Assembly: GCA_036382775.1 (NCBI GenBank)
Contig: DASVHD010000007.1
Location: 1-64,000 of the forward strand
DNA length: 64,000 nt
Direction of reading: 5' to 3'
Origin: a bacterium
GTDB lineage: Bacteria > Hydrothermota > Tepidihabitantia > SM23-42 > JAOAFX01
Shown here: piece by piece, positions 1 to 64,000 of the stretch
How positions within the stretch are numbered: position 1 is the stretch's first letter
Layout of the letters: every line of letters begins with the position of its first letter
Notes under the pieces: generated by a model
The model's input: only the letters and a program-made list of their open reading frames with translations
What the model was told of the DNA's origin: nothing
Databases searched by the model: none
Made by a program: the position numbers and the translations under genes

Positions 1-1
1 A

Positions 2-970
2 TTCTCGGCCGAGGAGGACACGTGGATCGCGGGGCTGGAGTGGCTCGAAAGCCAGGGAGCCGATATCGTATCCAGTTCCCTGGGATACACCAGCTGGTAT
101 CAGTGGCCTGAAGATTATGACGGTCGGACATCGGCGGCGTCGATAGCCGCGACGGAAGCCGTGAAACGCGGCGTCATCATTGTTAATTCTTCGGGTAATT
201 TTGCCCAGCCCACGCCGCCGCAGATCGTCGTACCGGGCGATGCCGAGGGTGTTATAACGGTCGGCGGCATTGATACGCTGTTCAACCACGCGAAATGGGA
301 AAGCCAGGGTACGATCGCCTATGCCGGGTATTCGACAAGCGACCAGACCCTGAGGAAACCGGAGATAGTTTCGTTGTGCGCCGCACCGGTGGTCGTGGAC
401 CCCGATTCCCAGAATTCTTACCTTTACTCGTTCGGGACATCGGGCGCTGCAGCCTTGGTATCCGGCATGTGCGCGCTTCTGCTCGAGGGACATCCAAACT
501 GGACGCCGGATTCGGTGACTAACGCGCTCTGCTCGACCGCGAGCCTGGCCGAAACGCCGAATGACAGCATGGGGCATGGCTGGCCCGATGTGCTGGCCGC
601 GTTCTATAAAAGCCCGCCGCACTGGGATTCGGTAACGGGAAATCATTTCCTGACGCCGTTCCCCAACCCCTTTATCATCACCCAGCAGCCGCTCATTTAC
701 CTGCCCTTTAAACTGGAAAACGCGACCAGCGTTGAATTCCGTATTTATGCGGTCAATGGCCGGTTAGTGATAAAAGAAGAGCGTCCCGTGGGGACCGGAC
801 AGCTTGGCCCCGGGATCTATGCCGACACAGATCCCCTGTCACCGAACGCTGCTTTCATGTGGAACGGAAAAGATGATGATGGCCTGGATGCCGGCAGCGG
901 ATTGTACTACTGCGTGCTGATGACCCGCGGTATGGGGAATGATATTACCAAGATTGCGGTGATAAGGTAG
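2..970 (+). CDS. Secreted subtilisin-family (S8) protease, 3' part
   Basis: The frame is open from base 2, so the start lies outside the window. The visible part holds typical subtilase blocks: GADIVSSSLGY, GVIIVNSSGN (oxyanion-hole Asn region) and GTSGAAALVSG, whose Ser near base 440 is the expected catalytic nucleophile. The Asp and His of the triad would be upstream. From about base 640 there is a FlgD/T9SS-like C-terminal domain (FPNPF, FMWNGKDDDG, GLYYCVLMT, KIAVIR), as in exported proteins of FCB-type candidate phyla. It is probably an exported or surface-anchored protease. Its substrate cannot be inferred. The stop is TAG, and the gap that follows is filled with repeats. Confidence 0.85.
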   Translation, partial: FSAEEDTWIAGLEWLESQGADIVSSSLGYTSWYQWPEDYDGRTSAASIAATEAVKRGVIIVNSSGNFAQPTPPQIVVPGDAEGVITVGGIDTLFNHAKWESQGTIAYAGYSTSDQTLRKPEIVSLCAAPVVVDPDSQNSYLYSFGTSGAAALVSGMCALLLEGHPNWTPDSVTNALCSTASLAETPNDSMGHGWPDVLAAFYKSPPHWDSVTGNHFLTPFPNPFIITQQPLIYLPFKLENATSVEFRIYAVNGRLVIKEERPVGTGQLGPGIYADTDPLSPNAAFMWNGKDDDGLDAGSGLYYCVLMTRGMGNDITKIAVIR

Positions 971-1270
971 GATTGTAGACCGTAGTCCGAAAAAACTCTG
1001 TTCTGTCATTCCCGCGAAGGCGGGAATCCATATGTTTTAAATCCTGGACTCCTGTTTACACAGGAGTGACAAATCAGGGCTAGCAATGCCAAATATCAAA
1101 TAACAAATTTCAAATCAAGGTAAAATTCCAAATTTTGTAAACAGAAAATATTCACCCCCACCCTTACCCTCCCCCCTTGAGGGGGAGGAAAAAGGAGAGG
1201 TGTGATTTTGACATTAAGCATTTATATTTATTTGTAATTCATTTGGCATTTGCAATTTGGAATCAAGGAT
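971..1270. repeat. Gene-free gap filled with three dispersed repeat types
   Basis: No gene is visible between the protease stop and the aspS stop. Bases 1005-1070 carry a palindromic block (cattcccgcg / cgcgggaat type, then an imperfect ctcctg / caggag hairpin), related to blocks at 8543, 33960 and 40289. Bases 1153-1204 carry a C-rich/G-rich inverted repeat centred on ttgaggggga, related to copies at 8470, 9593, 10893 and 32781. Around them (about 1084-1140 and 1205-1265) is AT-rich sequence with the recurring word caaat, as also seen at 10849 and 50808. The two converging genes may end in this block; no classical hairpin plus T-run terminator was found. Confidence 0.7.
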
Positions 1271-2980
1271 TTATTCTTCTATTTTGAGGTGTAAATCCTT
1301 GAGCTGCTGGGGATCGACGACATCCGGTATGTTCTCCAGCAGCCCTTGAGCCTGTGTTGTTTTCGGGAACGCGATCACTTCCCTGATATTAGGGATATTA
1401 CCCAGCACCATACAGATCCTGTCTATACCCGGCGCGATGCCGCCGTGCGGCGGCGCCGCGTACTCCAGCGCATCCAGGAGCAGGCCGAATTTCGCCCCCG
1501 CGGTCTGTTTGTCAATACCGATTATCGAAAACAGCTTTTCCTGAAGCTGGCGGTTGTGGTTCCTGATGCTGCCCGAAGCCAGCTCGTTGCCGTTGCATAC
1601 CAGGTCGTACTGCCGGCCGCGCATCCGGACCGGATCAGTGTCAATAAATTGCAGGTCTTCTTCCTTGGGTTGAGTAAAGATGTGGTGGCAGGGAACGATC
1701 GTGCCGGTCTTTTCGTCTCGCTCAAAGAGCGGAAAATCGTGAACCCAGAGGAAGTGAAAGCCTTTTTGCCTTAAGTCGAGCTGGTCCGCGATCCGGTTGC
1801 GCAGTTCCCCGAGCAGCAAGAACACTCTGGCGTCGCCCGTGGCCAGTATCAATAAACTGCCGTTCATCAGATCGATATTTTTTACCACGTTCCAGTCGAT
1901 GATCTTGGCGATACTGCCGCTGAAATTTTCTTCTTTCCTGACCCAGTATATGTTCTCCAGCCCCTTGGTTTTAGCAAGCGCGCCGAATTCCTCAAGGATC
2001 TTCCTTGATATCTTCGACGCTTCCGGGATGACTATGCCCCTGGTGTTCTGCTTGTTCCGGAACGGAGCAAAATCAACGTTTTGGAATGCTTCTTTGTAGT
2101 CCTTGATCTCGAGCCCGAAACTGATATCGGGTTTATCCGATCCGTATTTAGCGATCACGTCCAGGAACGCGTACCTGGGGAAAGGTATCACCAGGTCCTG
2201 ACCCAGCGCTTTTTTGAATATGAAACTGAACAACCCTTCGACCAGGCGGTAAATATCCTCTTCGTTCACGAACGACATCTCGATATCGATCTGCGTGTGT
2301 TCGGGCTGGCGGTCGTGGCGCGGGTCTTCATCGCGCATGCACCGCGCGATCTGGTAATAACGTTCAAATCCGGCGACCATCAGGAGTTGCTTGTACATCT
2401 GGGGTGATTGGGCGAGCGCGTAGAACTTGCCGGGGTAAAGCCGCGATGGCACCAGATAGTCGCGCGCTCCTTCGGGCATGGCACGGGTCATGATCGGCGT
2501 CTCGATCTCGAGGAAATCGCGGCTGTTAAGGTATTCCCTGATGGCGGTCACGACCTTGTGCCGGAAAACGAGGTTTTTCTGCATAACCTCGCGCCGCAGG
2601 TCGAGGTAACGGTAACGCAGTCGCAGTTCCTCGCCCGCCTTTACGTCATTTTCGACCACGAACGGAGGCGTTTTGCACTTCGCCAGCGTTTTAAGGTCTT
2701 CCACGACGAGCTCCACATCGCCGGTCATCATCTTCGTGTTCTTCTGGTTCTGCGGCCGTTCCCGCACTGCACCGCTGACCCAGATGCAGTCCTGAAGGCC
2801 GAGATCTGCCGCGCCCTTGTGTTTCTGGGTATCGATGACAAGCTGCAGGACCGCAGTGCGGTCCTTGAGTTCGATGAAAAGCAGGCTGCCAAGGTTTCGG
2901 ATCCGCTGCACCCAGCCGCAGGTCTCAATGGTCTTGCCAACGGCGTCCTTTTGCACTTGCGATAATGAGGTTTTCTTCAT
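1271..2980 (-). CDS. aspS: Aspartyl-tRNA synthetase
   Basis: Class II synthetase charging tRNA-Asp in the cytoplasm. The N-terminal OB-fold anticodon-binding part (CGWVQRIRNLGSL) is followed by the catalytic core: motif 1 region (ETPIMTRAMPEGARDYLVP), motif 2 (RCMRDEDPRHDRQPEHTQID) and C-terminal motif 3 (GIAPGIDRICMVLG). At 569 residues it fits bacterial AspRS with the inserted GAD domain. The ATG at 2980 was chosen because alignment with family N termini begins there. A longer frame to 3100 runs through a repeat-like 91-bp gap and into glyS, and its product has no resemblance to AspRS. No clear Shine-Dalgarno is seen. It is last in the minus-strand cluster HD-glyQ-glyS-aspS. Confidence 0.95.
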   Translation of the reverse strand: MKKTSLSQVQKDAVGKTIETCGWVQRIRNLGSLLFIELKDRTAVLQLVIDTQKHKGAADLGLQDCIWVSGAVRERPQNQKNTKMMTGDVELVVEDLKTLAKCKTPPFVVENDVKAGEELRLRYRYLDLRREVMQKNLVFRHKVVTAIREYLNSRDFLEIETPIMTRAMPEGARDYLVPSRLYPGKFYALAQSPQMYKQLLMVAGFERYYQIARCMRDEDPRHDRQPEHTQIDIEMSFVNEEDIYRLVEGLFSFIFKKALGQDLVIPFPRYAFLDVIAKYGSDKPDISFGLEIKDYKEAFQNVDFAPFRNKQNTRGIVIPEASKISRKILEEFGALAKTKGLENIYWVRKEENFSGSIAKIIDWNVVKNIDLMNGSLLILATGDARVFLLLGELRNRIADQLDLRQKGFHFLWVHDFPLFERDEKTGTIVPCHHIFTQPKEEDLQFIDTDPVRMRGRQYDLVCNGNELASGSIRNHNRQLQEKLFSIIGIDKQTAGAKFGLLLDALEYAAPPHGGIAPGIDRICMVLGNIPNIREVIAFPKTTQAQGLLENIPDVVDPQQLKDLHLKIEE

Positions 2981-3071
2981 TGCTTTTTCAAATTTGTCCC
3001 GTGAAACGGGATCCCGATTCCTTGGTATAAAGGAGTTGAATGATGAAATCGGGAGATTTTGTAATTTGGCA

Positions 3072-5138
3072 TTATTTTCCCTTTTTATCCTCAGTTCCAA
3101 TCACGATCTGCGATAGATCGGCGAATTGAATGAAAAGCTGGTTTATGAAACTGACCAACGCCAGGCGGTTCTTCTGCAAATTCATATCCTCGCACATCAC
3201 CAGGACATCGTCAAAGAACTTATCGATGTCCGGCCTCATGGACAGGAGCCGGTCGAGCACGGTGGCATATTCCTGCTTTTCGATAAGGGGCTGTATCGCT
3301 CCGCTTATCTCCTGCCCCTGCTCATAAAGCTTTTTCTCCGCTTTTTCCTGCAGCAGTTCCGGGTTCACGCTGTCCTGTTTTGGTTTGCCTTTAAGGATGT
3401 TCCTTACGCGTTTTTGGCCGATCACGAGCTGCTCGAATTCAGGTTTGTCGCGGTAGTTTTTGAGCGCTTCGCACCGGCGCCGGGCATCATAGGCATTACC
3501 CTTTGAGGCCGGCAGCACGCTTTTGATCTCATCGTAACGGAAGCCCAGATCTTCAAGGTAACGGTCGATCCGCTCATCGAAAAATTCTATGATCGGGGCG
3601 ACCGCCACGTTCTCTAATGGTGATGGCAGCAGACCGACATACTTTTTTATCGCATCCTTTATCGAAATATTCAAAGCATTGGCATCGATCATATTAACAA
3701 CTGCGTAGCCATTCCTTCGGATGCCAAATGGATCAAAAGAACTGGAAGGTTTTTGCCCGGTGTGAAAAGCGGCGGCGACATTGTCGATCTTGTCAGCGAT
3801 CGATAAAATAACGCCCTCGATCGTGCTTGGCAGATCGTCTCCGATAAAACGGGGTAAGTAATGTTCTTTGATCGCGAGTGCGGCTTTGTCGCCTTTGCCA
3901 GCAGCTTGAGCGTAGTATCCCCCCATTATTCCTTGTAAAGAAGTAAATTCCTTTTCGCGCACCATATTGGAGAGCAGATCCGCCTTACAGAATTCGGCTG
4001 CTTGTTTTAAAGCATCAGGATCGATCCCGGGAGCCTCAAAGGTTGCGGTGAACCGGGCTAGACGCTTTGCTTTATCGGCAATACTGCCGAAATCTTTAAG
4101 CCAGAGCATACTCTGGCTATGTTTTAACATCGCATCGATGGTCAGTTTTAGGTCGTTCTGGTAATAGAAGTGAGCATCGTAAAGGCGGGATCGCAGGACC
4201 TTGCCGTATCCGGCTCCGATGTTGTCCGCGGCCCGGCGCTTGGCGCTGAAAACGCAGATGAATTTGTTTGTGTCCTTGATCCAGACAAGGTTTCCCAGGG
4301 CTTTCAGGGTGGTGAACAGCACTTCCGGCGGCAGTTCCAGGTAGCGTTCTTCGAATTCGCCGCTGACCACGTCCGGATATTCGATCGTGCAGTTGATCTC
4401 TTCGATCATTGCCGCGTCAAAGAGCGGCTCGCCCTTTAATTTCGCCGCCAGATCATTGATCTGTTTCTGGATGATCTTTTTCCGTTCGTTGGGATCAGCG
4501 ACCACGCCGCCGTGCCGTAACGATGTGAGATATTCCCGCGGTTTTTCCAGGCGGATCGGGTTGAACGAAAAATGAAAATTGGGTATTGAATAACGGTCTG
4601 ACTGGATGCCCGCGATCTTGAACTTTATCGGCTTGCGGTCAAGCAGGGCGACGATCCATCGCACCGGCCGCGGGAACCGGTCCCCGCTGTCATTCCATAC
4701 CATGGTCTTGGAAAATTCCAGCGACCTGATGATCTGGGGCAGTTCACTGCCCAGTATCTCTTCCGTTGTTTTGCCGGCAACGTGCTTCGTGCCCACGATG
4801 TATTCACCCTTGGCGGTCTTGACGGTTTTGACATCACCGGGTTTGAGGTCGTGGGACTTCATGAAGCCGGCAAGCATCTCAGTGGGTTTGCCTTCTTTAT
4901 CGTACGCGATCCTGGCGGGCGGCCCCTGCACTTCGATTACCTGGGGTTTTTGTTTTCTGGTCAATCCCAGGACGATCGCGCCCATGCGGCGCGCCGTGTA
5001 GATAGTGCGGATCGTACGGTAAAAGATCTTCTCCTTTTTTAGGAGCGCTTCGATCTTAGCGGTCAGCTCATGGGCAGATACGGGCAGGAACGACGGCGGG
5101 AATTCCTCGAACCCGATCTCGATCAGAAAGTCGATCAT
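3072..5138 (-). CDS. glyS: Glycyl-tRNA synthetase beta subunit
   Basis: Beta chain of the bacterial alpha2beta2 glycyl-tRNA synthetase, the subunit that binds tRNA-Gly. The 688-residue length is normal. Recognisable parts are the N terminus ([15 protein letters not shown]), the SKTMVWND-like stretch [20 protein letters not shown], the HD-like central part ([13 protein letters not shown]) and a DALR-type C-terminal region ([18 protein letters not shown]). Its ATG overlaps the stop of glyQ by four bases (ATGA), so translation is probably coupled to the alpha subunit. Confidence 0.96.
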
Positions 5139-6070
5139 TGTTCGGGTCCTGGTTGCGGTTCTACCTTATCAGGAACCGGTTCAGGTTTAGTATGAGTTTG
5201 GGTGTCTTCCGCGTCGTGTTTTTCAACATAGAGCTGAGCAGCCCGGCTCGCCAGCGCCCGGACACGGCCTATCATCTTCGCCCGCTCCGAAACGCTGATC
5301 GCGCCCCTGGCTTCAAGTAGATTGAAAACATGGGAACATTTTATCGTATAGTCGTATCCAGGCAGGATCAGCTTGTGGTCAAAAAGGTTCCGGGCTTCGG
5401 TTTCGTACCGATCGAACAGCTCATGGAGCATTTTCTGGTTCGCGTGCACGAAATTGTATGCCGAGAACTCGATCTCGTTATCACGGTACACATCGCCCCA
5501 GGTAAGGCGGTCATTCCATTTGATCTCAAAGATCGAATCGACCTTCTGGATATTCATGCAGATCCGTTCAATGCCGTAAGTTATCTCGATGGGCGTCTGC
5601 GAAAGGTTGATACCGCCGGACTGCTGGAAATAAGTGAATTGCGTGATCTCAAGACCGTCAAGCCACACTTCCCATCCGATACCCCAGGCACCCAGGGTCG
5701 GGGATTCCCAGTCGTCTTCCACGAAACGGATCTCATGTTCGCTGAGCTTGAAGCCAAGCATTTCAAGCGATTCAAGGTATATTCTCTGGATGGTTTCGGG
5801 CGCGGGTTTCATGATCACCTGGAATTGGTAGAACTGCTGGACCCGGTTCGGGTTTTCCGCGTACCGGCCGTCGCGGGGCCGTTTTGACGGCTCCACATAA
5901 CAGACGTTCCATGGTTTTTTATCAAGGACTCTGAGAAAAGTCGCTGGATTAAAAGTACCGGCTCCCACTTCGGAATTATACGGTTCAAATATAAGGCATC
6001 CCTTGCTTTGCCAGTACCGCTTAAGATCAAAAATAATATTTTCAAATGTCGGGCGCCGTTTCATTTTCAA
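5135..6070 (-). CDS. glyQ: Glycyl-tRNA synthetase alpha subunit
   Basis: Alpha chain carrying the class II catalytic core that activates glycine. Family blocks are unmistakable: [58 protein letters not shown] and TYGIERICM. The family core ends near [10 protein letters not shown]; the following Glu/Pro/Asp-rich tail of about 20 residues looks disordered and is specific to this protein. It lies 16 bp after the HD-domain gene and overlaps glyS by ATGA, so the three are almost surely one transcript. Confidence 0.96.
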
Positions 6071-6086
6071 TCAAACTCCGTAGGTT

Positions 6087-6638
6087 CTATAACCCGAGGT
6101 CACCGGCTATGGACTGCATTCCCTTAAGGGCGATACCGATGAACGGCTCCAGTTCCAGACCCAGGTTAGTGCAGGTGCTGATCTGGTCGCGGTTCGCGCC
6201 CGCCGCGAACCTTTTTTCCTTGAACCGGCGCACAATAAATTCAATATCCAGTGAAGCGAGTTTCTTGTCCGGATGCATCAGGGCAGAGGCTACGATCAGC
6301 CCGGTAAGGGGGTCGGTCGCGAACAATGCCCAGTCTAATTTGGACTTTGCCGGCTGGTGTCCGGCATGGACTTTAACCGCGTATACGACCTCGGAATTTA
6401 ATCCTTTGCTTTCCAGATAATTTGCTCCGATAATGCCATGCCTGATCGGTTCAGCAGCGGTTTCCTCGTAATCGATGTCATGTAAAAGCCCGGTCACACC
6501 CCAAATATCCTCATTTTCGCCGAAATGTCGGGCTAATTCCTTCAAACAGGCCTCGGTTGCCAGGCAATGCTTGAAAAGATTACGATTTTTCAGCTTTTCG
6601 CTTAGCATCTTCAGTGCTTCGTCTCTAGTTAAAGCCAT
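6087..6638 (-). CDS. HD-domain hydrolase, first gene of the glyQS-aspS cluster
   Basis: 183-residue HD-superfamily protein of the HDIG type. The metal ligands are visible: His in LFKHCLATEA, HD in GLLHDIDYE, HG in IRHGIIGA and further His/Asp residues (VHAGHQP, ALFATDPLTG). Members of this subgroup are predicted phosphohydrolases acting on nucleotides or other phosphoesters; the substrate here is unknown. It is the first gene of the minus-strand operon. Its start is fixed by a strong promoter ending only 8 nt before the ATG, so its mRNA is predicted to be essentially leaderless. Confidence 0.85.
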   Translation of the reverse strand: MALTRDEALKMLSEKLKNRNLFKHCLATEACLKELARHFGENEDIWGVTGLLHDIDYEETAAEPIRHGIIGANYLESKGLNSEVVYAVKVHAGHQPAKSKLDWALFATDPLTGLIVASALMHPDKKLASLDIEFIVRRFKEKRFAAGANRDQISTCTNLGLELEPFIGIALKGMQSIAGDLGL

Positions 6639-6646
6639 AGAAAAAT

Positions 6647-6674
6647 ATTATGCACATTTTTATAAAAAAGTCAA
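6647..6674 (-). promoter_or_regulatory. Sigma-70-type promoter of the HD-glyQS-aspS operon
   Basis: On the minus strand: TTGACT (6669-6674), 16-nt spacer, CATAAT (6647-6652), then 8 nt to the ATG at 6638. Transcription would start at or a base or two from the start codon, leaving no room for a Shine-Dalgarno. Confidence 0.7.
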
Positions 6675-6800
6675 CACCCTAAAGGATCGTCAGTCGTTAA
6701 TGGGCATCGCCGCCCGTTTAACAATTAGGAAAAAAAGACGATAAACGAAGCACGTATAACGATACGAGCCGCCATGCCGTATAACGATCAACCATTCTAT
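6675..6800. repeat. Dispersed repeat with cgtataacg words
   Basis: Between the divergent HD and pcm promoters the sequence repeats the words cgtataacgat and ccgtataacgat around a gccgccatg core, with gataaacga nearby. Related blocks lie at about 14395-14520 and 20685-20808, always just upstream of a gene start. No function can be assigned. Confidence 0.5.
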
Positions 6801-6803
6801 GTC

Positions 6804-6831
6804 TTGACTTATTGTTGTTTTTCGTTATTCT
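6804..6831 (+). promoter_or_regulatory. Promoter of pcm
   Basis: TTGACT (6804-6809), 16-nt spacer, TATTCT (6826-6831), then 10 nt to the ATG at 6842. Weaker -10 than the others in the window, but same geometry. It argues against the upstream TTG at 6812 as a start, because that codon lies inside the promoter. Confidence 0.55.
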
Positions 6832-6841
6832 TTATCGTCCG

Positions 6842-7501
6842 ATGATCGAGGTGAAGGAATGGAAACTGGAACGGGAGCGGATGGTAAAAGAACATATCGC
6901 TGCCAGGGGGGTCAAGGACCAAAGAGTACTGGGCGCCATGACTGCCGTTCCGAGGCATATGTTCGTGGAAAAGACTTATTATCATCAGGCGCATAATGAC
7001 TATCCTTTGCCGATCGGACAGGGGCAGACTATATCGCAGCCGTATATCGTGGCCGCGATGACAGAATTGCTCGAGCTGAACAATAAGGACGTGGTTTTGG
7101 AGATCGGGACCGGCTCGGGCTACCAGACCGCGATCCTTTCACTGTTGTGCGCAAAAGTCTATACGGTAGAAAGGATAATGGAACTTAGCAACATCGCGCG
7201 GAAGGTGCTCAATGAGCTCGAGATACGCAACGTTTCTTTTTTCGTTGGTGATGGATCCTGTGGTTGGCCCCAATATGCTCCGTATAACGGCATTATTGTG
7301 ACGGCAGGCGCGCCTGATCTGCCGACGCCGTTGGTCGACCAGCTGGCGGATAAGGGAAGGCTTATCATCCCGATCGGCGGGGAGCATTACCAGGTTTTGA
7401 ATCAGATAAAGAAGCACAAAGGACATATTTACAGGAAAGAGATCTTTGACTGCACATTCGTAAAACTTGTCGGGAAGAAGAGCTGGGGGGATAAAGATTG
7501 A
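6842..7501 (+). CDS. pcm: Protein-L-isoaspartate O-methyltransferase
   Basis: SAM-dependent repair enzyme methylating isoaspartyl residues in damaged proteins. Family signatures in order: VPRHMFV, YPLPIGQGQTISQPYIVA (characteristic of Pcm), then SAM motif I VLEIGTGSGYQTAILS and VTAGAPDLP. Length 219 residues, as expected. The start is the ATG at 6842; a TTG ten codons earlier lies within the promoter. It stands alone, divergent from the HD-glyQS-aspS operon, and is followed by tRNA-Pro. Confidence 0.93.
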   Translation: MIEVKEWKLERERMVKEHIAARGVKDQRVLGAMTAVPRHMFVEKTYYHQAHNDYPLPIGQGQTISQPYIVAAMTELLELNNKDVVLEIGTGSGYQTAILSLLCAKVYTVERIMELSNIARKVLNELEIRNVSFFVGDGSCGWPQYAPYNGIIVTAGAPDLPTPLVDQLADKGRLIIPIGGEHYQVLNQIKKHKGHIYRKEIFDCTFVKLVGKKSWGDKD

Positions 7502-7597
7502 GGTTATGAGGTTAGGAAGCTAAGAGGATACGAGGGGGATTTTTTATCATGACTTCATATCTTCCCATCTTCTCAACTTCGATGTTTCGCCGTAAAC

Positions 7598-7671
7598 CGG
7601 GGCGTAGCGCAGCGGCTTAGCGCGCTTGGTTCGGGACCAAGAGGTCGTGGGTTCAAATCCCACCGCCCCGA
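7598..7671 (+). tRNA. tRNA-Pro (anticodon CGG)
   Basis: Complete cloverleaf: 7-bp acceptor stem cggggcg / cgccccg with the C1:G72 pair typical of tRNA-Pro, anticodon stem cttgg / ccaag with loop ttcggga (anticodon CGG), T-arm gtggg-ttcaaat-cccac, discriminator A at 7671. CCA is not encoded. Its 3' end is duplicated downstream (see 7654-7817). Confidence 0.95.
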
Positions 7672-7817
7672 TGTGAAGGCATATGGTTTATCAAAGACGC
7701 ACGGCGTTATGTTTGGGCAGTCGTGGGTTCCCTGTTTCTTTTGTTTAATAAGGCAGAAACAGGATCTGCGTCCCGCATAAATAGTGCGGGACTCGCCAAA
7801 TCCCACCGCCCCGATGT
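7654..7817. repeat. Duplicated tRNA-Pro 3' end, att-like 21-bp direct repeat
   Basis: The 21 bases from the T-loop of tRNA-Pro through its 3' end plus three flanking bases (7654-7674) recur exactly at 7797-7817. An 11-base piece of the T-arm 5' side (gtcgtgggttc, near 7645) also recurs at 7720-7730. The second copy therefore looks like a partial tRNA-Pro 3' end interrupted by about 67 bp (7731-7797) that holds two hairpins. No integrase gene is nearby. Either a decayed integration site or a local duplication followed by insertion of a hairpin element. Confidence 0.75.
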
Positions 7818-7939
7818 CAATTCGACTCACAGGCACAAAACGAAGTGCCTGTGAGTGTGATTGCCGAATTGCTTGTCCTATAGTTCGAAGAACTGTAGGG
7901 AACATCCCGTTGCTGTTGTCGTTTACAGCAAACGGGATG
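7731..7939. repeat. Cluster of four strong hairpins
   Basis: Four inverted repeats in 210 bp: cctgtttc / gaaacagg (7731-7738 with 7756-7763); gtcccgca / tgcgggac around 7770-7792; a perfect 12-bp stem actcacaggcac / gtgcctgtgagt with 8-nt loop (7825-7856), extended outward by caattcg / cgaattg (7818-7824 with 7865-7871); and catcccgtt / aacgggatg (7903-7939), extended inward by gctgt / acagc with one bulged base. Loops differ, so they are not copies of one another. None is followed by a T-run. Function unknown. Confidence 0.75.
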
Positions 7940-7984
7940 ACCTCGAAATTAACTAGTAGGAGTAGGCGTCAGGTACTAGATTTT

Positions 7985-8443
7985 ATGAGAAAAAAGATCA
8001 TCGCGGTCATTGGCGGCGCGGAAACCACCAAGAAAAATCTCCAGATAGCCGAGGAAGTCGGCCAGTTGATCGCCCGTAAGGGCGCGATCCTTATCACCGG
8101 CGGCATGGGCGGTGTGATGGAAGCGGCATCGCGGGGAGCCAAGAAAGAAGGCGGTCTTGTGATCGGCGTTATTCCCACAACCGACAAGAACAGCGCGAAC
8201 CAGTATGTCGATATCCCGATAGTGACCGGCATGAACCAAGCGCGCAACATCATCATCGCGCGTACCTGCGACTGCGCGATCGCGATCGATGGCAAATACG
8301 GGACTTTATCCGAGATCGCTTATTGCCTGATGTTTACGATACCGGTCATCGGGATAGACACGTGGCAGGTCGATGCTCCCATCCACCACGTGGAAACCGC
8401 GGAAGAAGCCGTAAAAAAAGCATTCGAGCTTATTACTAGATGA
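7985..8443 (+). CDS. TIGR00725-type SLOG/LOG-superfamily nucleotide-binding protein
   Basis: 152-residue Rossmann-like protein of the lysine-decarboxylase-like/DprA (SLOG) superfamily. Visible: IIAVIGGAETT at the N terminus, ILITGGMGGVMEAASRGAK (PGGxGT-region equivalent), RNIIIARTCDCAIAI and KYGTLSEIAY. Members are thought to bind nucleotides or nucleotide-derived ligands; no reaction is established for this subgroup. The ATG at 7985 starts the family domain directly. A frame open further upstream runs through the hairpin cluster and is not believed. No good Shine-Dalgarno at the usual distance. Confidence 0.75.
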   Translation: MRKKIIAVIGGAETTKKNLQIAEEVGQLIARKGAILITGGMGGVMEAASRGAKKEGGLVIGVIPTTDKNSANQYVDIPIVTGMNQARNIIIARTCDCAIAIDGKYGTLSEIAYCLMFTIPVIGIDTWQVDAPIHHVETAEEAVKKAFELITR

Positions 8444-8750
8444 CTCATAGAGATAATGATAATATGAAACCCTCACCTTTATCCTCTCCCTTGAAGGGAG
8501 AGGGAGGGGTGAGGGTGGGTGCTGTCATTGCGAGTAATCTTTGTCATTCCGTGTTTAACACGGAATCCAGATTTCTTGAATACTGGACTCCTGCTGGAGT
8601 TTATCCCGTACAAAGATACGGGGCGGGAGTGACAGAAAAGATGGGATTGCTTCGTCTCCCGCTTTTTTATTGTTAAAAACCAGGGATGCGGGATTCCTCG
8701 CAATGACAAGAACTGGATCGCTCGCAATGACAGATAAGTAAGCAAAGGAC
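8444..8750. repeat. Gene-free gap: mosaic of dispersed repeats
   Basis: Contains a C/G-rich inverted repeat (8470-8520, cctctccctt / aagggagagg core), a palindromic block at 8543-8634 (cattccgtg / cacggaat, then ctcctgctggag and a cgggaGTGACAG end), and a block at 8643-8707 that recurs with few differences at 40389-40451. Short words tcattgcgag / ctcgcaatga flank and subdivide it, giving nested inverted repeats. Nothing here looks coding. Confidence 0.7.
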
Positions 8751-8756
8751 ATGCTA

Positions 8757-9026
8757 ATGCATGCCAGTATAATCGTGCAGGGCCTGGTGCAAGGCGTCGG
8801 TTTCCGTTCATTTGTCTATGGCACAGCAACCAGGATGGGATTAACAGGACATGTAAGCAACATGCCAGACGGCACAGTCCAGGTTATCGCGGAAGGTGAC
8901 AAGGGATTATTGAGTGACCTGATAAAAGAACTTAAGATCGGACCGATCGGCTCGGAAGTTACGGCGGTCGACGTGAAGTGGTCTGAGGAAGAAGAAGGTT
9001 ATAATGATTTCGGTTTGGAATATTGA
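8757..9026 (+). CDS. acyP: Acylphosphatase
   Basis: Small (89-residue) alpha/beta enzyme hydrolysing acyl-phosphates. The signature GLVQGVGFRSFVYG carries the catalytic Arg of VGFR, and the catalytic Asn is in HVSNMPDG. Two in-frame ATGs exist (8751 and 8757); the AGGA at 8746-8749 sits 7 nt before the second, so 8757 was chosen. It is followed 18 bp later by apt and is probably cotranscribed with it. Confidence 0.92.
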   Translation: MHASIIVQGLVQGVGFRSFVYGTATRMGLTGHVSNMPDGTVQVIAEGDKGLLSDLIKELKIGPIGSEVTAVDVKWSEEEEGYNDFGLEY

Positions 9027-9044
9027 CGCAAAAAAGGAGAATGC

Positions 9045-9557
9045 ATGGACCTGAAAAAATACATCCGTGACGTCCCGGATTTTCCCCAAAAAGGCGTTAT
9101 ATTCAGGGATATTACCACGCTGATCAAGGAGCCGCAGGCTTTCAAATACGTCATTGATGCACTGGTAAAAAATTTTAAGAAAGAAAAGATCGATAAAATC
9201 GTTTCCGTAGAAGCGCGCGGATATATATTCGGCGGCGCCATGGCGTATAACCTGGGATGCGGGATCGTACCGGTGAGGAAAAAAGGCAAACTGCCGGCAG
9301 ATGTTATTAAACTGGAATATGACCTGGAGTACGGCAAGAACGTGATCGAGATCCATAAAGACAGTTTGAAAAAAGGTGAAAAGGTTTTGACTTTCGACGA
9401 CGTGCTCGCGACCGGCGGCACAATGCTCGCCACCTGCAAACTGGTGGAAATGCTGGGCGGAAAAGTTGTGGCTTGTTCATTTTTAGCGAATTTGACGTAT
9501 CTTAAAGGTTTTGAAAAACTTAAAGACTATAAGATCTTTTCAGTGGTAGAGTATTAA
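9045..9557 (+). CDS. apt: Adenine phosphoribosyltransferase
   Basis: Purine salvage: adenine plus PRPP gives AMP. 170 residues, the usual length. Visible blocks: IRDVPDFPQKGVIFRDITT (N terminus of Apt), VEARGYIFGGAMA, VPVRKKGKLP and the PRPP-binding motif VLTFDDVLATGGTM. Strong Shine-Dalgarno (aaaaaggag) before the ATG. Confidence 0.96.
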   Translation: MDLKKYIRDVPDFPQKGVIFRDITTLIKEPQAFKYVIDALVKNFKKEKIDKIVSVEARGYIFGGAMAYNLGCGIVPVRKKGKLPADVIKLEYDLEYGKNVIEIHKDSLKKGEKVLTFDDVLATGGTMLATCKLVEMLGGKVVACSFLANLTYLKGFEKLKDYKIFSVVEY

Positions 9558-9592
9558 AGACATTAAAGGTTTCGCCCTTTGTGGCGAAAATA

Positions 9593-9643
9593 CACCCCCT
9601 CCTTTTTCCTCCCCCCTCGAGGGGGAGGGTAAGGGTGAGGGGG
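9593..9643. repeat. C-rich/G-rich inverted repeat
   Basis: Copy of the dispersed cctcccccctcgaggggg-type palindrome (core ctcgag) directly upstream of the ribosome-binding site of the next gene. Near-identical core to the copy at 10893-10945 inside that gene. An open frame across it is an artefact. Confidence 0.8.
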
Positions 9644-9655
9644 AAGGAGGTTTCT

Positions 9656-11149
9656 ATGTATTTTATTACCGTTGTATTGTTGCTATCCTGGTCGCCTGCG
9701 GTAAATTTGAGCATACCCGGTGTCGATGATATGTATCCCCAGTCGGTCAGATGGCAGGCTGATCATACATGTTTGGTCTGGGAGTCGAATATCGGCGGTG
9801 ACTGGGAGATCTTTTCGAGGTTTTTAATTCCAAGTCTGCCATTGTACACCGATACATTCAGGATAACAAATAATACGGGCGACGATTATAATCCCGTTAT
9901 CGCGTATGATGAAGCAAGACAATGCTACTGGTGCGCCTGGATGGGTTTTGACAACACCCGTATGGATATCTTCATAAGCGATGGCGATTTGACTAACGGT
10001 TGGTCTGTCCCGACTCGGGTTACTAATGATTCGTCTTTTGATGCAGAGCCCTCGGTCTGTGTGATCCAGGACACGGTATGGTTGGCGTGGTACAAATGGA
10101 CAGGCCAAGCGTTTAATATATTTGCCGCTTATTATGACGGTTCGATATGGTCGCCACCCGTGTCCATTACAAATGACACGCTTGTAAACAATACGCGACC
10201 GAAAATAAATGGGCATTACGATCATCCGCTGGTCGTATGGGAAAAAAACGATGATATTTACTTCAGCGAATGTATTGCTGGCATCTGGCAAAGCCCCATG
10301 CCCGTTACAACAGATCCTGGATCCGACATGAAACCGGAGATTGCAGTACAGAGTTACCCGCTCGGTGGATCTGGATTTGCAGGCGCTTGGATATTCTGGT
10401 ACTCAGACCGGGACGGAAATTGTGAGATCTATTCGACGGCGATGGATACGTTTAGCGTAAATCGTCGAGTAACTTTCAATGATTCTTTGGATTACGCGCC
10501 AAGCCCGCTTGATTTTATAGCTTTAATAGGCCGTGGTGATCCAGCTTCTGTCGCGTTCAGTACGAGCAGAAACGGTGGTTCTGATATTTATACGCTATCT
10601 GGTTATTACGGCTGGGATACCGTTGCTGTTGATACGAATCCTTCGCAGGATATTTTGCCTTGCATGTCGGGCGGTGACTGGCGGATCTGGGTTTTCTGGC
10701 AGACCGACCGGAACGGCGACTGGGATATCTGCGGCAGCCAGATGTGGGTGGGAGGAGTGGAAGAGGGGGCGGGATACAGTGCAAGCAGTGAGGGATATAG
10801 TTTAGCTGCGCGCCCAAATCCCTTTACTAATCGGACTATCATTAAATTTCAAATTTCAAATGACAAATTACAAATGAATGCAAAAGATCAGACACACCCC
10901 CACCCTTTCCCTCCCCCCTCGAGGGGGAGGATTGAGGAGGGGGGGCGTGAACCGAAAGTATCGATGGCAATCTACGACGCGGCGGGTCGGACTGTTAAAG
11001 TATTTAACCATTTAACCATTCAACCAATTTATCAAATCATCTGGGACGGAACCGACGATCTTGGCAATCCCTTAACGCCGGGCGTGTATTTCTGTACTAT
11101 GCGCCAAGGAGGGCAGGCTGTAACAGTAAAATTGATAAAGACTGAATAA
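9656..11149 (+). CDS. Secreted beta-propeller-like protein with FlgD-type C-terminal domain
   Basis: Exported protein of 497 residues and unknown function. The start ATG has a strong Shine-Dalgarno (ggaagg-agg) and opens a signal peptide (MYFITVVLLLSWSPAVNLS). The body holds repeated blades with WE/D-x-I-x-S words (CLVWESNIGGDWEIFSR, WEKNDDIYFSE, YSDRDGNCEIYST, TDRNGDWDICG), resembling TolB/WD40-like propellers. The C terminus (NPFTNRTIIKF, IYDAAGRTVKVF, WDGTDDLGNPLTPGVYF) is the sorting/FlgD-like domain. That domain is interrupted by about 40 residues encoded by dispersed repeats (10848-10945 and about 11001-11036) that keep the frame. Confidence 0.8.
   Translation: MYFITVVLLLSWSPAVNLSIPGVDDMYPQSVRWQADHTCLVWESNIGGDWEIFSRFLIPSLPLYTDTFRITNNTGDDYNPVIAYDEARQCYWCAWMGFDNTRMDIFISDGDLTNGWSVPTRVTNDSSFDAEPSVCVIQDTVWLAWYKWTGQAFNIFAAYYDGSIWSPPVSITNDTLVNNTRPKINGHYDHPLVVWEKNDDIYFSECIAGIWQSPMPVTTDPGSDMKPEIAVQSYPLGGSGFAGAWIFWYSDRDGNCEIYSTAMDTFSVNRRVTFNDSLDYAPSPLDFIALIGRGDPASVAFSTSRNGGSDIYTLSGYYGWDTVAVDTNPSQDILPCMSGGDWRIWVFWQTDRNGDWDICGSQMWVGGVEEGAGYSASSEGYSLAARPNPFTNRTIIKFQISNDKLQMNAKDQTHPHPFPPPSRGRIEEGGREPKVSMAIYDAAGRTVKVFNHLTIQPIYQIIWDGTDDLGNPLTPGVYFCTMRQGGQAVTVKLIKTE
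10848..10945. repeat. Two dispersed repeats inserted in frame inside a coding sequence
   Basis: Bases 10848-10880 are the AT-rich caaatttcaaat-type repeat and 10893-10945 the C-rich/G-rich palindrome, both otherwise found between genes. Translated they give a Pro/Arg-rich linker (HPHPFPPPSRGR) splitting the FlgD-like domain between its first strand (TIIKFQIS) and second strand (KVSMAIYDAAG). The frame stays open to the normal end of the domain. Confidence 0.8.
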
Positions 11150-11166
11150 AGAAAACTAGCTGTACA

Positions 11167-11194
11167 TTGACACAGCGTGTCTTCTGAATAGTAT
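11167..11194 (+). promoter_or_regulatory. Promoter of uvrA
   Basis: TTGACA (11167-11172), 16-nt spacer, TAGTAT (11189-11194), then 6 nt to the ATG at 11201. Predicted leaderless start. No LexA-like box was recognised. Confidence 0.65.
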
Positions 11195-11200
11195 TACCCC

Positions 11201-14020
11201 ATGGCTGATGCTGGCGATGGCATTTTAGTCAAGGGCGCGCGCGTCCACAACCTTAAAAATATCGACGTTTTCATACCCCGCAACAAGCTGGTGGTAATAA
11301 CGGGCATTTCCGGTTCGGGTAAGTCATCGCTTGCCTTTGACACACTGTACGCTGAGGGGCAGAGGCGCTACGTGGAATCACTGTCCGCGTACGCCCGGCA
11401 GTTCCTGGGCATGATGGATAAACCCGATCTCGACGAGATCTCCGGGCTGTCGCCCGCGATCGCGATCCAACAGAGGACCGCTTCCAAGAACCCCAGGTCG
11501 ACCGTGGGTACGGTCACCGAGATATATGACTATTTAAGGGTGCTCTTCGCCCGCGTGGGCACGCCCTATTGCTATAATTGCGGAAGAAAGATCGAGTCGC
11601 AGACCGTTGACCAGATAGTGGACGCGATATCAAAACATGCCGAAGGCACCAGGGTCGAGATCCTCGCGCCGGTCGTCCGGGGTCGCAAGGGCGAATACAA
11701 GGAGCTCCTGACAAAGTTAAAACGCCGCGGTTACGTGCGCTGCCGCGTTGACGGTAAGATATATGACATTGAACAGGTGCCGGATCTCGAGCGTTATAAA
11801 AAGCACGACATCGAGATCATCATTGACCGCCTGGTGATCAAGGATGGGATGAGAAAACGGCTGGCAGACTCGGTCGAAATGGGATTGCGAGAAGGCGAAG
11901 GGATCCTGGTTGTGGTGTTTGATTCCAAAGAAGAGGTAATATTCAGTCAGAAACTTGCCTGCGTCCATTGCGGGATCAGTTACCCTGAACTATCGCCCAG
12001 GATGTTCTCGTTCAACTCTCCCTACGGCGCCTGCGAAACGTGCGACGGTTTGGGTGCGAAGATGGAGATCGATCCCTTGAGAGTGGTCAAGGACGATCGG
12101 CTTGCCATCTCGGCCGGAGCGATCGAGCCTTACGGCATGCCGAGCACCTGGCGTAATGCCATGCTGCAGGGCTTAAGCCGGAAATACAAATTCAGTCTTG
12201 ATACGCCCTATCGGAAACTGCCCGAGGAAATAAAGGAGATAATCCTGCACGGCAGCGAAGTGCCTATCGATATCCAGTATGTCAGGAAAGACGGTTCGGG
12301 CCGCGGTGAGTTCAAGGAAACATTTGAGGGCGTGATCCCGGAACTGATGAGGCGCTACCGGGAGACCACTTCGCAGATGATAAGGCAGGAGATCGAAGAT
12401 TACATGATCATTACGCCCTGCCCGACATGTGAAGGCAGGCGTCTGAAACCGGAAAGCCTTTCAGTGAAGATCGGCACCCATAATATATCACATGTAACCA
12501 GGTTTTCCGTCAAAGAAGCGCTTGCTTTTTTTAAAAAATTGGATCTTACATCGAAACAAAGGGCGGTTGCCGGCGAGATCATCAAGGAAATCATGAGGAG
12601 GCTTCAGTTCCTCAATTCGGTCGGACTTGATTACCTGACACTCGACCGCAAGACCGATTCCCTTGCCGGCGGCGAGGAGCAGCGGGTCAGACTGGCAACG
12701 CAGATCGGGTCGGGTCTGGTCGGCGTTCTATATATTCTCGACGAACCGTCGATCGGCCTGCACCAGCGGGACAACCGGCGGCTGCTGGACACGCTCGAGC
12801 ACCTGCGCGATATCGGCAATACAGTCCTGATCGTGGAACATGACGCCGAGACCATGCACAGCGCCGACTATATCATCGACCTCGGACCTGGAGCGGGCGA
12901 GGCGGGCGGTTACGTCGTCGCCACGGGCACGCCGGCAGAGATCACAAAAAACAAAAGATCGATCACCGGGCTGTATCTTGCCGGGGTGAACAAGATCGAA
13001 ATACCGCGAGCCCGGCGTCAGCCGCAGAAAAACAGCCTGGTCATTAAGGGGGCGAAGGCTAATAATCTTAAAGCTATCGATGTGGAGATACCTTTGGGTA
13101 TATTCGTTTGCGTGACCGGCGTTTCGGGCTCGGGTAAATCCACGCTTGTTGTGGACACTCTATACCAGGCGCTGGCGTGCGAATATTACGGCTCGAAATA
13201 TCCGGTTGGGGAGCATTCAAGGATAAACGGGCTGCAACTAATCGATAAGGTCGTGAATATAGACCAGTCGCCGATCGGCCGGACCCCGCGATCTAATCCT
13301 GCGACTTACACCGGCGCCTTCACGCCGATCCGTGATCTTTTCGCGTCCCTGCCCGAATCCAAAGTAAGGGGGTATGGCGTAGGCCGGTTTTCTTTCAATG
13401 TTCCCGGAGGCCGTTGCGAGCAGTGCGAAGGCGGCGGTATCCTGTGGATCGAGATGCATTTCCTGCCCGATGTTCATATCACTTGCGATGCCTGCCAGGG
13501 CAAACGCTTCAACCGCGAAACCTTGGATATAAAATATAAGGGGAAAAATATCAGCGAAGTCCTGAACATGTCAGTGACCGAGGCCCTGGATTTTTTCAAG
13601 AATATTCCCCAAATCAAGAGAAAGCTGCAGTTATTGTTCGATGTCGGGCTTGGTTATATCAAGCTTGGACAGTCGGCGACGACTTTATCCGGCGGTGAAG
13701 CTCAGCGTATAAAGCTAGCCAAGGAGCTCGCCAAGATCGCCACGGGAAAGACGCTGTACATCCTGGACGAGCCGACTACGGGCTTGCACTTCGAGGACGT
13801 AAAACTCCTCCTGGGTGTCCTGAACCGCCTGGTCGACAAGGGCAATACCGTCATTGTCATCGAGCACAACCTCGAGGTAATCAAGTGCGCGGACTGGATA
13901 ATCGACCTTGGTCCTGAAGGCGGGGATGAGGGCGGGGAGGTCGTCTGCACCGGCACGCCCGAGCAGGTCGCAAGACACGCAAGTTCCTATACAGGGCAGT
14001 TTCTTAAAGAAATCCTATAG
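11201..14020 (+). CDS. uvrA: Excinuclease ABC subunit A
   Basis: DNA-damage recognition ATPase of nucleotide excision repair, 939 residues. Two ABC modules: Walker [10 protein letters not shown] near the N terminus and GVSGSGKST after the midpoint; signatures [13 protein letters not shown] and [13 protein letters not shown]; Walker B/D-loop [15 protein letters not shown] and [15 protein letters not shown]. Zinc-binding Cys pairs are visible (CYNCGRK, CVHCGIS/CETC and [15 protein letters not shown]). Monocistronic with its own promoter. Confidence 0.97.
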
Positions 14021-14210
14021 ATAACTGAATAATTATGTAATTATGTAACTACGTAATTAACGGATAAAGATCAAACCTTTGAATTGTTTAATTACATAAT
14101 AACATAATTACCAGTAACCTAATTACCATTTACTGCCTTTTAGGGATAGTATTGTTTTATAAAAGCCTCACGGCTTAAATCCCAAGGGACGAAAGGAAAA
14201 AGGGATAGTA
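14021..14210. repeat. AT-rich inverted repeat and short direct repeat
   Basis: Bases 14032-14115 form a long imperfect palindrome: words aattatgtaatta on the left face aattacataataacataatt on the right. Then a 13-base direct repeat agggatagtattg (14142-14154 and 14201-14213, 59 bp apart) brackets a short hairpin (aagcc tcac ggctt); the second copy runs into the -35 of the tRNA-Val promoter. No gene. Confidence 0.6.
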
Positions 14211-14238
14211 TTGACTTTGTCCGCTTTTTCAATAGAAT
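14211..14238 (+). promoter_or_regulatory. Promoter of tRNA-Val
   Basis: TTGACT (14211-14216), 16-nt spacer, TAGAAT (14233-14238). The tRNA starts about 50 nt after the predicted transcription start, leaving a 5' leader that includes the hairpin ggagc-gaa-gctcc just before the acceptor stem. Confidence 0.6.
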
Positions 14239-14294
14239 ATGTCATGCTACGATCAGTTGTAAGCTATAAGCAATTAACCGGAGCGAAGCTCCCC

Positions 14295-14370
14295 GGGCGG
14301 TTAGCTCAGCCTTGGTTAGAGCATCTGCTTGACATGCAGAAGGTCGCTGGTTCAAGTCCAGTACCGCCCA
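14295..14370 (+). tRNA. tRNA-Val (anticodon GAC)
   Basis: Cloverleaf with acceptor stem gggcggt / accgccc, D-arm gctc / gagc, anticodon stem tctgc / gcaga with loop ttgacat (anticodon GAC), T-arm around ttcaagt, discriminator A at 14370. CCA is not encoded. Confidence 0.95.
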
Positions 14371-14394
14371 TAGTTAACACAGTTTATCGTTTTT

Positions 14395-14520
14395 CGTTGA
14401 AGGGCATCGATGCTGGTATCGTCATAGGGCATAGATAAATGATTCAGAACGATAAACGTAAAACGAATAACCATACGGGCAGCGACGCCGTACAGCGAAT
14501 AACGATTTGCGTGTTTTATA
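14395..14520. repeat. Dispersed repeat with ataacg words upstream of a gene
   Basis: Contains gataaacgtaaaacgaata, accatacgggcagcgacgccgtacagc and gaataacgat: the same word set as at 6675-6800 and 20685-20808. No coding potential. It lies immediately before the zinc-ribbon protein gene. Confidence 0.45.
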
Positions 14521-14527
14521 GGTCCCA

Positions 14528-15232
14528 ATGGACGAGACTCTCGAGATCCTGGTAAAGATCCAAAGTCTGACCGAGGAGATCAGAGAGACCACTGCTGAAT
14601 TCGACGGCATACCCTTAAAGATCGCCAAGCTGGAAAAAGAGATAGAAAAAGCCAACGCGTCGTTTGCGGATAAGAAGAACCGCATTCAGGAGATCAAGAA
14701 GACATACAAGATGAAGGAAGGGGATATTGCCGAGAACGAGGAAAAGGCGAAAAAGCTCAACCAGCAAGTGTTCTCGGTCAAGACCAACGAAGAGTACCGG
14801 GCGATCCTGAGCGAGATCGAATTTTTAAAGCAAAACAACAAAAAAACCGAAGATGAAATGATGAAGCTGCTGGAGGAAGAAGATCAGTTGAAAAGAGAGA
14901 TCGACAAGTACGAGCGCGAGACAAAGGAATATGTCGGCAAGAGAAACAACGAGATCGAGGCACTGAAAAAAAAGAGCCTGGAGCTCGAGGAAAAGAAAAA
15001 GATCGCTTCCTATGCATACGAGGATGATCTTAAGAAGCTGCCTGTGGACGTAAGAAAGGTCTATGAGCGCATTGCCAAGGCCCGGGGGAACGCGATCTGC
15101 CTTGTGACCGACAATACCTGCACCGGATGCTACGCGAACCTGACGCACCAATTCTTAAATGATTTGAAAAAGCGTGACCGGATCATATTATGCGAAAGCT
15201 GCGGCCGCATCCTTATCCATCGTCGAAAATAA
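14528..15232 (+). CDS. Coiled-coil protein with C4 zinc ribbon (DUF164 type)
   Basis: 234 residues, mostly Lys/Glu-rich heptads forming a long helical hairpin (about residues 15-165), followed by a zinc ribbon with two Cys pairs (TCTGCYANL and CESCGRI). This matches the widespread C4-type zinc-ribbon family, often next to RNase H or YqfO-like genes; a nucleic-acid or ribosome-associated role has been suggested but is not established. It precedes the RNase H gene by 46 bp, the usual association. Confidence 0.8.
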   Translation: MDETLEILVKIQSLTEEIRETTAEFDGIPLKIAKLEKEIEKANASFADKKNRIQEIKKTYKMKEGDIAENEEKAKKLNQQVFSVKTNEEYRAILSEIEFLKQNNKKTEDEMMKLLEEEDQLKREIDKYERETKEYVGKRNNEIEALKKKSLELEEKKKIASYAYEDDLKKLPVDVRKVYERIAKARGNAICLVTDNTCTGCYANLTHQFLNDLKKRDRIILCESCGRILIHRRK

Positions 15233-15278
15233 AAAACATTCAGGTCATATAGCATAAAAGGAGCGATCTAAACCGCCC

Positions 15279-15740
15279 ATGATGCCTTCCAGACTTGTTA
15301 TCTATGTCGACGGGTCTTCGCGGGGCAATCCCGGTCCCGCCGGGATCGGCGTGGCGGTCTTTGACGCCGATGATAAAGAACCGGAGGCTCCGCGGTTCGA
15401 ATTTTCAAGATCCATCGGTAACGCGACCAACAACGTCGCCGAGTACGAGGCTCTGCTTTATGCCCTGAAATGGCTGGTCGAGACCAAACCGGTCCAGGCG
15501 GTGATCAACGTGGATTCAGAGCTGGTCTACAAACAAGTGTTCGGCGAGTACCGGATCAAGGTCAGTCATATCGTTCATCTCGTCAACCGCGTAAGGAATC
15601 TGCTCAGCCAGGCAAAGAACACGTCGATCCGGCTTATCCCTCGCGAGGAAAATAATTACGCCAACCGCCTGGCCCAGAAGGTCACCAAGGAAGAGGTTAA
15701 AAACGCAAAAAAGAAGAAAGCCCTGGACAACGGAGCATAG
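15279..15740 (+). CDS. rnhA: RNase HI-like ribonuclease
   Basis: 153-residue RNase H-fold protein of the short bacterial/archaeal-like type. Acidic catalytic residues are visible: Asp in IYVDGSSRGNPGPAG, Glu in NNVAEYEALLYAL, Asp in NVDSELVYKQ and the final acidic/Asn region EENNYANRLA. Expected to cut RNA in RNA-DNA hybrids. Two adjacent ATGs (15279 and 15282) cannot be separated. It is 3 bp before the TrkH-like gene. Confidence 0.88.
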   Translation: MMPSRLVIYVDGSSRGNPGPAGIGVAVFDADDKEPEAPRFEFSRSIGNATNNVAEYEALLYALKWLVETKPVQAVINVDSELVYKQVFGEYRIKVSHIVHLVNRVRNLLSQAKNTSIRLIPREENNYANRLAQKVTKEEVKNAKKKKALDNGA

Positions 15741-15743
15741 TTA

Positions 15744-17090
15744 ATGAGAGATACATCGATCCTGAACCCCGCGCGTTTCGTGGTGATCGGCTACCTGGGC
15801 CTGATCACGATCGGAGCCGTTCTGCTGCTCATGCCCTTTGCCTCTCGCAGCTTGTCGCTGATCGATGCGTTTTATACGACCACTTCAGCGGTATGCGTTA
15901 CCGGGTTGATCGTCAAAGATACCGCCCTTGATTTCACGATCTACGGCAAACTGATCATCCTCTGTTTGATCCAGATCGGCGGGATCGGGTACATGACCAT
16001 TTCTACGGCTTTTTTCTACTTTTTGAGCGGCAAGATATCGCTGCGCGACCGGCTGCTGTTCAAAGAATCGGCGAATCTGCTGACTTACGACAGTATGGGC
16101 AGGCTGGCATGGCGGATATTCAGGATCACCGTGATCGCCGAGTTGGTGGGCGCCGTCTTGCTTTATATATCCTTTGTCCAGAAATTCCCGCCGGTACAGG
16201 CCGCCGGTCATGCCCTGTTCCATTCGATCTCCGCATTCTGCAATGCCGGGTTTTCAACGTTCTCCAATAACCTCGTGGAGTGTTCGGATATCCTGGCCGC
16301 ACCCATCGTGATCGCGCTGCTGATAATCGTCGGCGGGATCGGTTTTATCGTCATCTCGGACCTTTACCTCGTGCTGATAAAAAAGGCAAGAAGGGGATTG
16401 GCCCTCCACACGAAGATCGTGCTGCGCACTACGTTACTGCTGATCGCGGCCGGTACGTGTTTCATCCTGTTGTATGAAGGGCCGCGCAGTTTGTCCCATT
16501 ACACGTTCTGGGAAAAGCTGGTTCATTCGTTCTTCCAGTCGGTGACGCCAAGGACAGCTGGCTATAACACGGTCTCGATCGGACTTTTTTCACCGATCAC
16601 CCTGGTAATGATAATCGTCTTGATGTACATCGGCGCCTCACCGGGCGGAACCGGCGGCGGCGTTAAGACCTCGACATTCGTACTGCTGCTGATGTGGATC
16701 AAAGGGCTGTTTTTAGGCCGGTATGATGACGATGTCATGATCATGAAAAAAAGGATACCAAAGGAACAGGCGTGGCGGGCAGCATCGGTCGCAATATCAG
16801 CGGCTATTCTTATTTTTATTGCCTTTGTAATCATTGTTTTGCTTGAAAAATCGACACTTTTAGGAATTGTCTTTGAGATCGTTTCCGCTTTCGGCACTGT
16901 CGGTTTATCAGTAGGTTCACCATTGAACCCGCTATGCAGTCTGTCCTTTGATTTTACATGGATCAGCAAACTAATGATCATATTGGTCATGGTGGCAGGC
17001 AAAGTAGGCACAATTACCCTGAGCAACGCGCTTATAAAACCAAGGGTCATGGAATTTCAATATCCCAAGGAACCTATCATAGTCGGATAA
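15744..17090 (+). CDS. Trk/Ktr-type potassium uptake membrane subunit
   Basis: 448-residue inner-membrane K+ transporter subunit. Four pore-loop repeats with selectivity-filter Gly are visible: TTSAVCVTGL, SAFCNAGFS, TPRTAGYNT and SAFGTVGLS, separated by paired hydrophobic helices. The short length is closer to KtrB than to TrkH. The regulatory RCK subunit lies downstream at 17264 behind its own promoter. Confidence 0.92.
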   Translation: MRDTSILNPARFVVIGYLGLITIGAVLLLMPFASRSLSLIDAFYTTTSAVCVTGLIVKDTALDFTIYGKLIILCLIQIGGIGYMTISTAFFYFLSGKISLRDRLLFKESANLLTYDSMGRLAWRIFRITVIAELVGAVLLYISFVQKFPPVQAAGHALFHSISAFCNAGFSTFSNNLVECSDILAAPIVIALLIIVGGIGFIVISDLYLVLIKKARRGLALHTKIVLRTTLLLIAAGTCFILLYEGPRSLSHYTFWEKLVHSFFQSVTPRTAGYNTVSIGLFSPITLVMIIVLMYIGASPGGTGGGVKTSTFVLLLMWIKGLFLGRYDDDVMIMKKRIPKEQAWRAASVAISAAILIFIAFVIIVLLEKSTLLGIVFEIVSAFGTVGLSVGSPLNPLCSLSFDFTWISKLMIILVMVAGKVGTITLSNALIKPRVMEFQYPKEPIIVG

Positions 17091-17108
17091 CTCATAGTCG
17101 GCTCCGTA

Positions 17109-17136
17109 TTGACTTTTATAGATATTTGTGTATAAT
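17109..17136 (+). promoter_or_regulatory. Promoter between the two potassium-uptake genes
   Basis: TTGACT (17109-17114), 16-nt spacer, perfect TATAAT (17131-17136). The predicted start falls on or next to the ATG at 17142 of a 30-codon open frame, about 120 nt before the RCK gene. Confidence 0.7.
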
Positions 17137-17141
17137 CGCAT

Positions 17142-17234
17142 ATGGCAAAAATAATGTTCGAATATACATACCTGTCTGAGTATAATCAGACCGGCGATTC
17201 ATTAAACACAGCCGCCAAACCAGTTAACGGATAA
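17142..17234 (+). CDS. Possible leaderless 30-residue leader ORF
   Basis: ATG 5 nt after a perfect TATAAT, 30 codons, TAA at 17232-17234, 29 bp before the RCK gene. The peptide starts MAKIMFEYTYLSEYNQ and has no recognisable domain. Its placement mirrors the leaderless starts of genuine genes in the window, but length alone gives little support; it may only be a 5' untranslated region. Confidence 0.3.
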   Translation: MAKIMFEYTYLSEYNQTGDSLNTAAKPVNG

Positions 17235-17263
17235 CAAAAACAACCAAAAAAAGAGATGAAATC

Positions 17264-17950
17264 ATGAGACAATTTGTCGTTATAGGTCTAGGTCGGTTCG
17301 GGTCGAGCATTGCCAGGGTTTTGAGCGAAAAGGGTTTTCAGGTTTTAGCCATTGACCGGGTAGAGGAAAAAGTACGTGAGGTGCAGGACCTGGTCTCCCA
17401 GTCCATCGTTATGGACGCGACCGATGAAAAAGGATTGAAGGAACTGGGTATTAAGGACTTCGATTCGGCGATCGTGAGCATGGGGGAAAATATCGAAGAC
17501 AGCATAATGATCACGCTGCTGCTTAAGGACCTGGGGATAAAACAGGTCATCGTGAAAGCGCATAACGAGTTGCATGCCAAGATCCTTCAGAAGGTCGGCG
17601 CCGACAAGATCGTTTTCCCAGAAAAGGAAATGGGTGAAAAGCTGGCCGAAAGTCTCGCCAGCCCAAAAATCTTCGACTTCATTGAGTTGTCGACCGAGTA
17701 CGGGATCCTGGAAATAGTATCACCCAAAAAGTTGTGTGACAAGACACTGGGAGAACTTAAGCTAAGAGAAAAATACGCGATAAGCGTTATCGCGATCAAG
17801 CGCAAGGTTCCGTATACCAAACCTGACGGGACCCCGGATTTCCAGGAAGAGATCATAATCGGTCCAGGCGGGTTGGATGAGATACAGCCCGGAGATATAT
17901 TGATCCTTCTCGGAAAATACAAGGATCTTAATAAAATAGAAAAGTTATGA
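17264..17950 (+). CDS. RCK/TrkA-type regulator of potassium uptake
   Basis: 228-residue cytosolic gating subunit. N-terminal NAD(H)/nucleotide-binding Rossmann part (VIGLGRFGSSIARVL, acidic end at VLAIDR, then VMDATDEKGLKELG), followed by a TrkA-C domain (about residues 140-228; PGDILILLG near the end). Works with the pore subunit encoded just upstream. Its last codons overlap the next gene by ATGA. Confidence 0.92.
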   Translation: MRQFVVIGLGRFGSSIARVLSEKGFQVLAIDRVEEKVREVQDLVSQSIVMDATDEKGLKELGIKDFDSAIVSMGENIEDSIMITLLLKDLGIKQVIVKAHNELHAKILQKVGADKIVFPEKEMGEKLAESLASPKIFDFIELSTEYGILEIVSPKKLCDKTLGELKLREKYAISVIAIKRKVPYTKPDGTPDFQEEIIIGPGGLDEIQPGDILILLGKYKDLNKIEKL

Positions 17951-18216
17951 AAAAAACCCATAAGCACAGTTTCGAAGAAATGCTTGAGCTCGGTGAATTC
18001 TATATTATCAGCCAGAAATACGAAGAAGCGATAAAGATCTTCCGGAAAGCTGAAAAGGTGCGTAACCTTGAGCCGAAACTGTACTATGACCTCGGTGTCG
18101 CTTACGAGGCGCTGAACGAACGGGACAAGGCGATCACATCATTCCGCCAGGCGCTTTCCCTGGATGCCAAATACAAGGCAGCCCAGGAGCACCTGGCAAA
18201 ACTGGTCGGTCAATAG
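17947..18216 (+). CDS. Small TPR protein
   Basis: 89 residues forming about two tetratricopeptide repeats (LYYDLGVAYEALNERDKAIT and the preceding QKYEEAIKIFRKAEKV). Probably a protein-protein adaptor; partner unknown. ATGA overlap with the RCK gene implies coupled translation. Confidence 0.75.
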   Translation: MKKTHKHSFEEMLELGEFYIISQKYEEAIKIFRKAEKVRNLEPKLYYDLGVAYEALNERDKAITSFRQALSLDAKYKAAQEHLAKLVGQ

Positions 18217-18234
18217 CCTGACGACCGCTTACAC

Positions 18235-19764
18235 TTGTCAGCACACAAGCCTGGCAATGCGATACGTTCAATAATAAACGGCACAGTCGTGGATCCCGGC
18301 AGAAATACTGCCCGGAAAGCCATGATAAACATCAACAATGGTTGCATTGAACGCATTGACCTTGATAACAAAGAACCATTAAAAAAAGACATTGTCCATG
18401 ATGCCCGTGGTTGTTTTATAATCCCGGCATTCAGCGACAGCCACACGCACCTGCTCGCCCATGGGATAGAACTCCAGCGGGTAGACCTCAGCACCTGCGC
18501 TTCGGCTCACAAGTGCCTGGAACGGTTGAGGGAACGGATCAGCAGCACAGGCGCAGAGGTTTTTGGCGTCAACTGGGATGAGAGCGCCTGGGCGACCGGA
18601 TCGACCATTGATATGACCAGGCATGATCTGGACCGGCTGTCGCGGTCAGTGCCGATCATCATGCGCAGGATATGCGGTCATTTTGCCATATGCAATTCCC
18701 GGGCGCTTGGGATGATCCCTCCGCACTGGAGGATTATTGACCGCAAGCACGGCTATCTTTATGAGGATGCGGCGCTTTACCTGAACGATATCTTCAAACC
18801 CAGCCCGGAGATGTTCGAGAAAGGGCTGGAACTGGCAACCGATGATGCCCTGTCGCGCGGCGTTACCTCAATCCATGAGATCGTCAGACCTGAGGGCTTC
18901 AAGACCCTGCAGCTTTTACGGTCCAAACTAAGGATCAGGATAGCGGTCTATCTTCAGGAACAGCTGGACGAAGTAGTCAGGGTTGGATTGTCATCGGGGC
19001 TGGGTGATGATATGCTGAAGTTTGCGGGCGTCAAGTACTACCTGGATGGTTCGATTGGCGCGCGGACTGCTGCCTTGAGCAAGCCCTTTGAAGGAACACG
19101 CAACCTCGGTAAGCTGTTGATAACAAAGCAGCAGCTTATTGAGATGCTCCGAAAAGCCGAAAAAAACAACCTGCAGATTTTGTTGCACTCCATCGGGGAC
19201 CGTGCCGCGCGTCTGATCACGGATGCATTTAGATCCTATGGGCTCCGTAATAACACACTAAGGCACCGTGTCGAACACCTTGAATACATAGACCGGCGTA
19301 CAATGGCCGCGATTGCGGATCTAAACCTGGTTCTGTCCATGCAACCCAACTTCGTGGCGCGGTGGCAGAAACCGGGTGGTATGTATGAGCAGCGGATGGG
19401 GAGCCGCTACCAGTACATGAACGCTTTTGCCACGCTGGCAAAGGCTGGGTTTAAGCTTATGTTTGGTTCGGATTCTATGCCCCTTGACCCGCTATTCGGA
19501 CTGACCGGCGCGGTCGATCATCCCTTTGAATGCGGCCGGCTCTCGCCAGCCAGAGCGCTTTACTATTATACAACAGCCGGTCCTTATGGGACATTCGATG
19601 AAACAAAAAAAGGCGCTCTCGCCCCGGGATATTTCGCTGACCTGGTCTTGCTTGATAAAAACCCTTTAGAAAAACAAAACATCGGCCACATGAAAGTGCG
19701 GACGGTCTTCCTGGCAGGGAAGATCGTTTATTCCGGGGATAAGGTAAAGGGGCAGAGACAATGA
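18235..19764 (+). CDS. Amidohydrolase of the YtcJ type
   Basis: About 509-residue metal-dependent amidohydrolase (Amidohydro_3). N-terminal beta sandwich (IINGTVVDPGRN), metal-binding SDSHTHLLAHG, then GVTSIHEIV, HSIGDRAARL and LRHRVEHLEY; the C-terminal part ends with ALAPGYFADLVLLDKNP. Substrate unknown. No ATG fits the N-terminal domain; a TTG at 18235 is the likely start, because the next ATG (18322) would cut into the sandwich. It overlaps the following gene by ATGA. Confidence 0.82.
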   Translation: MSAHKPGNAIRSIINGTVVDPGRNTARKAMININNGCIERIDLDNKEPLKKDIVHDARGCFIIPAFSDSHTHLLAHGIELQRVDLSTCASAHKCLERLRERISSTGAEVFGVNWDESAWATGSTIDMTRHDLDRLSRSVPIIMRRICGHFAICNSRALGMIPPHWRIIDRKHGYLYEDAALYLNDIFKPSPEMFEKGLELATDDALSRGVTSIHEIVRPEGFKTLQLLRSKLRIRIAVYLQEQLDEVVRVGLSSGLGDDMLKFAGVKYYLDGSIGARTAALSKPFEGTRNLGKLLITKQQLIEMLRKAEKNNLQILLHSIGDRAARLITDAFRSYGLRNNTLRHRVEHLEYIDRRTMAAIADLNLVLSMQPNFVARWQKPGGMYEQRMGSRYQYMNAFATLAKAGFKLMFGSDSMPLDPLFGLTGAVDHPFECGRLSPARALYYYTTAGPYGTFDETKKGALAPGYFADLVLLDKNPLEKQNIGHMKVRTVFLAGKIVYSGDKVKGQRQ

Positions 19765-20576
19765 AAACCGTGTTGGCGGTTTTTGCTGAGGCTTATAAAA
19801 AATTCAACGATGACCGCTGTCCCTTGCTGGCATCGGCCCTGGTCAACGCGGCGATCTTCAGTCTTTTCCCGTTGTTGCTTGGCATCCTTTCGCTCTCGCT
19901 TTTTATTCTCGGTTCATCAAATACGATCATCGACCGGATCCTGCCCATCCTTAAACAAGCGGTGCCAATTGGGCTGGAAGATATCCTCAGAAATATCCGC
20001 GCGATCAAACAGACATCGATAATCGTGGCGGTCGTCGGGTTACTCGGGTTCTTATGGGGATCGGCCAGTATCTTTGGCGCGATCGAATCGAGCCTCAACG
20101 TGATATGGAAGGCGCCGAAAGACCGTTCTTTTTTCAAGAAGAGCCTGATCATCATTGGATGGGCTTTTCTGTCGTGGGTCCTTTTGATCGCATCCTTCGG
20201 CATAGCCATCTGGACCAATGCCCTGGGATTGAAGGGGTTCATGCGGTTCTTCCCCTTTGTCAGCAGCATAGTAAGTATCGCTATATTCTGCCTTATCTAC
20301 TGGTATTTTCCGAACCTGAAGGTGCGGTGGCGGGAGGCATTGGCCGGCGCGGTGTTCACCGGGATATTCTGGGAACTGGCCAAGGATCTTTTTTCCCTGT
20401 ACGTCACCAGGGTCGTGGACTATTCGAAGATCTTTGGTTCTTTGACCGCAATAATAATTCTATTGCTTTGGCTTTACTATTCAGCTTATATTTTTCTGTT
20501 CGGCGCCGAACTCGGTTACGCATATGCATCCCTTGCCTCCGAAACAAAGGCGGCAGGGGAAAATATCGGATCTTAA
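19761..20576 (+). CDS. YihY/BrkB-family inner-membrane protein
   Basis: 271 residues with about six hydrophobic helices and family blocks CPLLASALVNAAIFSLFPLL, FLWGSASIFGAIESSLN, YWYFPNLKVRWREALAGA and LYYSAYIFLFGAELGYAYA. Once called RNase BN by mistake; the family's function is unsettled (a transport or envelope role has been suggested). Overlaps the amidohydrolase stop. Confidence 0.88.
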   Translation: MKTVLAVFAEAYKKFNDDRCPLLASALVNAAIFSLFPLLLGILSLSLFILGSSNTIIDRILPILKQAVPIGLEDILRNIRAIKQTSIIVAVVGLLGFLWGSASIFGAIESSLNVIWKAPKDRSFFKKSLIIIGWAFLSWVLLIASFGIAIWTNALGLKGFMRFFPFVSSIVSIAIFCLIYWYFPNLKVRWREALAGAVFTGIFWELAKDLFSLYVTRVVDYSKIFGSLTAIIILLLWLYYSAYIFLFGAELGYAYASLASETKAAGENIGS

Positions 20577-20618
20577 ACAGCCGTTGGCGATCAGTTATCG
20601 TCAATTGCGTCTTACCCC

Positions 20619-20646
20619 TTGACAATAATCTAATTGTGTATATAAT
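20619..20646 (+). promoter_or_regulatory. Promoter upstream of nrdR-nrdD
   Basis: TTGACA (20619-20624), 16-nt spacer, TATAAT (20641-20646): both hexamers perfect. The transcription start would be near 20653, about 158 nt before nrdR. No NrdR box pair (acaCwAtATaTwgTgt-like) stands out, although ctatatatag at 20660-20669 is a short perfect palindrome near the predicted start. Confidence 0.75.
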
Positions 20647-20653
20647 GAGTAAT

Positions 20654-20719
20654 ATGGCTCTATATATAGTGTATTGCGATAAAGTTTTACGTTATAGGGC
20701 ATGGCAGCCCGTATGGTAA
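20654..20719 (+). CDS. Possible leaderless 21-residue leader ORF
   Basis: ATG 7 nt after a perfect -10, 21 codons, TAA at 20717-20719. Peptide MALYIVYCDKVLRYRAWQPVW has no known domain and partly overlaps a dispersed repeat. It may be a chance frame in the nrdR leader. Confidence 0.25.
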   Translation: MALYIVYCDKVLRYRAWQPVW

Positions 20720-20808
20720 ACCGGCATGGTGAAACGATGAAAGCGAACAAAAAGAAACAGCGCGAAAGAACAAACGAGCTGCGGCGCCGTATAACGTTAA
20801 ACGATTCA
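20685..20808. repeat. Dispersed repeat in the nrdR leader
   Basis: Words ttacgttatagggcatggcagcc and gctgcggcgccgtataacgtt match the families seen at 6675-6800 and 14395-14520. It sits inside the predicted 5' untranslated region of nrdR. Confidence 0.45.
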
Positions 20809-20810
20809 TT

Positions 20811-21287
20811 ATGAAGTGTCCTCGCTGCGGCAAGGACAGTGACCGCGTATTGGAGACACGCAATTCACAGGCGGGATCAGTTATCAGGAGGCGAAGGGAG
20901 TGCGGTAAGTGTCGGTTTCGGTTCACAACGTACGAAACCGTGGAGCGCATGCCTCTGGTTATCGTCAAGCGGGACGGCACGCGAGAACCGTACGACCGCA
21001 TGAAGCTTTTAAATGGTATTGCCACGGCGTGCCGAAAACGGCCGATATCCGTGGAAAAACTCGAGACGATCGTTAATGATATTGAAGACAGCCTGTCTGA
21101 CCATTACCAGACCGAGATCAAGTCCTCGGACATTGGGCAAATGGTGCTGGACAGGCTTTTCAAGCTCGATGAAGTGAGCTATGTCCGTTTTGCCTCGGTT
21201 TATAAGAAATTCAGGAATATCGATAATTTTGCACGTGAATTGTCGAACTTAAAGAAGGAGCGAAAATGGAAGAAAAAACGACAGTAA
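20811..21287 (+). CDS. nrdR: Transcriptional repressor NrdR
   Basis: Represses ribonucleotide reductase genes according to nucleotide level. N-terminal zinc ribbon with Cys3/Cys6 (CPRC) and Cys31/Cys34 (CGKC), then an ATP-cone (IVKRDGTREPYDRMKLLNGI). 158 residues, normal length. It overlaps nrdD by 22 bp, so regulator and target form one unit. Confidence 0.95.
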   Translation: MKCPRCGKDSDRVLETRNSQAGSVIRRRRECGKCRFRFTTYETVERMPLVIVKRDGTREPYDRMKLLNGIATACRKRPISVEKLETIVNDIEDSLSDHYQTEIKSSDIGQMVLDRLFKLDEVSYVRFASVYKKFRNIDNFARELSNLKKERKWKKKRQ

Positions 21288-23698
21288 GGATCGGGATCGG
21301 TCTGCACGAGGAGATCCCGAAGGACAAGATTTTTCAGTTCGTGACCAAGAGAGACGGAACAGTCGTATCCTTTGACAAAACCAAGATCGCCAACGCGATC
21401 TTCCAAGCCGCGAAGGCGGTCGGCGGGGCTGACAAGAAGCTCGCGGACGCACTGGCCGACGAGGTTGTACTTTTTCTGTACACGCTCAAGGGCGAAAAGA
21501 CACCCGGCGTCGAGGAGATCCAGGACGCGGTGGAAAAGATACTGATCGAAAGCGGGCACGCGCGGACCGCCAAGGCTTATATCCTTTACCGGAAACAGCG
21601 CGAGATACTGAGGAAGAAGCGCCAACTCAAGAAGAAGCCGGAAGAACGGGAAACCACGGATTTCGCCCTTTTCGTGCGGACCTCAGACGATGATTTTGTA
21701 TCCTGGGACCGGGCCAAGATCGTCACCGCCCTCGTGAACGAGACGGGTCTTGAGCAGGAGCGAGCCGAAAAAGTGGCTTCGGAAGCCGAGGAAACGATCC
21801 TGAACTCCAATGTCCAGCTGGTTTCGTCTTCGCTGATCCGCGAGATCGTTAACATGAAGCTAGTGGAACAGGGGCTGGAGAATATGAGGCTGCGCCACAC
21901 CCGGCTGGGCGTCCCCCTGTACGACGCGGAAAAGATCATTTTGTTCGCCAACCGCGAGAACGCCAATATCCCTCACAACCCCGAAGCGACCAATATGACC
22001 CTAGCGGAAACAATAAAAAAACAATACATGCTGTCGACGATATTCAGCCGGGAAGTCGCGGATGCCCATATCCGGGGAGATATCCATCTCCACGACCTTG
22101 GTTTCGGCGACCGTCCGTACTGCTCGGGACAGTCCCTGGAATACGTAAAGAAGTTCGGTCTTAACCTGCCCAACGCCCTGTCCATAGCAAGACCCGCCAA
22201 ACACGCCGATACAATGCTGGCACACATGGTGAAGTTCTCGGCCGCGCTACAGGGCCATTTTGCGGGCGCCATTGGCTGGGACGCGATAAACGTCTTTTTC
22301 GCCCCCTTCCTGACCGGGATGTCGGACCGGGATATTCATCAGCTCGCCCAGATGATGGTCTTTGAATATTCCCAGCAGTCGGTCGCCAGAGGTGGCCAGG
22401 CGATCTTTTCCGATCTGAACATCTACTGGGAGATCCCGAAGCATTTCCGCGATGTCGACGCGATCGGTCCCGGCGGCGCCTACACGGGCAAGAAATATGG
22501 TGATTACATGGAAGAAGCCCAGAAATTCGCCTGGGCTTTGTTCGACACGTATCAGGACGGCGACGGAACGGGCCGGCCGTTCTTCTTCCCCAAACCCCTG
22601 GTCCACATCACCGAGGATTTTTTCCGCACGCCGCGCTGGGAGGATTTCCTCAACCATATCGCTGAAGTGTCATCGCGCCGTGGTAATACGTATTATGTCT
22701 TTGACCGGGGCGAGACCGCCAAGATCTCGGAATGCTGCCGGCTGTCGTTCAAGCTTGAGCAGAGCGATCTGGACGACGCCCGTACACCATGGAAGATGCG
22801 CTATTCGGCACTCCAGAACGTAACCCTGAACCTGCCAAGGGCGGCGTACCTTGCCGAGGGCAACGAGGATTTGATGTTCAAAAAACTCAACTCGCTCATG
22901 GATTACGCGGTCGAGGCCCATATACAGAAAAAGGCGTTCATCGAGAAACTGATCAACCTGAAGACAGAAGGGCCACTGGCCCTGCTGACCATGGAACAGG
23001 ATGGAGAACCGTATCTGCGGCTCCATCGCGCCACTTACCTGGTGGGCTTGCTGGGTTTGAACGAGCTCGTGCAGTACCACACGGGTAGGCAGATGCACGA
23101 AAGCGATGAGGCATTGCGTTATGGTCTGAAAGTGCTGGCGCACATGTACCTGCGCATAAAGGAACTGTCGAAAAAACATAATATGCGGCTCGTCATGGAG
23201 CAGACACCGGCTGAGTCGGCAGCGCATCGGTTCGCCCGGCTGGACCTGGAACACTTCCCGAACTACACCAAATCGGTCGTGAAAGGTGATGTTTCGACGA
23301 ATTCGGTGTATTACACGAATTCGACCTATCTCAACGTGGGCATACCGATCGACCCGATACAGCGGGTATGCCAGGAAGGCAAGTTCCATGACATGATCGA
23401 GGCCGGCGCCCTGACCCACGTATGGCTTGGTGAATCCCAGCCTCCTAAGGAGTCCATCGCGAATTTCGTGGTCAAGACGTTCCGTAATTCACGGAACGCC
23501 CAGATCGCGTTCTCGCCGGAATTCACGACCTGCAACAGCTGCTTGCGCACGTCGCGGGGTCTCCAGGATACCTGCCCATTATGTGGCAGTAAGAATATCG
23601 ATCATATCACGCGGGTGACGGGTTATTTCAGCAAGGTTTCGGGTTGGAACAAGGGCAAACGCGCGGAGCTGAAAGACCGGTTCCGCTCAAGCCTGTAA
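21266..23698 (+). CDS. nrdD: Anaerobic (class III) ribonucleoside-triphosphate reductase
   Basis: Oxygen-sensitive glycyl-radical enzyme making deoxynucleotides. 810 residues. Two ATP-cone-like modules at the N terminus (VTKRDGTVVSFDKTKIANAI and a second with DFVSWDRAKIVTALV), then the catalytic barrel, a C-terminal zinc site (CNSCLRT and CPLCGS) and the glycyl-radical region RVTGYF, with Gly at about residue 787. Start chosen from aaggagcgaaaATG. The activating enzyme NrdG is not adjacent and is not seen in the window. Confidence 0.95.
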   Translation: MEEKTTVRIGIGLHEEIPKDKIFQFVTKRDGTVVSFDKTKIANAIFQAAKAVGGADKKLADALADEVVLFLYTLKGEKTPGVEEIQDAVEKILIESGHARTAKAYILYRKQREILRKKRQLKKKPEERETTDFALFVRTSDDDFVSWDRAKIVTALVNETGLEQERAEKVASEAEETILNSNVQLVSSSLIREIVNMKLVEQGLENMRLRHTRLGVPLYDAEKIILFANRENANIPHNPEATNMTLAETIKKQYMLSTIFSREVADAHIRGDIHLHDLGFGDRPYCSGQSLEYVKKFGLNLPNALSIARPAKHADTMLAHMVKFSAALQGHFAGAIGWDAINVFFAPFLTGMSDRDIHQLAQMMVFEYSQQSVARGGQAIFSDLNIYWEIPKHFRDVDAIGPGGAYTGKKYGDYMEEAQKFAWALFDTYQDGDGTGRPFFFPKPLVHITEDFFRTPRWEDFLNHIAEVSSRRGNTYYVFDRGETAKISECCRLSFKLEQSDLDDARTPWKMRYSALQNVTLNLPRAAYLAEGNEDLMFKKLNSLMDYAVEAHIQKKAFIEKLINLKTEGPLALLTMEQDGEPYLRLHRATYLVGLLGLNELVQYHTGRQMHESDEALRYGLKVLAHMYLRIKELSKKHNMRLVMEQTPAESAAHRFARLDLEHFPNYTKSVVKGDVSTNSVYYTNSTYLNVGIPIDPIQRVCQEGKFHDMIEAGALTHVWLGESQPPKESIANFVVKTFRNSRNAQIAFSPEFTTCNSCLRTSRGLQDTCPLCGSKNIDHITRVTGYFSKVSGWNKGKRAELKDRFRSSL

Positions 23699-23770
23699 TA
23701 CTGAAATATCTCCGTCATCTATTTGTGATCGCTGTAATCTTGAGCGCGCTGCATATTTGTCACGGCTCCC

Positions 23771-23798
23771 TTGACATTTCTGGAATAATTCATATAAT
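23771..23798 (+). promoter_or_regulatory. Promoter of hslU
   Basis: TTGACA (23771-23776), 16-nt spacer, TATAAT (23793-23798), 6 nt to the ATG at 23805. Both hexamers perfect. It makes the GTG at 23799 an unlikely start because it touches the -10. Confidence 0.75.
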
Positions 23799-23804
23799 GT
23801 GACG

Positions 23805-25193
23805 ATGGAGGAAAGAGCTCTAACCAAGCATTCCTCTGGTGATCTTGATACTTTCCCAACTCCAGAAGAGATCGTTGCCCGGCTTGACCGATACATAATC
23901 GGACAGTCCGACGCCAAAAAGGCGGTTGCCATTGCCCTGCGTAACCGGTGGCGCCGTCAGCGCGTGCCAGGCGAGATCCGGGACGAAATATACCCTAACA
24001 ATATAATTCTTATTGGACCGACCGGTGTCGGCAAAACCGAGATCGCGCGCCGGCTGGCCGGGATAGCCAGGGCGCCGTTCTTGAAAGTCGAGGCGTCACG
24101 GTTCACCGAGGTCGGCTATGTGGGCCGCGACGTGGAATCGATGATCCGCGACCTCATAGAGATCTCGATCAACATGGTCAAACACGAGAAAACAAAGAGC
24201 GTCGAGGAAAAAGCCCGGCAGTTCACCGAAGAACGGATACTGGATATCCTCCTGCCCGGGTCAAACAGGTCCAACCGCGTGGACGGAAAAGATCATGAAC
24301 CTGAGGAGACGGCCCAGGCGACCCGCGAGAAAATGAGGGTGATGCTCCACCAGGGCAAGCTCGACGACCGGGTCGTCGAGATCGACGTGGCAAAACCGTC
24401 AATGCCGTTCATCGAAGTGTTCAGCCAGGCTGGGGTCGAGGACCTGAGTTTCGCCATCGAAGAGGCGCTTGGTAACAAGTTGCCCAAGAAGAAGAAAAAA
24501 CGCAAACTGCTCGTGAAGGAAGCGCTGCGCCATATTCAGAACGAGGAGACCGAAAAGCTCATTGATATGGAAGAAGTGATAAGCGAGGCGAGGAAAAGAG
24601 CCGAGAATTCAGGTATCGTTTTCATTGATGAGATCGACAAAATCGCGGGCAGCGGCGTAACGACCGGACCGGATGTGTCCCGGGAGGGTGTCCAGCGGGA
24701 TCTCCTGCCGATCGTTGAGGGTTCTAATGTCATGACCAAGTACGGCCTGGTCAAGACCGACCATATTCTTTTCATCGCCGCCGGCGCGTTCCATAATAAG
24801 AAGCCGTCAGACCTTATTCCCGAAATGCAGGGTCGGTTCCCGATCCGGGTGGAGCTGTCCGCGCTTTCCCGGGAGGATTTCCGCCGGATCCTGGTAGAGC
24901 CCGAAAATTCCCTGATCAAGCAGTATGTTGCCTTGATCGGCACTGAGGGGATCCGTTTGAGTTTTTCCGATGACGCGCTCGATGCGATCGCGGCCATTGC
25001 CGCCGAGGTCAATGAATCGACGGAGAACATCGGAGCCCGCCGGCTTCACACCATCATGACCAAGCTGCTCGAGAGCCTGCTTTTTATGGCTCCGCATGTC
25101 AGCGAGCGTGATGTTAACGTAACGAGCGCTTACGTGAACGAAAAGCTCAGCGGGATCGTCAAAAATGTTGATCTGTCAAGGTATATATTATGA
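23805..25193 (+). CDS. hslU: ATP-dependent unfoldase HslU (ClpY)
   Basis: AAA+ ATPase that feeds proteins to the HslV peptidase. 462 residues. Visible: [20 protein letters not shown], Walker [10 protein letters not shown] (about 71-79), pore-loop region [20 protein letters not shown], the Lys-rich intermediate domain, Walker [15 protein letters not shown] and the C-terminal sensor region [17 protein letters not shown]. hslV normally precedes it, but here the upstream gene is nrdD and no hslV is seen nearby. It overlaps the next gene by ATGA. Confidence 0.95.
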
Positions 25194-25615
25194 AAATGGA
25201 AGATAGGTTGGCTTCGAGAATGGAAATATCGAAGGTTTTACTATACCTGGTCGATCACGGCGACCAGAAGATATTTTCGCAGGTGGTCCAGGTATGCAAG
25301 ATGTTCAAAAGCCAGTTATTTGTCCTGTTCGTTCTGGAGGACAGCCGTATTTCCAAGCTCGCGACCCTCACCCACGAAAAAGTGGATACGATCAGGCAGC
25401 GGATCGAAGAGGAAGGATGGGAAATGCTTTATCTGGTCGAGGATGAGGCAGTTGATCATGGTGTCAGGACATCGCTCCATCTTGAAGAGGGCCAGGTTCT
25501 GAAAGCGATAAAAAAATTTGTGGAAGCGTATGACATTCAGATGCTCTTGATGCGAAGACGTGAAGAGACCAAGAAAGTCTTCATTTCGGCAAACGTACCG
25601 GTTATCGGGTTATGA
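25190..25615 (+). CDS. Universal-stress-protein-like protein
   Basis: 141 residues with a Usp-like alpha/beta pattern ([29 protein letters not shown], then [20 protein letters not shown]). The usual GxxGS nucleotide-binding loop near the C terminus is missing; the protein ends with SANVPVIGL. Possibly a divergent, non-ATP-binding member. Coupled to hslU by overlap and followed 22 bp later by a PTS IIA gene. Confidence 0.6.
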
Positions 25616-25637
25616 AATAACTAGGTAAGGGGGTGTA

Positions 25638-26099
25638 ATGGACCTGAAGTTATCCAACTTCTTAAAACCGGAAGGCGTTGTGATGGATATACACTCAAAG
25701 GAGAAATTGGCCGCGCTCCATGAACTCGTAGAACTAATGGTCAAGGGGAAGATCGCCAAGGATCATGATAAGCTGTTCAACGCTCTGGCCAAGCGCGAGA
25801 ACCTTGAGTCGACCGGCATCGGTGAGGGCATTGCGATACCGCATGCGCGCACCGACGCGGTCGAAGATCTGGTGCTCGTGTTCGCGCGGTCATCGGCAGG
25901 GGTCGATTTTTCGGCGATCGACGGGAAACCGTCTCATATCATCTTTCTCATCGCGTCGCCCGAGAACAAAAAGAGCGAATACATCATGACCCTGGCCAAA
26001 CTCTCAAGGTTGCTGCGGCGGCCGTTGGTGCGGGATCAGCTGCTGAACGCGCCGGCGTCCAATGATGTGCTTGAGATCATAAGGAAGAACGAAGAATAA
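25638..26099 (+). CDS. PTS IIA domain protein, fructose/nitrogen type
   Basis: 153-residue EIIA domain with the phospho-accepting His69 in GIAIPHARTD. Other family blocks: STGIGEG and GKPSHIIFLIASPENKKSEY. No EI, HPr, EIIB or EIIC genes are present in the window, so a regulatory (PtsN-like) role is more likely than sugar uptake. Good Shine-Dalgarno (aaggggg). Confidence 0.85.
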   Translation: MDLKLSNFLKPEGVVMDIHSKEKLAALHELVELMVKGKIAKDHDKLFNALAKRENLESTGIGEGIAIPHARTDAVEDLVLVFARSSAGVDFSAIDGKPSHIIFLIASPENKKSEYIMTLAKLSRLLRRPLVRDQLLNAPASNDVLEIIRKNEE

Positions 26100-26159
26100 T
26101 CAAGGATAGAAACAGGGTTTAAGTTAGGAAATAGGAATAGTTGGCAAGTTGAGGTTGGG

Positions 26160-27428
26160 ATGTTTGATAAACCGAAAAGATCAGTAATGCGCATTGCAGT
26201 TTTAGTCGCGGCATTATTGTGTTCTCTTTCTGCAAACAAGATCCTCATTCCCATGGACCTGACGCAGACCGACCATTTGAAAGCGTACGGCGTCGCATAC
26301 CGCGCGCTGGAATCGGGGCAGAGTGTCGAATGGCTGCTGAACTATCGCAGCGGTTCTTTTCTCATGGACTACGATCCCAAGACCGAGGTCGATTGCGGTA
26401 TCGCCGGGGTCAAATGGGAGATCGTACCGCCGGGGAACGTGCTGGATATCTACCGGACCATCGAAGACAACAACATGGAGACCGTCATACTGGAAAAAGC
26501 GCCGGAGATCGCGGTCTACATCCCTGATAATTTCGAACCATGGGATGACGCGGTCACCCTGGCGCTTGAATACGCCGGTATTCCCTACGACCATGTCTGG
26601 GACGAGGACGTACTGAAGGGGAAGCTCGATAAGTATGACTGGCTGCATCTGCACCACGAGGACTTCACCGGGCAGTACGGCAAATTCTACGGGACCTACC
26701 ATAATGTGGAATGGTATGTGCAAGAGGTCAAGACGAACGAGGACATGGCAAAGAAATTGGGTTTTACAAAAGTGTCCGGCTTGAAACTGGCGGTCGCGCT
26801 GGCCATAAAGGATTATATCAGGAACGGCGGGTTCATTTTTTCCATGTGCTCGGCGTGCGACACCTACGATGTCGGGCTGGCCGCGCAGAATACCGATATT
26901 TGCCACAATGTCTTCGACGGCGATCCTTTCGATAATAACGCGAACGCGAAGCTTGACTACAAGCGGGGTCTGGCGTTCGAGAACTACCAGGTGATGCTCG
27001 ATCCGCTGGTCTACGAGCACTCGAGCATCGACTGCCACTACGAAGCGCAGGCGCGGGGACCAAACACCTATATATCGCTGTTCGATTTCTCCGCGAAGTT
27101 CGACCCGGTCCCATGCATGCTGGTACAGGACCACACTGCCCTGGTCAAGGAATTCCTGGGTCAGTGCTCGGGGTTCCGCCGGACCACCGTGAAACAATCG
27201 GTCGTGATCCTCGCCGACGTGTCCGGGACCGAAGAGGTTAAATACCTCCACGGCAGCTACGAGAAGGGCACGTTCACGTATCTCGCGGGTCACGATCCCG
27301 AGGACTATCAGCATATGGTGAACGACCCGCCCACCGACCTGCGGAATTATAAGAATTCGCCTGGTTACCGCTTGATCCTGAATAACGTGCTGTTCCCTGC
27401 GGCACGGAAAAAGGAGTTGAAAACATAA
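26160..27428 (+). CDS. Secreted protein of the Bacteroidetes-type 'asparagine synthetase B' family
   Basis: About 420 residues. A hydrophobic signal segment (MRIAVLVAALLCSLSANK) starts at the second ATG (26187), which may be the real start. The rest closely resembles a conserved exported family that databases often label asparagine synthetase B: KILIPMDLTQTDHLKAYG, LLNYRSGSFLMDY, PWDDAVTLALEYAGIPYD, YDWLHLHHEDFTGQYGKFY and GHDPEDYQHMVNDPPTDL. None of the Gln-amidotransferase or ATP-pyrophosphatase motifs of true AsnB are visible, so that label looks wrong. His/Asp-rich motifs suggest metal binding or hydrolysis (inference). Confidence 0.7.
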   Translation: MFDKPKRSVMRIAVLVAALLCSLSANKILIPMDLTQTDHLKAYGVAYRALESGQSVEWLLNYRSGSFLMDYDPKTEVDCGIAGVKWEIVPPGNVLDIYRTIEDNNMETVILEKAPEIAVYIPDNFEPWDDAVTLALEYAGIPYDHVWDEDVLKGKLDKYDWLHLHHEDFTGQYGKFYGTYHNVEWYVQEVKTNEDMAKKLGFTKVSGLKLAVALAIKDYIRNGGFIFSMCSACDTYDVGLAAQNTDICHNVFDGDPFDNNANAKLDYKRGLAFENYQVMLDPLVYEHSSIDCHYEAQARGPNTYISLFDFSAKFDPVPCMLVQDHTALVKEFLGQCSGFRRTTVKQSVVILADVSGTEEVKYLHGSYEKGTFTYLAGHDPEDYQHMVNDPPTDLRNYKNSPGYRLILNNVLFPAARKKELKT

Positions 27429-27940
27429 ACCGGTCAAGATTCCATGTCCCGCAGACCGAGATCGAAGATGACCTGGAGCTGGAATACCAGGAGGTTGTTC
27501 CGGCCGAGCTGGGGATCGAATGCCTTGATGGTGTTGATCTCCAGGCGATCAGCGCCAAGGTCAAGCTGACCAAGACCACGTTGGGCATCCTGGCCCGGTT
27601 TGACGTGCGCTTCACCGCGGGCATGGAATGCGTGCGATGTCTGGACCGGTTGCGCAAAGAGTTTCGCGGAAAACTGCACCTCGAATATGTCAAGGGGAGC
27701 GACCATTTTTCCAGGACCGAAAAAGTAGAATTGATGCCGGGTGAAATAGACTGTGTTTACTACGATGGTTTTTTCCTGGACGCAGGCGTTGGCATCAGGG
27801 AGACGATTATCTTTACCCTGCCTGTGGCGCCCGTTTGCCAGGACGGCTGCCTTGGTCTGTGCCCGGTATGCGGCAAGAACCTCAACAAGGGTCTGTGTCA
27901 CTGCCGGAAAAACAAAAGTGAGATCTTCAAGGTGAAATAA
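27425..27940 (+). CDS. yceD: DUF177/YceD-family protein with a probable AUA start
   Basis: Zinc-finger-like family linked to 23S rRNA and ribosome assembly. C-terminal signatures: CVRCLDRL, FFLDAGVGIRETIIFTLP, GLCPVCGKNLNKGLCHC. No ATG, GTG or TTG fits the N-terminal half: the first is a TTG at 27581, inside the domain. An ATA at 27425 lies 8 nt after a perfect AAGGAG and overlaps the stop of the previous gene (ATAA), which is just where an ATG would be expected. From there the product has 171 residues, a normal length. The rpmF gene that usually follows is absent. Confidence 0.75.
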   Translation: MNRSRFHVPQTEIEDDLELEYQEVVPAELGIECLDGVDLQAISAKVKLTKTTLGILARFDVRFTAGMECVRCLDRLRKEFRGKLHLEYVKGSDHFSRTEKVELMPGEIDCVYYDGFFLDAGVGIRETIIFTLPVAPVCQDGCLGLCPVCGKNLNKGLCHCRKNKSEIFKVK

Positions 27941-27944
27941 GGCC

Positions 27945-29312
27945 ATGCCGATCGTCCTGTTCTTTATCGTCAGTGCGCTGTCCTTTGACTCGATCCTGGA
28001 ACAGCCCGAATTGTCAAACGCTTACTATGGTATTTATATCCGGCGTCTTGATAATGACAGGGTCCTGTATAGTTACAATAGCAATAAAGTTCTGATCCCG
28101 GCATCCAACATGAAGCTCGTCACGACCGCGGCGGCGCTGTCATTGCTGGGCAGGGATTTCCGGTTCAAGACGCGGCTGGGCTACCAGGGAAAGCTTAATG
28201 GCGCCGAACTCGACGGCGACCTGATGCTGATCGGCGGCGGGGATCCCACGCTCGGGCTTGATTGCCTGGACCGTTTTTTTTTGATCCTGAAGCAGTATGG
28301 CATAGCTTCGGTCAAGGGCAATGTCGTGGTGGTGGACAACTATTTCGTGGACGAACGTCTGCCGGTCGGCTGGTCCTGGCATTACCTGGACGCAAAATAC
28401 GCCGCGGAGATATCGGCGCTGTCTATCAACAAAAATTGCGTTAACGTGATCATGCGGCCGACCAAGGTCGGCGAATTCGCGGACGTGACCTTTGAACCGC
28501 AGACAAACTACGTGAAGCTGGTCAGTCAGATGAGGACGAAAGAAGGCAATGACAGCATTATCATATACCGGAAACCGGAAGCCAATGTCATCTACGTCGA
28601 CGGCGCGGTAAGTATCCGCCGGCAGCGCGACATTGACGTGTCAGTCAAAGACCCGGCGCTGTTTACCGGCGTATTGCTCAAGGAAAAGCTTACCGCCATG
28701 GGGATCGCGATACGCGGCTCGGTCATAAGGAACAACACCGTGGTCCTGGACAGCACGATCGTAATAATGCTGGACTCGGTGGTGTCGGCTTCGCTGGACA
28801 CGATCGTGCAGGAGACCAACCAGGAAAGCGAGAATCTCTACGCGGAGATCCTCGTTAAGACCATGGGCGCCGAAAAAATGAAAACCGGGAGTTTTGTCGG
28901 CGGCATCTCGGCGGTCAAGAAATTCCTCACGAGCTGCAATATCGAAACGACTAAGGTTTCATTATGGGATGGTTCGGGGCTTTCCAAACATAACCTGATC
29001 GCGCCCGTTGATATCGCGCGCGTCCTTCAGCACATGTATCATGACAGCCTGTTCAATTGTTACTATCGATCGCTCGCTTCCCCGGGCAACGGCACGCTGG
29101 AGTACCGCTTTAACGGTTTCAAGGATTCGCTGCACGCCAAGACCGGCTCCATTCACGCGGTCTCATGCCTGAGCGGTTACCTGAGTGTGAATGGCATCGA
29201 CTGCTGTTTTTCGCTGATGTTCAACAATTACACGTGCGGGCTCCAGAAGATCATGACCATTCAGGAGGGGATCATCAGTGCCCTGGCCGAGTACCTGAGG
29301 GCGCAGCCGTGA
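27945..29312 (+). CDS. dacB: D-Ala-D-Ala carboxypeptidase/endopeptidase (PBP4, S13)
   Basis: Periplasmic peptidoglycan hydrolase, 455 residues. Short signal segment (MPIVLFFIVSALS). Active-site motifs in order: SxxK in PASNMKLVTTAAAL, SxN in ALSINKN and KTG in LHAKTGSIHAVS; DGSGLSKHN is also typical. It follows yceD by 4 bp and overlaps a small membrane-protein gene by GTGA. Confidence 0.92.
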   Translation: MPIVLFFIVSALSFDSILEQPELSNAYYGIYIRRLDNDRVLYSYNSNKVLIPASNMKLVTTAAALSLLGRDFRFKTRLGYQGKLNGAELDGDLMLIGGGDPTLGLDCLDRFFLILKQYGIASVKGNVVVVDNYFVDERLPVGWSWHYLDAKYAAEISALSINKNCVNVIMRPTKVGEFADVTFEPQTNYVKLVSQMRTKEGNDSIIIYRKPEANVIYVDGAVSIRRQRDIDVSVKDPALFTGVLLKEKLTAMGIAIRGSVIRNNTVVLDSTIVIMLDSVVSASLDTIVQETNQESENLYAEILVKTMGAEKMKTGSFVGGISAVKKFLTSCNIETTKVSLWDGSGLSKHNLIAPVDIARVLQHMYHDSLFNCYYRSLASPGNGTLEYRFNGFKDSLHAKTGSIHAVSCLSGYLSVNGIDCCFSLMFNNYTCGLQKIMTIQEGIISALAEYLRAQP

Positions 29313-29458
29313 GCCTAAGCTTTACGTCGAGACGGACCGCGGTCGAAAGAAAGTATTTTGTCCGGAGAAAACACTACCGGCCTTTAAGGTTTGTCGGCGT
29401 CGGCATCATCGTAACGATCGCGGTCATCTACGTGCTGTACAGGTTCATGGTCCGGTAA
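29309..29458 (+). CDS. Small single-helix membrane protein
   Basis: 49 residues starting at a GTG that overlaps the dacB stop (GTGA). The N-terminal half is very basic (about eleven Arg/Lys in 30 residues); the C-terminal half is one hydrophobic helix (FVGVGIIVTIAVIYVLYRF). Inferred to be an inner-membrane protein with its N terminus in the cytosol. No family recognised. Confidence 0.55.
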   Translation: MSLSFTSRRTAVERKYFVRRKHYRPLRFVGVGIIVTIAVIYVLYRFMVR

Positions 29459-29468
29459 CCGGATATTA

Positions 29469-29496
29469 TTGACTTTGATTTTTTTTATGTTATACT
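29469..29496 (+). promoter_or_regulatory. Promoter of the phosphoesterase gene
   Basis: TTGACT (29469-29474), 16-nt spacer, TATACT (29491-29496), 7 nt to the ATG at 29504. Predicted leaderless mRNA. Confidence 0.7.
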
Positions 29497-29503
29497 AAAA
29501 CGC

Positions 29504-30592
29504 ATGAAGACGATTTTAACTGCGGCCGTGATCACCATCTTTTCCGCCACCCTTTTGTCGGGCCAGATACCTACGCTCCTGATGCCGGGATTCCAGCCCT
29601 TTAACAGCGGTCCTTATCTGACCCCGACGTCTTCACCCACCACTTCAATGTGGGTTAACTGGAATACGGCGGTTCCCGAATCTTCTCGAGTGGCTTACGG
29701 ATCATCGCAGCTTGAGGATACGGTCTGGCTGAGCGAGGTCACTACGTACCACCATGTGCGGCTGGCAGATCTCAGGCCAGGGCACTGGTACTACTATCGG
29801 ATCATCCCGGACGGCGATATCCGGACTTTCCGCACTTTCCCCTTAGACCAGGATTCATTTGATTTCGTGATCTACGGAGATACGCGGAGCGATTCTGCAG
29901 CGCATCAGGCCGTGGTCGACCGCATCCTGGAATGCAGTCCGCGGTTCGTCATCAACACCGGGGACTTGGTGAAAAGCGGAGCCAGTACTCCGGACTGGGT
30001 GACTTTTTTCAACACGACCGATGAGCTGCTTGCCAGTACCGTTTACATGCCGGTTCCGGGTAACCATGAAAATCCGTACTGGCAGTACGACACGCTGTTC
30101 AGCCTGCCGGATGCCGAGTACTTCTATTCGGTGAATTTTGCCAATATCCATATGATATTTCTTGACACCCAGCATGAAATGAGGGGGGCTCAGGGAGACT
30201 GGCTGCGCAACGACCTGATCAAGGCTGACGACGACCCGCTTATCGATTGGATCTTCGTTATCTTCCATCGTCCGCCGTATTCAGCCGGCAGCCACGGCAG
30301 CCAGAAAGACGTCAGGGATGCCTGGTGCTCGTTGTTCGAAAAGTACGGCGTCGACATGGTTTTTTCGGGGCATGACCATCACTACGAACGGATGACGCCT
30401 ATCAACAACGTCATTTACATGATCATTGGCGGCGGTGGCGCGCCATTGTATGAGGTGGGCCGGAGCGAGTGGACGGCGTTCGCCCAGAGCATCCACCACC
30501 TGTGCCGGATAAAGATAATGCGCAATAAACTTGCCCTTGAAACGATCACTGCCGAGGGCCAGATCATCGATTCGTTACGTCTGGAAAAATAG
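29504..30592 (+). CDS. Secreted purple-acid-phosphatase-like metallophosphoesterase
   Basis: 362 residues. Signal peptide (TILTAAVITIFSATLLSG), an N-terminal fibronectin-III-like domain (SPTTSMWVNWNT, DLRPGHWYYYRI) and a calcineurin-like phosphoesterase domain with metal motifs YGDTRSD, VINTGDL, PVPGNHE, FHRPPYS and SGHDHHYER. Architecture as in bacterial purple acid phosphatases. Substrate unknown. Followed 4 bp later by a dipeptidase gene. Confidence 0.88.
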   Translation: MKTILTAAVITIFSATLLSGQIPTLLMPGFQPFNSGPYLTPTSSPTTSMWVNWNTAVPESSRVAYGSSQLEDTVWLSEVTTYHHVRLADLRPGHWYYYRIIPDGDIRTFRTFPLDQDSFDFVIYGDTRSDSAAHQAVVDRILECSPRFVINTGDLVKSGASTPDWVTFFNTTDELLASTVYMPVPGNHENPYWQYDTLFSLPDAEYFYSVNFANIHMIFLDTQHEMRGAQGDWLRNDLIKADDDPLIDWIFVIFHRPPYSAGSHGSQKDVRDAWCSLFEKYGVDMVFSGHDHHYERMTPINNVIYMIIGGGGAPLYEVGRSEWTAFAQSIHHLCRIKIMRNKLALETITAEGQIIDSLRLEK

Positions 30593-30596
30593 CCGC

Positions 30597-31469
30597 ATGC
30601 CGCCGGTCTTTGACCTGCATTGCGACACCCCTTTAAAGATCCACGAGCATAAATCTGGCCACGTGAACACGGCGACGCTGAAAAATAACGGCTATTGCGG
30701 GGCCGTGTTTGCGCATTTCGTCGAGCCCGGATCAAAGCAGCCTTTTGTCGACGCTGTGAAACTGTTGACCTCGACGCTGGAGTACCTCAATGGTCTGCCC
30801 GACGTTTTCCTGATGAGGAATTACGGGGATTTTGAGGCTTCCCGTCTTAATATTCTCCTGGGTGTTGAAGGCGGCCATATTTTTGACCGGAATTCAAAAC
30901 AGGTCGAAATTCTGTTTGAGATGGGCGCTCGCGTTTTCACCATCACGTGGAACAATTCCAACCGCCTGGCGCATTCGGCGCTCGAGAGCGACAACAAGGG
31001 CCTGACCGCGCGCGGCAGGGACCTGTTGAAAGTACTGGCGTCATTGGATGCGATCATTGACGTTTCCCACGCTTCGACCAGGACAGTGCAGGATATATGC
31101 GAGCGTTACGAAGGCAAAGTGATCGCCAGCCATTCCTGTCTCCGGGTATTCAATCCCTTTTTTTTAAGAAATATCGATGATCAGGCAGTGCGCTCGATCG
31201 CGGACCGGAGGGGTGTTGTGGGCATTAACATTTCCCGCTATCACCTGGGAACCGGGACGCCACTTGAGCACATCGATTATTTAAAGACGAACTTTGGCGA
31301 GCACGTACCGGCTTTTGGCAGCGATTTTGACGGCATCGATGACGCCGTGCTCGCCGACCCGGCAGAAGTACAATCCATCGCCTCGGAGGCGAAAAACAAA
31401 GGCTATAACGATCGCGTCATTGAAGGTTTTTTCAGCAGCAACTTTCTTCGGTTATTAAAAAAAGTGTAA
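30597..31469 (+). CDS. Membrane-dipeptidase-like peptidase M19
   Basis: 290-residue zinc dipeptidase/renal-dipeptidase family. Metal-ligand motifs: FDLHCDTP (His, Asp), GVEGGHIF, IIDVSHAST, VIASHSCLR and GSDFDGID. Start at the ATG at 30597, four bases after the upstream stop; an earlier frame overlapping the phosphoesterase is not credible. No signal peptide is visible, so it is probably cytoplasmic. Confidence 0.9.
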   Translation: MPPVFDLHCDTPLKIHEHKSGHVNTATLKNNGYCGAVFAHFVEPGSKQPFVDAVKLLTSTLEYLNGLPDVFLMRNYGDFEASRLNILLGVEGGHIFDRNSKQVEILFEMGARVFTITWNNSNRLAHSALESDNKGLTARGRDLLKVLASLDAIIDVSHASTRTVQDICERYEGKVIASHSCLRVFNPFFLRNIDDQAVRSIADRRGVVGINISRYHLGTGTPLEHIDYLKTNFGEHVPAFGSDFDGIDDAVLADPAEVQSIASEAKNKGYNDRVIEGFFSSNFLRLLKKV

Positions 31470-31473
31470 TTTT

Positions 31474-32730
31474 CTAAGGGATCACATCGGTATACCGCGT
31501 TATGAACGCGGAACGGTCGTAAAGGTCCTGCAAAGAAATTTTGCGCGCTGCCATCGCGGCTTTGATCCGTGGTAAGTATTTCTTTACCGTTCCGACATGC
31601 AGGCGCATGACCCGGCAGTACTGCCGGGTCCGCGCCAGGCCGCCATAGATCGCCTGGACCGGGCAGCGGCCGCCGCAATAAAAGTACACACCGCATTTGC
31701 TGCACCCGAGGTCATTCGTGTATTCGGTAAGAGCCAAGAGGTCGCGGCGCTTGAAAACGTTGGTTTCATCATTGATATCGCCAAGTCCGGTTTCCGGGGG
31801 AAAGTCAACGCACATCCTCACGGTGCCGTCGACAAGGTCAAAATTGCGGCCCAGTTCCACGCCGCAGCAAGTGTGTCCGCGTTCCTTGCCGGTCAGCAGA
31901 TAAAGCGTCAGTTCGTTGATGTGGGCGATCGGCAGGATGATGCCGGTTTCAAGCTTGCCAGCGAAGGCGTCCATTATACCGGTAAGATCTTCTTTGTACT
32001 GCAGGCAGTACTGATCGATATCATTAAAGGGTTCCCTGATCTCGACCCAATGCCAGAACCAGTGGTCGACCAGGCTCTTTTCATGCAGTCTCATGAATTC
32101 ATCAAAGCAGCGGCCAAGCGACTGGCCCTCGCGCAGGGTCGACCACATGAGCACGTGACCCTTGTAGGATGCTCCGTTGCGCAGCGCATTAAGGTTCTCG
32201 GTCATGCGCCGCAGATCGGTGCCGGGTCTCACGCGGTTATGCTGCGCGGCGTCGCCATCTATGGAAATGGACATCAGCCAGGTCTTCAAGATCAGGTCGG
32301 GATATCGGCGCAGGGTTTGTTCAATGAACTCGCCATTGGTATAGATCATATAACGCAGGCGGTTTTTTATCGAAGAGGAGTCGAGCCGGACCCGGATCTT
32401 TTCCATTTTGTCCGGCGCAAGCAGGGGTTCTCCGCCGTAAAAACAGACCGTGACCATGCGTTCTGGAGAACGCAAGGCCAGGTTTTGTATCATCGCGGTA
32501 TCGCGTTCGGGATCAGCTTCCTGGAATGTTGTGATCGAGTCCCGCGGCTGGCCCGGCGCGTGAGTATTGGTTATCGTGCTGTTGATACAGCCCTCGCACC
32601 GGGCGTTGCAGCGACCCGTTATCGTCACGTGGATCAAAATGCTGTCATCTTCGACAAAATGGATTTTTTGTGTCTGTTGTTCTTTATGCTTATTCATATC
32701 CTCTTTTTTAGCAATATCACATGGATTCAA
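31474..32730 (-). CDS. Radical SAM protein with SPASM-type C terminus
   Basis: 418 residues. Radical SAM cluster CNARCEGC (Cys41, 45, 48), the GGEP motif in FYGGEPLLAP, and a Cys-rich SPASM-like C terminus (CSKCGVYFYCGGRC plus a later Cys in QYCRVM). It resembles sulfatase-maturase-type and peptide-modifying enzymes. No sulfatase or precursor-peptide gene is next to it. A second in-frame ATG (32697) is possible. Converges with the dipeptidase gene with only 4 bp between stops. Confidence 0.8.
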   Translation of the reverse strand: MNPCDIAKKEDMNKHKEQQTQKIHFVEDDSILIHVTITGRCNARCEGCINSTITNTHAPGQPRDSITTFQEADPERDTAMIQNLALRSPERMVTVCFYGGEPLLAPDKMEKIRVRLDSSSIKNRLRYMIYTNGEFIEQTLRRYPDLILKTWLMSISIDGDAAQHNRVRPGTDLRRMTENLNALRNGASYKGHVLMWSTLREGQSLGRCFDEFMRLHEKSLVDHWFWHWVEIREPFNDIDQYCLQYKEDLTGIMDAFAGKLETGIILPIAHINELTLYLLTGKERGHTCCGVELGRNFDLVDGTVRMCVDFPPETGLGDINDETNVFKRRDLLALTEYTNDLGCSKCGVYFYCGGRCPVQAIYGGLARTRQYCRVMRLHVGTVKKYLPRIKAAMAARKISLQDLYDRSAFITRYTDVIP

Positions 32731-32780
32731 AATTGTATTTTTTGTCGCCGTAATCTTTGTTCTATATCTCTGTAATCAAG

Positions 32781-32833
32781 CCCTCACCTATATCCTCTCC
32801 CTTTAAGGGAGAGGATATGGCTGGGGTGAGGGG
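32781..32833. repeat. C-rich/G-rich inverted repeat
   Basis: Fifth copy of the dispersed palindrome (cctctccctt / aagggagagg core, flanked by ccctcacc / ggtgaggg). It lies just beyond the 3' end of tRNA-Ala. Confidence 0.8.
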
Positions 32834-32836
32834 AAA

Positions 32837-32909
32837 TGGAGGTGAGCGGAGTCGAACCGCTGACCTATGAGTTGCAAACCCATTGCTCTCCCAGCTGAGC
32901 TACACCCCC
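32837..32909 (-). tRNA. tRNA-Ala (anticodon TGC)
   Basis: Read on the minus strand: acceptor stem gggggtg / cacctcc with the G3:U70 wobble pair that defines tRNA-Ala, D-arm gctc / gagc, anticodon stem atggg / ctcat with loop tttgcaa (anticodon TGC), T-arm around ttcgact, discriminator A. CCA is not encoded. Confidence 0.95.
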
Positions 32910-33056
32910 AAAGAGGGGCAGAGCCCCCCTTTTATCCATTCGGTTTTTAGACAATCCAAAAACCTCATGGATACCTTTAATCCCCCCGCGTTCTGTCTCA
33001 CTCATTTAGCATTAAATATTTTACCTGCGCTGTCAGGACCGGCAGGCTGTGCTTGA
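32910..33056. other. Gene-free stretch with two hairpins
   Basis: Directly upstream of tRNA-Ala (minus strand) lies a GC-rich hairpin gggg-c-aga-g-cccc (about 32914-32929), then ggtttttagacaatccaaaaacc (32941-32963), a 7-bp AT-rich stem. No open frame of note. They could belong to the tRNA-Ala leader. Confidence 0.4.
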
Positions 33057-33908
33057 TTAAAATTTCGCGAAATTTAAGTCCAGGCCGAACGAGTTAACAA
33101 AGGTCAGCTCTTTATCGAACAGCCGGTCTTTGTTAATGTGAAAATCAAGGTTGAATTCCCGTACGCGGAAGCATATGCCCGGTTCGACAGCTATTCCTGC
33201 AGGAACAAAACCATCGTCCATTGTGAACAATTCCCTGCAGCCCAGGCGCAGCAATATAAGACGGCTCAAGGGAAGTTCCAGACCAGCGTAGATGCCGGTC
33301 GTATCGCTGATATTGCCGATCGTGTAGAAAGAATAATCGCCGGCGAGGTAGATGAATCCCTCGTTGAGGATGAGCCTCTGGATCATCAGCCCTCCGCGAT
33401 GGTTCTGGTATTCCATTGGTTCGCTGTAATTACCGTAAGTGTAGCGGGGAATGATGACAAAATCGAGTTTGCGTTTTAGGCACCGTGCATTGATAGTGAA
33501 GTATTTCGCGTCTACCGCGTCGGACATGAAGAACGAGACATCGCCACGCGACTCAAAATGGGCACGGCCAATACCAAAACCGTATGCCGTGTGGTCCTTG
33601 ACCGGCGACATGTACAGGCCAATGTCGAAGCGTTTCACGGTCACACCATAGCCGATGTTGAGATCGCCGTTGTTCCAGACCGCCAGACCGCCGATTTCGG
33701 TCTTGGGCGAGATGATCAGTCCGAAATCATCCAGACCAGTGAAAATATCGCCGTATAGGCAGTTCTGATACAGCGGTATATGCTGCGGAAAAATGGAGAT
33801 ATTCACCGGATCGTCGATGTAATCTCCAGCCATGAGCGTGTTCATGCGCGTCTGATCAGCCCAGCATAGACATAAAATTCCTGCGAAAACTATCAATATT
33901 TTTTTCAT
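33057..33908 (-). CDS. Secreted beta-rich protein, probably outer-membrane barrel
   Basis: 283 residues. Signal peptide (MKKILIVFAGILCLCWA), then alternating hydrophobic/polar strands separated by Gly/Asp turns, ending with ...LDLNFAKF, a terminal Phe as in outer-membrane barrels. Contains DDPVNISIFPQHIPLYQN near the N terminus, a motif of a conserved family in related candidate phyla as far as I recall. No enzymatic motif. Own promoter; predicted leaderless. Confidence 0.55.
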   Translation of the reverse strand: MKKILIVFAGILCLCWADQTRMNTLMAGDYIDDPVNISIFPQHIPLYQNCLYGDIFTGLDDFGLIISPKTEIGGLAVWNNGDLNIGYGVTVKRFDIGLYMSPVKDHTAYGFGIGRAHFESRGDVSFFMSDAVDAKYFTINARCLKRKLDFVIIPRYTYGNYSEPMEYQNHRGGLMIQRLILNEGFIYLAGDYSFYTIGNISDTTGIYAGLELPLSRLILLRLGCRELFTMDDGFVPAGIAVEPGICFRVREFNLDFHINKDRLFDKELTFVNSFGLDLNFAKF

Positions 33909-33913
33909 ACGGA

Positions 33914-33941
33914 ATTATACATATGGGGGGCTAAATGTCAA
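33914..33941 (-). promoter_or_regulatory. Promoter of the barrel-like protein gene
   Basis: Minus strand: TTGACA (33936-33941), 16-nt spacer, TATAAT (33914-33919), 5 nt to the ATG at 33908. Both hexamers perfect. Confidence 0.75.
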
Positions 33942-33959
33942 CACAAAACCATAAACATT

Positions 33960-34057
33960 GTCATTCCGTGCTAGATACGGAATCCAGTGTACTTTTAGAT
34001 CTGATTGGATTCCTGCTGGAGTTTATCCCGTACTCCGATACGGGGCAGGAATGACAG
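33960..34057. repeat. Palindromic dispersed repeat
   Basis: Block beginning gtcattccgtg-ctagat-acggaat and ending tacggggcaggaatgacag, with ctcctgctggag-like centre; closely related to 8543-8634 and more distantly to 1005-1070 and 40289-40370. It fills the gap between the ruvB stop and the barrel-like gene. Confidence 0.75.
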
Positions 34058-34091
34058 CAAAGGCTTAACAAGATACGATTAAGATTGTGTA

Positions 34092-35114
34092 TTATCGGAA
34101 CAGCGGACCCGGGCTCTTTTTTATGCCGAAATGCTCGTAGGCGAGCGCGGTCGCTTCCCGGCCGCGCGGTGTCCTCTTGATGAATCCTTCCATTATCAGG
34201 AACGGCTCGAAAACCTCTTCGATGGTCTGGGCGTCCTCGCCCACCGCGACCGCCAGGTTGTTGACGCCTACCGGACCGCCCTGAAATTTTTCAATTATTG
34301 TCTTGATGATTTTCTTATCCATGTCATCAAGGCCCCGCGTGTCGACTTCCAGTTTTTTCAGGGCGTAATCACAGATCTCAACGTCGATCATTTCCTTGCC
34401 CTTGACCTGGGCGAAATCTCGTACCCTTCTGAGCAGGCGGTTGGCGATCCTGGGCGTGCCGCGCGCGCGTCTTGCCAGCTCCATCGCCGCCGGATTATCG
34501 ATCTTGATATCGAGGATCTTTGCCGAACGCTTGATAATATAGTTAAGGTCCTCGGCCGGGTAGTAGTCCAGCCGGAAATTTATGCCAAAGCGCGAACGCA
34601 GGGCCGATGAGAGCAGACCTGACCTGGTCGTCGCGCCGATCATCGTAAAATGTTCGAGCTTAAGCCGGATGACCTGCGCGCCCATGCCCTTGTCCTGCAT
34701 AACGTCCAGGCAGAAGTCTTCCAGGGCCGGGTACAGGTATTCCTCGACGGCGCGGTTGATCCGATGCACTTCATCAATGAACAGGACGTCCCCGCGCTTC
34801 AAATTACTGACAATGCCGGCAAGGTCGAACGGACGCTCCATTATCGGCCCGGAGGTGGGGTAGATGTTCACGTCCATCTCCTCGGCGATGATGTGAGCGA
34901 GCGTTGTTTTGCCGAGACCGGGTGGGCCGAATAGCAGGGTATGTTCGAGCGGTTCTTTTCTTTTCTTCGCGGCCTGGATGAATACCTTCAGGTTTTCCAC
35001 GGTGTTTTTCTGACCAACGAAATCAGTCAGTTTTTTAGGCCTTAAGGTTAGCTCATAGATCTCTTCACCGGCGAGGAGTCCGCCCGTGGTTGTGCGTTCA
35101 CCGTCGATTGTCAT
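34092..35114 (-). CDS. ruvB: Holliday junction branch-migration ATPase RuvB
   Basis: AAA+ motor of the RuvAB branch-migration complex. 340 residues with LRPKKLTDFVGQ, Walker A LFGPPGLGKTTLAHIIA, Walker B VLFIDEVHRINRAVEE, sensor region GATTRSGLLSSALRSRFGI and a C-terminal winged helix (GVNNLAVAVGED, FIKRTPRGREAT). 10 bp after ruvA in the yebC-ruvC-ruvA-ruvB cluster. Confidence 0.97.
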   Translation of the reverse strand: MTIDGERTTTGGLLAGEEIYELTLRPKKLTDFVGQKNTVENLKVFIQAAKKRKEPLEHTLLFGPPGLGKTTLAHIIAEEMDVNIYPTSGPIMERPFDLAGIVSNLKRGDVLFIDEVHRINRAVEEYLYPALEDFCLDVMQDKGMGAQVIRLKLEHFTMIGATTRSGLLSSALRSRFGINFRLDYYPAEDLNYIIKRSAKILDIKIDNPAAMELARRARGTPRIANRLLRRVRDFAQVKGKEMIDVEICDYALKKLEVDTRGLDDMDKKIIKTIIEKFQGGPVGVNNLAVAVGEDAQTIEEVFEPFLIMEGFIKRTPRGREATALAYEHFGIKKSPGPLFR

Positions 35115-35124
35115 GGTTTATCTC

Positions 35125-35685
35125 TCATTGCGCGGGCTTATTTCTTAATGCCAGCTTGATCATTTCTTCCACGGACAGGTTCTGGCTGTCGGGGAGCTGA
35201 CGCAGGCGGTTTATCGCCTCGACCCGGGTCAATCCCAGGCCGACCAGGGCGCTCACGGCCTGGCTAAAGGTCGATGCTTCTTTGGTGAATTCCAGTTTAC
35301 CCTTGAGTTCCAGCACGATCTTGCTTGCCAGTTTTTGCCCGATCTTGGGGACCGAAGCCAGGAGACTTATGTTCTCTTCTTCGATCGCGCGGGCTATCTC
35401 CTGGGGTTTAAAATTGGAAAGAAGGGTAAGCGCGGATTTGGGGCCGATCCCCGGTACCGAGATCAATTGCTCGAAAGTCCCTTTGTCTTCTTTGGCAATG
35501 AAGCCGTAGATGAACGCCTCCTCTTCCTTGATGATATATTTAGTAAAAAGCGTTATTTCCTGACCGGCTACCAGTTCTTTGAACGAGGATGTCGGCATGT
35601 ACACCTGATAGCCCACGCCATGGATATCGAGGATGAGCGAGGGGGGTGTAAGTTCGATGATTTTTCCGGAGAGACGTCCGATCAC
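35125..35685 (-). CDS. ruvA: Holliday junction DNA-binding subunit RuvA
   Basis: 186 residues: N-terminal OB-fold (MIGRLSGKIIE, VGYQVYMPTSSF), tandem helix-hairpin-helix part (LISVPGIGPKSALTLLSNF, SVPKIGQKLASKIVLELKGK) and a C-terminal domain that contacts RuvB (SALVGLGLTRVEAINRL). Confidence 0.96.
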   Translation of the reverse strand: MIGRLSGKIIELTPPSLILDIHGVGYQVYMPTSSFKELVAGQEITLFTKYIIKEEEAFIYGFIAKEDKGTFEQLISVPGIGPKSALTLLSNFKPQEIARAIEEENISLLASVPKIGQKLASKIVLELKGKLEFTKEASTFSQAVSALVGLGLTRVEAINRLRQLPDSQNLSVEEMIKLALRNKPAQ

Positions 35686-35732
35686 AATGCTTCGCCTTGC
35701 TTAGTAATGATTGCAGAGATAATAAAGAAAGA

Positions 35733-36206
35733 TCATAGTGATACTGGTTTGCATGATGACTTCTTTGAGCCCGTATAGGCGATGGCGATGGCGTCGATCG
35801 CATGGTTTGAGGTCTTTGTCTTGGGCCGGCGCATGATCCGTTCAATGAAGAACCTTACCTGCCCTTTTGATGCCCGGCCATTCCCGGTCGTGGTTAGTTT
35901 GATCTGGGTGGGCGTGTATTCATAAAGATCGATATTATTGCTTTTCAGCATGAAAATAAGGGCGCCTCTGAGTTCTGAAACGCGCATTAAACTCGATACG
36001 TTCTTTTCGTAAAAGGCTTTCTCCAGCACGGCAAATGACACCTTGTTGCGCTCGATCGCCCGCTGGATCCCATTACATATCTCGAATATCTTTTCATTGC
36101 TGTCTTTGAGATGGGGACGGATGGTGCCGGTTTCGATCACGTTATTGTTTTCTATGACACTGTAGCCGGTTGCGGTGAGTCCGGGATCGATCCCAAGAAC
36201 CTTCAT
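35733..36206 (-). CDS. ruvC: Holliday junction resolvase RuvC
   Basis: 157-residue RNase H-fold endonuclease. Catalytic Asp7 in LGIDPGL, Glu in AVLEKAF and the C-terminal acidic pair in HAIDAIAIAYTG. The ATG at 36206 starts the domain; an adjacent upstream TTG is not needed. Part of yebC-ruvCAB. Confidence 0.95.
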   Translation of the reverse strand: MKVLGIDPGLTATGYSVIENNNVIETGTIRPHLKDSNEKIFEICNGIQRAIERNKVSFAVLEKAFYEKNVSSLMRVSELRGALIFMLKSNNIDLYEYTPTQIKLTTTGNGRASKGQVRFFIERIMRRPKTKTSNHAIDAIAIAYTGSKKSSCKPVSL

Positions 36207-36278
36207 CAACTCACTTTGTGAGTTCGATTACGGTGATGAAAGGATTGATTACAGTGATTAAGACGTGCACAGGTCTGG

Positions 36279-37040
36279 CTATGTGCCCTGGCTGGTTATT
36301 TTTTCCATGACCGCGTCAGGGATGTCAAAGTTCCCGTAGACGTGCTGGACATCGTCTAATTCATCCAGCGCCTCAAAGAGTTTAAGGATCTTTTCCGCGT
36401 CCTTGTCTGATACTGGTACATAGTTTTGGGGTATTTTTGACAATTCGCTGCTGACGATGTCGATCTTGTTGCTCTTAAGCAGTTCTTTTACCTTGTTGAA
36501 GGTCTCGGGAGGGGTGATGATCTGGTAAGTGTCTTCCTCGGTCTTTACGTCTGCCGCGCCACCGTCGAGCGCCAGGCTGATCACCGTGTCTTCGTTATAT
36601 TTCTTGGCGTCCACCTGAATAATACCCTTGGCATGGAACTGCCACGCGACCGATCCCTGGCTGCCCAGGGTTCCGTTGTGACGCGAAAGGATGTGCTTTA
36701 TTTCCGAGGTCGTGCGGTTGCGGTTGTCGGTCACCACCTCGATGAGGATGGCTACTCCGTTGGGCCCATAGCCCTCATAGGTCACTTCTTCAAGGGTCAG
36801 ACCGTCATCCAGCGCGCCGATCCCGCGCTTGATCGCGCGGTCCACGTTTTCATTGGGCATGTTGGCTGCCTTTGCTTCGTCGATCGCGGTCCGCAGGCGC
36901 GGATTAGCATCGGGATCACCGCCCCCATGCCGCGCTATGATCGTGATTTCCCTGATCAATTTCGTGAAGATCCGGCCGCGGGCAGCGTCCGTGCCCATTT
37001 TTTTTCGTTTAATTTTCGCCCATTTAGAATGTCCTGACAT
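36279..37040 (-). CDS. yebC: YebC/PmpR/TACO1-family protein
   Basis: 253 residues with SGHSKWAKIKRKKMGTDAAR, GGGDPDANPRLRTAIDEAK, NMPNENVDRAIKRG and YEGYGPNGVAILIEVVTDN. Family members act in transcription regulation or in translation of difficult sequences. Good Shine-Dalgarno (aaaggag) and upstream promoter; first gene before ruvC. Confidence 0.95.
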   Translation of the reverse strand: MSGHSKWAKIKRKKMGTDAARGRIFTKLIREITIIARHGGGDPDANPRLRTAIDEAKAANMPNENVDRAIKRGIGALDDGLTLEEVTYEGYGPNGVAILIEVVTDNRNRTTSEIKHILSRHNGTLGSQGSVAWQFHAKGIIQVDAKKYNEDTVISLALDGGAADVKTEEDTYQIITPPETFNKVKELLKSNKIDIVSSELSKIPQNYVPVSDKDAEKILKLFEALDELDDVQHVYGNFDIPDAVMEKITSQGT

Positions 37041-37107
37041 AAATCACTCCTTTATTTAGTTCAAAACTCAATAGTTTAATTCAATAGTTGCTAAAACTGT
37101 CCTTATT

Positions 37108-37135
37108 ATTGTAACCATAAATACGCATATGTCAA
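37108..37135 (-). promoter_or_regulatory. Promoter of yebC-ruvCAB
   Basis: Minus strand: TTGACA (37130-37135), 16-nt spacer, TACAAT (37108-37113). Leader of about 60 nt with a normal ribosome-binding site, unlike the leaderless genes. Confidence 0.7.
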
Positions 37136-37148
37136 GTCTTAATGGCTT

Positions 37149-38492
37149 CTATCTGACTTTAACGACTTTGCCTGTTATCACTCCGTCGATCTCGATGAAA
37201 TAGACGCCGGGTTTTAGCATATTGGGCATAACTGCCCGGCCAGTGATGTCAAAGACCCGATAGGTCTTGCCTGCCGGTAAGCGAAGAGGACTACAAAAAA
37301 TTGCAGTTTTTAAATTTAACGAAATATATGGACATATTTTTTTGTCTTCCAAGATATTTTGTTCAAGACCGGTTCTAACAAGGTAAAAATCCGCACCACC
37401 AGAGCCAAAAGACCCCGTCCAGCCGGCAATATAATAGCTACCGTCATCAGTTTGTTCGGCAGACCAACCGCAATCCTGGCCATTCCCACCATACCGAGTA
37501 GACCATTGCATGTCACCCATTGAATCGGTTTTTACAAGATACACATCTGCTGTTGGATTAGATGATCCAGTCGTGCCGGCAAGAATATATCCTCCGTCGG
37601 TTGTCTTCTGCACTGAATAAACAACGGAATAAACATCATCGCCATAATATTTCGTCCATACAGTATCCCCAGTGGTTGTCATTTTCAAAAGATAGGCATT
37701 CTGAACATCCGGTCCAAAAGAATAGGTCCATCCAGCGATCATGTAACTACCGTCATTGGCTTCTATAACTGAACATCCCTTGTCCATACTGGTCCCTCCC
37801 CATAAAAATGACCATAAACTATCACCGGACGGATCAATTTTTATTATATAGGCGTCATAGTTGCCCGCACCGAATGATTGAGTCCAACCTGCAATCAAAA
37901 ATCCGCCATCAATTGTTTGGGTTACTGTATATCCATTCTCGTTCAATGGACCACCAAACGTCTTTGTCCATAGTGCATCACCATTTTTATCCGTTCTTAT
38001 CAAGTATATATCAAAACTATCAGCTCCATAAGAGTTGGTAGTTCCAGTAAGGATAAATCCTGAATCCGACGTTTGATAAAGACCTCGGCACATATCATAT
38101 CCAGAACCACCGATCGTCTTTGTCCATTGTGTGTCACCCTGAGCATCAGTTTTGATAAGCCAGACATCGTAATCCGTACCGAAAGACAAGGTGCGTCCGC
38201 CGGCAACATAACCGCCATCGAATGTTTGTATTACAGCAAGGCATTCATCAACATCTGTGCCACCAAAGGTTCTTGTCCAAACTGTATCACCAAGTAAATC
38301 GGTTTTAACAAGATAGAAATCATGGCCACCAGCTCCGTATGAATCGGTCCAGCCAGCCAGAATAAAACCATGATCGGCAGTATATTGAGCTGACCAGCAT
38401 GAATCCTGACCTGCGCCGCCATACGTTCTTGTCCACAGCGTATCCGGCGCCTGGGCGAATAATATAGTCGCTATTAACAATATCACTGTCAT
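37149..38492 (-). CDS. Secreted repeat protein (delta-60/SBBP-like) with sorting domain
   Basis: 447 residues. Signal peptide (MTVILLIATILFAQAPDT), then about seven tandem repeats of roughly 50 residues with the pattern W-T-(K/R)-T-(F/Y)-GG...DGG(F/Y)-I-(L/V)-AG-x-T-x-S(F/Y)G...D-(V/F)-Y-L-(V/I)-K-T-D, predicted to form a propeller. C-terminal T9SS/FlgD-like tail (TYRVFDITGRAV, LKPGVYFIEIDG). Its start codon immediately follows the stop of the upstream TonB/TPR gene (TAAATG). AT-richer than its neighbours. Confidence 0.75.
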   Translation of the reverse strand: MTVILLIATILFAQAPDTLWTRTYGGAGQDSCWSAQYTADHGFILAGWTDSYGAGGHDFYLVKTDLLGDTVWTRTFGGTDVDECLAVIQTFDGGYVAGGRTLSFGTDYDVWLIKTDAQGDTQWTKTIGGSGYDMCRGLYQTSDSGFILTGTTNSYGADSFDIYLIRTDKNGDALWTKTFGGPLNENGYTVTQTIDGGFLIAGWTQSFGAGNYDAYIIKIDPSGDSLWSFLWGGTSMDKGCSVIEANDGSYMIAGWTYSFGPDVQNAYLLKMTTTGDTVWTKYYGDDVYSVVYSVQKTTDGGYILAGTTGSSNPTADVYLVKTDSMGDMQWSTRYGGNGQDCGWSAEQTDDGSYYIAGWTGSFGSGGADFYLVRTGLEQNILEDKKICPYISLNLKTAIFCSPLRLPAGKTYRVFDITGRAVMPNMLKPGVYFIEIDGVITGKVVKVR

Positions 38493-40082
38493 TTATTGTT
38501 TATACTTCAGTGTTTCAATAAATTTGATTATATAACTACGGATCGATTCGACGTCGGTTCCCAACGGCGTCAAACCATAACAGTTGATCCAATGTTTATA
38601 TGCTAATAACCGTTTTCCTCGTTTTTCTAGACAATATGCTAATAAACCGTTGGCCATTCCTGATGTAGTTAAATAGCGTATTCCAGTTTGACTTAAGAGA
38701 CTCTCCGCTATTGCCAGCGAATCTGTTCGAATCGCCAGCATCGCTTTGTAAACTGCTTTTACAAAGCCTGTAGTATCAAAACTACAGGCACGCCTGATAT
38801 CAGTTAATCCCGACGTATCGCCGGCTGCAATTTTGAAAACACCACAATTAAATATATTTACGCCATCTGTCTGATTTTTGGCAACGAGATCGTCGGCTGC
38901 TTGTAAGGCACTACTTGACCTGCTCATACGATAATAAGCTACAGCTTTATTATTTAACAATGCCAAGTCGTCATGCTTATTGTAGTAATCGATAATAGCT
39001 TGAATGTATTGTTTAAGGGTCTCATCTGCACTCGCAGAATCTCCACTATTCAAATATAGCATGGCGATCATCAACCGGGAGTTATATCTTACATCTATAG
39101 TTTTTTGATAATATTTTATCGCGTTTTTATAATCACCTGCCAATGCATAGATCATGCCGAATCCTGTAGAAGTATATATGTCGTTGATTTTGCAGTATTT
39201 TTCATAGGTTGTTATTAATTCTTCACTATTGTCAAGAATGGCGTAGAGATCGATAATCCATTCGTAAAGGCGGATTTTATCTGGGCAATCATTTATTAAT
39301 TCTTCGAATTTATATTTAGCGATCTCGAAGCTATCCATACAATAGTATAGAAATGCGATTTTGTATTTTATCGCATTGTCATTGCCCTTCAATTCTAAAG
39401 CACGGTTGAATGCCTGTAATGCATCAGTATAATTGCTGATCGCAGTGTAACCAACTCCTAGATCGAAATATAATTTCCATTCATTGGACTTCTTTTCAAT
39501 CTCTAGTTTCAATGAATCTATAGCTTTTTCCAGTACGTAAGATGATAGTGTAGAGACCTTAGACTGATGAAGGGTATCTTTAGGTGCGTCGGAATCGTCT
39601 AGTTTGAACTTCACCGGCGCGCCTATCCACACCCTAACCGGTTTGCCATTCTGTTTCGCCGGGTAAAATTTCCATTGGCGAACCAATTCGATTGCAGTAG
39701 AATCGAGTTTAGGATAACCGCTGGATTTTGTAATTTTAATATCCAATACAGAACCATCGAGATCAATAAGTGCTTTTATGAAGCACTCGCCTTCCTTGAT
39801 TGGCTCCCCCTGTTCATCGAGGAGGGTGGGTGGATGTGAGTCGCTCATTACAGGAGGTGTGTTTGAATCAAGATCAACAGGTTTCGGACTTGGCAGCTCG
39901 ATTTGATTATATTTTTCTTTTAGCTCAATTGAATCCGATGGTAATCGGATCGCCGGTTCAAGCTGGTTTAGTTTTTCCTCCAACCTGACTGAATCTACAG
40001 GCTGTGAAGTAGTATCATTAACAGAATTTTCTTGTGCGAACACGATTGATATGGCGAAAAATAATATAAAACACGGTTTCAT
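38493..40082 (-). CDS. Exported protein with TonB C-terminal-like domain and TPRs
   Basis: 529 residues. Signal peptide (MKPCFILFFAISIVFA), a Pro/Glu/Asp-rich spacer, a TonB-C-like domain (EGECFIKALIDLDGSVLDIK, SGYPKLDSTAIELVRQWKFY, GKPVRVWIGAPVKF), then several TPRs (WKLYFDLGVGYTAISNYTDA and others). The TonB-like part without a membrane anchor suggests a periplasmic scaffold rather than an energy transducer. Shine-Dalgarno gaggg before ATG. AT-rich codon choice suggests foreign origin or weak selection. Confidence 0.7.
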   Translation of the reverse strand: MKPCFILFFAISIVFAQENSVNDTTSQPVDSVRLEEKLNQLEPAIRLPSDSIELKEKYNQIELPSPKPVDLDSNTPPVMSDSHPPTLLDEQGEPIKEGECFIKALIDLDGSVLDIKITKSSGYPKLDSTAIELVRQWKFYPAKQNGKPVRVWIGAPVKFKLDDSDAPKDTLHQSKVSTLSSYVLEKAIDSLKLEIEKKSNEWKLYFDLGVGYTAISNYTDALQAFNRALELKGNDNAIKYKIAFLYYCMDSFEIAKYKFEELINDCPDKIRLYEWIIDLYAILDNSEELITTYEKYCKINDIYTSTGFGMIYALAGDYKNAIKYYQKTIDVRYNSRLMIAMLYLNSGDSASADETLKQYIQAIIDYYNKHDDLALLNNKAVAYYRMSRSSSALQAADDLVAKNQTDGVNIFNCGVFKIAAGDTSGLTDIRRACSFDTTGFVKAVYKAMLAIRTDSLAIAESLLSQTGIRYLTTSGMANGLLAYCLEKRGKRLLAYKHWINCYGLTPLGTDVESIRSYIIKFIETLKYKQ

Positions 40083-40108
40083 AATTATACCCTCGATTAC
40101 CTAATCAA

Positions 40109-40136
40109 ATGATAAGCAGATATAGGAATAAGTCAA
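40109..40136 (-). promoter_or_regulatory. Promoter of the TonB/TPR-repeat protein pair
   Basis: Minus strand: TTGACT (40131-40136), 16-nt spacer, TATCAT (40109-40114), then about 26 nt with a Shine-Dalgarno before the ATG at 40082. Confidence 0.55.
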
Positions 40137-40147
40137 GTCAGAAAATC

Positions 40148-40559
40148 GTACAAAACCAGACAGTCTGAAAATGTGCATAAACAGGAAAAAGCCGAGATTG
40201 TTTCCCCTCGTTCCTCGGGACACCAGCATTTTTTTTCATAAGGTTGCGCACAAAGATCGCTCGCAATGACGGAGTCATATCTTCTGTCACTCCTGAGAAA
40301 TCAGGAGCCCAAGATTTGGGTATCTGGATTCCCGCATTCGCGGGAATGACAAAAGGGGCGGGAATGACAGAAAGGAACTGTAAGGATGAGATTGCTTCGT
40401 CTCCCGTTTTTTATTGTAGAAAACCAAGGACGCGGGATTCCTCGCAATGACAAAAGGGAAGAGTGCTTGCAATGACCGGCAAGGTGGTTCTCGACTCAGT
40501 CTGCTCGCTCGAACAATAGATTGAAACCATACAAAACAAGACAGTCTGGAAGTGTATGG
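40148..40559. repeat. Gene-free gap bracketed by two related elements and filled with repeats
   Basis: Two similar ~30-bp elements lie at the ends: 40148-40177 (core acaaaaccagacagtctgaa) and 40527-40559 (core acaaaacaagacagtctgga, flanked by ccataca / tgtatgg). Each holds an imperfect palindrome around agacagtct. Between them are a palindromic block (about 40289-40370, ending gggaatgacag), the 63-bp block 40389-40451 that also occurs at 8643-8707, and several ctcgcaatgac words. No gene is visible. Confidence 0.7.
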
Positions 40560-40563
40560 TTTA

Positions 40564-43011
40564 TTACTGTTTGTCTACGAACAGGTCGGACTGGGAGAGT
40601 TTGGTTTTTTTGAGTTTACGGACGCTGAAGATCTCGCCTTCTTCAAAATCGCGCAGGACTTCTTTGGCTCGGTTGATGACCGACTGGGGGAGACCGGCGA
40701 GCCGCGCGACCTGGATGCCGTACGAGCGGTCGCTGGGTCCGGGCGCGAGCTTGCGCAGGAAAATTATCTCGTCGCCCCATTCCTTGACCAGGCAGTTGTA
40801 GTTTTTCACGTGGGGCAGGAAATCCTCGATGCGCACCAGCTCGTGAAAATGAGTGGCGAACAGGGTTCTGGGTTTTTTATTCGCGTGGAGCTCCTCGACC
40901 ACTGCCCAGGCGAGCGCCAGCCCGTCATAGGTCGATGTGCCGCGCCCTACTTCATCGAGGATGACCAGGCTCTGGTTGGAGATATTGTGGAGGATATTTG
41001 CGGTCTCCATCATCTCCGCCAAAAACGTGCTGACCCCGCGCGAGATGTCATCGCTGGCGCCGATCCGGGTAAAGATCTTGTCCACGATGCCGATCAATGC
41101 GCTTTTTGCCGGGACAAAACTTCCGGCCTGCGCCATGATCGCGATCAGGGCGACCTGGCGCAAATACGTCGATTTACCGGCCATGTTGGGTCCCGTAATG
41201 ATCAGGATCTGATCCCGGCCGCGGTCCACGTACGTGTCATTGGGTATGAACGAGCCCTTTTCCAGGATCTTCTCGACGACCGGGTGCCGCCCGTCCGTGA
41301 TCACGATCTTATCGTCTTCGTTTATCACGGGTCTTACATAATTATTGACCGACGCGTTCTCGGCAAAGCACTGGAGCAGGTCCAAAAGCGCGATCGCCCT
41401 GGTCGTTTTCAATATCGCTTCACCGCGCTGAGCCACCTGGTCGCGTAGTTTGGTGAAGATCTCGTACTCCAGAGTTTTGATCTTTTCCTCGGCGTGCAGG
41501 ATCTTTTCTTCGAATTCTTTGAGCTCGGGAGTGTAGAAACGCTCGGCATTCGCGAGCGTCTGCTTGCGGATGTAATGCTGGGGTACGGAATCGAGATTTG
41601 TCTTGGTGATCTCTATGTAATAGCCGAACACCGAATTGTAAGCCACCTTGAGCGAACCGATGCCGGTTTTTTCCCGCTCTTCGTTCTGCAGTTTGACGAG
41701 CCAGTCCTTGCCGCCACGGGCGATCGACCGCAGTTCATCGAGTTCGCTCGAGCAGCCATCCTTTATCACGCCGGTATTATCCAGTGTTGCGGGCGGTTCG
41801 GGCACGATGGTGTTTTCGATCAGCTCGGTCACGTCCTTGAAATCCTCGATCGCCTTGTGGATCGAACTGACGATATTGGACGTGCCGGCTTCAAGCAAGC
41901 CCTTGATCACCGGGTACTGGCAGAGCGATTCTTTTAAAGCGACCATCTCCCTGGGCTGTACGCGCTGGCATAGAAGCCGGGTCGTGATGCGCTCGACATC
42001 GCGCAGGTCCTTGAAAAGCTGTCGCAGTTCGCTCCTTAAAAATTCTTTGTTTTTAAGTTCCTCAACGCCGTCAAGGCGCTCGTTGATTTTGTCCGGCAGG
42101 ATCAAGGGTGCCAGGAGGTCGCTTCTCAGCAGCCGCTTGCCGAACGGTGTCAGGCAGCTATCCATTGCCCAGTACAGGGTCTTCGTCTCTTCACCGTGCG
42201 CGTTCTCGATCAGTTCCAGGTTCCGGCGCGTAGTGCTGTCCACATACAAAGAATCAAAAGCGTTGAAAACCGAGATGCGAGTGATCTGCGGCAGGGTCGA
42301 TTTCTGATTTTCCTGCAAATAATAGAGCATGGCGCCGGCAGTGCTGATCCCGAGTTTCAAGTTCTCGATCCCGAACCCGTCGAGGGTCACGACATTGAAC
42401 TGCTGGATCAGTTTCTGGTACGCGATGTCGGTGATGAAATGATAGCCGTCGAGCAGGGTGAGGGGGATGCTTGTTTTCACAACGATCCCTTCCGGAACGA
42501 TCAGCTCCTTGACCTCTTTGCGCGCCAGGATCTCGTTAAGCTGATCCGCATCGATCTCGCCGCAGGAAAAATCGCCGCTGGTTATGTCGCAGAAGGCGAT
42601 GCCGCAGCGTTTCTCATCGGGCAGGCAGCAGGCGAGCACGAGCGGCTTGCTGTCATCAAGGAGGGAAGGCCGGAGGATCGTACCCGGGGTGATGACCTCG
42701 ATGACGTCCCGTGCGACCAGTTTTTTTGTCTTGTCCGGCGGTTCCAGTTGCTCGCAGATCGCCACTTTGAAACCGGCCTTCACCAGTCTGGCGATGTAGT
42801 TCTCGCTCGCCTTGATGGGAACGCCGGCAAGCGGTACTTTCACACCCTTGTGAATGGTCTTGGCGGTCAGGGTAATGCCCAGGTACGTGCTCGCGGTCTT
42901 CGCGTCATCGTAATAGAATTCGTAGAAATCGCCTACGCGGAATAAGAGGAGCGTATCTTTATGTTTATTTTTGATCTGCTGGTACTGCTCCAGCATTGGC
43001 GTAAGCTGCAT
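40564..43011 (-). CDS. mutS: DNA mismatch recognition protein MutS
   Basis: 815 residues. The mismatch-reading Phe-x-Glu is in VGDFYEFYYDDA (Phe29, Glu31). C-terminal ATPase: Walker A GPNMAGKSTYLRQ, GASDDISRGVSTFLAEM, Walker B LVILDEVGRGTSTYDGLALA and LFATHFHEL. The C terminus ends with a short positively charged segment and lacks an extended tail. No mutL in the window. Confidence 0.97.
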   Translation of the reverse strand: MQLTPMLEQYQQIKNKHKDTLLLFRVGDFYEFYYDDAKTASTYLGITLTAKTIHKGVKVPLAGVPIKASENYIARLVKAGFKVAICEQLEPPDKTKKLVARDVIEVITPGTILRPSLLDDSKPLVLACCLPDEKRCGIAFCDITSGDFSCGEIDADQLNEILARKEVKELIVPEGIVVKTSIPLTLLDGYHFITDIAYQKLIQQFNVVTLDGFGIENLKLGISTAGAMLYYLQENQKSTLPQITRISVFNAFDSLYVDSTTRRNLELIENAHGEETKTLYWAMDSCLTPFGKRLLRSDLLAPLILPDKINERLDGVEELKNKEFLRSELRQLFKDLRDVERITTRLLCQRVQPREMVALKESLCQYPVIKGLLEAGTSNIVSSIHKAIEDFKDVTELIENTIVPEPPATLDNTGVIKDGCSSELDELRSIARGGKDWLVKLQNEEREKTGIGSLKVAYNSVFGYYIEITKTNLDSVPQHYIRKQTLANAERFYTPELKEFEEKILHAEEKIKTLEYEIFTKLRDQVAQRGEAILKTTRAIALLDLLQCFAENASVNNYVRPVINEDDKIVITDGRHPVVEKILEKGSFIPNDTYVDRGRDQILIITGPNMAGKSTYLRQVALIAIMAQAGSFVPAKSALIGIVDKIFTRIGASDDISRGVSTFLAEMMETANILHNISNQSLVILDEVGRGTSTYDGLALAWAVVEELHANKKPRTLFATHFHELVRIEDFLPHVKNYNCLVKEWGDEIIFLRKLAPGPSDRSYGIQVARLAGLPQSVINRAKEVLRDFEEGEIFSVRKLKKTKLSQSDLFVDKQ

Positions 43012-43019
43012 AGCTATGC

Positions 43020-43095
43020 GATTTGGTTAAATGGTAATTGGTAACTGGTTAAATTCTCCTGCCATTTGACCATTTAACCTTTTAACCATTTAACT
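43020..43095. repeat. AT-rich repeat with ttaaatggt / accatttaa words
   Basis: Upstream of mutS the words ggttaaatggtaattggtaa and accatttaaccttttaacca form a loose inverted repeat. The accatttaacc word also occurs at 11001-11036 within the secreted propeller gene. Confidence 0.5.
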
Positions 43096-43162
43096 AATTA
43101 TTGTTATTATATGGTATGTTCGGATAGGTGCGATCAGCTTAATTCTTACTGCCGTTGCGGGT

Positions 43163-43942
43163 TTAATACCCTTTAACGACATTTCCCTTTATGCCCTGGG
43201 ATTCAAGCTTAGTCGAAAATGCCTTGGCTTCTTCTTTCGTGGTAAACCGCCCAACCCATACTCGATAATAGGTTATTCCTTTGATCACTGCTTCCACGAC
43301 CTGGACTTCTGTTCCCTGGGCTTTGAGCGTCTCGGCGTATTTGCGCGCATTATCGATATTGCGGTAGGACCCGACCTGAACCGTATAGTAATCAGCGGTC
43401 ACCAGGGGCTCCTGGCTGGCAATGATATTGCGGGCGCGCTCGCTCCATGCCGATTTTGGACAGCTGCTGATCAGCTCTTTGAGGGCTTTGGCACCCTGAT
43501 CGTTCTGACCGACCGCGATGTATGAAACACCAAGCCAGAACAGGTATTCATCCTTGATCTTGGTGTCGGGGTAATTCTTGATCAGGCCCTGTAAGGACAG
43601 GATCGCGTTGTTATAAGCTTCCCGTCCGATATTGATCTTGGCTATCTCCAGACATGCGATGTCCGCGTATCTGGACTGGGGATAATCGGACACGACCTTC
43701 CCATAATAAAAGGCCTGCGAGTCCGGGTTGATCGAGAGCCGCGCCACGTAATAATAGGCCTCGGCGATGCGCGCGTCGGTCCCGGCCCTTACGATGTCTT
43801 CAAAAATGACCCGCGACTTATCGAACTGCAAAGCGTTGAAAAGCTTTATCGCCTCGTCAATATCCTGCCCTGCTGCGGCCAGCGGGATAAGGGCGATTAA
43901 AGCGCAGGATACAATGATTCGAGCGAGTGGCAGCGTGGACAT
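43163..43942 (-). CDS. Secreted TPR protein with SPOR domain
   Basis: About 259 residues. Signal peptide (STLPLARIIVSCALIALIPL), TPR-like helical repeats (FYYGKVVSDYPQSRYADIAC, LIKNYPDTKIKDEYLFWLGV) and a C-terminal SPOR domain (YTVQVGSYRNIDNARKYAET, YYRVWVGRFTTKEEAKAF), which binds denuded peptidoglycan at septa. The ATG at 43942 was preferred because it begins the signal peptide; it still overlaps lapB by 46 bp. Confidence 0.78.
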   Translation of the reverse strand: MSTLPLARIIVSCALIALIPLAAAGQDIDEAIKLFNALQFDKSRVIFEDIVRAGTDARIAEAYYYVARLSINPDSQAFYYGKVVSDYPQSRYADIACLEIAKINIGREAYNNAILSLQGLIKNYPDTKIKDEYLFWLGVSYIAVGQNDQGAKALKELISSCPKSAWSERARNIIASQEPLVTADYYTVQVGSYRNIDNARKYAETLKAQGTEVQVVEAVIKGITYYRVWVGRFTTKEEAKAFSTKLESQGIKGNVVKGY

Positions 43943-45027
43943 ATGAAGGTGAACTTGCCGGCTTCCAAATGGCATACGTTGCAGAGGTATTTGGTGTCGG
44001 CTATGGATTTGTCGATGTCGGTAAGCTCCCTCTTCAACTGCTTGTCTTCGGCGGTGAGCTTGAGCAGGCGTAATTTTGGCTTTAAGCTGCGGGGATAGAT
44101 ATCTCCCAACTTGCGGAAAATATCCTTGGCTGCTTCGATCTCGTTCTTTTTTTCGTTGAGGTCGGCCAGCGCGAACCCCACGGTGAAGTTCCTGGGATTC
44201 TGGTTGAATATCCGTTCATATAGGGTGACGATCTCGTCGAATGAACCAAGGTCATAGAATACTTTTTCCAGGTTGTGCTGGACCAGGAAAGTAAAATCCG
44301 GATACCGGTGTACGAGCTTGAGACAGTAATCTTTTACTTTCTTTAAATCGCCGGTGGTTTTCATATATTCGGCCATATAGTATAACCCGGCAATGGAATC
44401 GGGGAAGATCTTCAGGGCTTTCTTGTACAGATTGGCGATCTCCTTCTCATCCACTGGCTCGTCACCAGGCGGTTCTTTTGCCCGGTTGTTTGCCATCGCC
44501 GCATAATAGAAAGCCCGGCGGCGTTCGTCCTTGAATTCCGGGCTGCCTTCTTCGTATGTTACGATGCAATCCGCGAAATTTCCCATGTCTTCCAAAATAT
44601 TCAGCAGGATGGTCCTCGCCTGCCGGTCATTTTTATCGATCTTTAATAGTTCCTTTAAAAAAGAGGTCGCCTTGTTCGGGCGTTTGTCCGCTACATAGTC
44701 ATCGACCAGGGCATAATAGACCTTTTTTTCTTCATCTTTCTTGAGCGTTGGTCTGACCGTGAGGGATTGGTGGATCTGGATCGCGCGCTGCGGGTTGCCT
44801 TTTTTACGATACAGGTTCCCGAGCTTGATGTACGCATCCACCAGGTTGGTATCGATATAGACCGCTTCCTTGAGCTTTTTCACGGCCAGGTCGTCGTTAT
44901 TATCGAGCAGGGCAGCAAGCGCTTCAAGATACGGCTGATGGCTGAAGATCTTTTTCTTGCTGGGGTAAAAAAGCAGGTAGAGGATAAACGCAACCAGGGC
45001 AATGATGATTATTATCAGCGCGGTCAT
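43897..45027 (-). CDS. lapB: LapB (YciM)-like membrane-anchored TPR protein
   Basis: 376 residues: N-terminal membrane helix (ALIIIIIALVAFILYLLF), many TPRs, and a C-terminal rubredoxin-like zinc site (YLCNVCHLEAGKFTFICPRC). This is the architecture of LapB, which in E. coli tunes lipopolysaccharide synthesis by directing LpxC to FtsH. The LapA-like gene directly upstream (ATGA overlap) strengthens the call. Whether it controls LpxC here is unknown. Confidence 0.82.
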   Translation of the reverse strand: MTALIIIIIALVAFILYLLFYPSKKKIFSHQPYLEALAALLDNNDDLAVKKLKEAVYIDTNLVDAYIKLGNLYRKKGNPQRAIQIHQSLTVRPTLKKDEEKKVYYALVDDYVADKRPNKATSFLKELLKIDKNDRQARTILLNILEDMGNFADCIVTYEEGSPEFKDERRRAFYYAAMANNRAKEPPGDEPVDEKEIANLYKKALKIFPDSIAGLYYMAEYMKTTGDLKKVKDYCLKLVHRYPDFTFLVQHNLEKVFYDLGSFDEIVTLYERIFNQNPRNFTVGFALADLNEKKNEIEAAKDIFRKLGDIYPRSLKPKLRLLKLTAEDKQLKRELTDIDKSIADTKYLCNVCHLEAGKFTFICPRCHSLESLYPAL

Positions 45028-45320
45028 TTTTCTTCCTCGAAGGGCATGTTTCTGAGGGCGTCGAGCTCTTTCTTTATGTTCTCGTTCTCTTTTTTCACAT
45101 TATGCAGGCTGTTGCGCAGCCGGATCTCATCGGCCAGGGCGAAAATAAGAATGAATACCATGCCGGCGATAAACGAATAAAAACAGACGAGGGCGACCGG
45201 TACGCCGGGAACTTTCTGCCCGAAAATATCGAGGTCCACATTGGTATTTGAATTAAGGACGACAAAACCGCTCATGAAACCGATGACCGCTATGACGAAT
45301 ATCAGTCCCAAAAAACGCAT
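45024..45320 (-). CDS. lapA: LapA-domain (DUF1049) membrane protein
   Basis: 98 residues: two membrane helices (LIFVIAVIGFMSGFVVLN and VALVCFYSFIAGMVFILIFA) joined by the short NTNVDLDIFGQKVPGVP segment typical of the LapA domain, then a coiled-coil tail. Pairs with LapB. Strong Shine-Dalgarno (aaggaggttgg). Confidence 0.83.
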   Translation of the reverse strand: MRFLGLIFVIAVIGFMSGFVVLNSNTNVDLDIFGQKVPGVPVALVCFYSFIAGMVFILIFALADEIRLRNSLHNVKKENENIKKELDALRNMPFEEEK

Positions 45321-45347
45321 CCAACCTCCTTACCTTATTATATAATC

Positions 45348-45375
45348 ATTATATTAACCAATCGGGGTTTGTCAA
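45348..45375 (-). promoter_or_regulatory. Promoter of lapAB
   Basis: Minus strand: TTGACA (45370-45375), 16-nt spacer, TATAAT (45348-45353), both perfect; about 27 nt further to the ATG at 45320, with a ribosome-binding site between. Confidence 0.8.
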
Positions 45376-45514
45376 TATCTATGGTTTGACCGAGGGGCGG
45401 ATGAAACCCCAGGGCCGATCACCAGCCATGGTTTCTTCTTTATCATAATTTGTCAATGAGTATACGAATTACCCTTGGCGTGTCAAGCAGGCAGGCGGGA
45501 TGGTGTAGATATTA

Positions 45515-45543
45515 TTGACAATAAGCGTAATAATTTATATACT
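45515..45543 (+). promoter_or_regulatory. Promoter of the NtrC-type regulator
   Basis: TTGACA (45515-45520), 17-nt spacer, TATACT (45538-45543). The transcript would have a leader of about 45 nt with an AGGA 5 nt before the ATG at 45596. Confidence 0.65.
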
Positions 45544-45595
45544 ATCGTAACTTTATGCAGTGTTCTATAATTCAAAAGGCAGAAGCAGGATTATA

Positions 45596-46963
45596 ATGAA
45601 AAAAGGCAAGATTCTGGTCGTCGACGATGAGGAAGCGGTACGCAGCTCGCTGGCTGATTGGCTCGCGGCCGAGGGGTATGAAGTGATGACGGCCGAGAAC
45701 GGCGAGACCGCCTGGTCCATTGCTACCGATCATGAAATAGACCTTGCTCTGGTTGATCTGAAAATGCCCCGCGTGAACGGCATCGATGTCTTGCGTAAGC
45801 TAATAAAAATTAAACCCGGGCTACCGGTCGTGATCATAACGGCTTTCGCGTCGGTTGACAGCGCGGTGCTGGCAATGAAAGAAGGCGCGGTTGATTATGT
45901 CGTAAAGCCGTTCAACCCCGATGAGATCAGCATAATCATTGAACGGTTGACCGAGCACCAGCGCCTGGTTAAGGAAAATACCATGCTCAGGCGCGAACTC
46001 ACCAGACGTTACAGGGTTCGCGATCTGATCGGAAAAAGCCCGAAGATGGCAGCGGTCTTTGAAATGATAAAGACCGTAGCGCCGACTAAATCCACCGTAT
46101 TCATACGCGGCGAAAGCGGCACCGGAAAAGAACTGGTGGCGCGTGCGATCCACGGGCTCAGTTTAAGGAATAATGAATCATTCATCGCTGCCGCCTGCGG
46201 AGCCATACCGGAAACCCTGCTCGAAGCCGAGCTATTCGGTTATGAAAAAGGCGCTTTCACCGGCGCTACAACACAGCACATGGGTAGGATAGAAATGGCG
46301 GATAAAGGCACGATCTTCCTGGACGAGATCGGGGATATAAGTCCCAAAACACAAGTGGACCTCTTAAGGTTCTTACAGGAAAGGGAGTTCAGAAGGATCG
46401 GGGGAAAAGAGCTGATAAAGGTCGATATCCGCATTATCGCGGCCACCAATAAAAACATCGAAGAAATGATCGCGAACCGGCAATTTCGGGAAGATCTTTA
46501 CTACCGTCTAAACGTGATAACTATAACCATCCCTCCTCTACGGGAACGCAAGGAAGATATACCGATCCTGATCGAACATTTTTTCACAAAGTACTCGGTG
46601 GAGACGAACAAACCAGGTCTGCGCGTATCAGAAGATGCCATGAAAGTATTGATGGAGTATCACTGGCCGGGCAATGTCCGTGAACTGGAAAACACGATCG
46701 AACACGCGATCGTAGTCACAAGCAGCACAGAGATAACAGTGAATGATCTGCCCGCGCAAGTAGCTCAGATAATCAGATCCGCTGCTCCGACTGTTCAGGT
46801 GCCATCAGGTCAGTCCCTGAACGACATTGAAAAAGCATATATTAGCAATGTATTAAATTCGAACAATTGGAATATAAAAAGATCTGCGGAGATCCTTGGT
46901 ATAAATCGAGTGACGCTTTATAATAAAATTAAGTTGTATCAATTAAAAAAAACAGCTGAGTAA
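45596..46963 (+). CDS. NtrC-family sigma-54-dependent response regulator
   Basis: 455 residues with three domains: receiver with phospho-acceptor Asp54 (LVDLKMPRVNG); AAA+ domain with Walker A GESGTGKE (172-179), the sigma-54 contact loop GAFTGA (219-224), Walker B GTIFLDEIGD; and a C-terminal Fis-type helix-turn-helix (NWNIKRSAEILGINRVTLYN). Start chosen at the ATG preceded by AGGA; an upstream GTG frame adds residues unlike the family. It sits directly before a consensus sigma-54 promoter, so it very probably activates the operon at 47165-58603. Confidence 0.95.
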   Translation: MKKGKILVVDDEEAVRSSLADWLAAEGYEVMTAENGETAWSIATDHEIDLALVDLKMPRVNGIDVLRKLIKIKPGLPVVIITAFASVDSAVLAMKEGAVDYVVKPFNPDEISIIIERLTEHQRLVKENTMLRRELTRRYRVRDLIGKSPKMAAVFEMIKTVAPTKSTVFIRGESGTGKELVARAIHGLSLRNNESFIAAACGAIPETLLEAELFGYEKGAFTGATTQHMGRIEMADKGTIFLDEIGDISPKTQVDLLRFLQEREFRRIGGKELIKVDIRIIAATNKNIEEMIANRQFREDLYYRLNVITITIPPLRERKEDIPILIEHFFTKYSVETNKPGLRVSEDAMKVLMEYHWPGNVRELENTIEHAIVVTSSTEITVNDLPAQVAQIIRSAAPTVQVPSGQSLNDIEKAYISNVLNSNNWNIKRSAEILGINRVTLYNKIKLYQLKKTAE

Positions 46964-47004
46964 TATTATTTTGTTCGTGTTGAATAATTATACATAGTTT
47001 AAAA

Positions 47005-47027
47005 TTTCAACACAAAAAGTGTTGAAA
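47005..47027. promoter_or_regulatory. Candidate activator-binding inverted repeat
   Basis: Perfect 9-bp inverted repeat tttcaacac-aaaaa-gtgttgaaa, centred at 47016, roughly 145 bp before the start expected from the sigma-54 promoter: the usual place of an NtrC-type enhancer site. Half-site-like words (gtgttgaa near 46978; caatg / cattg at 47041-47067) flank it. It is AT-rich with no downstream T-run, so it is not a convincing terminator of the regulator gene. Confidence 0.65.
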
Positions 47028-47133
47028 AAACATACTTTTACAATGTTGTTTAAAAAATTTACATTGAAAATATTCTGATGTATAATCAATCGTCATAATG
47101 TTTTGAAAAAACGATACTTTTTATTAATGCCCT

Positions 47134-47149
47134 TGGCACAGAATTTGCA
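47134..47149 (+). promoter_or_regulatory. Sigma-54 (RpoN) promoter
   Basis: TGGCAC (47134-47139), 5 nt, TTGCA (47145-47149): an exact match to the -24/-12 consensus, with GG and GC at the canonical spacing. Predicted start near 47160, 5 nt before the ATG at 47165. Confidence 0.88.
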
Positions 47150-47164
47150 TAAAATAATCATGTT

Positions 47165-47389
47165 ATGAAGTGCCCTTTTTTAGAAGAGATCATGATGCAG
47201 TATTGTACTGCATGTGAAGTAAAAAAAATGCTCCCAAGCAATCGCTTGGTTACACCGAGTCCATGCGAAAGCGATTATCATGAATGCCCGGTATTTATAG
47301 ATTTTTATGAAAATAAAAAGAAAAAGAAAATGCAGGATATCGTCGGGAAAGAAGAAGACAACGATGCTCCAGAAGGACCATCACTGTGA
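47165..47389 (+). CDS. Small Cys-rich protein at the head of the Hdr operon
   Basis: 74 residues. MKCPFLEE...YCTAC...VKKMLPSN...SPCESDYHECPVF: five Cys in a spaced pattern, followed by a basic then acidic tail. Resembles a small Cys-containing module found near redox/sensor genes in anaerobes, as far as I recall; no name is established. Possibly a metal- or redox-sensing accessory of the downstream kinase (inference). GTGA overlap with the next gene. Confidence 0.65.
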   Translation: MKCPFLEEIMMQYCTACEVKKMLPSNRLVTPSPCESDYHECPVFIDFYENKKKKKMQDIVGKEEDNDAPEGPSL

Positions 47390-48531
47390 TACAGGGAACG
47401 GATAAGACCGAACCAGCGCGGATCATGGTCATCGATGACGAGGCGGTGATATGCGATGCCTGCGCTCAGATTCTGACCGATGAAGGATATGAGGTGGTAA
47501 CCGCGAATAACGGAATTGCCGGATTGGAAAAAATGAAGGGATCAAAACCCGATGTTGTCTTCGTTGACCTGAAGATGCCGGGTATGGGCGGGCTCGAAGT
47601 GCTTGACCGGATCAGGGGGATCGACAAGAACATCGTCACCGTGGTGATCACCGGCTACGCGACCATAGAATCTGCCGTCGATTCAATGAAGCATGGCGCT
47701 TTAGAATTCCTGCCCAAACCGTTCACGCCTGAGGAATTGGCCATTATCACCTGGCGGGCGGTCGAGAAACATCGGATCACGGTTGAAGCCGAGCGGTTGA
47801 AAAATGAGAAAGAGCATATGCGGCAGAATTTCATATCGCTGGTCTCGCATGAATTGAGAACACCGCTGGTCGCGGTTATCCAGTACCTTGAGGTCCTGAG
47901 CGGCGGGATCCTGGGAACGATGCCGCCGGAGCAAGAGAAGGTGATCACCCGGATGAAGATCCGGCTGAATGAACTGCTTTTGCTAGTCAACCGCTGGCTG
48001 AAGTTTGCCCGGATCGAGGAGACGGATGTTCGGGATAGCTTCACAAAATTCAACTTGAAGCCGGTGATCGAAGAATCCCTGGAACTCGTAAAACCACTCG
48101 CCGCGGAAAAAAAAATCGAACTCGTGTCCTCTGCCGGCGCTGACATTAATACCGTATTTGGCGACCGCGAAATGATAAAAGAGGTGATCACGAACATCAT
48201 GAGCAACGGTATTAAATATAACCACGAGGGGGGACGTTTATCGGTCGAGACAATGCAAACTGCAGACGCAGTGATCATTGACATCACCGATACCGGGATC
48301 GGGATACCGGACGAGGAACTCGCCCGGGTTGGCGATGAATTTTACCGGACCAAGCGTGAGGGTCTAGCTGCCGGTTCCGGCCTTGGTCTGGCGATCGCCA
48401 AAAAAATTCTGGATATCCATGGAGGCCGGCTGGAGATCAAGAGCCGGCTCGATCTGGGCAGCACATTCAGCATTGTTCTGCCTAAAGCACGTGAAAAAAA
48501 TGAAATTGTATCAGAAAGGAGCGCATCATGA
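47386..48531 (+). CDS. Receiver-histidine kinase hybrid
   Basis: 381 residues: N-terminal receiver (VVFVDLKMPGMGG with phospho-Asp), then HisKA (SHELRTPLVAVIQYLEVL, phospho-His) and HATPase (TNIMSNGIKYN, DTGIGIPDEE, GSGLGLAIAKK). No membrane segment, so it is cytosolic. The receiver-first order suggests control by another kinase. Starts at a GTG overlapping the upstream stop; overlaps the next gene by ATGA. Confidence 0.9.
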   Translation: MIQGTDKTEPARIMVIDDEAVICDACAQILTDEGYEVVTANNGIAGLEKMKGSKPDVVFVDLKMPGMGGLEVLDRIRGIDKNIVTVVITGYATIESAVDSMKHGALEFLPKPFTPEELAIITWRAVEKHRITVEAERLKNEKEHMRQNFISLVSHELRTPLVAVIQYLEVLSGGILGTMPPEQEKVITRMKIRLNELLLLVNRWLKFARIEETDVRDSFTKFNLKPVIEESLELVKPLAAEKKIELVSSAGADINTVFGDREMIKEVITNIMSNGIKYNHEGGRLSVETMQTADAVIIDITDTGIGIPDEELARVGDEFYRTKREGLAAGSGLGLAIAKKILDIHGGRLEIKSRLDLGSTFSIVLPKAREKNEIVSERSAS

Positions 48532-49319
48532 AAAAAGTGAAACTCTTGTTGATCGATGATGACAATGACTTTTGTCAAGCCAACAAGGTTATTTTCGAAC
48601 AGGCAGGATACGAGGTTATGATGGCGAAGAACGGCCGGACCGGGCTCGACTTGGTCCACAAGGAAAACCCAGACCTGATCGTTCTGGACGTCATCCTGCC
48701 GGATATCAATGGTTTCTCCATTTGCCGGGAGCTCAAGGAAGATCCCAAGTACTCAGTGATACCGATCCTGCTGATGACCGCCCTGGGTTCAAAACCGGGC
48801 AGTTATACCGAGAACATCGCTGCCCAGCACAAGGCGGACGCGTACCTTGAAAAACCATCGTCGCCTCAGGTCATTCTGGAAAAAGTGCGTGGTCTTCTAG
48901 CAACGGTTAAAACCGCGCCCAAACAGGAGCGCAGCATGCCGAAGATCCTGCTGGTCGATGACGATCCTGATTTTCTTGAAGCCACGCGGCAGATCCTGGC
49001 CGCGCACCGGTTCGAGGTCATCACGGCTAAGGACGGCGACGAGGGCATTGCCAAGGCAAAATACGAGAAGCCTGACCTGATCGTGCTGGATGTTATAATG
49101 CCCGGCAAGGACGGTTACACGGTGTGCTTTGAACTGCGCAAGAACCAACAGACCCGCCCCATACCGATAATCATGCTGACCGCGATCGGACAGCAGCTTT
49201 CCAGGCCGGAGTACGGCGTGGAGATCGCGATCGACCATCTCGCCGATGATTTTATTGATAAACCGGTCGAAATCCCGGCGCTGCTTAAGAAGATCGAAAA
49301 GCACCTGATGTTCAGATAG
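48528..49319 (+). CDS. Tandem receiver protein without output domain
   Basis: 263 residues made of two CheY-like receivers: first with LLLIDDDNDF and VLDVILPDING, second with ILLVDDDPDF and VLDVIMPGKDG. Both keep acidic pockets and phospho-Asp; the conserved Lys is seen in LEKPSSP and IDKPVEIP. Probably a phosphorelay adaptor between the preceding kinase and another target. Confidence 0.88.
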   Translation: MKKVKLLLIDDDNDFCQANKVIFEQAGYEVMMAKNGRTGLDLVHKENPDLIVLDVILPDINGFSICRELKEDPKYSVIPILLMTALGSKPGSYTENIAAQHKADAYLEKPSSPQVILEKVRGLLATVKTAPKQERSMPKILLVDDDPDFLEATRQILAAHRFEVITAKDGDEGIAKAKYEKPDLIVLDVIMPGKDGYTVCFELRKNQQTRPIPIIMLTAIGQQLSRPEYGVEIAIDHLADDFIDKPVEIPALLKKIEKHLMFR

Positions 49320-49368
49320 CCCGCAGCACGCTATTAAGGCAACGCGCATCTCGATGAAAGGGGATTGA

Positions 49369-49908
49369 ATGCGATGGAAAGCTGGGTCTAATGACCAAGA
49401 GAAAACCATGAAAAGCCAAGAACAATCGGTTACACCAAATTTCAAATATGAAGTGGCAAAAGAACCCGGCGGCGAGAATATAAAAGCCTGCTATGCTTGC
49501 GGCATCTGCACGGCGAGCTGTCCTATTCGAGAGATCGATACGCGATATAATCCGCGGCAGATCATAAGGATGGTCCTGCTGGGCATGAAAGACCGGGTTT
49601 TGAAGAACGATTTCATCTGGTTTTGTTCAACCTGTTATTCTTGCTCAGAACGGTGCCCGCAGGGGGTACGGTTCACGGATGTCATGAACGCGATCAAGAA
49701 CATGGCCGTAAAAGAAGGGTTTATTCATCCCGCGTTCGTTCAACAGGTCGAGCTTTTAAAGCAATTCGGCCGCCTGTATGAGATCGATGAGTTCGACAAC
49801 AACAAAAGAGTCTCGTTCGGATTGCCAAAGGTTGAAAAGACCAAGGGATTCACGCGCAAACTTTTGGAAATCACAGGATTGGACAAGATCCTGGCGAGGA
49901 AAACCTAA
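49369..49908 (+). CDS. hdrC: Heterodisulfide reductase subunit C-like protein
   Basis: 179 residues with two [4Fe-4S] motifs, CYACGICTASCP (Cys41, 44, 47, 51) and CSTCYSCSERCP, plus the HdrC-typical NPRQIIRMVLLG. Transfers electrons between HdrA and the catalytic HdrB. The ATG at 49369 has gaaagggg upstream; another ATG at 49408 is possible. HdrB follows one base after the stop. Confidence 0.9.
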   Translation: MRWKAGSNDQEKTMKSQEQSVTPNFKYEVAKEPGGENIKACYACGICTASCPIREIDTRYNPRQIIRMVLLGMKDRVLKNDFIWFCSTCYSCSERCPQGVRFTDVMNAIKNMAVKEGFIHPAFVQQVELLKQFGRLYEIDEFDNNKRVSFGLPKVEKTKGFTRKLLEITGLDKILARKT

Positions 49909-49909
49909 C

Positions 49910-50788
49910 ATGAAGTACGCACTATTCCCGGGTTGTACCGTATTAGGCAGGGGCAGGAACTATGAAATGGCGGCACGGGCAGTGGCGAAGGAGACCGGAC
50001 TTGAGTTTACGGACATCGCCGATTTCGAATGCTGCGGGTTCCCGATCAAGTCAGTTCACCAGGAGAGCGCATTTTTCCTGGCCGCGCGCAACCTGCTGGC
50101 CGCCGAGAACGAAGATCTCGATGTCTGCACGCTGTGCAGTGCCTGCACAAGCTCACTGACCGAGGTCAGCAAGCATCTTTCCGATGATTTCCCGGAAAAG
50201 ACCAGGACCCTCGCGCTGCTCAAGAAAGCCGGGTTCGATTACCGACTCAGCAGGAATATCGTAGTCAAACATTTTGTCAAGATCCTGTACGAGGATATCG
50301 GGATCCCGGAGATCTCGAAGTTGATAAAGAAAAAACTTACCAATCTCAAGGTCGCGGCGCACTACGGATGCCATTACCTGAAACCAACCGACATTTATCA
50401 AACTCCAGAAGATCCGGAAAATCCAAAATCCCTCGATGAACTGATCAGCGTCACGGGCGCGGTGCCTTTGGACTACAACGAGAAAACGCGATGCTGCGGT
50501 GCCAGCCTCCTGGCGATCAGCGAGGACCTGGCGTATTCCGTTGCCCGCCCGAAAATGACCGCGCTCAAGCGGAATTCAGTGGACGCAATGGTCCTGATGT
50601 GTCCATTCTGCAGCGTCATGTTCGATGATAATCAGCGGAAGATGGAACAAAAATTCAATGAAGTGTTCACCATCCCGGTCCTGTACTATCCTCAACTGCT
50701 TGGTCTGGCGATGGGCTTGGATGAAAAAGCTCTGGGCTTGAGGATGAACAGGGTGTCCACAAAAGCATTGATGGAGAAGATTAGATGA
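49910..50788 (+). CDS. hdrB: Heterodisulfide reductase subunit B-like protein
   Basis: 292 residues. Two CCG domains (DFECCGFPIKSVHQ and TRCCGASLLAISED) together with CTLCSAC, HYGCHYLKP and MCPFCSVMFD: the ligands of the two non-cubane clusters of HdrB where disulfides are reduced. The natural disulfide in a non-methanogen is unknown. Start at the ATG one base after hdrC; a longer frame overlapping hdrC is not credible. Confidence 0.92.
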   Translation: MKYALFPGCTVLGRGRNYEMAARAVAKETGLEFTDIADFECCGFPIKSVHQESAFFLAARNLLAAENEDLDVCTLCSACTSSLTEVSKHLSDDFPEKTRTLALLKKAGFDYRLSRNIVVKHFVKILYEDIGIPEISKLIKKKLTNLKVAAHYGCHYLKPTDIYQTPEDPENPKSLDELISVTGAVPLDYNEKTRCCGASLLAISEDLAYSVARPKMTALKRNSVDAMVLMCPFCSVMFDDNQRKMEQKFNEVFTIPVLYYPQLLGLAMGLDEKALGLRMNRVSTKALMEKIR

Positions 50789-50807
50789 AGGCTTACAAAA
50801 TGCAGAA

Positions 50808-50853
50808 TACCAAATATCAAGATCCAAATGAATCCCAAATTCCAAATGTCAAA
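50808..50853. repeat. AT-rich caaat repeat inside the Hdr operon
   Basis: Words accaaatatcaagatccaa and cccaaattccaaatgtcaaa match the AT-rich repeat near 1084-1140. It accounts for the only sizeable intergenic gap (90 bp) among the Hdr/Nuo genes, between hdrB and the HdrA-N/NuoE gene. Confidence 0.6.
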
Positions 50854-50878
50854 AGCCAGTTTCTGAAGCGGAGGATCC

Positions 50879-51748
50879 ATGAGTAACGGAAAGGTTGGCG
50901 CGGTGATGGTTGTCGGCGGCGGGATCGGCGGCATACAGGCAGCGCTGGACCTGGCAGATTCCGGATTCAAGGTTTATCTGGTCGAGAAGGGTCCAAGCAT
51001 AGGTGGGGTCATGGCTCAGCTCGACAAGACATTCCCCACCAACGACTGCGCGATGTGCATCCTGGCGCCGAAGCTGGTCAGTGTCGCGAGACATCCGAAC
51101 ATAAAGATCATCACTAACGCCGAGATCGAAAAACTCGGCGGTGAATCCGGCAATTTCGTCGTGACCGTGCAGAAAAAACCGCGGTTTGTTGATGAGGATA
51201 AGTGCACGGGCTGCGGGCTTTGCATGGCGAATTGCCCGGTAATGCAGATCGCATACGCTGATATCGACAAGGAGACAATACAGCTGCAACCCGAGGATTT
51301 TGCCAAGGTCCAGGGGATCATCAGTGATTACAAGTCCAAGGAAGGCAGCCTTATGCCGATCCTCCAGAAGATAAACGCAACGTACAATTACCTGCCGATG
51401 GACTTGCTGCGCTATGTCGGTAGGGAATTGGATATACCTTTAAGCCATATATATAACATCGCGACGTTCTACAACGCTTTTAGCCTCGTGCCGAAGGGAA
51501 AGTATACGATCGCGCTCTGCCGCGGTACCGCATGCCATGTCCGCGGTTCGGGCAGATTGCAGGAAAAGGTCGAACAGGAGCTGGGCATCAGTGACGGTGG
51601 GACGACCGAAGATTTTTTATTCTCGTTGCAGACCGTCCGGTGTATCGGGTGTTGCAGCATAGCACCAGCAGTTCGCATTGGTCGTAATACCTACGGTAAT
51701 GTCAGGGTAAATGAGATCGGCAATATATTGAGAAAGTACAGACTATGA
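50879..51748 (+). CDS. Fusion: N-terminal part of HdrA FAD domain + NuoE-like protein
   Basis: 289 residues. Residues 1-121 match the front of the HdrA flavin domain: Rossmann [38 protein letters not shown] (cluster Cys) and first ferredoxin motif [12 protein letters not shown] (109-120). The sequence then leaves HdrA and, from about residue 140, becomes a NuoE-type thioredoxin-like [2Fe-2S] domain with Cys214/219 and Cys255/259 (CRGTAC and CIGCC). The missing rest of HdrA is in the protein at 54942. Good Shine-Dalgarno (gcggagg). ATGA overlap with the next gene. Confidence 0.88.
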
Positions 51749-54700
51749 AGCTAAAGAACAAAGAAGACCTGCAAAAGCTTAAGGATAGCGGGATAAAGAA
51801 GCTCTATCCGGACAAGGTGAGGATCAGTGTCGGGATGGCGACATGCGGACTGGCGACCGGCGCCGAACAGGTCTACAATTATTTCAGCAAGGAGATCGAC
51901 TCTAACGGCAAGTTTAACCTTGTCCCGGTCGGGTGCATTGGGTTTTGCCAGAAAGAACCGCTGGTCGATATCCTGATCCCTGGCTTACCGCGGGTGACTT
52001 TTTCCAAAGTTAATGAAGAAAAGGCTAAACTCATCTTTGATGATCTGAAAAAAGACCATATAAACAATAGTATCGCAGCCTGGCGTTTTGATGAAGATGA
52101 ATGGTTGATATTGAACGAGAAGAAGTCTCTCGTCGCCCGTGATCTACCGGACGCGGTCCGGTCGATAGAACTCTATAACAACATCGCGTTCTTCAAAAAA
52201 CAGCTCAAGATCGCCCTGCGAAATTGCGGTTTCATTAATCCCGAAGATATCGAGGAGTACATTGCGCGCGGCGGCTATTTTTCTCTGATGCAGGTACTGA
52301 AGGGATATTCGGCCGACCAGGTGATCGGCGATGTCAAGAAATCCGGACTGCGGGGGCGCGGCGGCGCGGGTTTTCCGACAGGTTTGAAGTGGGAATTGTG
52401 CCGGAAATCAAAGGGAGAGACAAAGTACATAATCTGCAATGCTGACGAGGGAGACCCCGGCGCATACATGGACCGGAGCATCCTTGAAGGAGACCCGCAT
52501 TCGGTCATTGAAGGCATGGTGATCGGCGCCTATGCCATCGGAGCGCAAGAGGGCTACATTTACGTGCGCACTGAATACCCGCTGGCGATCGAACGGTTCA
52601 AAAAAGCGATCAGCGATGCTGAGGAAAGTAACCTGCTGGGTGACAACATTCTGGGCACTAATTTCAATTTCAAGATAAAGATGGCGCAGGGTTCGGGCGC
52701 ATTTGTCTGCGGCGAGGAAACATCTCTGATAAGCTCGATCGAAGGGAAGTCGCCGGAACCAAGGTTAAGGCCGCCATTCCCGGCCGAATCCGGATTATGG
52801 GGAAAACCGACGAATATAAACAATGTGGAGACCTGGGCGAATATCCCGGTCATTATCGCCCGCGGTGGGGATTGGTTTTCCCGGATCGGAACGGAAAAGA
52901 GCAAGGGCACGAAGGTGTTCTCGCTGGTCGGAAAAATAGAAAATACAGGGTTAATAGAAGTGCCGATGGGGATGAAGCTGGATGAGATCATCGAGATGGG
53001 CGGCGGTATTCCCAAAAACCGAAAGTTCAAAGCCATTCAGACGGGCGGACCTTCAGGCGGCTGTCTGCCTTTAAGCCATATCAATCAGCCTGTCGATTAT
53101 GAAAAACTTGCCGAAGCCGGATCGATCATGGGATCTGGCGGCATGATCGTAATGGATGAACGCACCTGCATGGTGGACATCGCAAGATATTTCCTTGAGT
53201 TTCTCAAGGATGAGTCCTGCGGCAAGTGCTCGTCGTGCCGTGAAGGAACCCGGGAGATGTATGAGATCGTTGACCGCATTTCCAGGGGAGAAGGCAAGGA
53301 AGGCGATATCGATCTCCTGGAGAACCTGGGTAAGGTAGTGAAATCGGCTTCAATGTGCGGGCTGGGGCAGACCGCGGCCAATCCGGTCCTGTCCACGATA
53401 AGGTATTTCAGGGATGAATACGAAGAACATATCAAGCATAAAAGATGCCCGGCGATCGTTTGCAAGGAGATCGTTTCGTCCCCTTGCCAGCATACCTGTC
53501 CAATAGGCACCGAGGCTCAATTATACGTGTCGTATATCGCCAGCAGAAAGTTCGAGCAGGCGCTCGAGGTGATAACCAGGGACAACCCCATGCCGGCGTC
53601 GGTGAGCCGCATCTGTCATCATCCGTGCGAAAGAATGTCGTGCCGCGCCGGTGATATCGGGGAGCCCATAAATATCCGCGGTCTGAAGAGGTTCGTCATC
53701 GATTGGGCAACCGCAGCGAAGAAAAATATCGAGCCTCCAGGCAAAACGCCTGCCACCGGCAAGAAAATAGCCATTGTTGGCGCTGGACCGGCGGGCTTGA
53801 CAGCCGGTTATTACCTTTGCCTTAAAGGTCACAAGGTCACAGTTTTCGACTCGGAGCAAAAACCCGGCGGCATGTTATTGGTCGGAATCCCCGAGTACCG
53901 GCTTCCCAGGCCGGTGCTGGATTTCGATATCCAAAACATGAAAAAAGCAGGACTGGAGATTAAAAATGGCGTGAGGATCGGCGAGCAAGTTAGTATCGAC
54001 GAGCTGCTGAAACAGGGCTACGACGCGGTGTTCGTAGCGGTCGGGGCTCATGAAAGCATCAAGATGGGTGTTGTGGGAGAAGACCATCCGCGCGTTTTGC
54101 CGGGCATGAAATTCCTGCGGGCGGTCCATACCGGTCAGAAGGTCGATCTGGGCAACAAGGTATGCGTGATCGGCGGTGGTAATTCCGCGATCGATGCTGC
54201 CCGTGTTGCCCTGAGACTGGGATGCGAGGTGGAGATCTATTACCGCCGCACCAGGTCTGAAATGCCCGCTTTTCCTGAAGAGATCGAAGGGGCACTCGAA
54301 GAGGGCGTCAAGATCCAGTACCTTGTTGCGCCCCAAAAGATCGCGGAGCAGAACGGCAAGCTTCTTTTTACGTGCTCACGCATGGCGTTGGGCGAGATCG
54401 ACAGCTCGGGCCGGCGCAAGCCGGTTCCCATACCGGGCTCTGAATTCACCACTGGATTCGACACGATAATCGCAGCGGTCAGCGAGCAGCCGCAGACCGG
54501 GTTTCTTGCTAAACACGCTAAACTAACCAAATGGGGAACGGTGGACGTGAATGCGGAGACCCTTCAGAGCAGCCATCCCCAGATCTTCGCGGGCGGCGAC
54601 GCGATCCGCGGGCCGAGCACGGCGATCGAAGCGATCCGCGACGGCAAACTGGCCGCTGAATCGATCGATAGTTATTTGAAAAAAGCTGCGTGGATGCGGA

Positions 54701-54945
54701 AACATGCGGTGACACGGCCGTCGATCTATGTCGAGCCGGTTGCCATGACCGAAGTGGAGATGGCCGATTACCAGCGCGTCAAAATGCCCGGCCTGGCAGT
54801 ATCCCCCCGGATCAATAAATTCCCCGAGATCGATAATGGTTACACCGAGGAAATGGCGATCAAGGAAGCCCGGCGGTGTTTGCATTGCGATCTGGAGACC
54901 ACGCAGGGTCAGGAATTTGTGAAAAAGTGCAAGGAGCGAAAATGA
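51745..54945 (+). CDS. Fusion: NuoF-like NADH/FMN subunit + NfnB/GltD-like flavoprotein
   Basis: 1066 residues. Residues 25-110: thioredoxin-like [2Fe-2S] domain in which one of the usual four Cys is replaced by Gly (VGMATC; Cys34, Cys64, Cys68 remain). Then Nuo[16 protein letters not shown] (NADH/FMN), [14 protein letters not shown], and cluster ligands [13 protein letters not shown]. From about residue 570 a GltD/NfnB-like part: [30 protein letters not shown] motif [14 protein letters not shown], second nucleotide site [16 protein letters not shown] and [19 protein letters not shown]. Likely NAD(P)H- and ferredoxin-linked flavin chemistry. Overlaps both neighbours by ATGA. Confidence 0.9.
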
Positions 54946-57900
54946 CGATAAAACTCCATATTGATAAAACGCCGGTCGAGATCGAAAAGGGGAAAACGAT
55001 CCTTGAGGCAGTAAAAAAGCTGAATATCGATATCCCGACGCTGTGCTATCATAAGGCATTGAGTCCCTACGGCGCATGCAGATTATGCGTGGTGGAGATC
55101 AACAGGGCCGGCAGGAAGACCATCCAGGCTTCGTGCCTGTATCCGGCTGACAACGATATCGAGGTCGTCACCAATTCGCCCGAATTGCAGAATATCAGGC
55201 GCACGATGATCGGTCTGATCATGGCGCGAGCTCCGAAATCACAACAGATCATTGACGTGGCGCGGAAATTGGGAGTACAGGAGAGCCCGTATCATATCAA
55301 AGACGAAGATTGCATGCTCTGCGGTCTTTGTATCCGCATGTGCAAGGAACGAATGGACCGAAGCGCGATCGGTTTTTCAAAACGCGGCGATAAAAGGAAG
55401 ATCGCGCCACCTTTCGAGGTGAACTCAAGGACCTGCATGGTGTGCGGCGCATGTTACGCGGTATGCCCAACAGCCAATGAACGGTTGAAGAAGATCAGCG
55501 ACAAGCCGTCGAGATCGATCCTCGATGAGTTCGATGAAAGACTCAGGCCAAGGCCGGTTATAAGGATACCATTTCCCCAGGCGGTTCCCAATCTCGCAAT
55601 AATCGATAAAGAAAAATGCATTCATTTCCTGACCGACAAATGCAAGGTCTGCGAGGAGTTCTGCGAGGCCAAGGCGATCAAGTATGACCAGCAGGAAGAG
55701 GTCATGGACCTGAACGTCGGTTCCATTGTTCTGGCTCCTGGTTTCGATGAATTCGACGCCAAAAGAAAGAGCGAGTATGGTTATGGCCGCCATGACAACG
55801 TGGTGACCTCAATGGAGTTCGAACGCATCCTCTCGGCTTCTGGTCCTTTCCAGGGTCATATCAAGAGACCGGGCGATCTCAAGGAACCGCAGAGGATCGC
55901 GTTTATTCAATGCGTCGGTTCCCGCGACCCGCAGGCAGGCGCGAGCTACTGTTCTTCGGTATGCTGTACCTACGCGATCAAGGAGTCGATCATCGCCAAG
56001 GAACACGCCAAAGGAGGACTGGATACGACGATCTTCTACATGGATATAAGGACCTTTGGCAAGGGTTTCGAGAGTTATTACCAACGGGCAGAAAAAGAGT
56101 ACGGCGTGCGGTTCGTGCGGGCCGGGGTCTCGAAGATCGACCAGGATCCGGTCACCAGAAACGTTATCATCCATTACGAGAGCGAACAGGGTGAAATAAA
56201 AGAGGAAGAGTTCGATATGGCGGTGCTGTCGGTCGGATTGGTCCCTAAGGATGACATGAAGGCACTTTCGAAAAAACTGCGCGTTAACCTGAACGAGCAT
56301 GGATTCTGCAAGACCAGCGAATTCCTGCCCGTCGACACGATCCGGGACGGTATCTATGTCTGCGGCGCGTTCGCAGGTCCCAAGGACATTCCTGAGACCG
56401 TGACGCAGGCGTCGGCGGCTGCAGGTGAAGCGATGACAAATCTAGCCAGCGTCAGAAACACACTTGTGTCAAAGAAACAGTACGCCAAGGAGCTTGATGT
56501 CAGCGCACAGGAGCCGCGGATCGGCGCTTTCATCTGCCACTGCGGTATTAATATCGGCGGTTACGTTGATGTCAAAGCGGTCATGGAATATGCCAAAACC
56601 CTGCCCGGTGTCGTCTATGTGGAGAACAATCTCTACACCTGTTCTCAGGATACCCAGAAAAAAATGGTAGAGATGATAAAAGAGCATCAGCTGAACCGGG
56701 TGGTCGTAGCATCATGCACACCGCGGACACACGAGCCGCTGTTCCGGGAAACGATCCGGGAAGCAGGGTTGAATCCCTATTTGTTCGAGATGGCGAATAT
56801 CCGTGACCAGTGTTCCTGGATCCACATGCAGGAACCAGCCGAGGCGACGGTCAAGGCAAAGGACCTGGTGCGGATGGCTGTCGCCAAAGCACGCCTTTTA
56901 ACGACGCTCAAGCGTGTCGAGCTCGATGTCACGCAAAAGGCGTTGGTGATTGGCGGCGGCGCGACCGGTATGGTATCGGCTTTGACCCTGGCGGATCAGG
57001 GTTTTGAGGTTTTCCTCGTAGAGCGCGAGCCTGACCTGGGCGGTCACATGCGGCACATTTACCACACGATCGAAGGCCGGAATGTCGCTGGTTATCTCGA
57101 CCGTCTCACCGCGAACGTAAAAGCCCACAAGCATATCAAACTGTTCACCAGGGCTGAGGTCGAATCGCTTAAAGGGTTCGTCGGCAACTACGAATCCCGG
57201 ATAAAAAGGGCCGATGGCGGCGTGGAAACAGTGGTCCACGGCGTGGTCATCGTAGCTACGGGGGCGGATGAACACATCACCACCGAGTACATGTACGGGT
57301 CTAATGAGCGGGTGGTTACCCAGCGGGAGTTCGAAAAACTGCTGAACGATCCGGCGGCACTGGAAAAAAAGAATGCCAAAAACATCGTCATGATCCAGTG
57401 CGTTGGGTCCCGTGACGACAAACACGAATACTGCAGCCGGATCTGCTGCTTCCAGGCCGTAAAAAATGCCCTGCACATGCTGGAGCAGGACCCGCAGGCA
57501 AATGTCTATGTTCTGTACCGCGACGTCAGGACCTACGGCCTGCGCGAGGACTATTACCGCAAGGCGCGCGAAGCCGGGGTCGTTTTTATCCGGTATGATG
57601 ATACGTCCAAACCGGTCCTTGAATCAAGCGGTGGAAAACTGCGTTTGACCGTCAACGAGCCGATCCTGCGCGAGACGATCGAGGTCATGCCCGACCTGAT
57701 CGTGCTGTCCGCGGGCATCGAGCCGCGCAAGGACAACGCCATACTTGCCAAAATGCTCAAAGTACCGCTGAACAGCGAAGGGTTCTTCCTGGAAGCGCAT
57801 GTTAAATTAAGACCTGTCGATTTCGCCACCGAAGGCGTTTTCGTGGCGGGAATGGCACACAGTCCGAAAGGGATTGACGAGGCGATAAGCCAGGCAAAGG

Positions 57901-58190
57901 CCGCCGCGGCACGGGCGACCACAATCATCGCGCATAAAAAATATTACGCGGAAGCGACCGTGTCATTCGTGAACGAGGACCTTTGCGCGGGCTGCGGCGT
58001 GTGCAGCGCTCTCTGTCCTTACGAAGCCATCGAGATAACGACTAAGGATGACAAACGGCTGTCCAAGGTAAATGAGGCGTTATGCAAGGGTTGCGGAACG
58101 TGCGTGGCCGCCTGTTCGTCCGGGGCCATGGGGCAGTACGGGTTCACCAAGCAACAGGTCATCGCGATGGTCGATGCGCTGAAAGAGTGA
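54942..58190 (+). CDS. Fusion: NuoG-type ferredoxin + C-terminal HdrA + complete second HdrA
   Basis: 1082 residues. Order: NuoG/HydA-type [2Fe-2S] domain (CYHKALSPYGACRLC), two [4Fe-4S] motifs (CMLCGLCIRMC, CMVCGACYAVCP), then HdrA from just where the upstream protein stops (IRIPFPQAVPNLAIIDKEKC, EYGYGRHDNVVTSMEFER, FIQCVGSRDPQAG, PKDIPETVTQASAAAGEA). Next a whole HdrA: FICHCGINIGGYVDVKAV, VVASCTPRTHEPLF, Rossmann VIGGGATGMVSALTLADQGF, second FIQCVGSRD-like block, and two terminal [4Fe-4S] motifs (CAGCGVCSALCP, CKGCGTCVAACS). Probable electron-bifurcating flavin hub. Confidence 0.9.
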   Translation: MTIKLHIDKTPVEIEKGKTILEAVKKLNIDIPTLCYHKALSPYGACRLCVVEINRAGRKTIQASCLYPADNDIEVVTNSPELQNIRRTMIGLIMARAPKSQQIIDVARKLGVQESPYHIKDEDCMLCGLCIRMCKERMDRSAIGFSKRGDKRKIAPPFEVNSRTCMVCGACYAVCPTANERLKKISDKPSRSILDEFDERLRPRPVIRIPFPQAVPNLAIIDKEKCIHFLTDKCKVCEEFCEAKAIKYDQQEEVMDLNVGSIVLAPGFDEFDAKRKSEYGYGRHDNVVTSMEFERILSASGPFQGHIKRPGDLKEPQRIAFIQCVGSRDPQAGASYCSSVCCTYAIKESIIAKEHAKGGLDTTIFYMDIRTFGKGFESYYQRAEKEYGVRFVRAGVSKIDQDPVTRNVIIHYESEQGEIKEEEFDMAVLSVGLVPKDDMKALSKKLRVNLNEHGFCKTSEFLPVDTIRDGIYVCGAFAGPKDIPETVTQASAAAGEAMTNLASVRNTLVSKKQYAKELDVSAQEPRIGAFICHCGINIGGYVDVKAVMEYAKTLPGVVYVENNLYTCSQDTQKKMVEMIKEHQLNRVVVASCTPRTHEPLFRETIREAGLNPYLFEMANIRDQCSWIHMQEPAEATVKAKDLVRMAVAKARLLTTLKRVELDVTQKALVIGGGATGMVSALTLADQGFEVFLVEREPDLGGHMRHIYHTIEGRNVAGYLDRLTANVKAHKHIKLFTRAEVESLKGFVGNYESRIKRADGGVETVVHGVVIVATGADEHITTEYMYGSNERVVTQREFEKLLNDPAALEKKNAKNIVMIQCVGSRDDKHEYCSRICCFQAVKNALHMLEQDPQANVYVLYRDVRTYGLREDYYRKAREAGVVFIRYDDTSKPVLESSGGKLRLTVNEPILRETIEVMPDLIVLSAGIEPRKDNAILAKMLKVPLNSEGFFLEAHVKLRPVDFATEGVFVAGMAHSPKGIDEAISQAKAAAARATTIIAHKKYYAEATVSFVNEDLCAGCGVCSALCPYEAIEITTKDDKRLSKVNEALCKGCGTCVAACSSGAMGQYGFTKQQVIAMVDALKE

Positions 58191-58198
58191 GGTGCGTG

Positions 58199-58603
58199 AT
58201 GAGCGAGTTCAAACCCAAAGTGGTTGTTTTCTGCTGCAACTGGTGCTCTTACGCGGGCGCTGACCTGGCGGGCGTGTCGCGTTTGCAGATGCATCCGAAT
58301 TTCAGGATCATCCGGACCATGTGTTCGGGGCGGATCGAACCAGAGTTCGTTCTGCGCGCTTTCAAGAATGGTGCCGACGGGGTATTGCTGACCGGCTGCC
58401 ATCCTGGCGATTGTCATTATATTTCTGGGAACTACAAAGCATTGCGCCGGTATCAGGGAATGAAGGTCCTGCTGAAGGAATTCGGCATCAACGAGAACCG
58501 GTTCAGGCTGGAATGGGTCTCGGCCGGCGAAGGCATCAAATTCCAACAGGTCATAAACGACTTTATTGATGAAGTCCAGCGGTTGGGCCCGCGGCAGCAA
58601 TAA
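58199..58603 (+). CDS. mvhD: MvhD/FrhD-like [2Fe-2S] electron-transfer subunit
   Basis: 134 residues. Cys-rich motif FCCNWCSYAGADLAG, then RTMCSGRIEPEFVL and LLTGCHPGDCHYISGN, all typical of the delta subunit that links HdrA to hydrogenase or other electron donors. It ends the sigma-54 operon. Start ATG after gaggtgcgtg; 8 bp behind the HdrA fusion. Confidence 0.93.
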   Translation: MSEFKPKVVVFCCNWCSYAGADLAGVSRLQMHPNFRIIRTMCSGRIEPEFVLRAFKNGADGVLLTGCHPGDCHYISGNYKALRRYQGMKVLLKEFGINENRFRLEWVSAGEGIKFQQVINDFIDEVQRLGPRQQ

Positions 58604-58690
58604 TACCCCTGAACGTTCTCACCGGAACGGGCACTGCGGCGAGGCCAATCGTAAAAACATTGAACAACTATGATCCGGATTGAGATTTTA

Positions 58691-58718
58691 TTGACATAAT
58701 CGCCGATCTATATATACT
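58691..58718 (+). promoter_or_regulatory. Promoter of a short non-coding unit
   Basis: TTGACA (58691-58696), 16-nt spacer, TATACT (58713-58718). Predicted start near 58725, reading into the tRNA-like segment at 58745 and ending at the terminator at 58844. Confidence 0.7.
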
Positions 58719-58724
58719 TGAATT

Positions 58725-58844
58725 GATTTATTGATTTTAGGTCTGCGCCTATAGCTCAATCCGCCACAAAGTATGGCGCATAGAGCAACGGATTTCAAAA
58801 GCTGCGGCGGCATTACACGTTACTTGACCACCGCCGCGTTTTTT
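58725..58844 (+). ncRNA. tRNA-Arg-like 5' half in its own transcription unit
   Basis: From 58745 the sequence reads like the 5' half of a tRNA, most like tRNA-Arg: gcgccta (acceptor), ta, gctc (D-stem), D-loop, gagc, a, acgga (anticodon stem), tttcaaa (loop). Two departures: the D-loop holds about 19 extra bases (ccgccacaaagtatggcgc), and after the anticodon loop the stem is not closed and no T-arm or 3' acceptor strand follows. The tgcgcc / ggcgca pair could form an alternative hairpin. Either a decayed tRNA or a regulatory RNA built from one. Confidence 0.45.
58804..58844 (+). terminator. Intrinsic terminator of the non-coding unit
   Basis: Stem gcggcgg (58804-58810) / ccgccgc (58831-58837), 20-nt loop, then gtttttt (T-run 58839-58844). 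The 3' arm overlaps the promoter proposed for the histidine kinase. Confidence 0.75.
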
Positions 58845-58851
58845 ATACAAT
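58824..58851 (+). promoter_or_regulatory. Promoter of the sensor kinase, overlapping the terminator
   Basis: TTGACC (58824-58829), 16-nt spacer, TACAAT (58846-58851), 13 nt to the ATG at 58865. The -35 lies in the terminator loop and the spacer contains its 3' arm and T-run. Confidence 0.5.
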
Positions 58852-58864
58852 ATAACGACCGAAC

Positions 58865-60775
58865 ATGATAAAGATCTCCCTGAGGACAAAACTGCTGGTC
58901 AGCCTGGTGTCGGTGATTCTGATCAGCGGGGTGATCAGCACCGTCGCCGGCGTCAGGTTGATCGGCAACGATATCATCAAACAGGCGCAGGACAAGGTCA
59001 GGACCGACCTTAATTCAGCGCGTGAGATATACAATGAACTGCTAAAAGACGCCAAGAATATCACCCGGTTCACGTCAACACGCGTGTTGGTGCGAGATGC
59101 GGTCGTGAAAAATGATCGGCAGTACCTGGTCAATGTCCTTGCCCAGGTGCTGAAGAGCGAGAACCTCGACATCCTTATCGCTCTGGACGCCGGGGGACGC
59201 GTGATTACCCGGGCGAATAACCCGTCGGTTTACGGCGATGACCTGTCGTCCAATGCCTTGCTGCAGCGCGTTATTAATGACCGGCTGTCGACCGCGACCA
59301 CGATCCTGTTGGCCGAGAACCAGCTGCAGCGCGAGGGCGACGCGCTGGTCAGACAGGCAGCCATCGAGATTCTGCACACACCGATGGCGAAATACCAGCG
59401 GACCGGCATCGAGAAGAACGGGATGGCGGTCGCAGCGGCAACGCCCGTGTTCGATGACGACCAGAGAATGGTGGGTATCATCTACGGCGCCAAATTGCTC
59501 AACCACAATTATGATCTGGTCGATCAGGTGAAGAACACGGTGTTCCAGGACGAGAAATACAAGGGTAAGGATATCGGCACAGCGACGATCTTTCAAGGCG
59601 ACTTGAGGATATCGACCAATGTCAAGAACGAGGACGGCAGCCGGGCGATCGGCACGCTTGTTTCCCAGAGCGTTTACGAAGCCGTGCTGGAAAGGGGAGA
59701 ACGCTGGATCGCGCGGGCATTCGTCGTCAATGACTGGTATATTACGGCTTACGAACCGATCCGGGATATAAACAATAATGTGACGGGGATTCTCTATGTC
59801 GGGATCCTTGAGCAGAAGTACACGGACATGCGAAACAATGTGATCCTGACGTTCCTCGGGATAACCCTGCTGGGCATGGTCGTGGTCTTTTTCATATCCT
59901 TCATGATCGCACAGGGGATCGTGAGGCCGGTCGCGAGACTGGCGACCGCCGCCCATCATATCGCCGATGGCGATTTTTCCTACTCGACCAACATCCAGTC
60001 CAGCGATGAGATCGGCGAACTGGGTAAAGTCTTCAATTTCATGGTGACCTCGATCAGCGAGCGGGACGCCCAGATCAGGGAACTGGCGCAGCTAAAGATC
60101 GCGGAAGCAGAACGGCTGGCCATGATCGGTCAGCTGGCTGCCGGCGTCGCGCATGAAATAAATAACCCGCTGACGGGTATCATCCTGTACTGCGATCTGG
60201 TCCTGCGGTCGCTACCCAAGGGTGATCCGAAGCGGACGAACCTGGAAAAGATCAACGCCGAAGCGCTGCGATGCAAGAATATCGTCAGGGGTTTGCTCGA
60301 CTTCGCGCGCCAGAAAAAACCCGAGATCAAGGATTGTTCGGTCAACCAGTTGCTGGAAGCTTCTCTGTCCCTGATCAAGAGCCAGGCGCTTTTTCTTAAC
60401 ATCACGATCGACAGGATACTGGATGAGACGCTGCCCATGGTCAAGGTCGATCCTTCGCAGATCCAGCAGGTCTTCATGAACATTATAATCAATGCTGGGG
60501 AGGCAATGGAAGGGAAGGGCGAGCTGTCCGTGAGGACCGCGCTTTCGAAAGACAGAAAATTCGTGGAGGTCACGTTCGCCGACACGGGACCGGGCATAAA
60601 AGAAGAGAACATCAAGAAAATATTCGAGCCGTTCTTTACGACCAAGGAAGCGACCCATGGCGTGGGACTCGGCTTGAGCATAAGCCATCGCATCATCGAG
60701 GATAATGGCGGAAAGATATCGGTTACGAGTGAGATCGGCAAGGGAACGACTTTCGTGATCCGCCTGCCTTGCTGA
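58865..60775 (+). CDS. Membrane sensor histidine kinase (Cache-HAMP-HisKA-HATPase)
   Basis: 636 residues. First membrane helix (LLVSLVSVILISGVISTVAG), a large periplasmic Cache-like sensor (about 32-325, with VFDDDQRMVGIIYG and NDWYITAYEPI), second helix (ILTFLGITLLGMVVVFFISF), HAMP (IAQGIVRPVARLATAAHHIA), dimerisation helix with phospho-His in AAGVAHEINNPLTGI, and HATPase boxes (NIIINAGEAM, DTGPGIKEEN, GVGLGLSISHRI). The HEINNPL type commonly pairs with NtrC regulators, so the regulator at 45596 is the obvious candidate partner. Signal unknown. Confidence 0.92.
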   Translation: MIKISLRTKLLVSLVSVILISGVISTVAGVRLIGNDIIKQAQDKVRTDLNSAREIYNELLKDAKNITRFTSTRVLVRDAVVKNDRQYLVNVLAQVLKSENLDILIALDAGGRVITRANNPSVYGDDLSSNALLQRVINDRLSTATTILLAENQLQREGDALVRQAAIEILHTPMAKYQRTGIEKNGMAVAAATPVFDDDQRMVGIIYGAKLLNHNYDLVDQVKNTVFQDEKYKGKDIGTATIFQGDLRISTNVKNEDGSRAIGTLVSQSVYEAVLERGERWIARAFVVNDWYITAYEPIRDINNNVTGILYVGILEQKYTDMRNNVILTFLGITLLGMVVVFFISFMIAQGIVRPVARLATAAHHIADGDFSYSTNIQSSDEIGELGKVFNFMVTSISERDAQIRELAQLKIAEAERLAMIGQLAAGVAHEINNPLTGIILYCDLVLRSLPKGDPKRTNLEKINAEALRCKNIVRGLLDFARQKKPEIKDCSVNQLLEASLSLIKSQALFLNITIDRILDETLPMVKVDPSQIQQVFMNIIINAGEAMEGKGELSVRTALSKDRKFVEVTFADTGPGIKEENIKKIFEPFFTTKEATHGVGLGLSISHRIIEDNGGKISVTSEIGKGTTFVIRLPC

Positions 60776-60806
60776 TGGCAATATTTATTTGGCAAGCCGC
60801 AATTAC

Positions 60807-60834
60807 TTGATTTTTTTTTTATTTCGGATATAAT
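60807..60834 (+). promoter_or_regulatory. Promoter of the second NuoE-NuoF operon
   Basis: TTGATT (60807-60812), 16-nt spacer of mostly T, TATAAT (60829-60834), 8 nt to the ATG at 60843. Predicted leaderless. Confidence 0.65.
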
Positions 60835-60842
60835 ATGGCCCT

Positions 60843-61289
60843 ATGGAAAAAGTCATTAAGATCCTGAAAAAATATCCGACCGGTCAGGCCAGTATCATAC
60901 AGATCCTGCAAGAGGTGCAAAGTGAATATAATTGCCTGCCCAAGGACGTATTGACCTATATCGCTCGAAGAGTGCATGTGCCTTTGAGCAAAATGTATGG
61001 AATCGCGACATTTTTTGCAGCTTTCAGCCTAGAACCACGAGGGCGGCATTGCCTGACCGTATGCATGGGAACGGCTTGCCACGTACGCGGGGCACCGGAA
61101 GTACTGCTCTGTTTGGAGGATAAGCTTGGTCTCGCGGTCGGTGAGACCAGCAAAGACCGTGAATATACACTGGAAACGGTAAATTGCCTGGGCGCGTGCG
61201 CGCTCGCGCCAATCGTAGTTGTGGACGGCAAATATCATGGCCAGGTTTCGGTACGAGCCGTGGATAAGATCGTCAAGGAAGTGAAGTGA
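60843..61289 (+). CDS. NuoE/HndA-like [2Fe-2S] subunit
   Basis: 148 residues. Thioredoxin-like [2Fe-2S] domain with Cys74, Cys79, Cys115 and Cys119 (CMGTAC and CLGAC), preceded by the helical part (YNCLPKDVLTYIARRVHVPL, GIATFFAAFSL). Passes electrons between the NuoF-like subunit and partners. Paralogue of the C-terminal domain of the protein at 50879. Overlaps nuoF by four bases (GTGA). Confidence 0.93.
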   Translation: MEKVIKILKKYPTGQASIIQILQEVQSEYNCLPKDVLTYIARRVHVPLSKMYGIATFFAAFSLEPRGRHCLTVCMGTACHVRGAPEVLLCLEDKLGLAVGETSKDREYTLETVNCLGACALAPIVVVDGKYHGQVSVRAVDKIVKEVK

Positions 61290-63097
61290 GAATTTATCGC
61301 CACCTGCTGGTCTGCGCCGGGACCGGCTGCGTAGCCTGCGGTTCATACGAAATAAGGTCGGCGCTTGTCGCGGAGATAGCGAAGCGGGGACTGCAGCGGG
61401 AGATTGAAGTCGTTGCGACCGGCTGCAATGGATTCTGCGAACGCGGTCCGATTATCGTAGTCCAGCCCGATGACATATTTTATCAGCATGTTTCTGTCAG
61501 CGACATACCGCACCTCGTCGAAGAACATTTCATCAACCATTGTCCGGTAACAAGGTTGATGTACATGCCGCCAGGCGGAAAGGAACCGGTTCCCAGGATG
61601 TCCGAAATCGGTTTCTTCAAGTATCAGCGTCTTTTCGTGCTGAGGAACCGCGGCCGGATCGATCCCGAGAACATCGAAGAATACATCGCTTTTGACGGTT
61701 ACTTTGCAATGGAAAAGGCGCTGACGAAGATGACCGCGCCGGAGATAATAAACGAGATCATTGCATCTGGTCTGAGGGGCCGGGGAGGAGCGGGTTTTCC
61801 TACCGGCCGGAAGTGGCAGATGTGCCGTGATTCCACCGGCGACCGCAAATATCTGATCTGCAACGGCGACGAGGGCGATCCGGGTGCCTTTATGGATAGA
61901 AGCGTCCTGGAGGCAGACCCACACTCGGTCATTGAAGGTATGATCATCGGCGCCAAGGCGATCGGCGCCCAGAAAGGGTATATCTACGTGCGGTCCGAAT
62001 ATCCGCTGGCGGTAAAAAGGATCATGCGGGCGATCGAACAAGCGGAAGAGGCTGGTTTGATCGGCAATGACATTCTGGGGACCGGTTTTGACTTTCACTT
62101 GGAAATCGTGAAGGGCGCCGGAGCTTTTGTATGCGGGGAAGAGACGGCACTCATGGCGACCATTGAAGGCAAGGTCGGAAGACCCCGACCGCGGCCTCCT
62201 TACCCGGTCATAAGCGGATTGTGGGGCAGGCCGACGAATATCAACAACGTCGAGACCTGGGCCAATGTGCCTCAGATCATATCAAAAGGCGCTGCGTGGT
62301 TCTCGGAGATCGGCACGGAAAAGAGCCGGGGAACCAAGATCTTCTCGTTAGTCGGCAAGATCAACAACACCGGATTGGTGGAAGTGCCAATGGGCATGAC
62401 GCTGAGATCGATCATTTACGATATCGGTGGCGGTATACCGCAAAACAAACAACTAAAGGCTGTTCAGACCGGCGGTCCATCAGGCGGGTGCATACCCCGG
62501 GAAATGATCGATCTGCCGATCGATTACGAAAGTCTGACCCAGGCCGGATCAATGATGGGTTCGGGCGGCATGATCGTAATGGACGAAGATACGTGCATGG
62601 TTGATATTGCCAAATATTTTCTGAATTTCACCCAGCAGGAATCATGCGGCAAATGCCCGCCCTGCCGTATAGGAGTAAAGCAAATGGTCAAGGTTCTGGA
62701 ACGGATCACCGAAGGCCGCGGACTTGCAACCGACGTTGATCAGCTTGTATCGATAGCAGCGAATATCAAGACGACTTCGCTGTGCGGTCTGGGTCAGACC
62801 GCACCTAACCCGGTACTTAACACGATCAATTATTTCCGCAACGAGTATGATGCGCACATCAATGACAAGCGCTGTCCCGCGCTAGTGTGTAAATTGCTAA
62901 TATCATACGTGATCGATAAGGAGCTGTGCACGGGCTGCGTCGCGTGTTCGAAGAGTTGTCCCAGCAAGGCGATCACCGGTAAACCAAAGGGAACTTATGT
63001 GATCGATCAAAAAAAATGCAATCGCTGCGGCATCTGTATCACGGTTTGTCCGTCGAAATTTGGCGCAGTCAAAAAGGTGACGCCGGCGGTAACGTGA
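61286..63097 (+). CDS. NuoF/HndC-like NADH-binding FMN subunit
   Basis: 603 residues, GTG start overlapping the upstream stop. N-terminal thioredoxin-like [2Fe-2S] domain with all four Cys (VCAGTGC; ATGCNGFC), NADH/FMN core ([29 protein letters not shown]), cluster motif ESCGKCPPCRIGV, and a C-terminal two-cluster ferredoxin (CTGCVACSKSCP, CNRCGICITVCP). This architecture is shared by soluble NAD-linked hydrogenases and formate dehydrogenases. Close paralogue of the NuoF part at 51745. GTGA overlap with the next gene. Confidence 0.94.
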   Translation: MRIYRHLLVCAGTGCVACGSYEIRSALVAEIAKRGLQREIEVVATGCNGFCERGPIIVVQPDDIFYQHVSVSDIPHLVEEHFINHCPVTRLMYMPPGGKEPVPRMSEIGFFKYQRLFVLRNRGRIDPENIEEYIAFDGYFAMEKALTKMTAPEIINEIIASGLRGRGGAGFPTGRKWQMCRDSTGDRKYLICNGDEGDPGAFMDRSVLEADPHSVIEGMIIGAKAIGAQKGYIYVRSEYPLAVKRIMRAIEQAEEAGLIGNDILGTGFDFHLEIVKGAGAFVCGEETALMATIEGKVGRPRPRPPYPVISGLWGRPTNINNVETWANVPQIISKGAAWFSEIGTEKSRGTKIFSLVGKINNTGLVEVPMGMTLRSIIYDIGGGIPQNKQLKAVQTGGPSGGCIPREMIDLPIDYESLTQAGSMMGSGGMIVMDEDTCMVDIAKYFLNFTQQESCGKCPPCRIGVKQMVKVLERITEGRGLATDVDQLVSIAANIKTTSLCGLGQTAPNPVLNTINYFRNEYDAHINDKRCPALVCKLLISYVIDKELCTGCVACSKSCPSKAITGKPKGTYVIDQKKCNRCGICITVCPSKFGAVKKVTPAVT

Positions 63098-64000
63098 TAA
63101 AAATAAGTATCAACGGAAAAGAGTTTACTGCTCAAAAAGGCGATAGCGTGTTGACGGTCTGCCAGCGGGAACGCATCGCCGTGCCGACCCTATGCTATCA
63201 GAAAAACCTGCAGCCATATGGCGGCTGCCGTCTATGCATCGTCGAGGTCAGGGGAATGTCATGGCCCGTGGCGTCGTGCACGCTCCCGGTCGAGGAAGGC
63301 ATGGTGGTCGTGACCGACAGCCCGGGTTTGAGAGAACAGCGGAAATTCACCCTGCAGCTGATCCTTTCAGAGCATCCCCATTCATGCTTGATCTGCGCGA
63401 AGAAACAAGATTGCGCGCAGTACATGGAGTGCATCGAGAAAGAACCTATTACCTTTGGATGCAAATACTGCGCCCGCAACGGGACCTGCGAACTGCAGAA
63501 ACTAACCGAGGAATTCGGGATTACCGAGATCCCATTTGCGTTCAGCTATCGCAATGTTGATATCGAAAACCGAGATCCCTTTTTTGAACGCAATTACAAC
63601 CTCTGTATCCTGTGCGGCCGGTGCGTGCGGACGTGCGATGAACTGAGGGGCGCGTCGGTCATCGATTTCCACCACCGCGGATCCAAGACCCTGGTCGGGA
63701 CGGCGTACGGCGTCTCCCACCTGGAAACACCCTGCCAGTTCTGCGGAGCCTGCGTTGATGCCTGTCCGACCGGCGCGATGAGCGAAAGGTTCAGCAAATG
63801 GGATGGCAAACCCGACCGGATCGTCGCCAGCAGCTGTGTGTTATGCAGTGCCGGCTGCGATATCAACATCAACGTAAAGAACGAAAAAGTCGTTTCCACT
63901 ACGCCCCGGAACAACGGGATATGCGTGAGGGGCCGCTTCGGGATCGCGCCGCTGGTCAACCACCCGAGACGCGCGACGGTGCCGGTCATGAAAATGAACG
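63094..64000 (+). CDS. Formate dehydrogenase alpha/NuoG-like subunit, 5' part
   Basis: Open from a GTG at 63094 (overlapping the nuoF-like stop, GTGA) to the window edge; 302 codons visible. Order: [2Fe-2S] domain (CYQKNLQPYGGCRLC), His/Cys cluster region (SEHPHSCLICAKKQDC, then CKYCARNGTC), two [4Fe-4S] motifs (CILCGRCVRTC, CQFCGACVDACP), and the N-terminal [4Fe-4S] domain of Mo/W-bis-pterin enzymes (SSCVLCSAGCDININV ... GICVRGRFG). The Mo/W domain excludes [FeFe] hydrogenase. With NuoE and NuoF beside it, an NAD-linked (perhaps bifurcating) formate dehydrogenase is most likely; a NuoG subunit is the alternative. The active-site residue (Cys or Sec) is beyond the window. Confidence 0.85.
   Translation, partial: MIKISINGKEFTAQKGDSVLTVCQRERIAVPTLCYQKNLQPYGGCRLCIVEVRGMSWPVASCTLPVEEGMVVVTDSPGLREQRKFTLQLILSEHPHSCLICAKKQDCAQYMECIEKEPITFGCKYCARNGTCELQKLTEEFGITEIPFAFSYRNVDIENRDPFFERNYNLCILCGRCVRTCDELRGASVIDFHHRGSKTLVGTAYGVSHLETPCQFCGACVDACPTGAMSERFSKWDGKPDRIVASSCVLCSAGCDININVKNEKVVSTTPRNNGICVRGRFGIAPLVNHPRRATVPVMKMN

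Follow-up and report, generated by a model that had tools for sequence, protein, structure and literature searches.

What is encoded by a bacterial operon in which parts of a heterodisulfide reductase subunit HdrA and parts of an NADH dehydrogenase share the same chains? The operon lies in the window, by which we mean the whole 64,000 nt of DNA analysed here (contig DASVHD010000007.1). A sequence-only reading had claimed that one HdrA is split over two genes, each half fused to a different part of an NADH module.

Gene content of the locus

The genes are arranged in the order hdrC-hdrB-A-F-B-mvhD, where F is the NuoF/BfuB-GltD gene. The genes and the domains of A and B are:

49408..49908, + strand: hdrC-like gene, two [4Fe-4S] (TIGR03290, 2.7e-36)
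49910..50788, + strand: hdrB-like gene, two CCG domains with both non-cubane cluster motifs (TIGR03288, 3.5e-72; Pfam CCG x2)
50879..51748, + strand: protein A, HdrA N-terminal half plus BfuC/NuoE, 289 aa
50900..51241, + strand: A residues 8–121, HdrA 145–258 (5ODC numbering; gapless phmmer alignment to 5odc_A)
51296..51742, + strand: A residues 140–288, BfuC/HydC/NuoE thioredoxin-like [2Fe-2S] domain (PF01257, 1.5e-46)
51745..54945, + strand: BfuB/NuoF plus GltD/NfnB-like domain, 1066 aa, between both HdrA halves (Complex1_51K, NADH_4Fe-4S, Fer4_20, Pyr_redox_2; B2 ligands Cys/His/Cys/Cys)
54942..58190, + strand: protein B, BfuA plus HdrA C-terminal half plus second HdrA, 1082 aa
54942..55478, + strand: B residues 1–179, BfuA-type [2Fe-2S] plus 2x[4Fe-4S], without the His-Cys3 cluster (type 2 BfuA)
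55521..56456, + strand: B residues 194–505, HdrA C-half, from residue 261 (5ODC)
56508..58187, + strand: B residues 523–1082, second HdrA, which has an Fe-S domain at its N terminus and a ferredoxin at its C terminus
58187..58603, + strand: mvhD/FlpD-like [2Fe-2S] protein (PF02662, 1e-54; GTGA overlap with B, alternative ATG at 58199)

All reading frames are intact, and the gene for A overlaps F, and F overlaps the gene for B, by an ATGA (51745–51748 and 54942–54945). HdrB, with both of its non-cubane CCG cluster motifs, and HdrC are present, as in an HdrABC. The 3.2 kb that had been noted between the halves is taken up by the nuoF-gltD gene, which belongs to the same operon.

The halves of one HdrA lie on two chains

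Protein A had been described as beginning with HdrA from the Rossmann motif to the first ferredoxin motif, and this is what the gapless alignment shows: residues 8–121 contain the FAD-binding Rossmann motif, Cys60 (equivalent to Cys197 of HdrA) and ferredoxin motif 1 (51203–51235). HdrA then continues in B almost exactly where A leaves it, as had also been proposed. A ends at HdrA residue 258 and B resumes at 261 (B 194–446 aligns to 5odc_A 261–508 by phmmer), which leaves a gap of two residues and no overlap. The cut lies between both cysteine motifs of the inserted ferredoxin domain of HdrA.

The seam was rechecked against a profile built from 70 unsplit HdrAs. On this profile A proteins end at position ∼117–131, including the FAD motif and ferredoxin motif 1, and the match of B proteins begins at ∼92–103. 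The sole cause of this early start is the resemblance of the last [4Fe-4S] motif of BfuA to motif 1 of HdrA. We assign the BfuA motif to the NuoG-like part, since B 5–178 aligns end to end with 9mqx_A, the BfuA of a bifurcating aldehyde oxidoreductase. The true resumption of HdrA is the conserved “EFD/EYD...PFPQAVP”. Measured against both 5odc_A and the profile, the halves are thus complementary and non-overlapping.

The cofactor ligands are conserved on both chains. Among 27 A proteins C57, C60, C109, C112, C115 and C119 are invariant and the FAD motif is nearly so. The HdrA C-half of B carries ferredoxin motif 2 (C226, C234, C237, C241), the cluster ligands C324/C337/C341/C342, E294 (equivalent to E356) and K347 (equivalent to K409); motif 2, E356 and K409 are invariant among B proteins. 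The second HdrA of B has its own dinucleotide motif. It had been taken for a complete HdrA, which it is not: the inserted ferredoxin domain (profile positions ∼96–174) and the equivalent of Cys197 are both absent.

The fused NADH module resembles bifurcating enzymes

The remainder of A does belong to the NuoE family and the opening domain of B is NuoG-like, as the sequence-only reading had it. The two are closest to BfuC (HydC) and BfuA (HydA) of electron-bifurcating enzymes, respectively, and not to complex I. The top structural matches of the BfuC domain are electron-bifurcating enzymes, and its [2Fe-2S] cysteines (C214, C219, C255 and C259 of A) are invariant. Complex I (NuoEFG) was considered as the source of the inserted module and rejected, the best matches being bifurcating HydABC/Wor-Bfu enzymes.

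The intervening BfuB has the FMN domain and the B1 [4Fe-4S] cluster (PF01512, 9.8e-48; PF10589, 4.3e-34). The window has the B2 ligands (Cys, His, Cys, Cys), in a sequence that includes TCMVD, and so do all other BfuBs of split loci whose sequence is complete in that region. This ligand set, including the His, is typical of bifurcating BfuB and is not found in non-bifurcating homologues. The C-terminal CxxCxxCxxxC pair (B3/B4) is present in nearly all other split loci and absent from the BfuB of the window, which has GltD with its own Fer4_20 domain in that place. Because GltD replaces the 2x[4Fe-4S] ferredoxin of BfuB, the canonical Bfu core appears incomplete in the window. The region of the N-terminal [2Fe-2S] cluster (B5) is thioredoxin-like with a weak Pfam match (0.00056) and, by eye, only three of the expected cysteines in an atypical motif.

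Genes for CBS-ATPase, DRTGG, PHP and HATPase proteins are associated with hydABC operons. In Cloacimonadota, KSB1 and Bipolaricaulota such hydrogenase-type accessory genes lie inside the cluster, which likewise counted against a complex I source.

Distribution and linkage of the two chains

Protein A was found at 26 loci in many phyla of Bacteria and Archaea, with B just downstream at 19 of them. At six of the remaining seven the sequence ends there. One locus, L013, has A but no B within 10 kb. One split locus (L126) is without NuoF. A search of 147 genomes of the window's phylum gave 21 with both proteins, one with only A, two with only B and 123 with neither (Fisher p 4e-22, to be read as no more than an indication because the genomes are related). 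The exceptional cases run into the ends of contigs. Since HdrA is cut at the identical residue in many bacterial and archaeal phyla, two machines appear to have been welded together rather than to have met by chance.

The sequences are metagenome-derived, and the operon of one relative (G016) contains scaffold gaps, so we considered whether two loci had been joined by an error of assembly or binning. Independent genomes from many phyla show the same joints, and at two loci (L108, L109) these lie in gap-free stretches of single-contig assemblies. This recurrence effectively refutes an artefact, which the sequence-only reading had also argued against.

Unsplit tandem HdrAs, with the N-half joined directly to the C-half, are common. 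At two split loci (L033, L109) it is a single, non-tandem HdrA that is cut, with the N-terminal domain on A and the C-terminal ferredoxin on B; there the pair therefore makes up one whole HdrA. These loci bear on the alternative that the halves form no HdrA at all, A being a NuoE with a tail for another partner and B using its second HdrA alone. The dinucleotide motif of the second HdrA is in keeping with such a reading, but B has no second HdrA as a fallback at these two loci. Nor would it account for the invariance of Cys197 and the four motif-1 cysteines, the near-invariance of the FAD motif, the invariance of motif 2, E356 and K409, or the nearly perfect co-occurrence of A and B. We therefore regard it as unlikely. 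Complementary alignments and a conserved, linked pair uphold the claim of one HdrA divided between different NADH-module parts, and with it the claim that the FAD site of the first HdrA would need rebuilding from two chains.

Origin of the split

The simplest history is that a bfuC-bfuB-bfuA (hydCBA-like) cassette entered hdrA as a whole, because the halves flank the cassette in the correct order and orientation. The sequence-only reading had instead proposed reciprocal domain exchange, with recombination trading segments between hdrA and nuoE/nuoG-type genes. Two fusion joints are indeed present, but a single insertion yields the order HdrA-N, BfuC, BfuB, BfuA, HdrA-C around an uninterrupted BfuB, and an exchange would require two coordinated events. 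Bam clusters have unsplit HdrA beside unsplit BfuCBA, and GltD is found inserted in-frame at the same place, which further argues against the exchange; we consider it distinctly unlikely.

The split arose more than once, in at least two HdrA backgrounds, since one version splits a single HdrA and the trees reject one origin. In AU tests on the C-half tree a single origin of all splits was rejected (p 3e-8; 1e-8 without L033 and L021). The test did not reject a group, chosen post hoc, that joins the other splits to tandem HdrAs with a GltD insert (p 0.43). In the same tree GltD and BfuCBA occupants of the insertion site mix within clades. The N-half alignment offers too few columns for a resolved tree. 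The BfuB tree hints, with weak support, at two cassette sources; a few of its rows labelled “other” (L137, L143) sit within split loci by coordinate. The GltD of the window's NuoF fusion and the type III insert fall into separate groups, which does not support the former as direct source of the latter.

Comparison with known systems

The same parts (HdrC/HdrB, tandem HdrA, MvhD, BfuC, BfuB and BfuA) are found in Bam-Bfu, which comprises the subunits BamD-BamI of class II benzoyl-CoA reductase (PMC9304861). There HdrA is unsplit and BfuC, BfuB and BfuA are separate genes after mvhD, whereas in the window HdrA is split around them. Bam also has a tungsten AOR-family catalytic subunit (BamB), whereas the window's genome (95.6% complete) has no AOR-family match (zero for AFOR_C). 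In common with the HydABC-like Bfu family, the window encodes homologues of BfuC, of BfuB, which has the B2 ligands, and of type 2 BfuA. None of the members listed for that family is Hdr-linked with a fused, split HdrA; the only one with an HdrA is Bam-Bfu, where it forms a subunit of its own (PMC9304861).

Type II tandem HdrA (two thioredoxin-reductase domains; HdrA3/4 of ANME) likewise has two HdrA modules (PMC9012536, PMC12054007). The complementary N-terminal domain and Cys197 of that type are seen here too, with Cys197 on A (C60) and the N-terminal domain on the second HdrA, which lacks Cys197. Type II is one continuous polypeptide, whereas here the first module is on two chains with a three-gene module between. 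In type III HdrA/HdrA9-11 a pyridine-nucleotide module, the NfnB-like GltD, sits in the same inserted ferredoxin domain (PMC9012536, PMC12054007), but in-frame on one chain; the insert in the window adds stop and start codons and breaks HdrA in two. The window's GltD is fused to NuoF and not to HdrA, which sets it apart from type III. The FlxABCD-HdrABC NADH dehydrogenase/Hdr is, as described in literature cited in PMC12054007, likewise an NADH-linked soluble HdrABC.

A proposed NADH-linked Hdr complex

We think it probable that the operon encodes one soluble complex, with a Bfu-type NADH module built covalently into a two-chain HdrA. In the proposed mechanism the bfuC-bfuB-bfuA cassette would have entered hdrA in the loop between both [4Fe-4S] motifs of the inserted ferredoxin domain, leaving HdrA as two chains, A and B. 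The bifurcating FAD site would be rebuilt from the dinucleotide motif of A and E356/K409 plus the C-terminal FAD motif of B, and the two-cluster ferredoxin from motif 1 of A and motif 2 of B. If dimeric HdrA is a guide, the second HdrA of B would also have its N-terminal cluster completed by Cys60 of A (Cys197). From the gene anatomy, complementarity, conservation and linkage, which were observed directly, we infer the physical assembly, the composite cofactors, the electron path and the reaction. The best reading is a cytosolic NADH-linked Hdr complex, for which the composite site, the direction in which electrons flow and a disulfide as substrate are predicted, and it is plausible that NADH oxidation, bifurcation and disulfide reduction are joined in one machine, as had been suggested.

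A refinement, compatible with this complex, places two bifurcation sites in series: electrons from NADH and reduced ferredoxin would be combined at the Bfu FMN-FeS site, giving mid-potential electrons that would be bifurcated anew at the composite HdrA FAD. The B2 ligands of the BfuB in the window and in the other complete split-locus BfuBs, the conservation of E356/K409, and the same proposal made for Bam-Bfu (PMC9304861) point this way, but in the window GltD replaces the B3/B4 ferredoxin and the B5 motif is atypical. We hold it as a tentative possibility.

We lean towards seeing here a widespread class of obligate two-chain HdrA, in which a bifurcating FAD and as many as three Fe-S clusters would be shared by chains that are also part of another bifurcating machine (Bfu). 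The site of insertion would then be a recurrent plug-in port for swapping electron-donor modules (free ferredoxin, GltD, BfuCBA). The case also shows that a flavin domain in two pieces can persist over long evolution and that one loop took in different modules repeatedly. The inserted ferredoxin domain is thought to be the site of low-potential electron delivery to free ferredoxin in methanogen HdrA. Since fusions show which parts touch, the NADH module is predicted to dock on this domain. How these parts dock when unfused, as in the megadalton benzoyl-CoA reductase, is to our knowledge not resolved, and the prediction makes their arrangement directly testable. The annotation of fragments otherwise called NuoE, NuoF or partial HdrA is corrected, and with it a complex otherwise missed in metabolic reconstructions of uncultured phyla.

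DsrC, DsrA and CdhC gave zero matches in the window's genome, and DsrC was dropped as a candidate partner on account of its absence. A PADLOC search gave nothing relevant. Single-chain structure models were of middling quality (pLDDT 75 and 68). The ferredoxin motif of A could instead pair with the BfuA ferredoxin of B.

Organization of the split HdrA operon

One HdrA of the Hdr operon in the window is divided between two proteins, A and B, with a NuoF gene between them. The genes are as follows:

49408-49908, + strand: hdrC, first gene of the operon
49910-50788, + strand: hdrB, second gene
50879-51748, + strand: A, HdrA fragment and NuoE-like domain
51745-54945, + strand: nuoF-gltD, between A and B
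54942-58190, + strand: B, NuoG/HydA-like ferredoxin part, HdrA fragment and second HdrA
58187-58603, + strand: mvhD, last gene

Four-base overlaps link the last four genes. Two-component regulators lie on both sides of the operon (45560-49319 and 58865-60775), comprising a sigma-54-type response regulator, a receiver-kinase, a double receiver and a sensor kinase. Receiver genes are also found immediately upstream of A in another genome of the phylum, G016 (L107).

The two HdrA halves are complementary

When aligned to the solved Methanothermococcus HdrA (5odc_A), residues 8-121 of A correspond to 145-258 with zero gaps, and HdrA resumes in B at residue 194, corresponding to 261. The halves are thus complementary and non-overlapping, as the sequence-only reading had proposed. 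They seem to overlap at one point only, the final [4Fe-4S] motif of BfuA in B, which is similar to HdrA motif 1; we assign it to the BfuA part because B 5-178 aligns continuously with 9mqx_A, from a bifurcating tungsten aldehyde oxidoreductase. The cut separates the two cysteine motifs of the ferredoxin domain that interrupts the HdrA thioredoxin-reductase fold, and it falls at the same site in 26 of 26 A proteins when these are placed on a profile of 70 unsplit HdrAs taken from other loci. The second HdrA of B had been described as complete, but against the unsplit profile it lacks the inserted ferredoxin and Cys197, and therefore is not a complete HdrA.

The motif-1 cysteines 109, 112, 115 and 119 are invariant in 27 A proteins, as are Cys57 and Cys60. 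By the gapless alignment Cys60 equals Cys197, which in the methanogen HdrA dimer extends to the partner's N-terminal cluster (PMC9012536). Invariant in B are the motif-2 cysteines 226, 234, 237 and 241, the cluster ligands 324, 337, 341 and 342, and E294 and K347. Counted along the 5odc_A alignment, the latter two correspond to E356 and K409, the named signature residues of flavin bifurcation (PMC12054007). The natural reading, which we infer from sequence, is that the two halves would form a functional composite HdrA. AlphaFold models of A and B (pLDDT 75 and 68, from shallow alignments) retrieved BfuC and HdrA, respectively, in a fold search; being single chains, they are uninformative on the A/B joint.

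The inserted module and its proposed function

The NuoE domain of A, the NuoF region and the N-terminal part of B are most similar to BfuC, BfuB and BfuA, respectively, of electron-bifurcating enzymes. The BfuA part of B has clusters of the A1, A2 and A4 types and lacks the His-Cys3 cluster, as in type 2 BfuA (PMC9304861). The NuoF of the window, like each of the other split-locus NuoFs that are complete, carries the B2 ligands, among them the His reported as the mark of a bifurcating BfuB. A GltD domain replaces the BfuB C-terminal ferredoxin in the window and in L111 and L127, two fully read relatives. Four loci (L015, L016, L018, L036) have genes for a CBS-domain ATPase, DRTGG, PHP and HATPase between nuoF and B, and in L013 such genes follow nuoF, an arrangement like that of hydrogenase operons; the complex here has no hydrogenase.

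A GltD insert in HdrA has been proposed to block ferredoxin, letting NADH use the port (PMC12054007). By analogy, the Bfu module would exchange electrons with the port in the HdrA ferredoxin domain, possibly in either direction, and may use NADH by itself or together with ferredoxin. A disulfide-type reaction of the complex is likely, since HdrB keeps both CCG domains. DsrC, DsrA, CdhC and AOR gave zero matches in the window's genome, which speaks against a context of sulfate reduction, acetyl-CoA-synthase acetogenesis or benzoyl-CoA reduction.

Distribution of the split

A scan of genome contigs found the A fusion in 26 loci, from Stahlbacteria, Armatimonadota, Cloacimonadota, KSB1, Desulfobacterota, Chloroflexota, Fibrobacterota, Thermoplasmatota, Aminicenantes, Sumerlaeota, Spirochaetota, Bipolaricaulota and others. 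The pairing with B recurs: B lies downstream on the same strand in 19 of these loci. In six of the remaining seven the sequence ends too early to show B; in L013 it is long enough, and no B is nearby. In the window's phylum, A occurs in 22 and B (full-length matches, by our reading) in 23 of 147 genomes, which are not independent observations; 21 have both, one A only and two B only. In all three of the latter the operon runs into a contig border. Two loci taken from single-contig assemblies, L108 and L109, contain no N, and L111 (G012) shares the architecture of the window, including the NuoF-GltD fusion. In G016 (L107, L122), supposedly a single-contig assembly, the operon parts lie far apart with runs of N inside both pieces, a layout that is likely a scaffold misjoin.

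Origin of the split

Unsplit HdrAs are common, both tandem (45 full ones) and single. Bam-type clusters (L052, L060, L072, L076, L090, L046), which have an AOR-family gene upstream, encode HdrCB, tandem HdrA, MvhD, BfuC, BfuB and BfuA separately; hdrA and bfuCBA therefore coexist side by side, both of them intact. A single insertion of the latter into the former would yield the window's gene order. The split has two versions. In the window and most loci the cut falls within the first of two tandem HdrA modules; in L033, L109 and L126 it falls within a single HdrA, whose N-terminal domain is carried by A and whose C-terminal ferredoxin is carried by B. In L126 (1707-4761, G070) the genes of both halves adjoin with no NuoF gene between.

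A tree of the C-terminal halves rejected one clade holding all splits, and the L033 split HdrA clusters with its own unsplit neighbour (99/97). Split and GltD-inserted HdrAs together were compatible with one clade after removal of L033, L021 and those GltD rows that are of the single type or have no N-domain. The two kinds are intermixed inside strongly supported clades, which suggests that the ferredoxin-domain loop has served repeatedly as a port and can exchange its occupant.

Relation to described HdrA types

Tandem fusion of HdrA, HdrA with a GltD insertion, and Bam-Bfu with HdrA as a separate subunit have already been described; we found no report in the openly accessible literature of a split HdrA or of HdrA joined to NuoE or Bfu. 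The window's genome has nearly all described HdrA types plus the split one. On contig C47 (L094, 4955-8302) a type III HdrA, in which GltD interrupts the ferredoxin domain of a single HdrA, adjoins hdrC and hdrB. On contig C41 (83990-94000; L095, L096) two genes, one for a tandem HdrA and one for an HdrA-MvhD protein, have TGA in frame precisely where the Cys197 codon would be, probably encoding selenocysteine, whereas A of the window has Cys there. In most of the Bam-type clusters named above the tandem HdrA also has a stop codon at this position, likewise a likely Sec; L046 has a sense codon. One MAG labelled Ramlibacter (L084) holds a Bam-like set too, perhaps through contamination or transfer.

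A second BfuC-BfuB set (60843-64000 of the window, and L093) is followed beyond the window, to the contig end, by a BfuA-like protein and NfnA-like and NfnB-like genes; together these possibly represent a Sporomusa-type Nfn-Bfu. The protein encoded at 9581-11149 has a T9SS type A sorting domain, which hints at a host of the FCB group.
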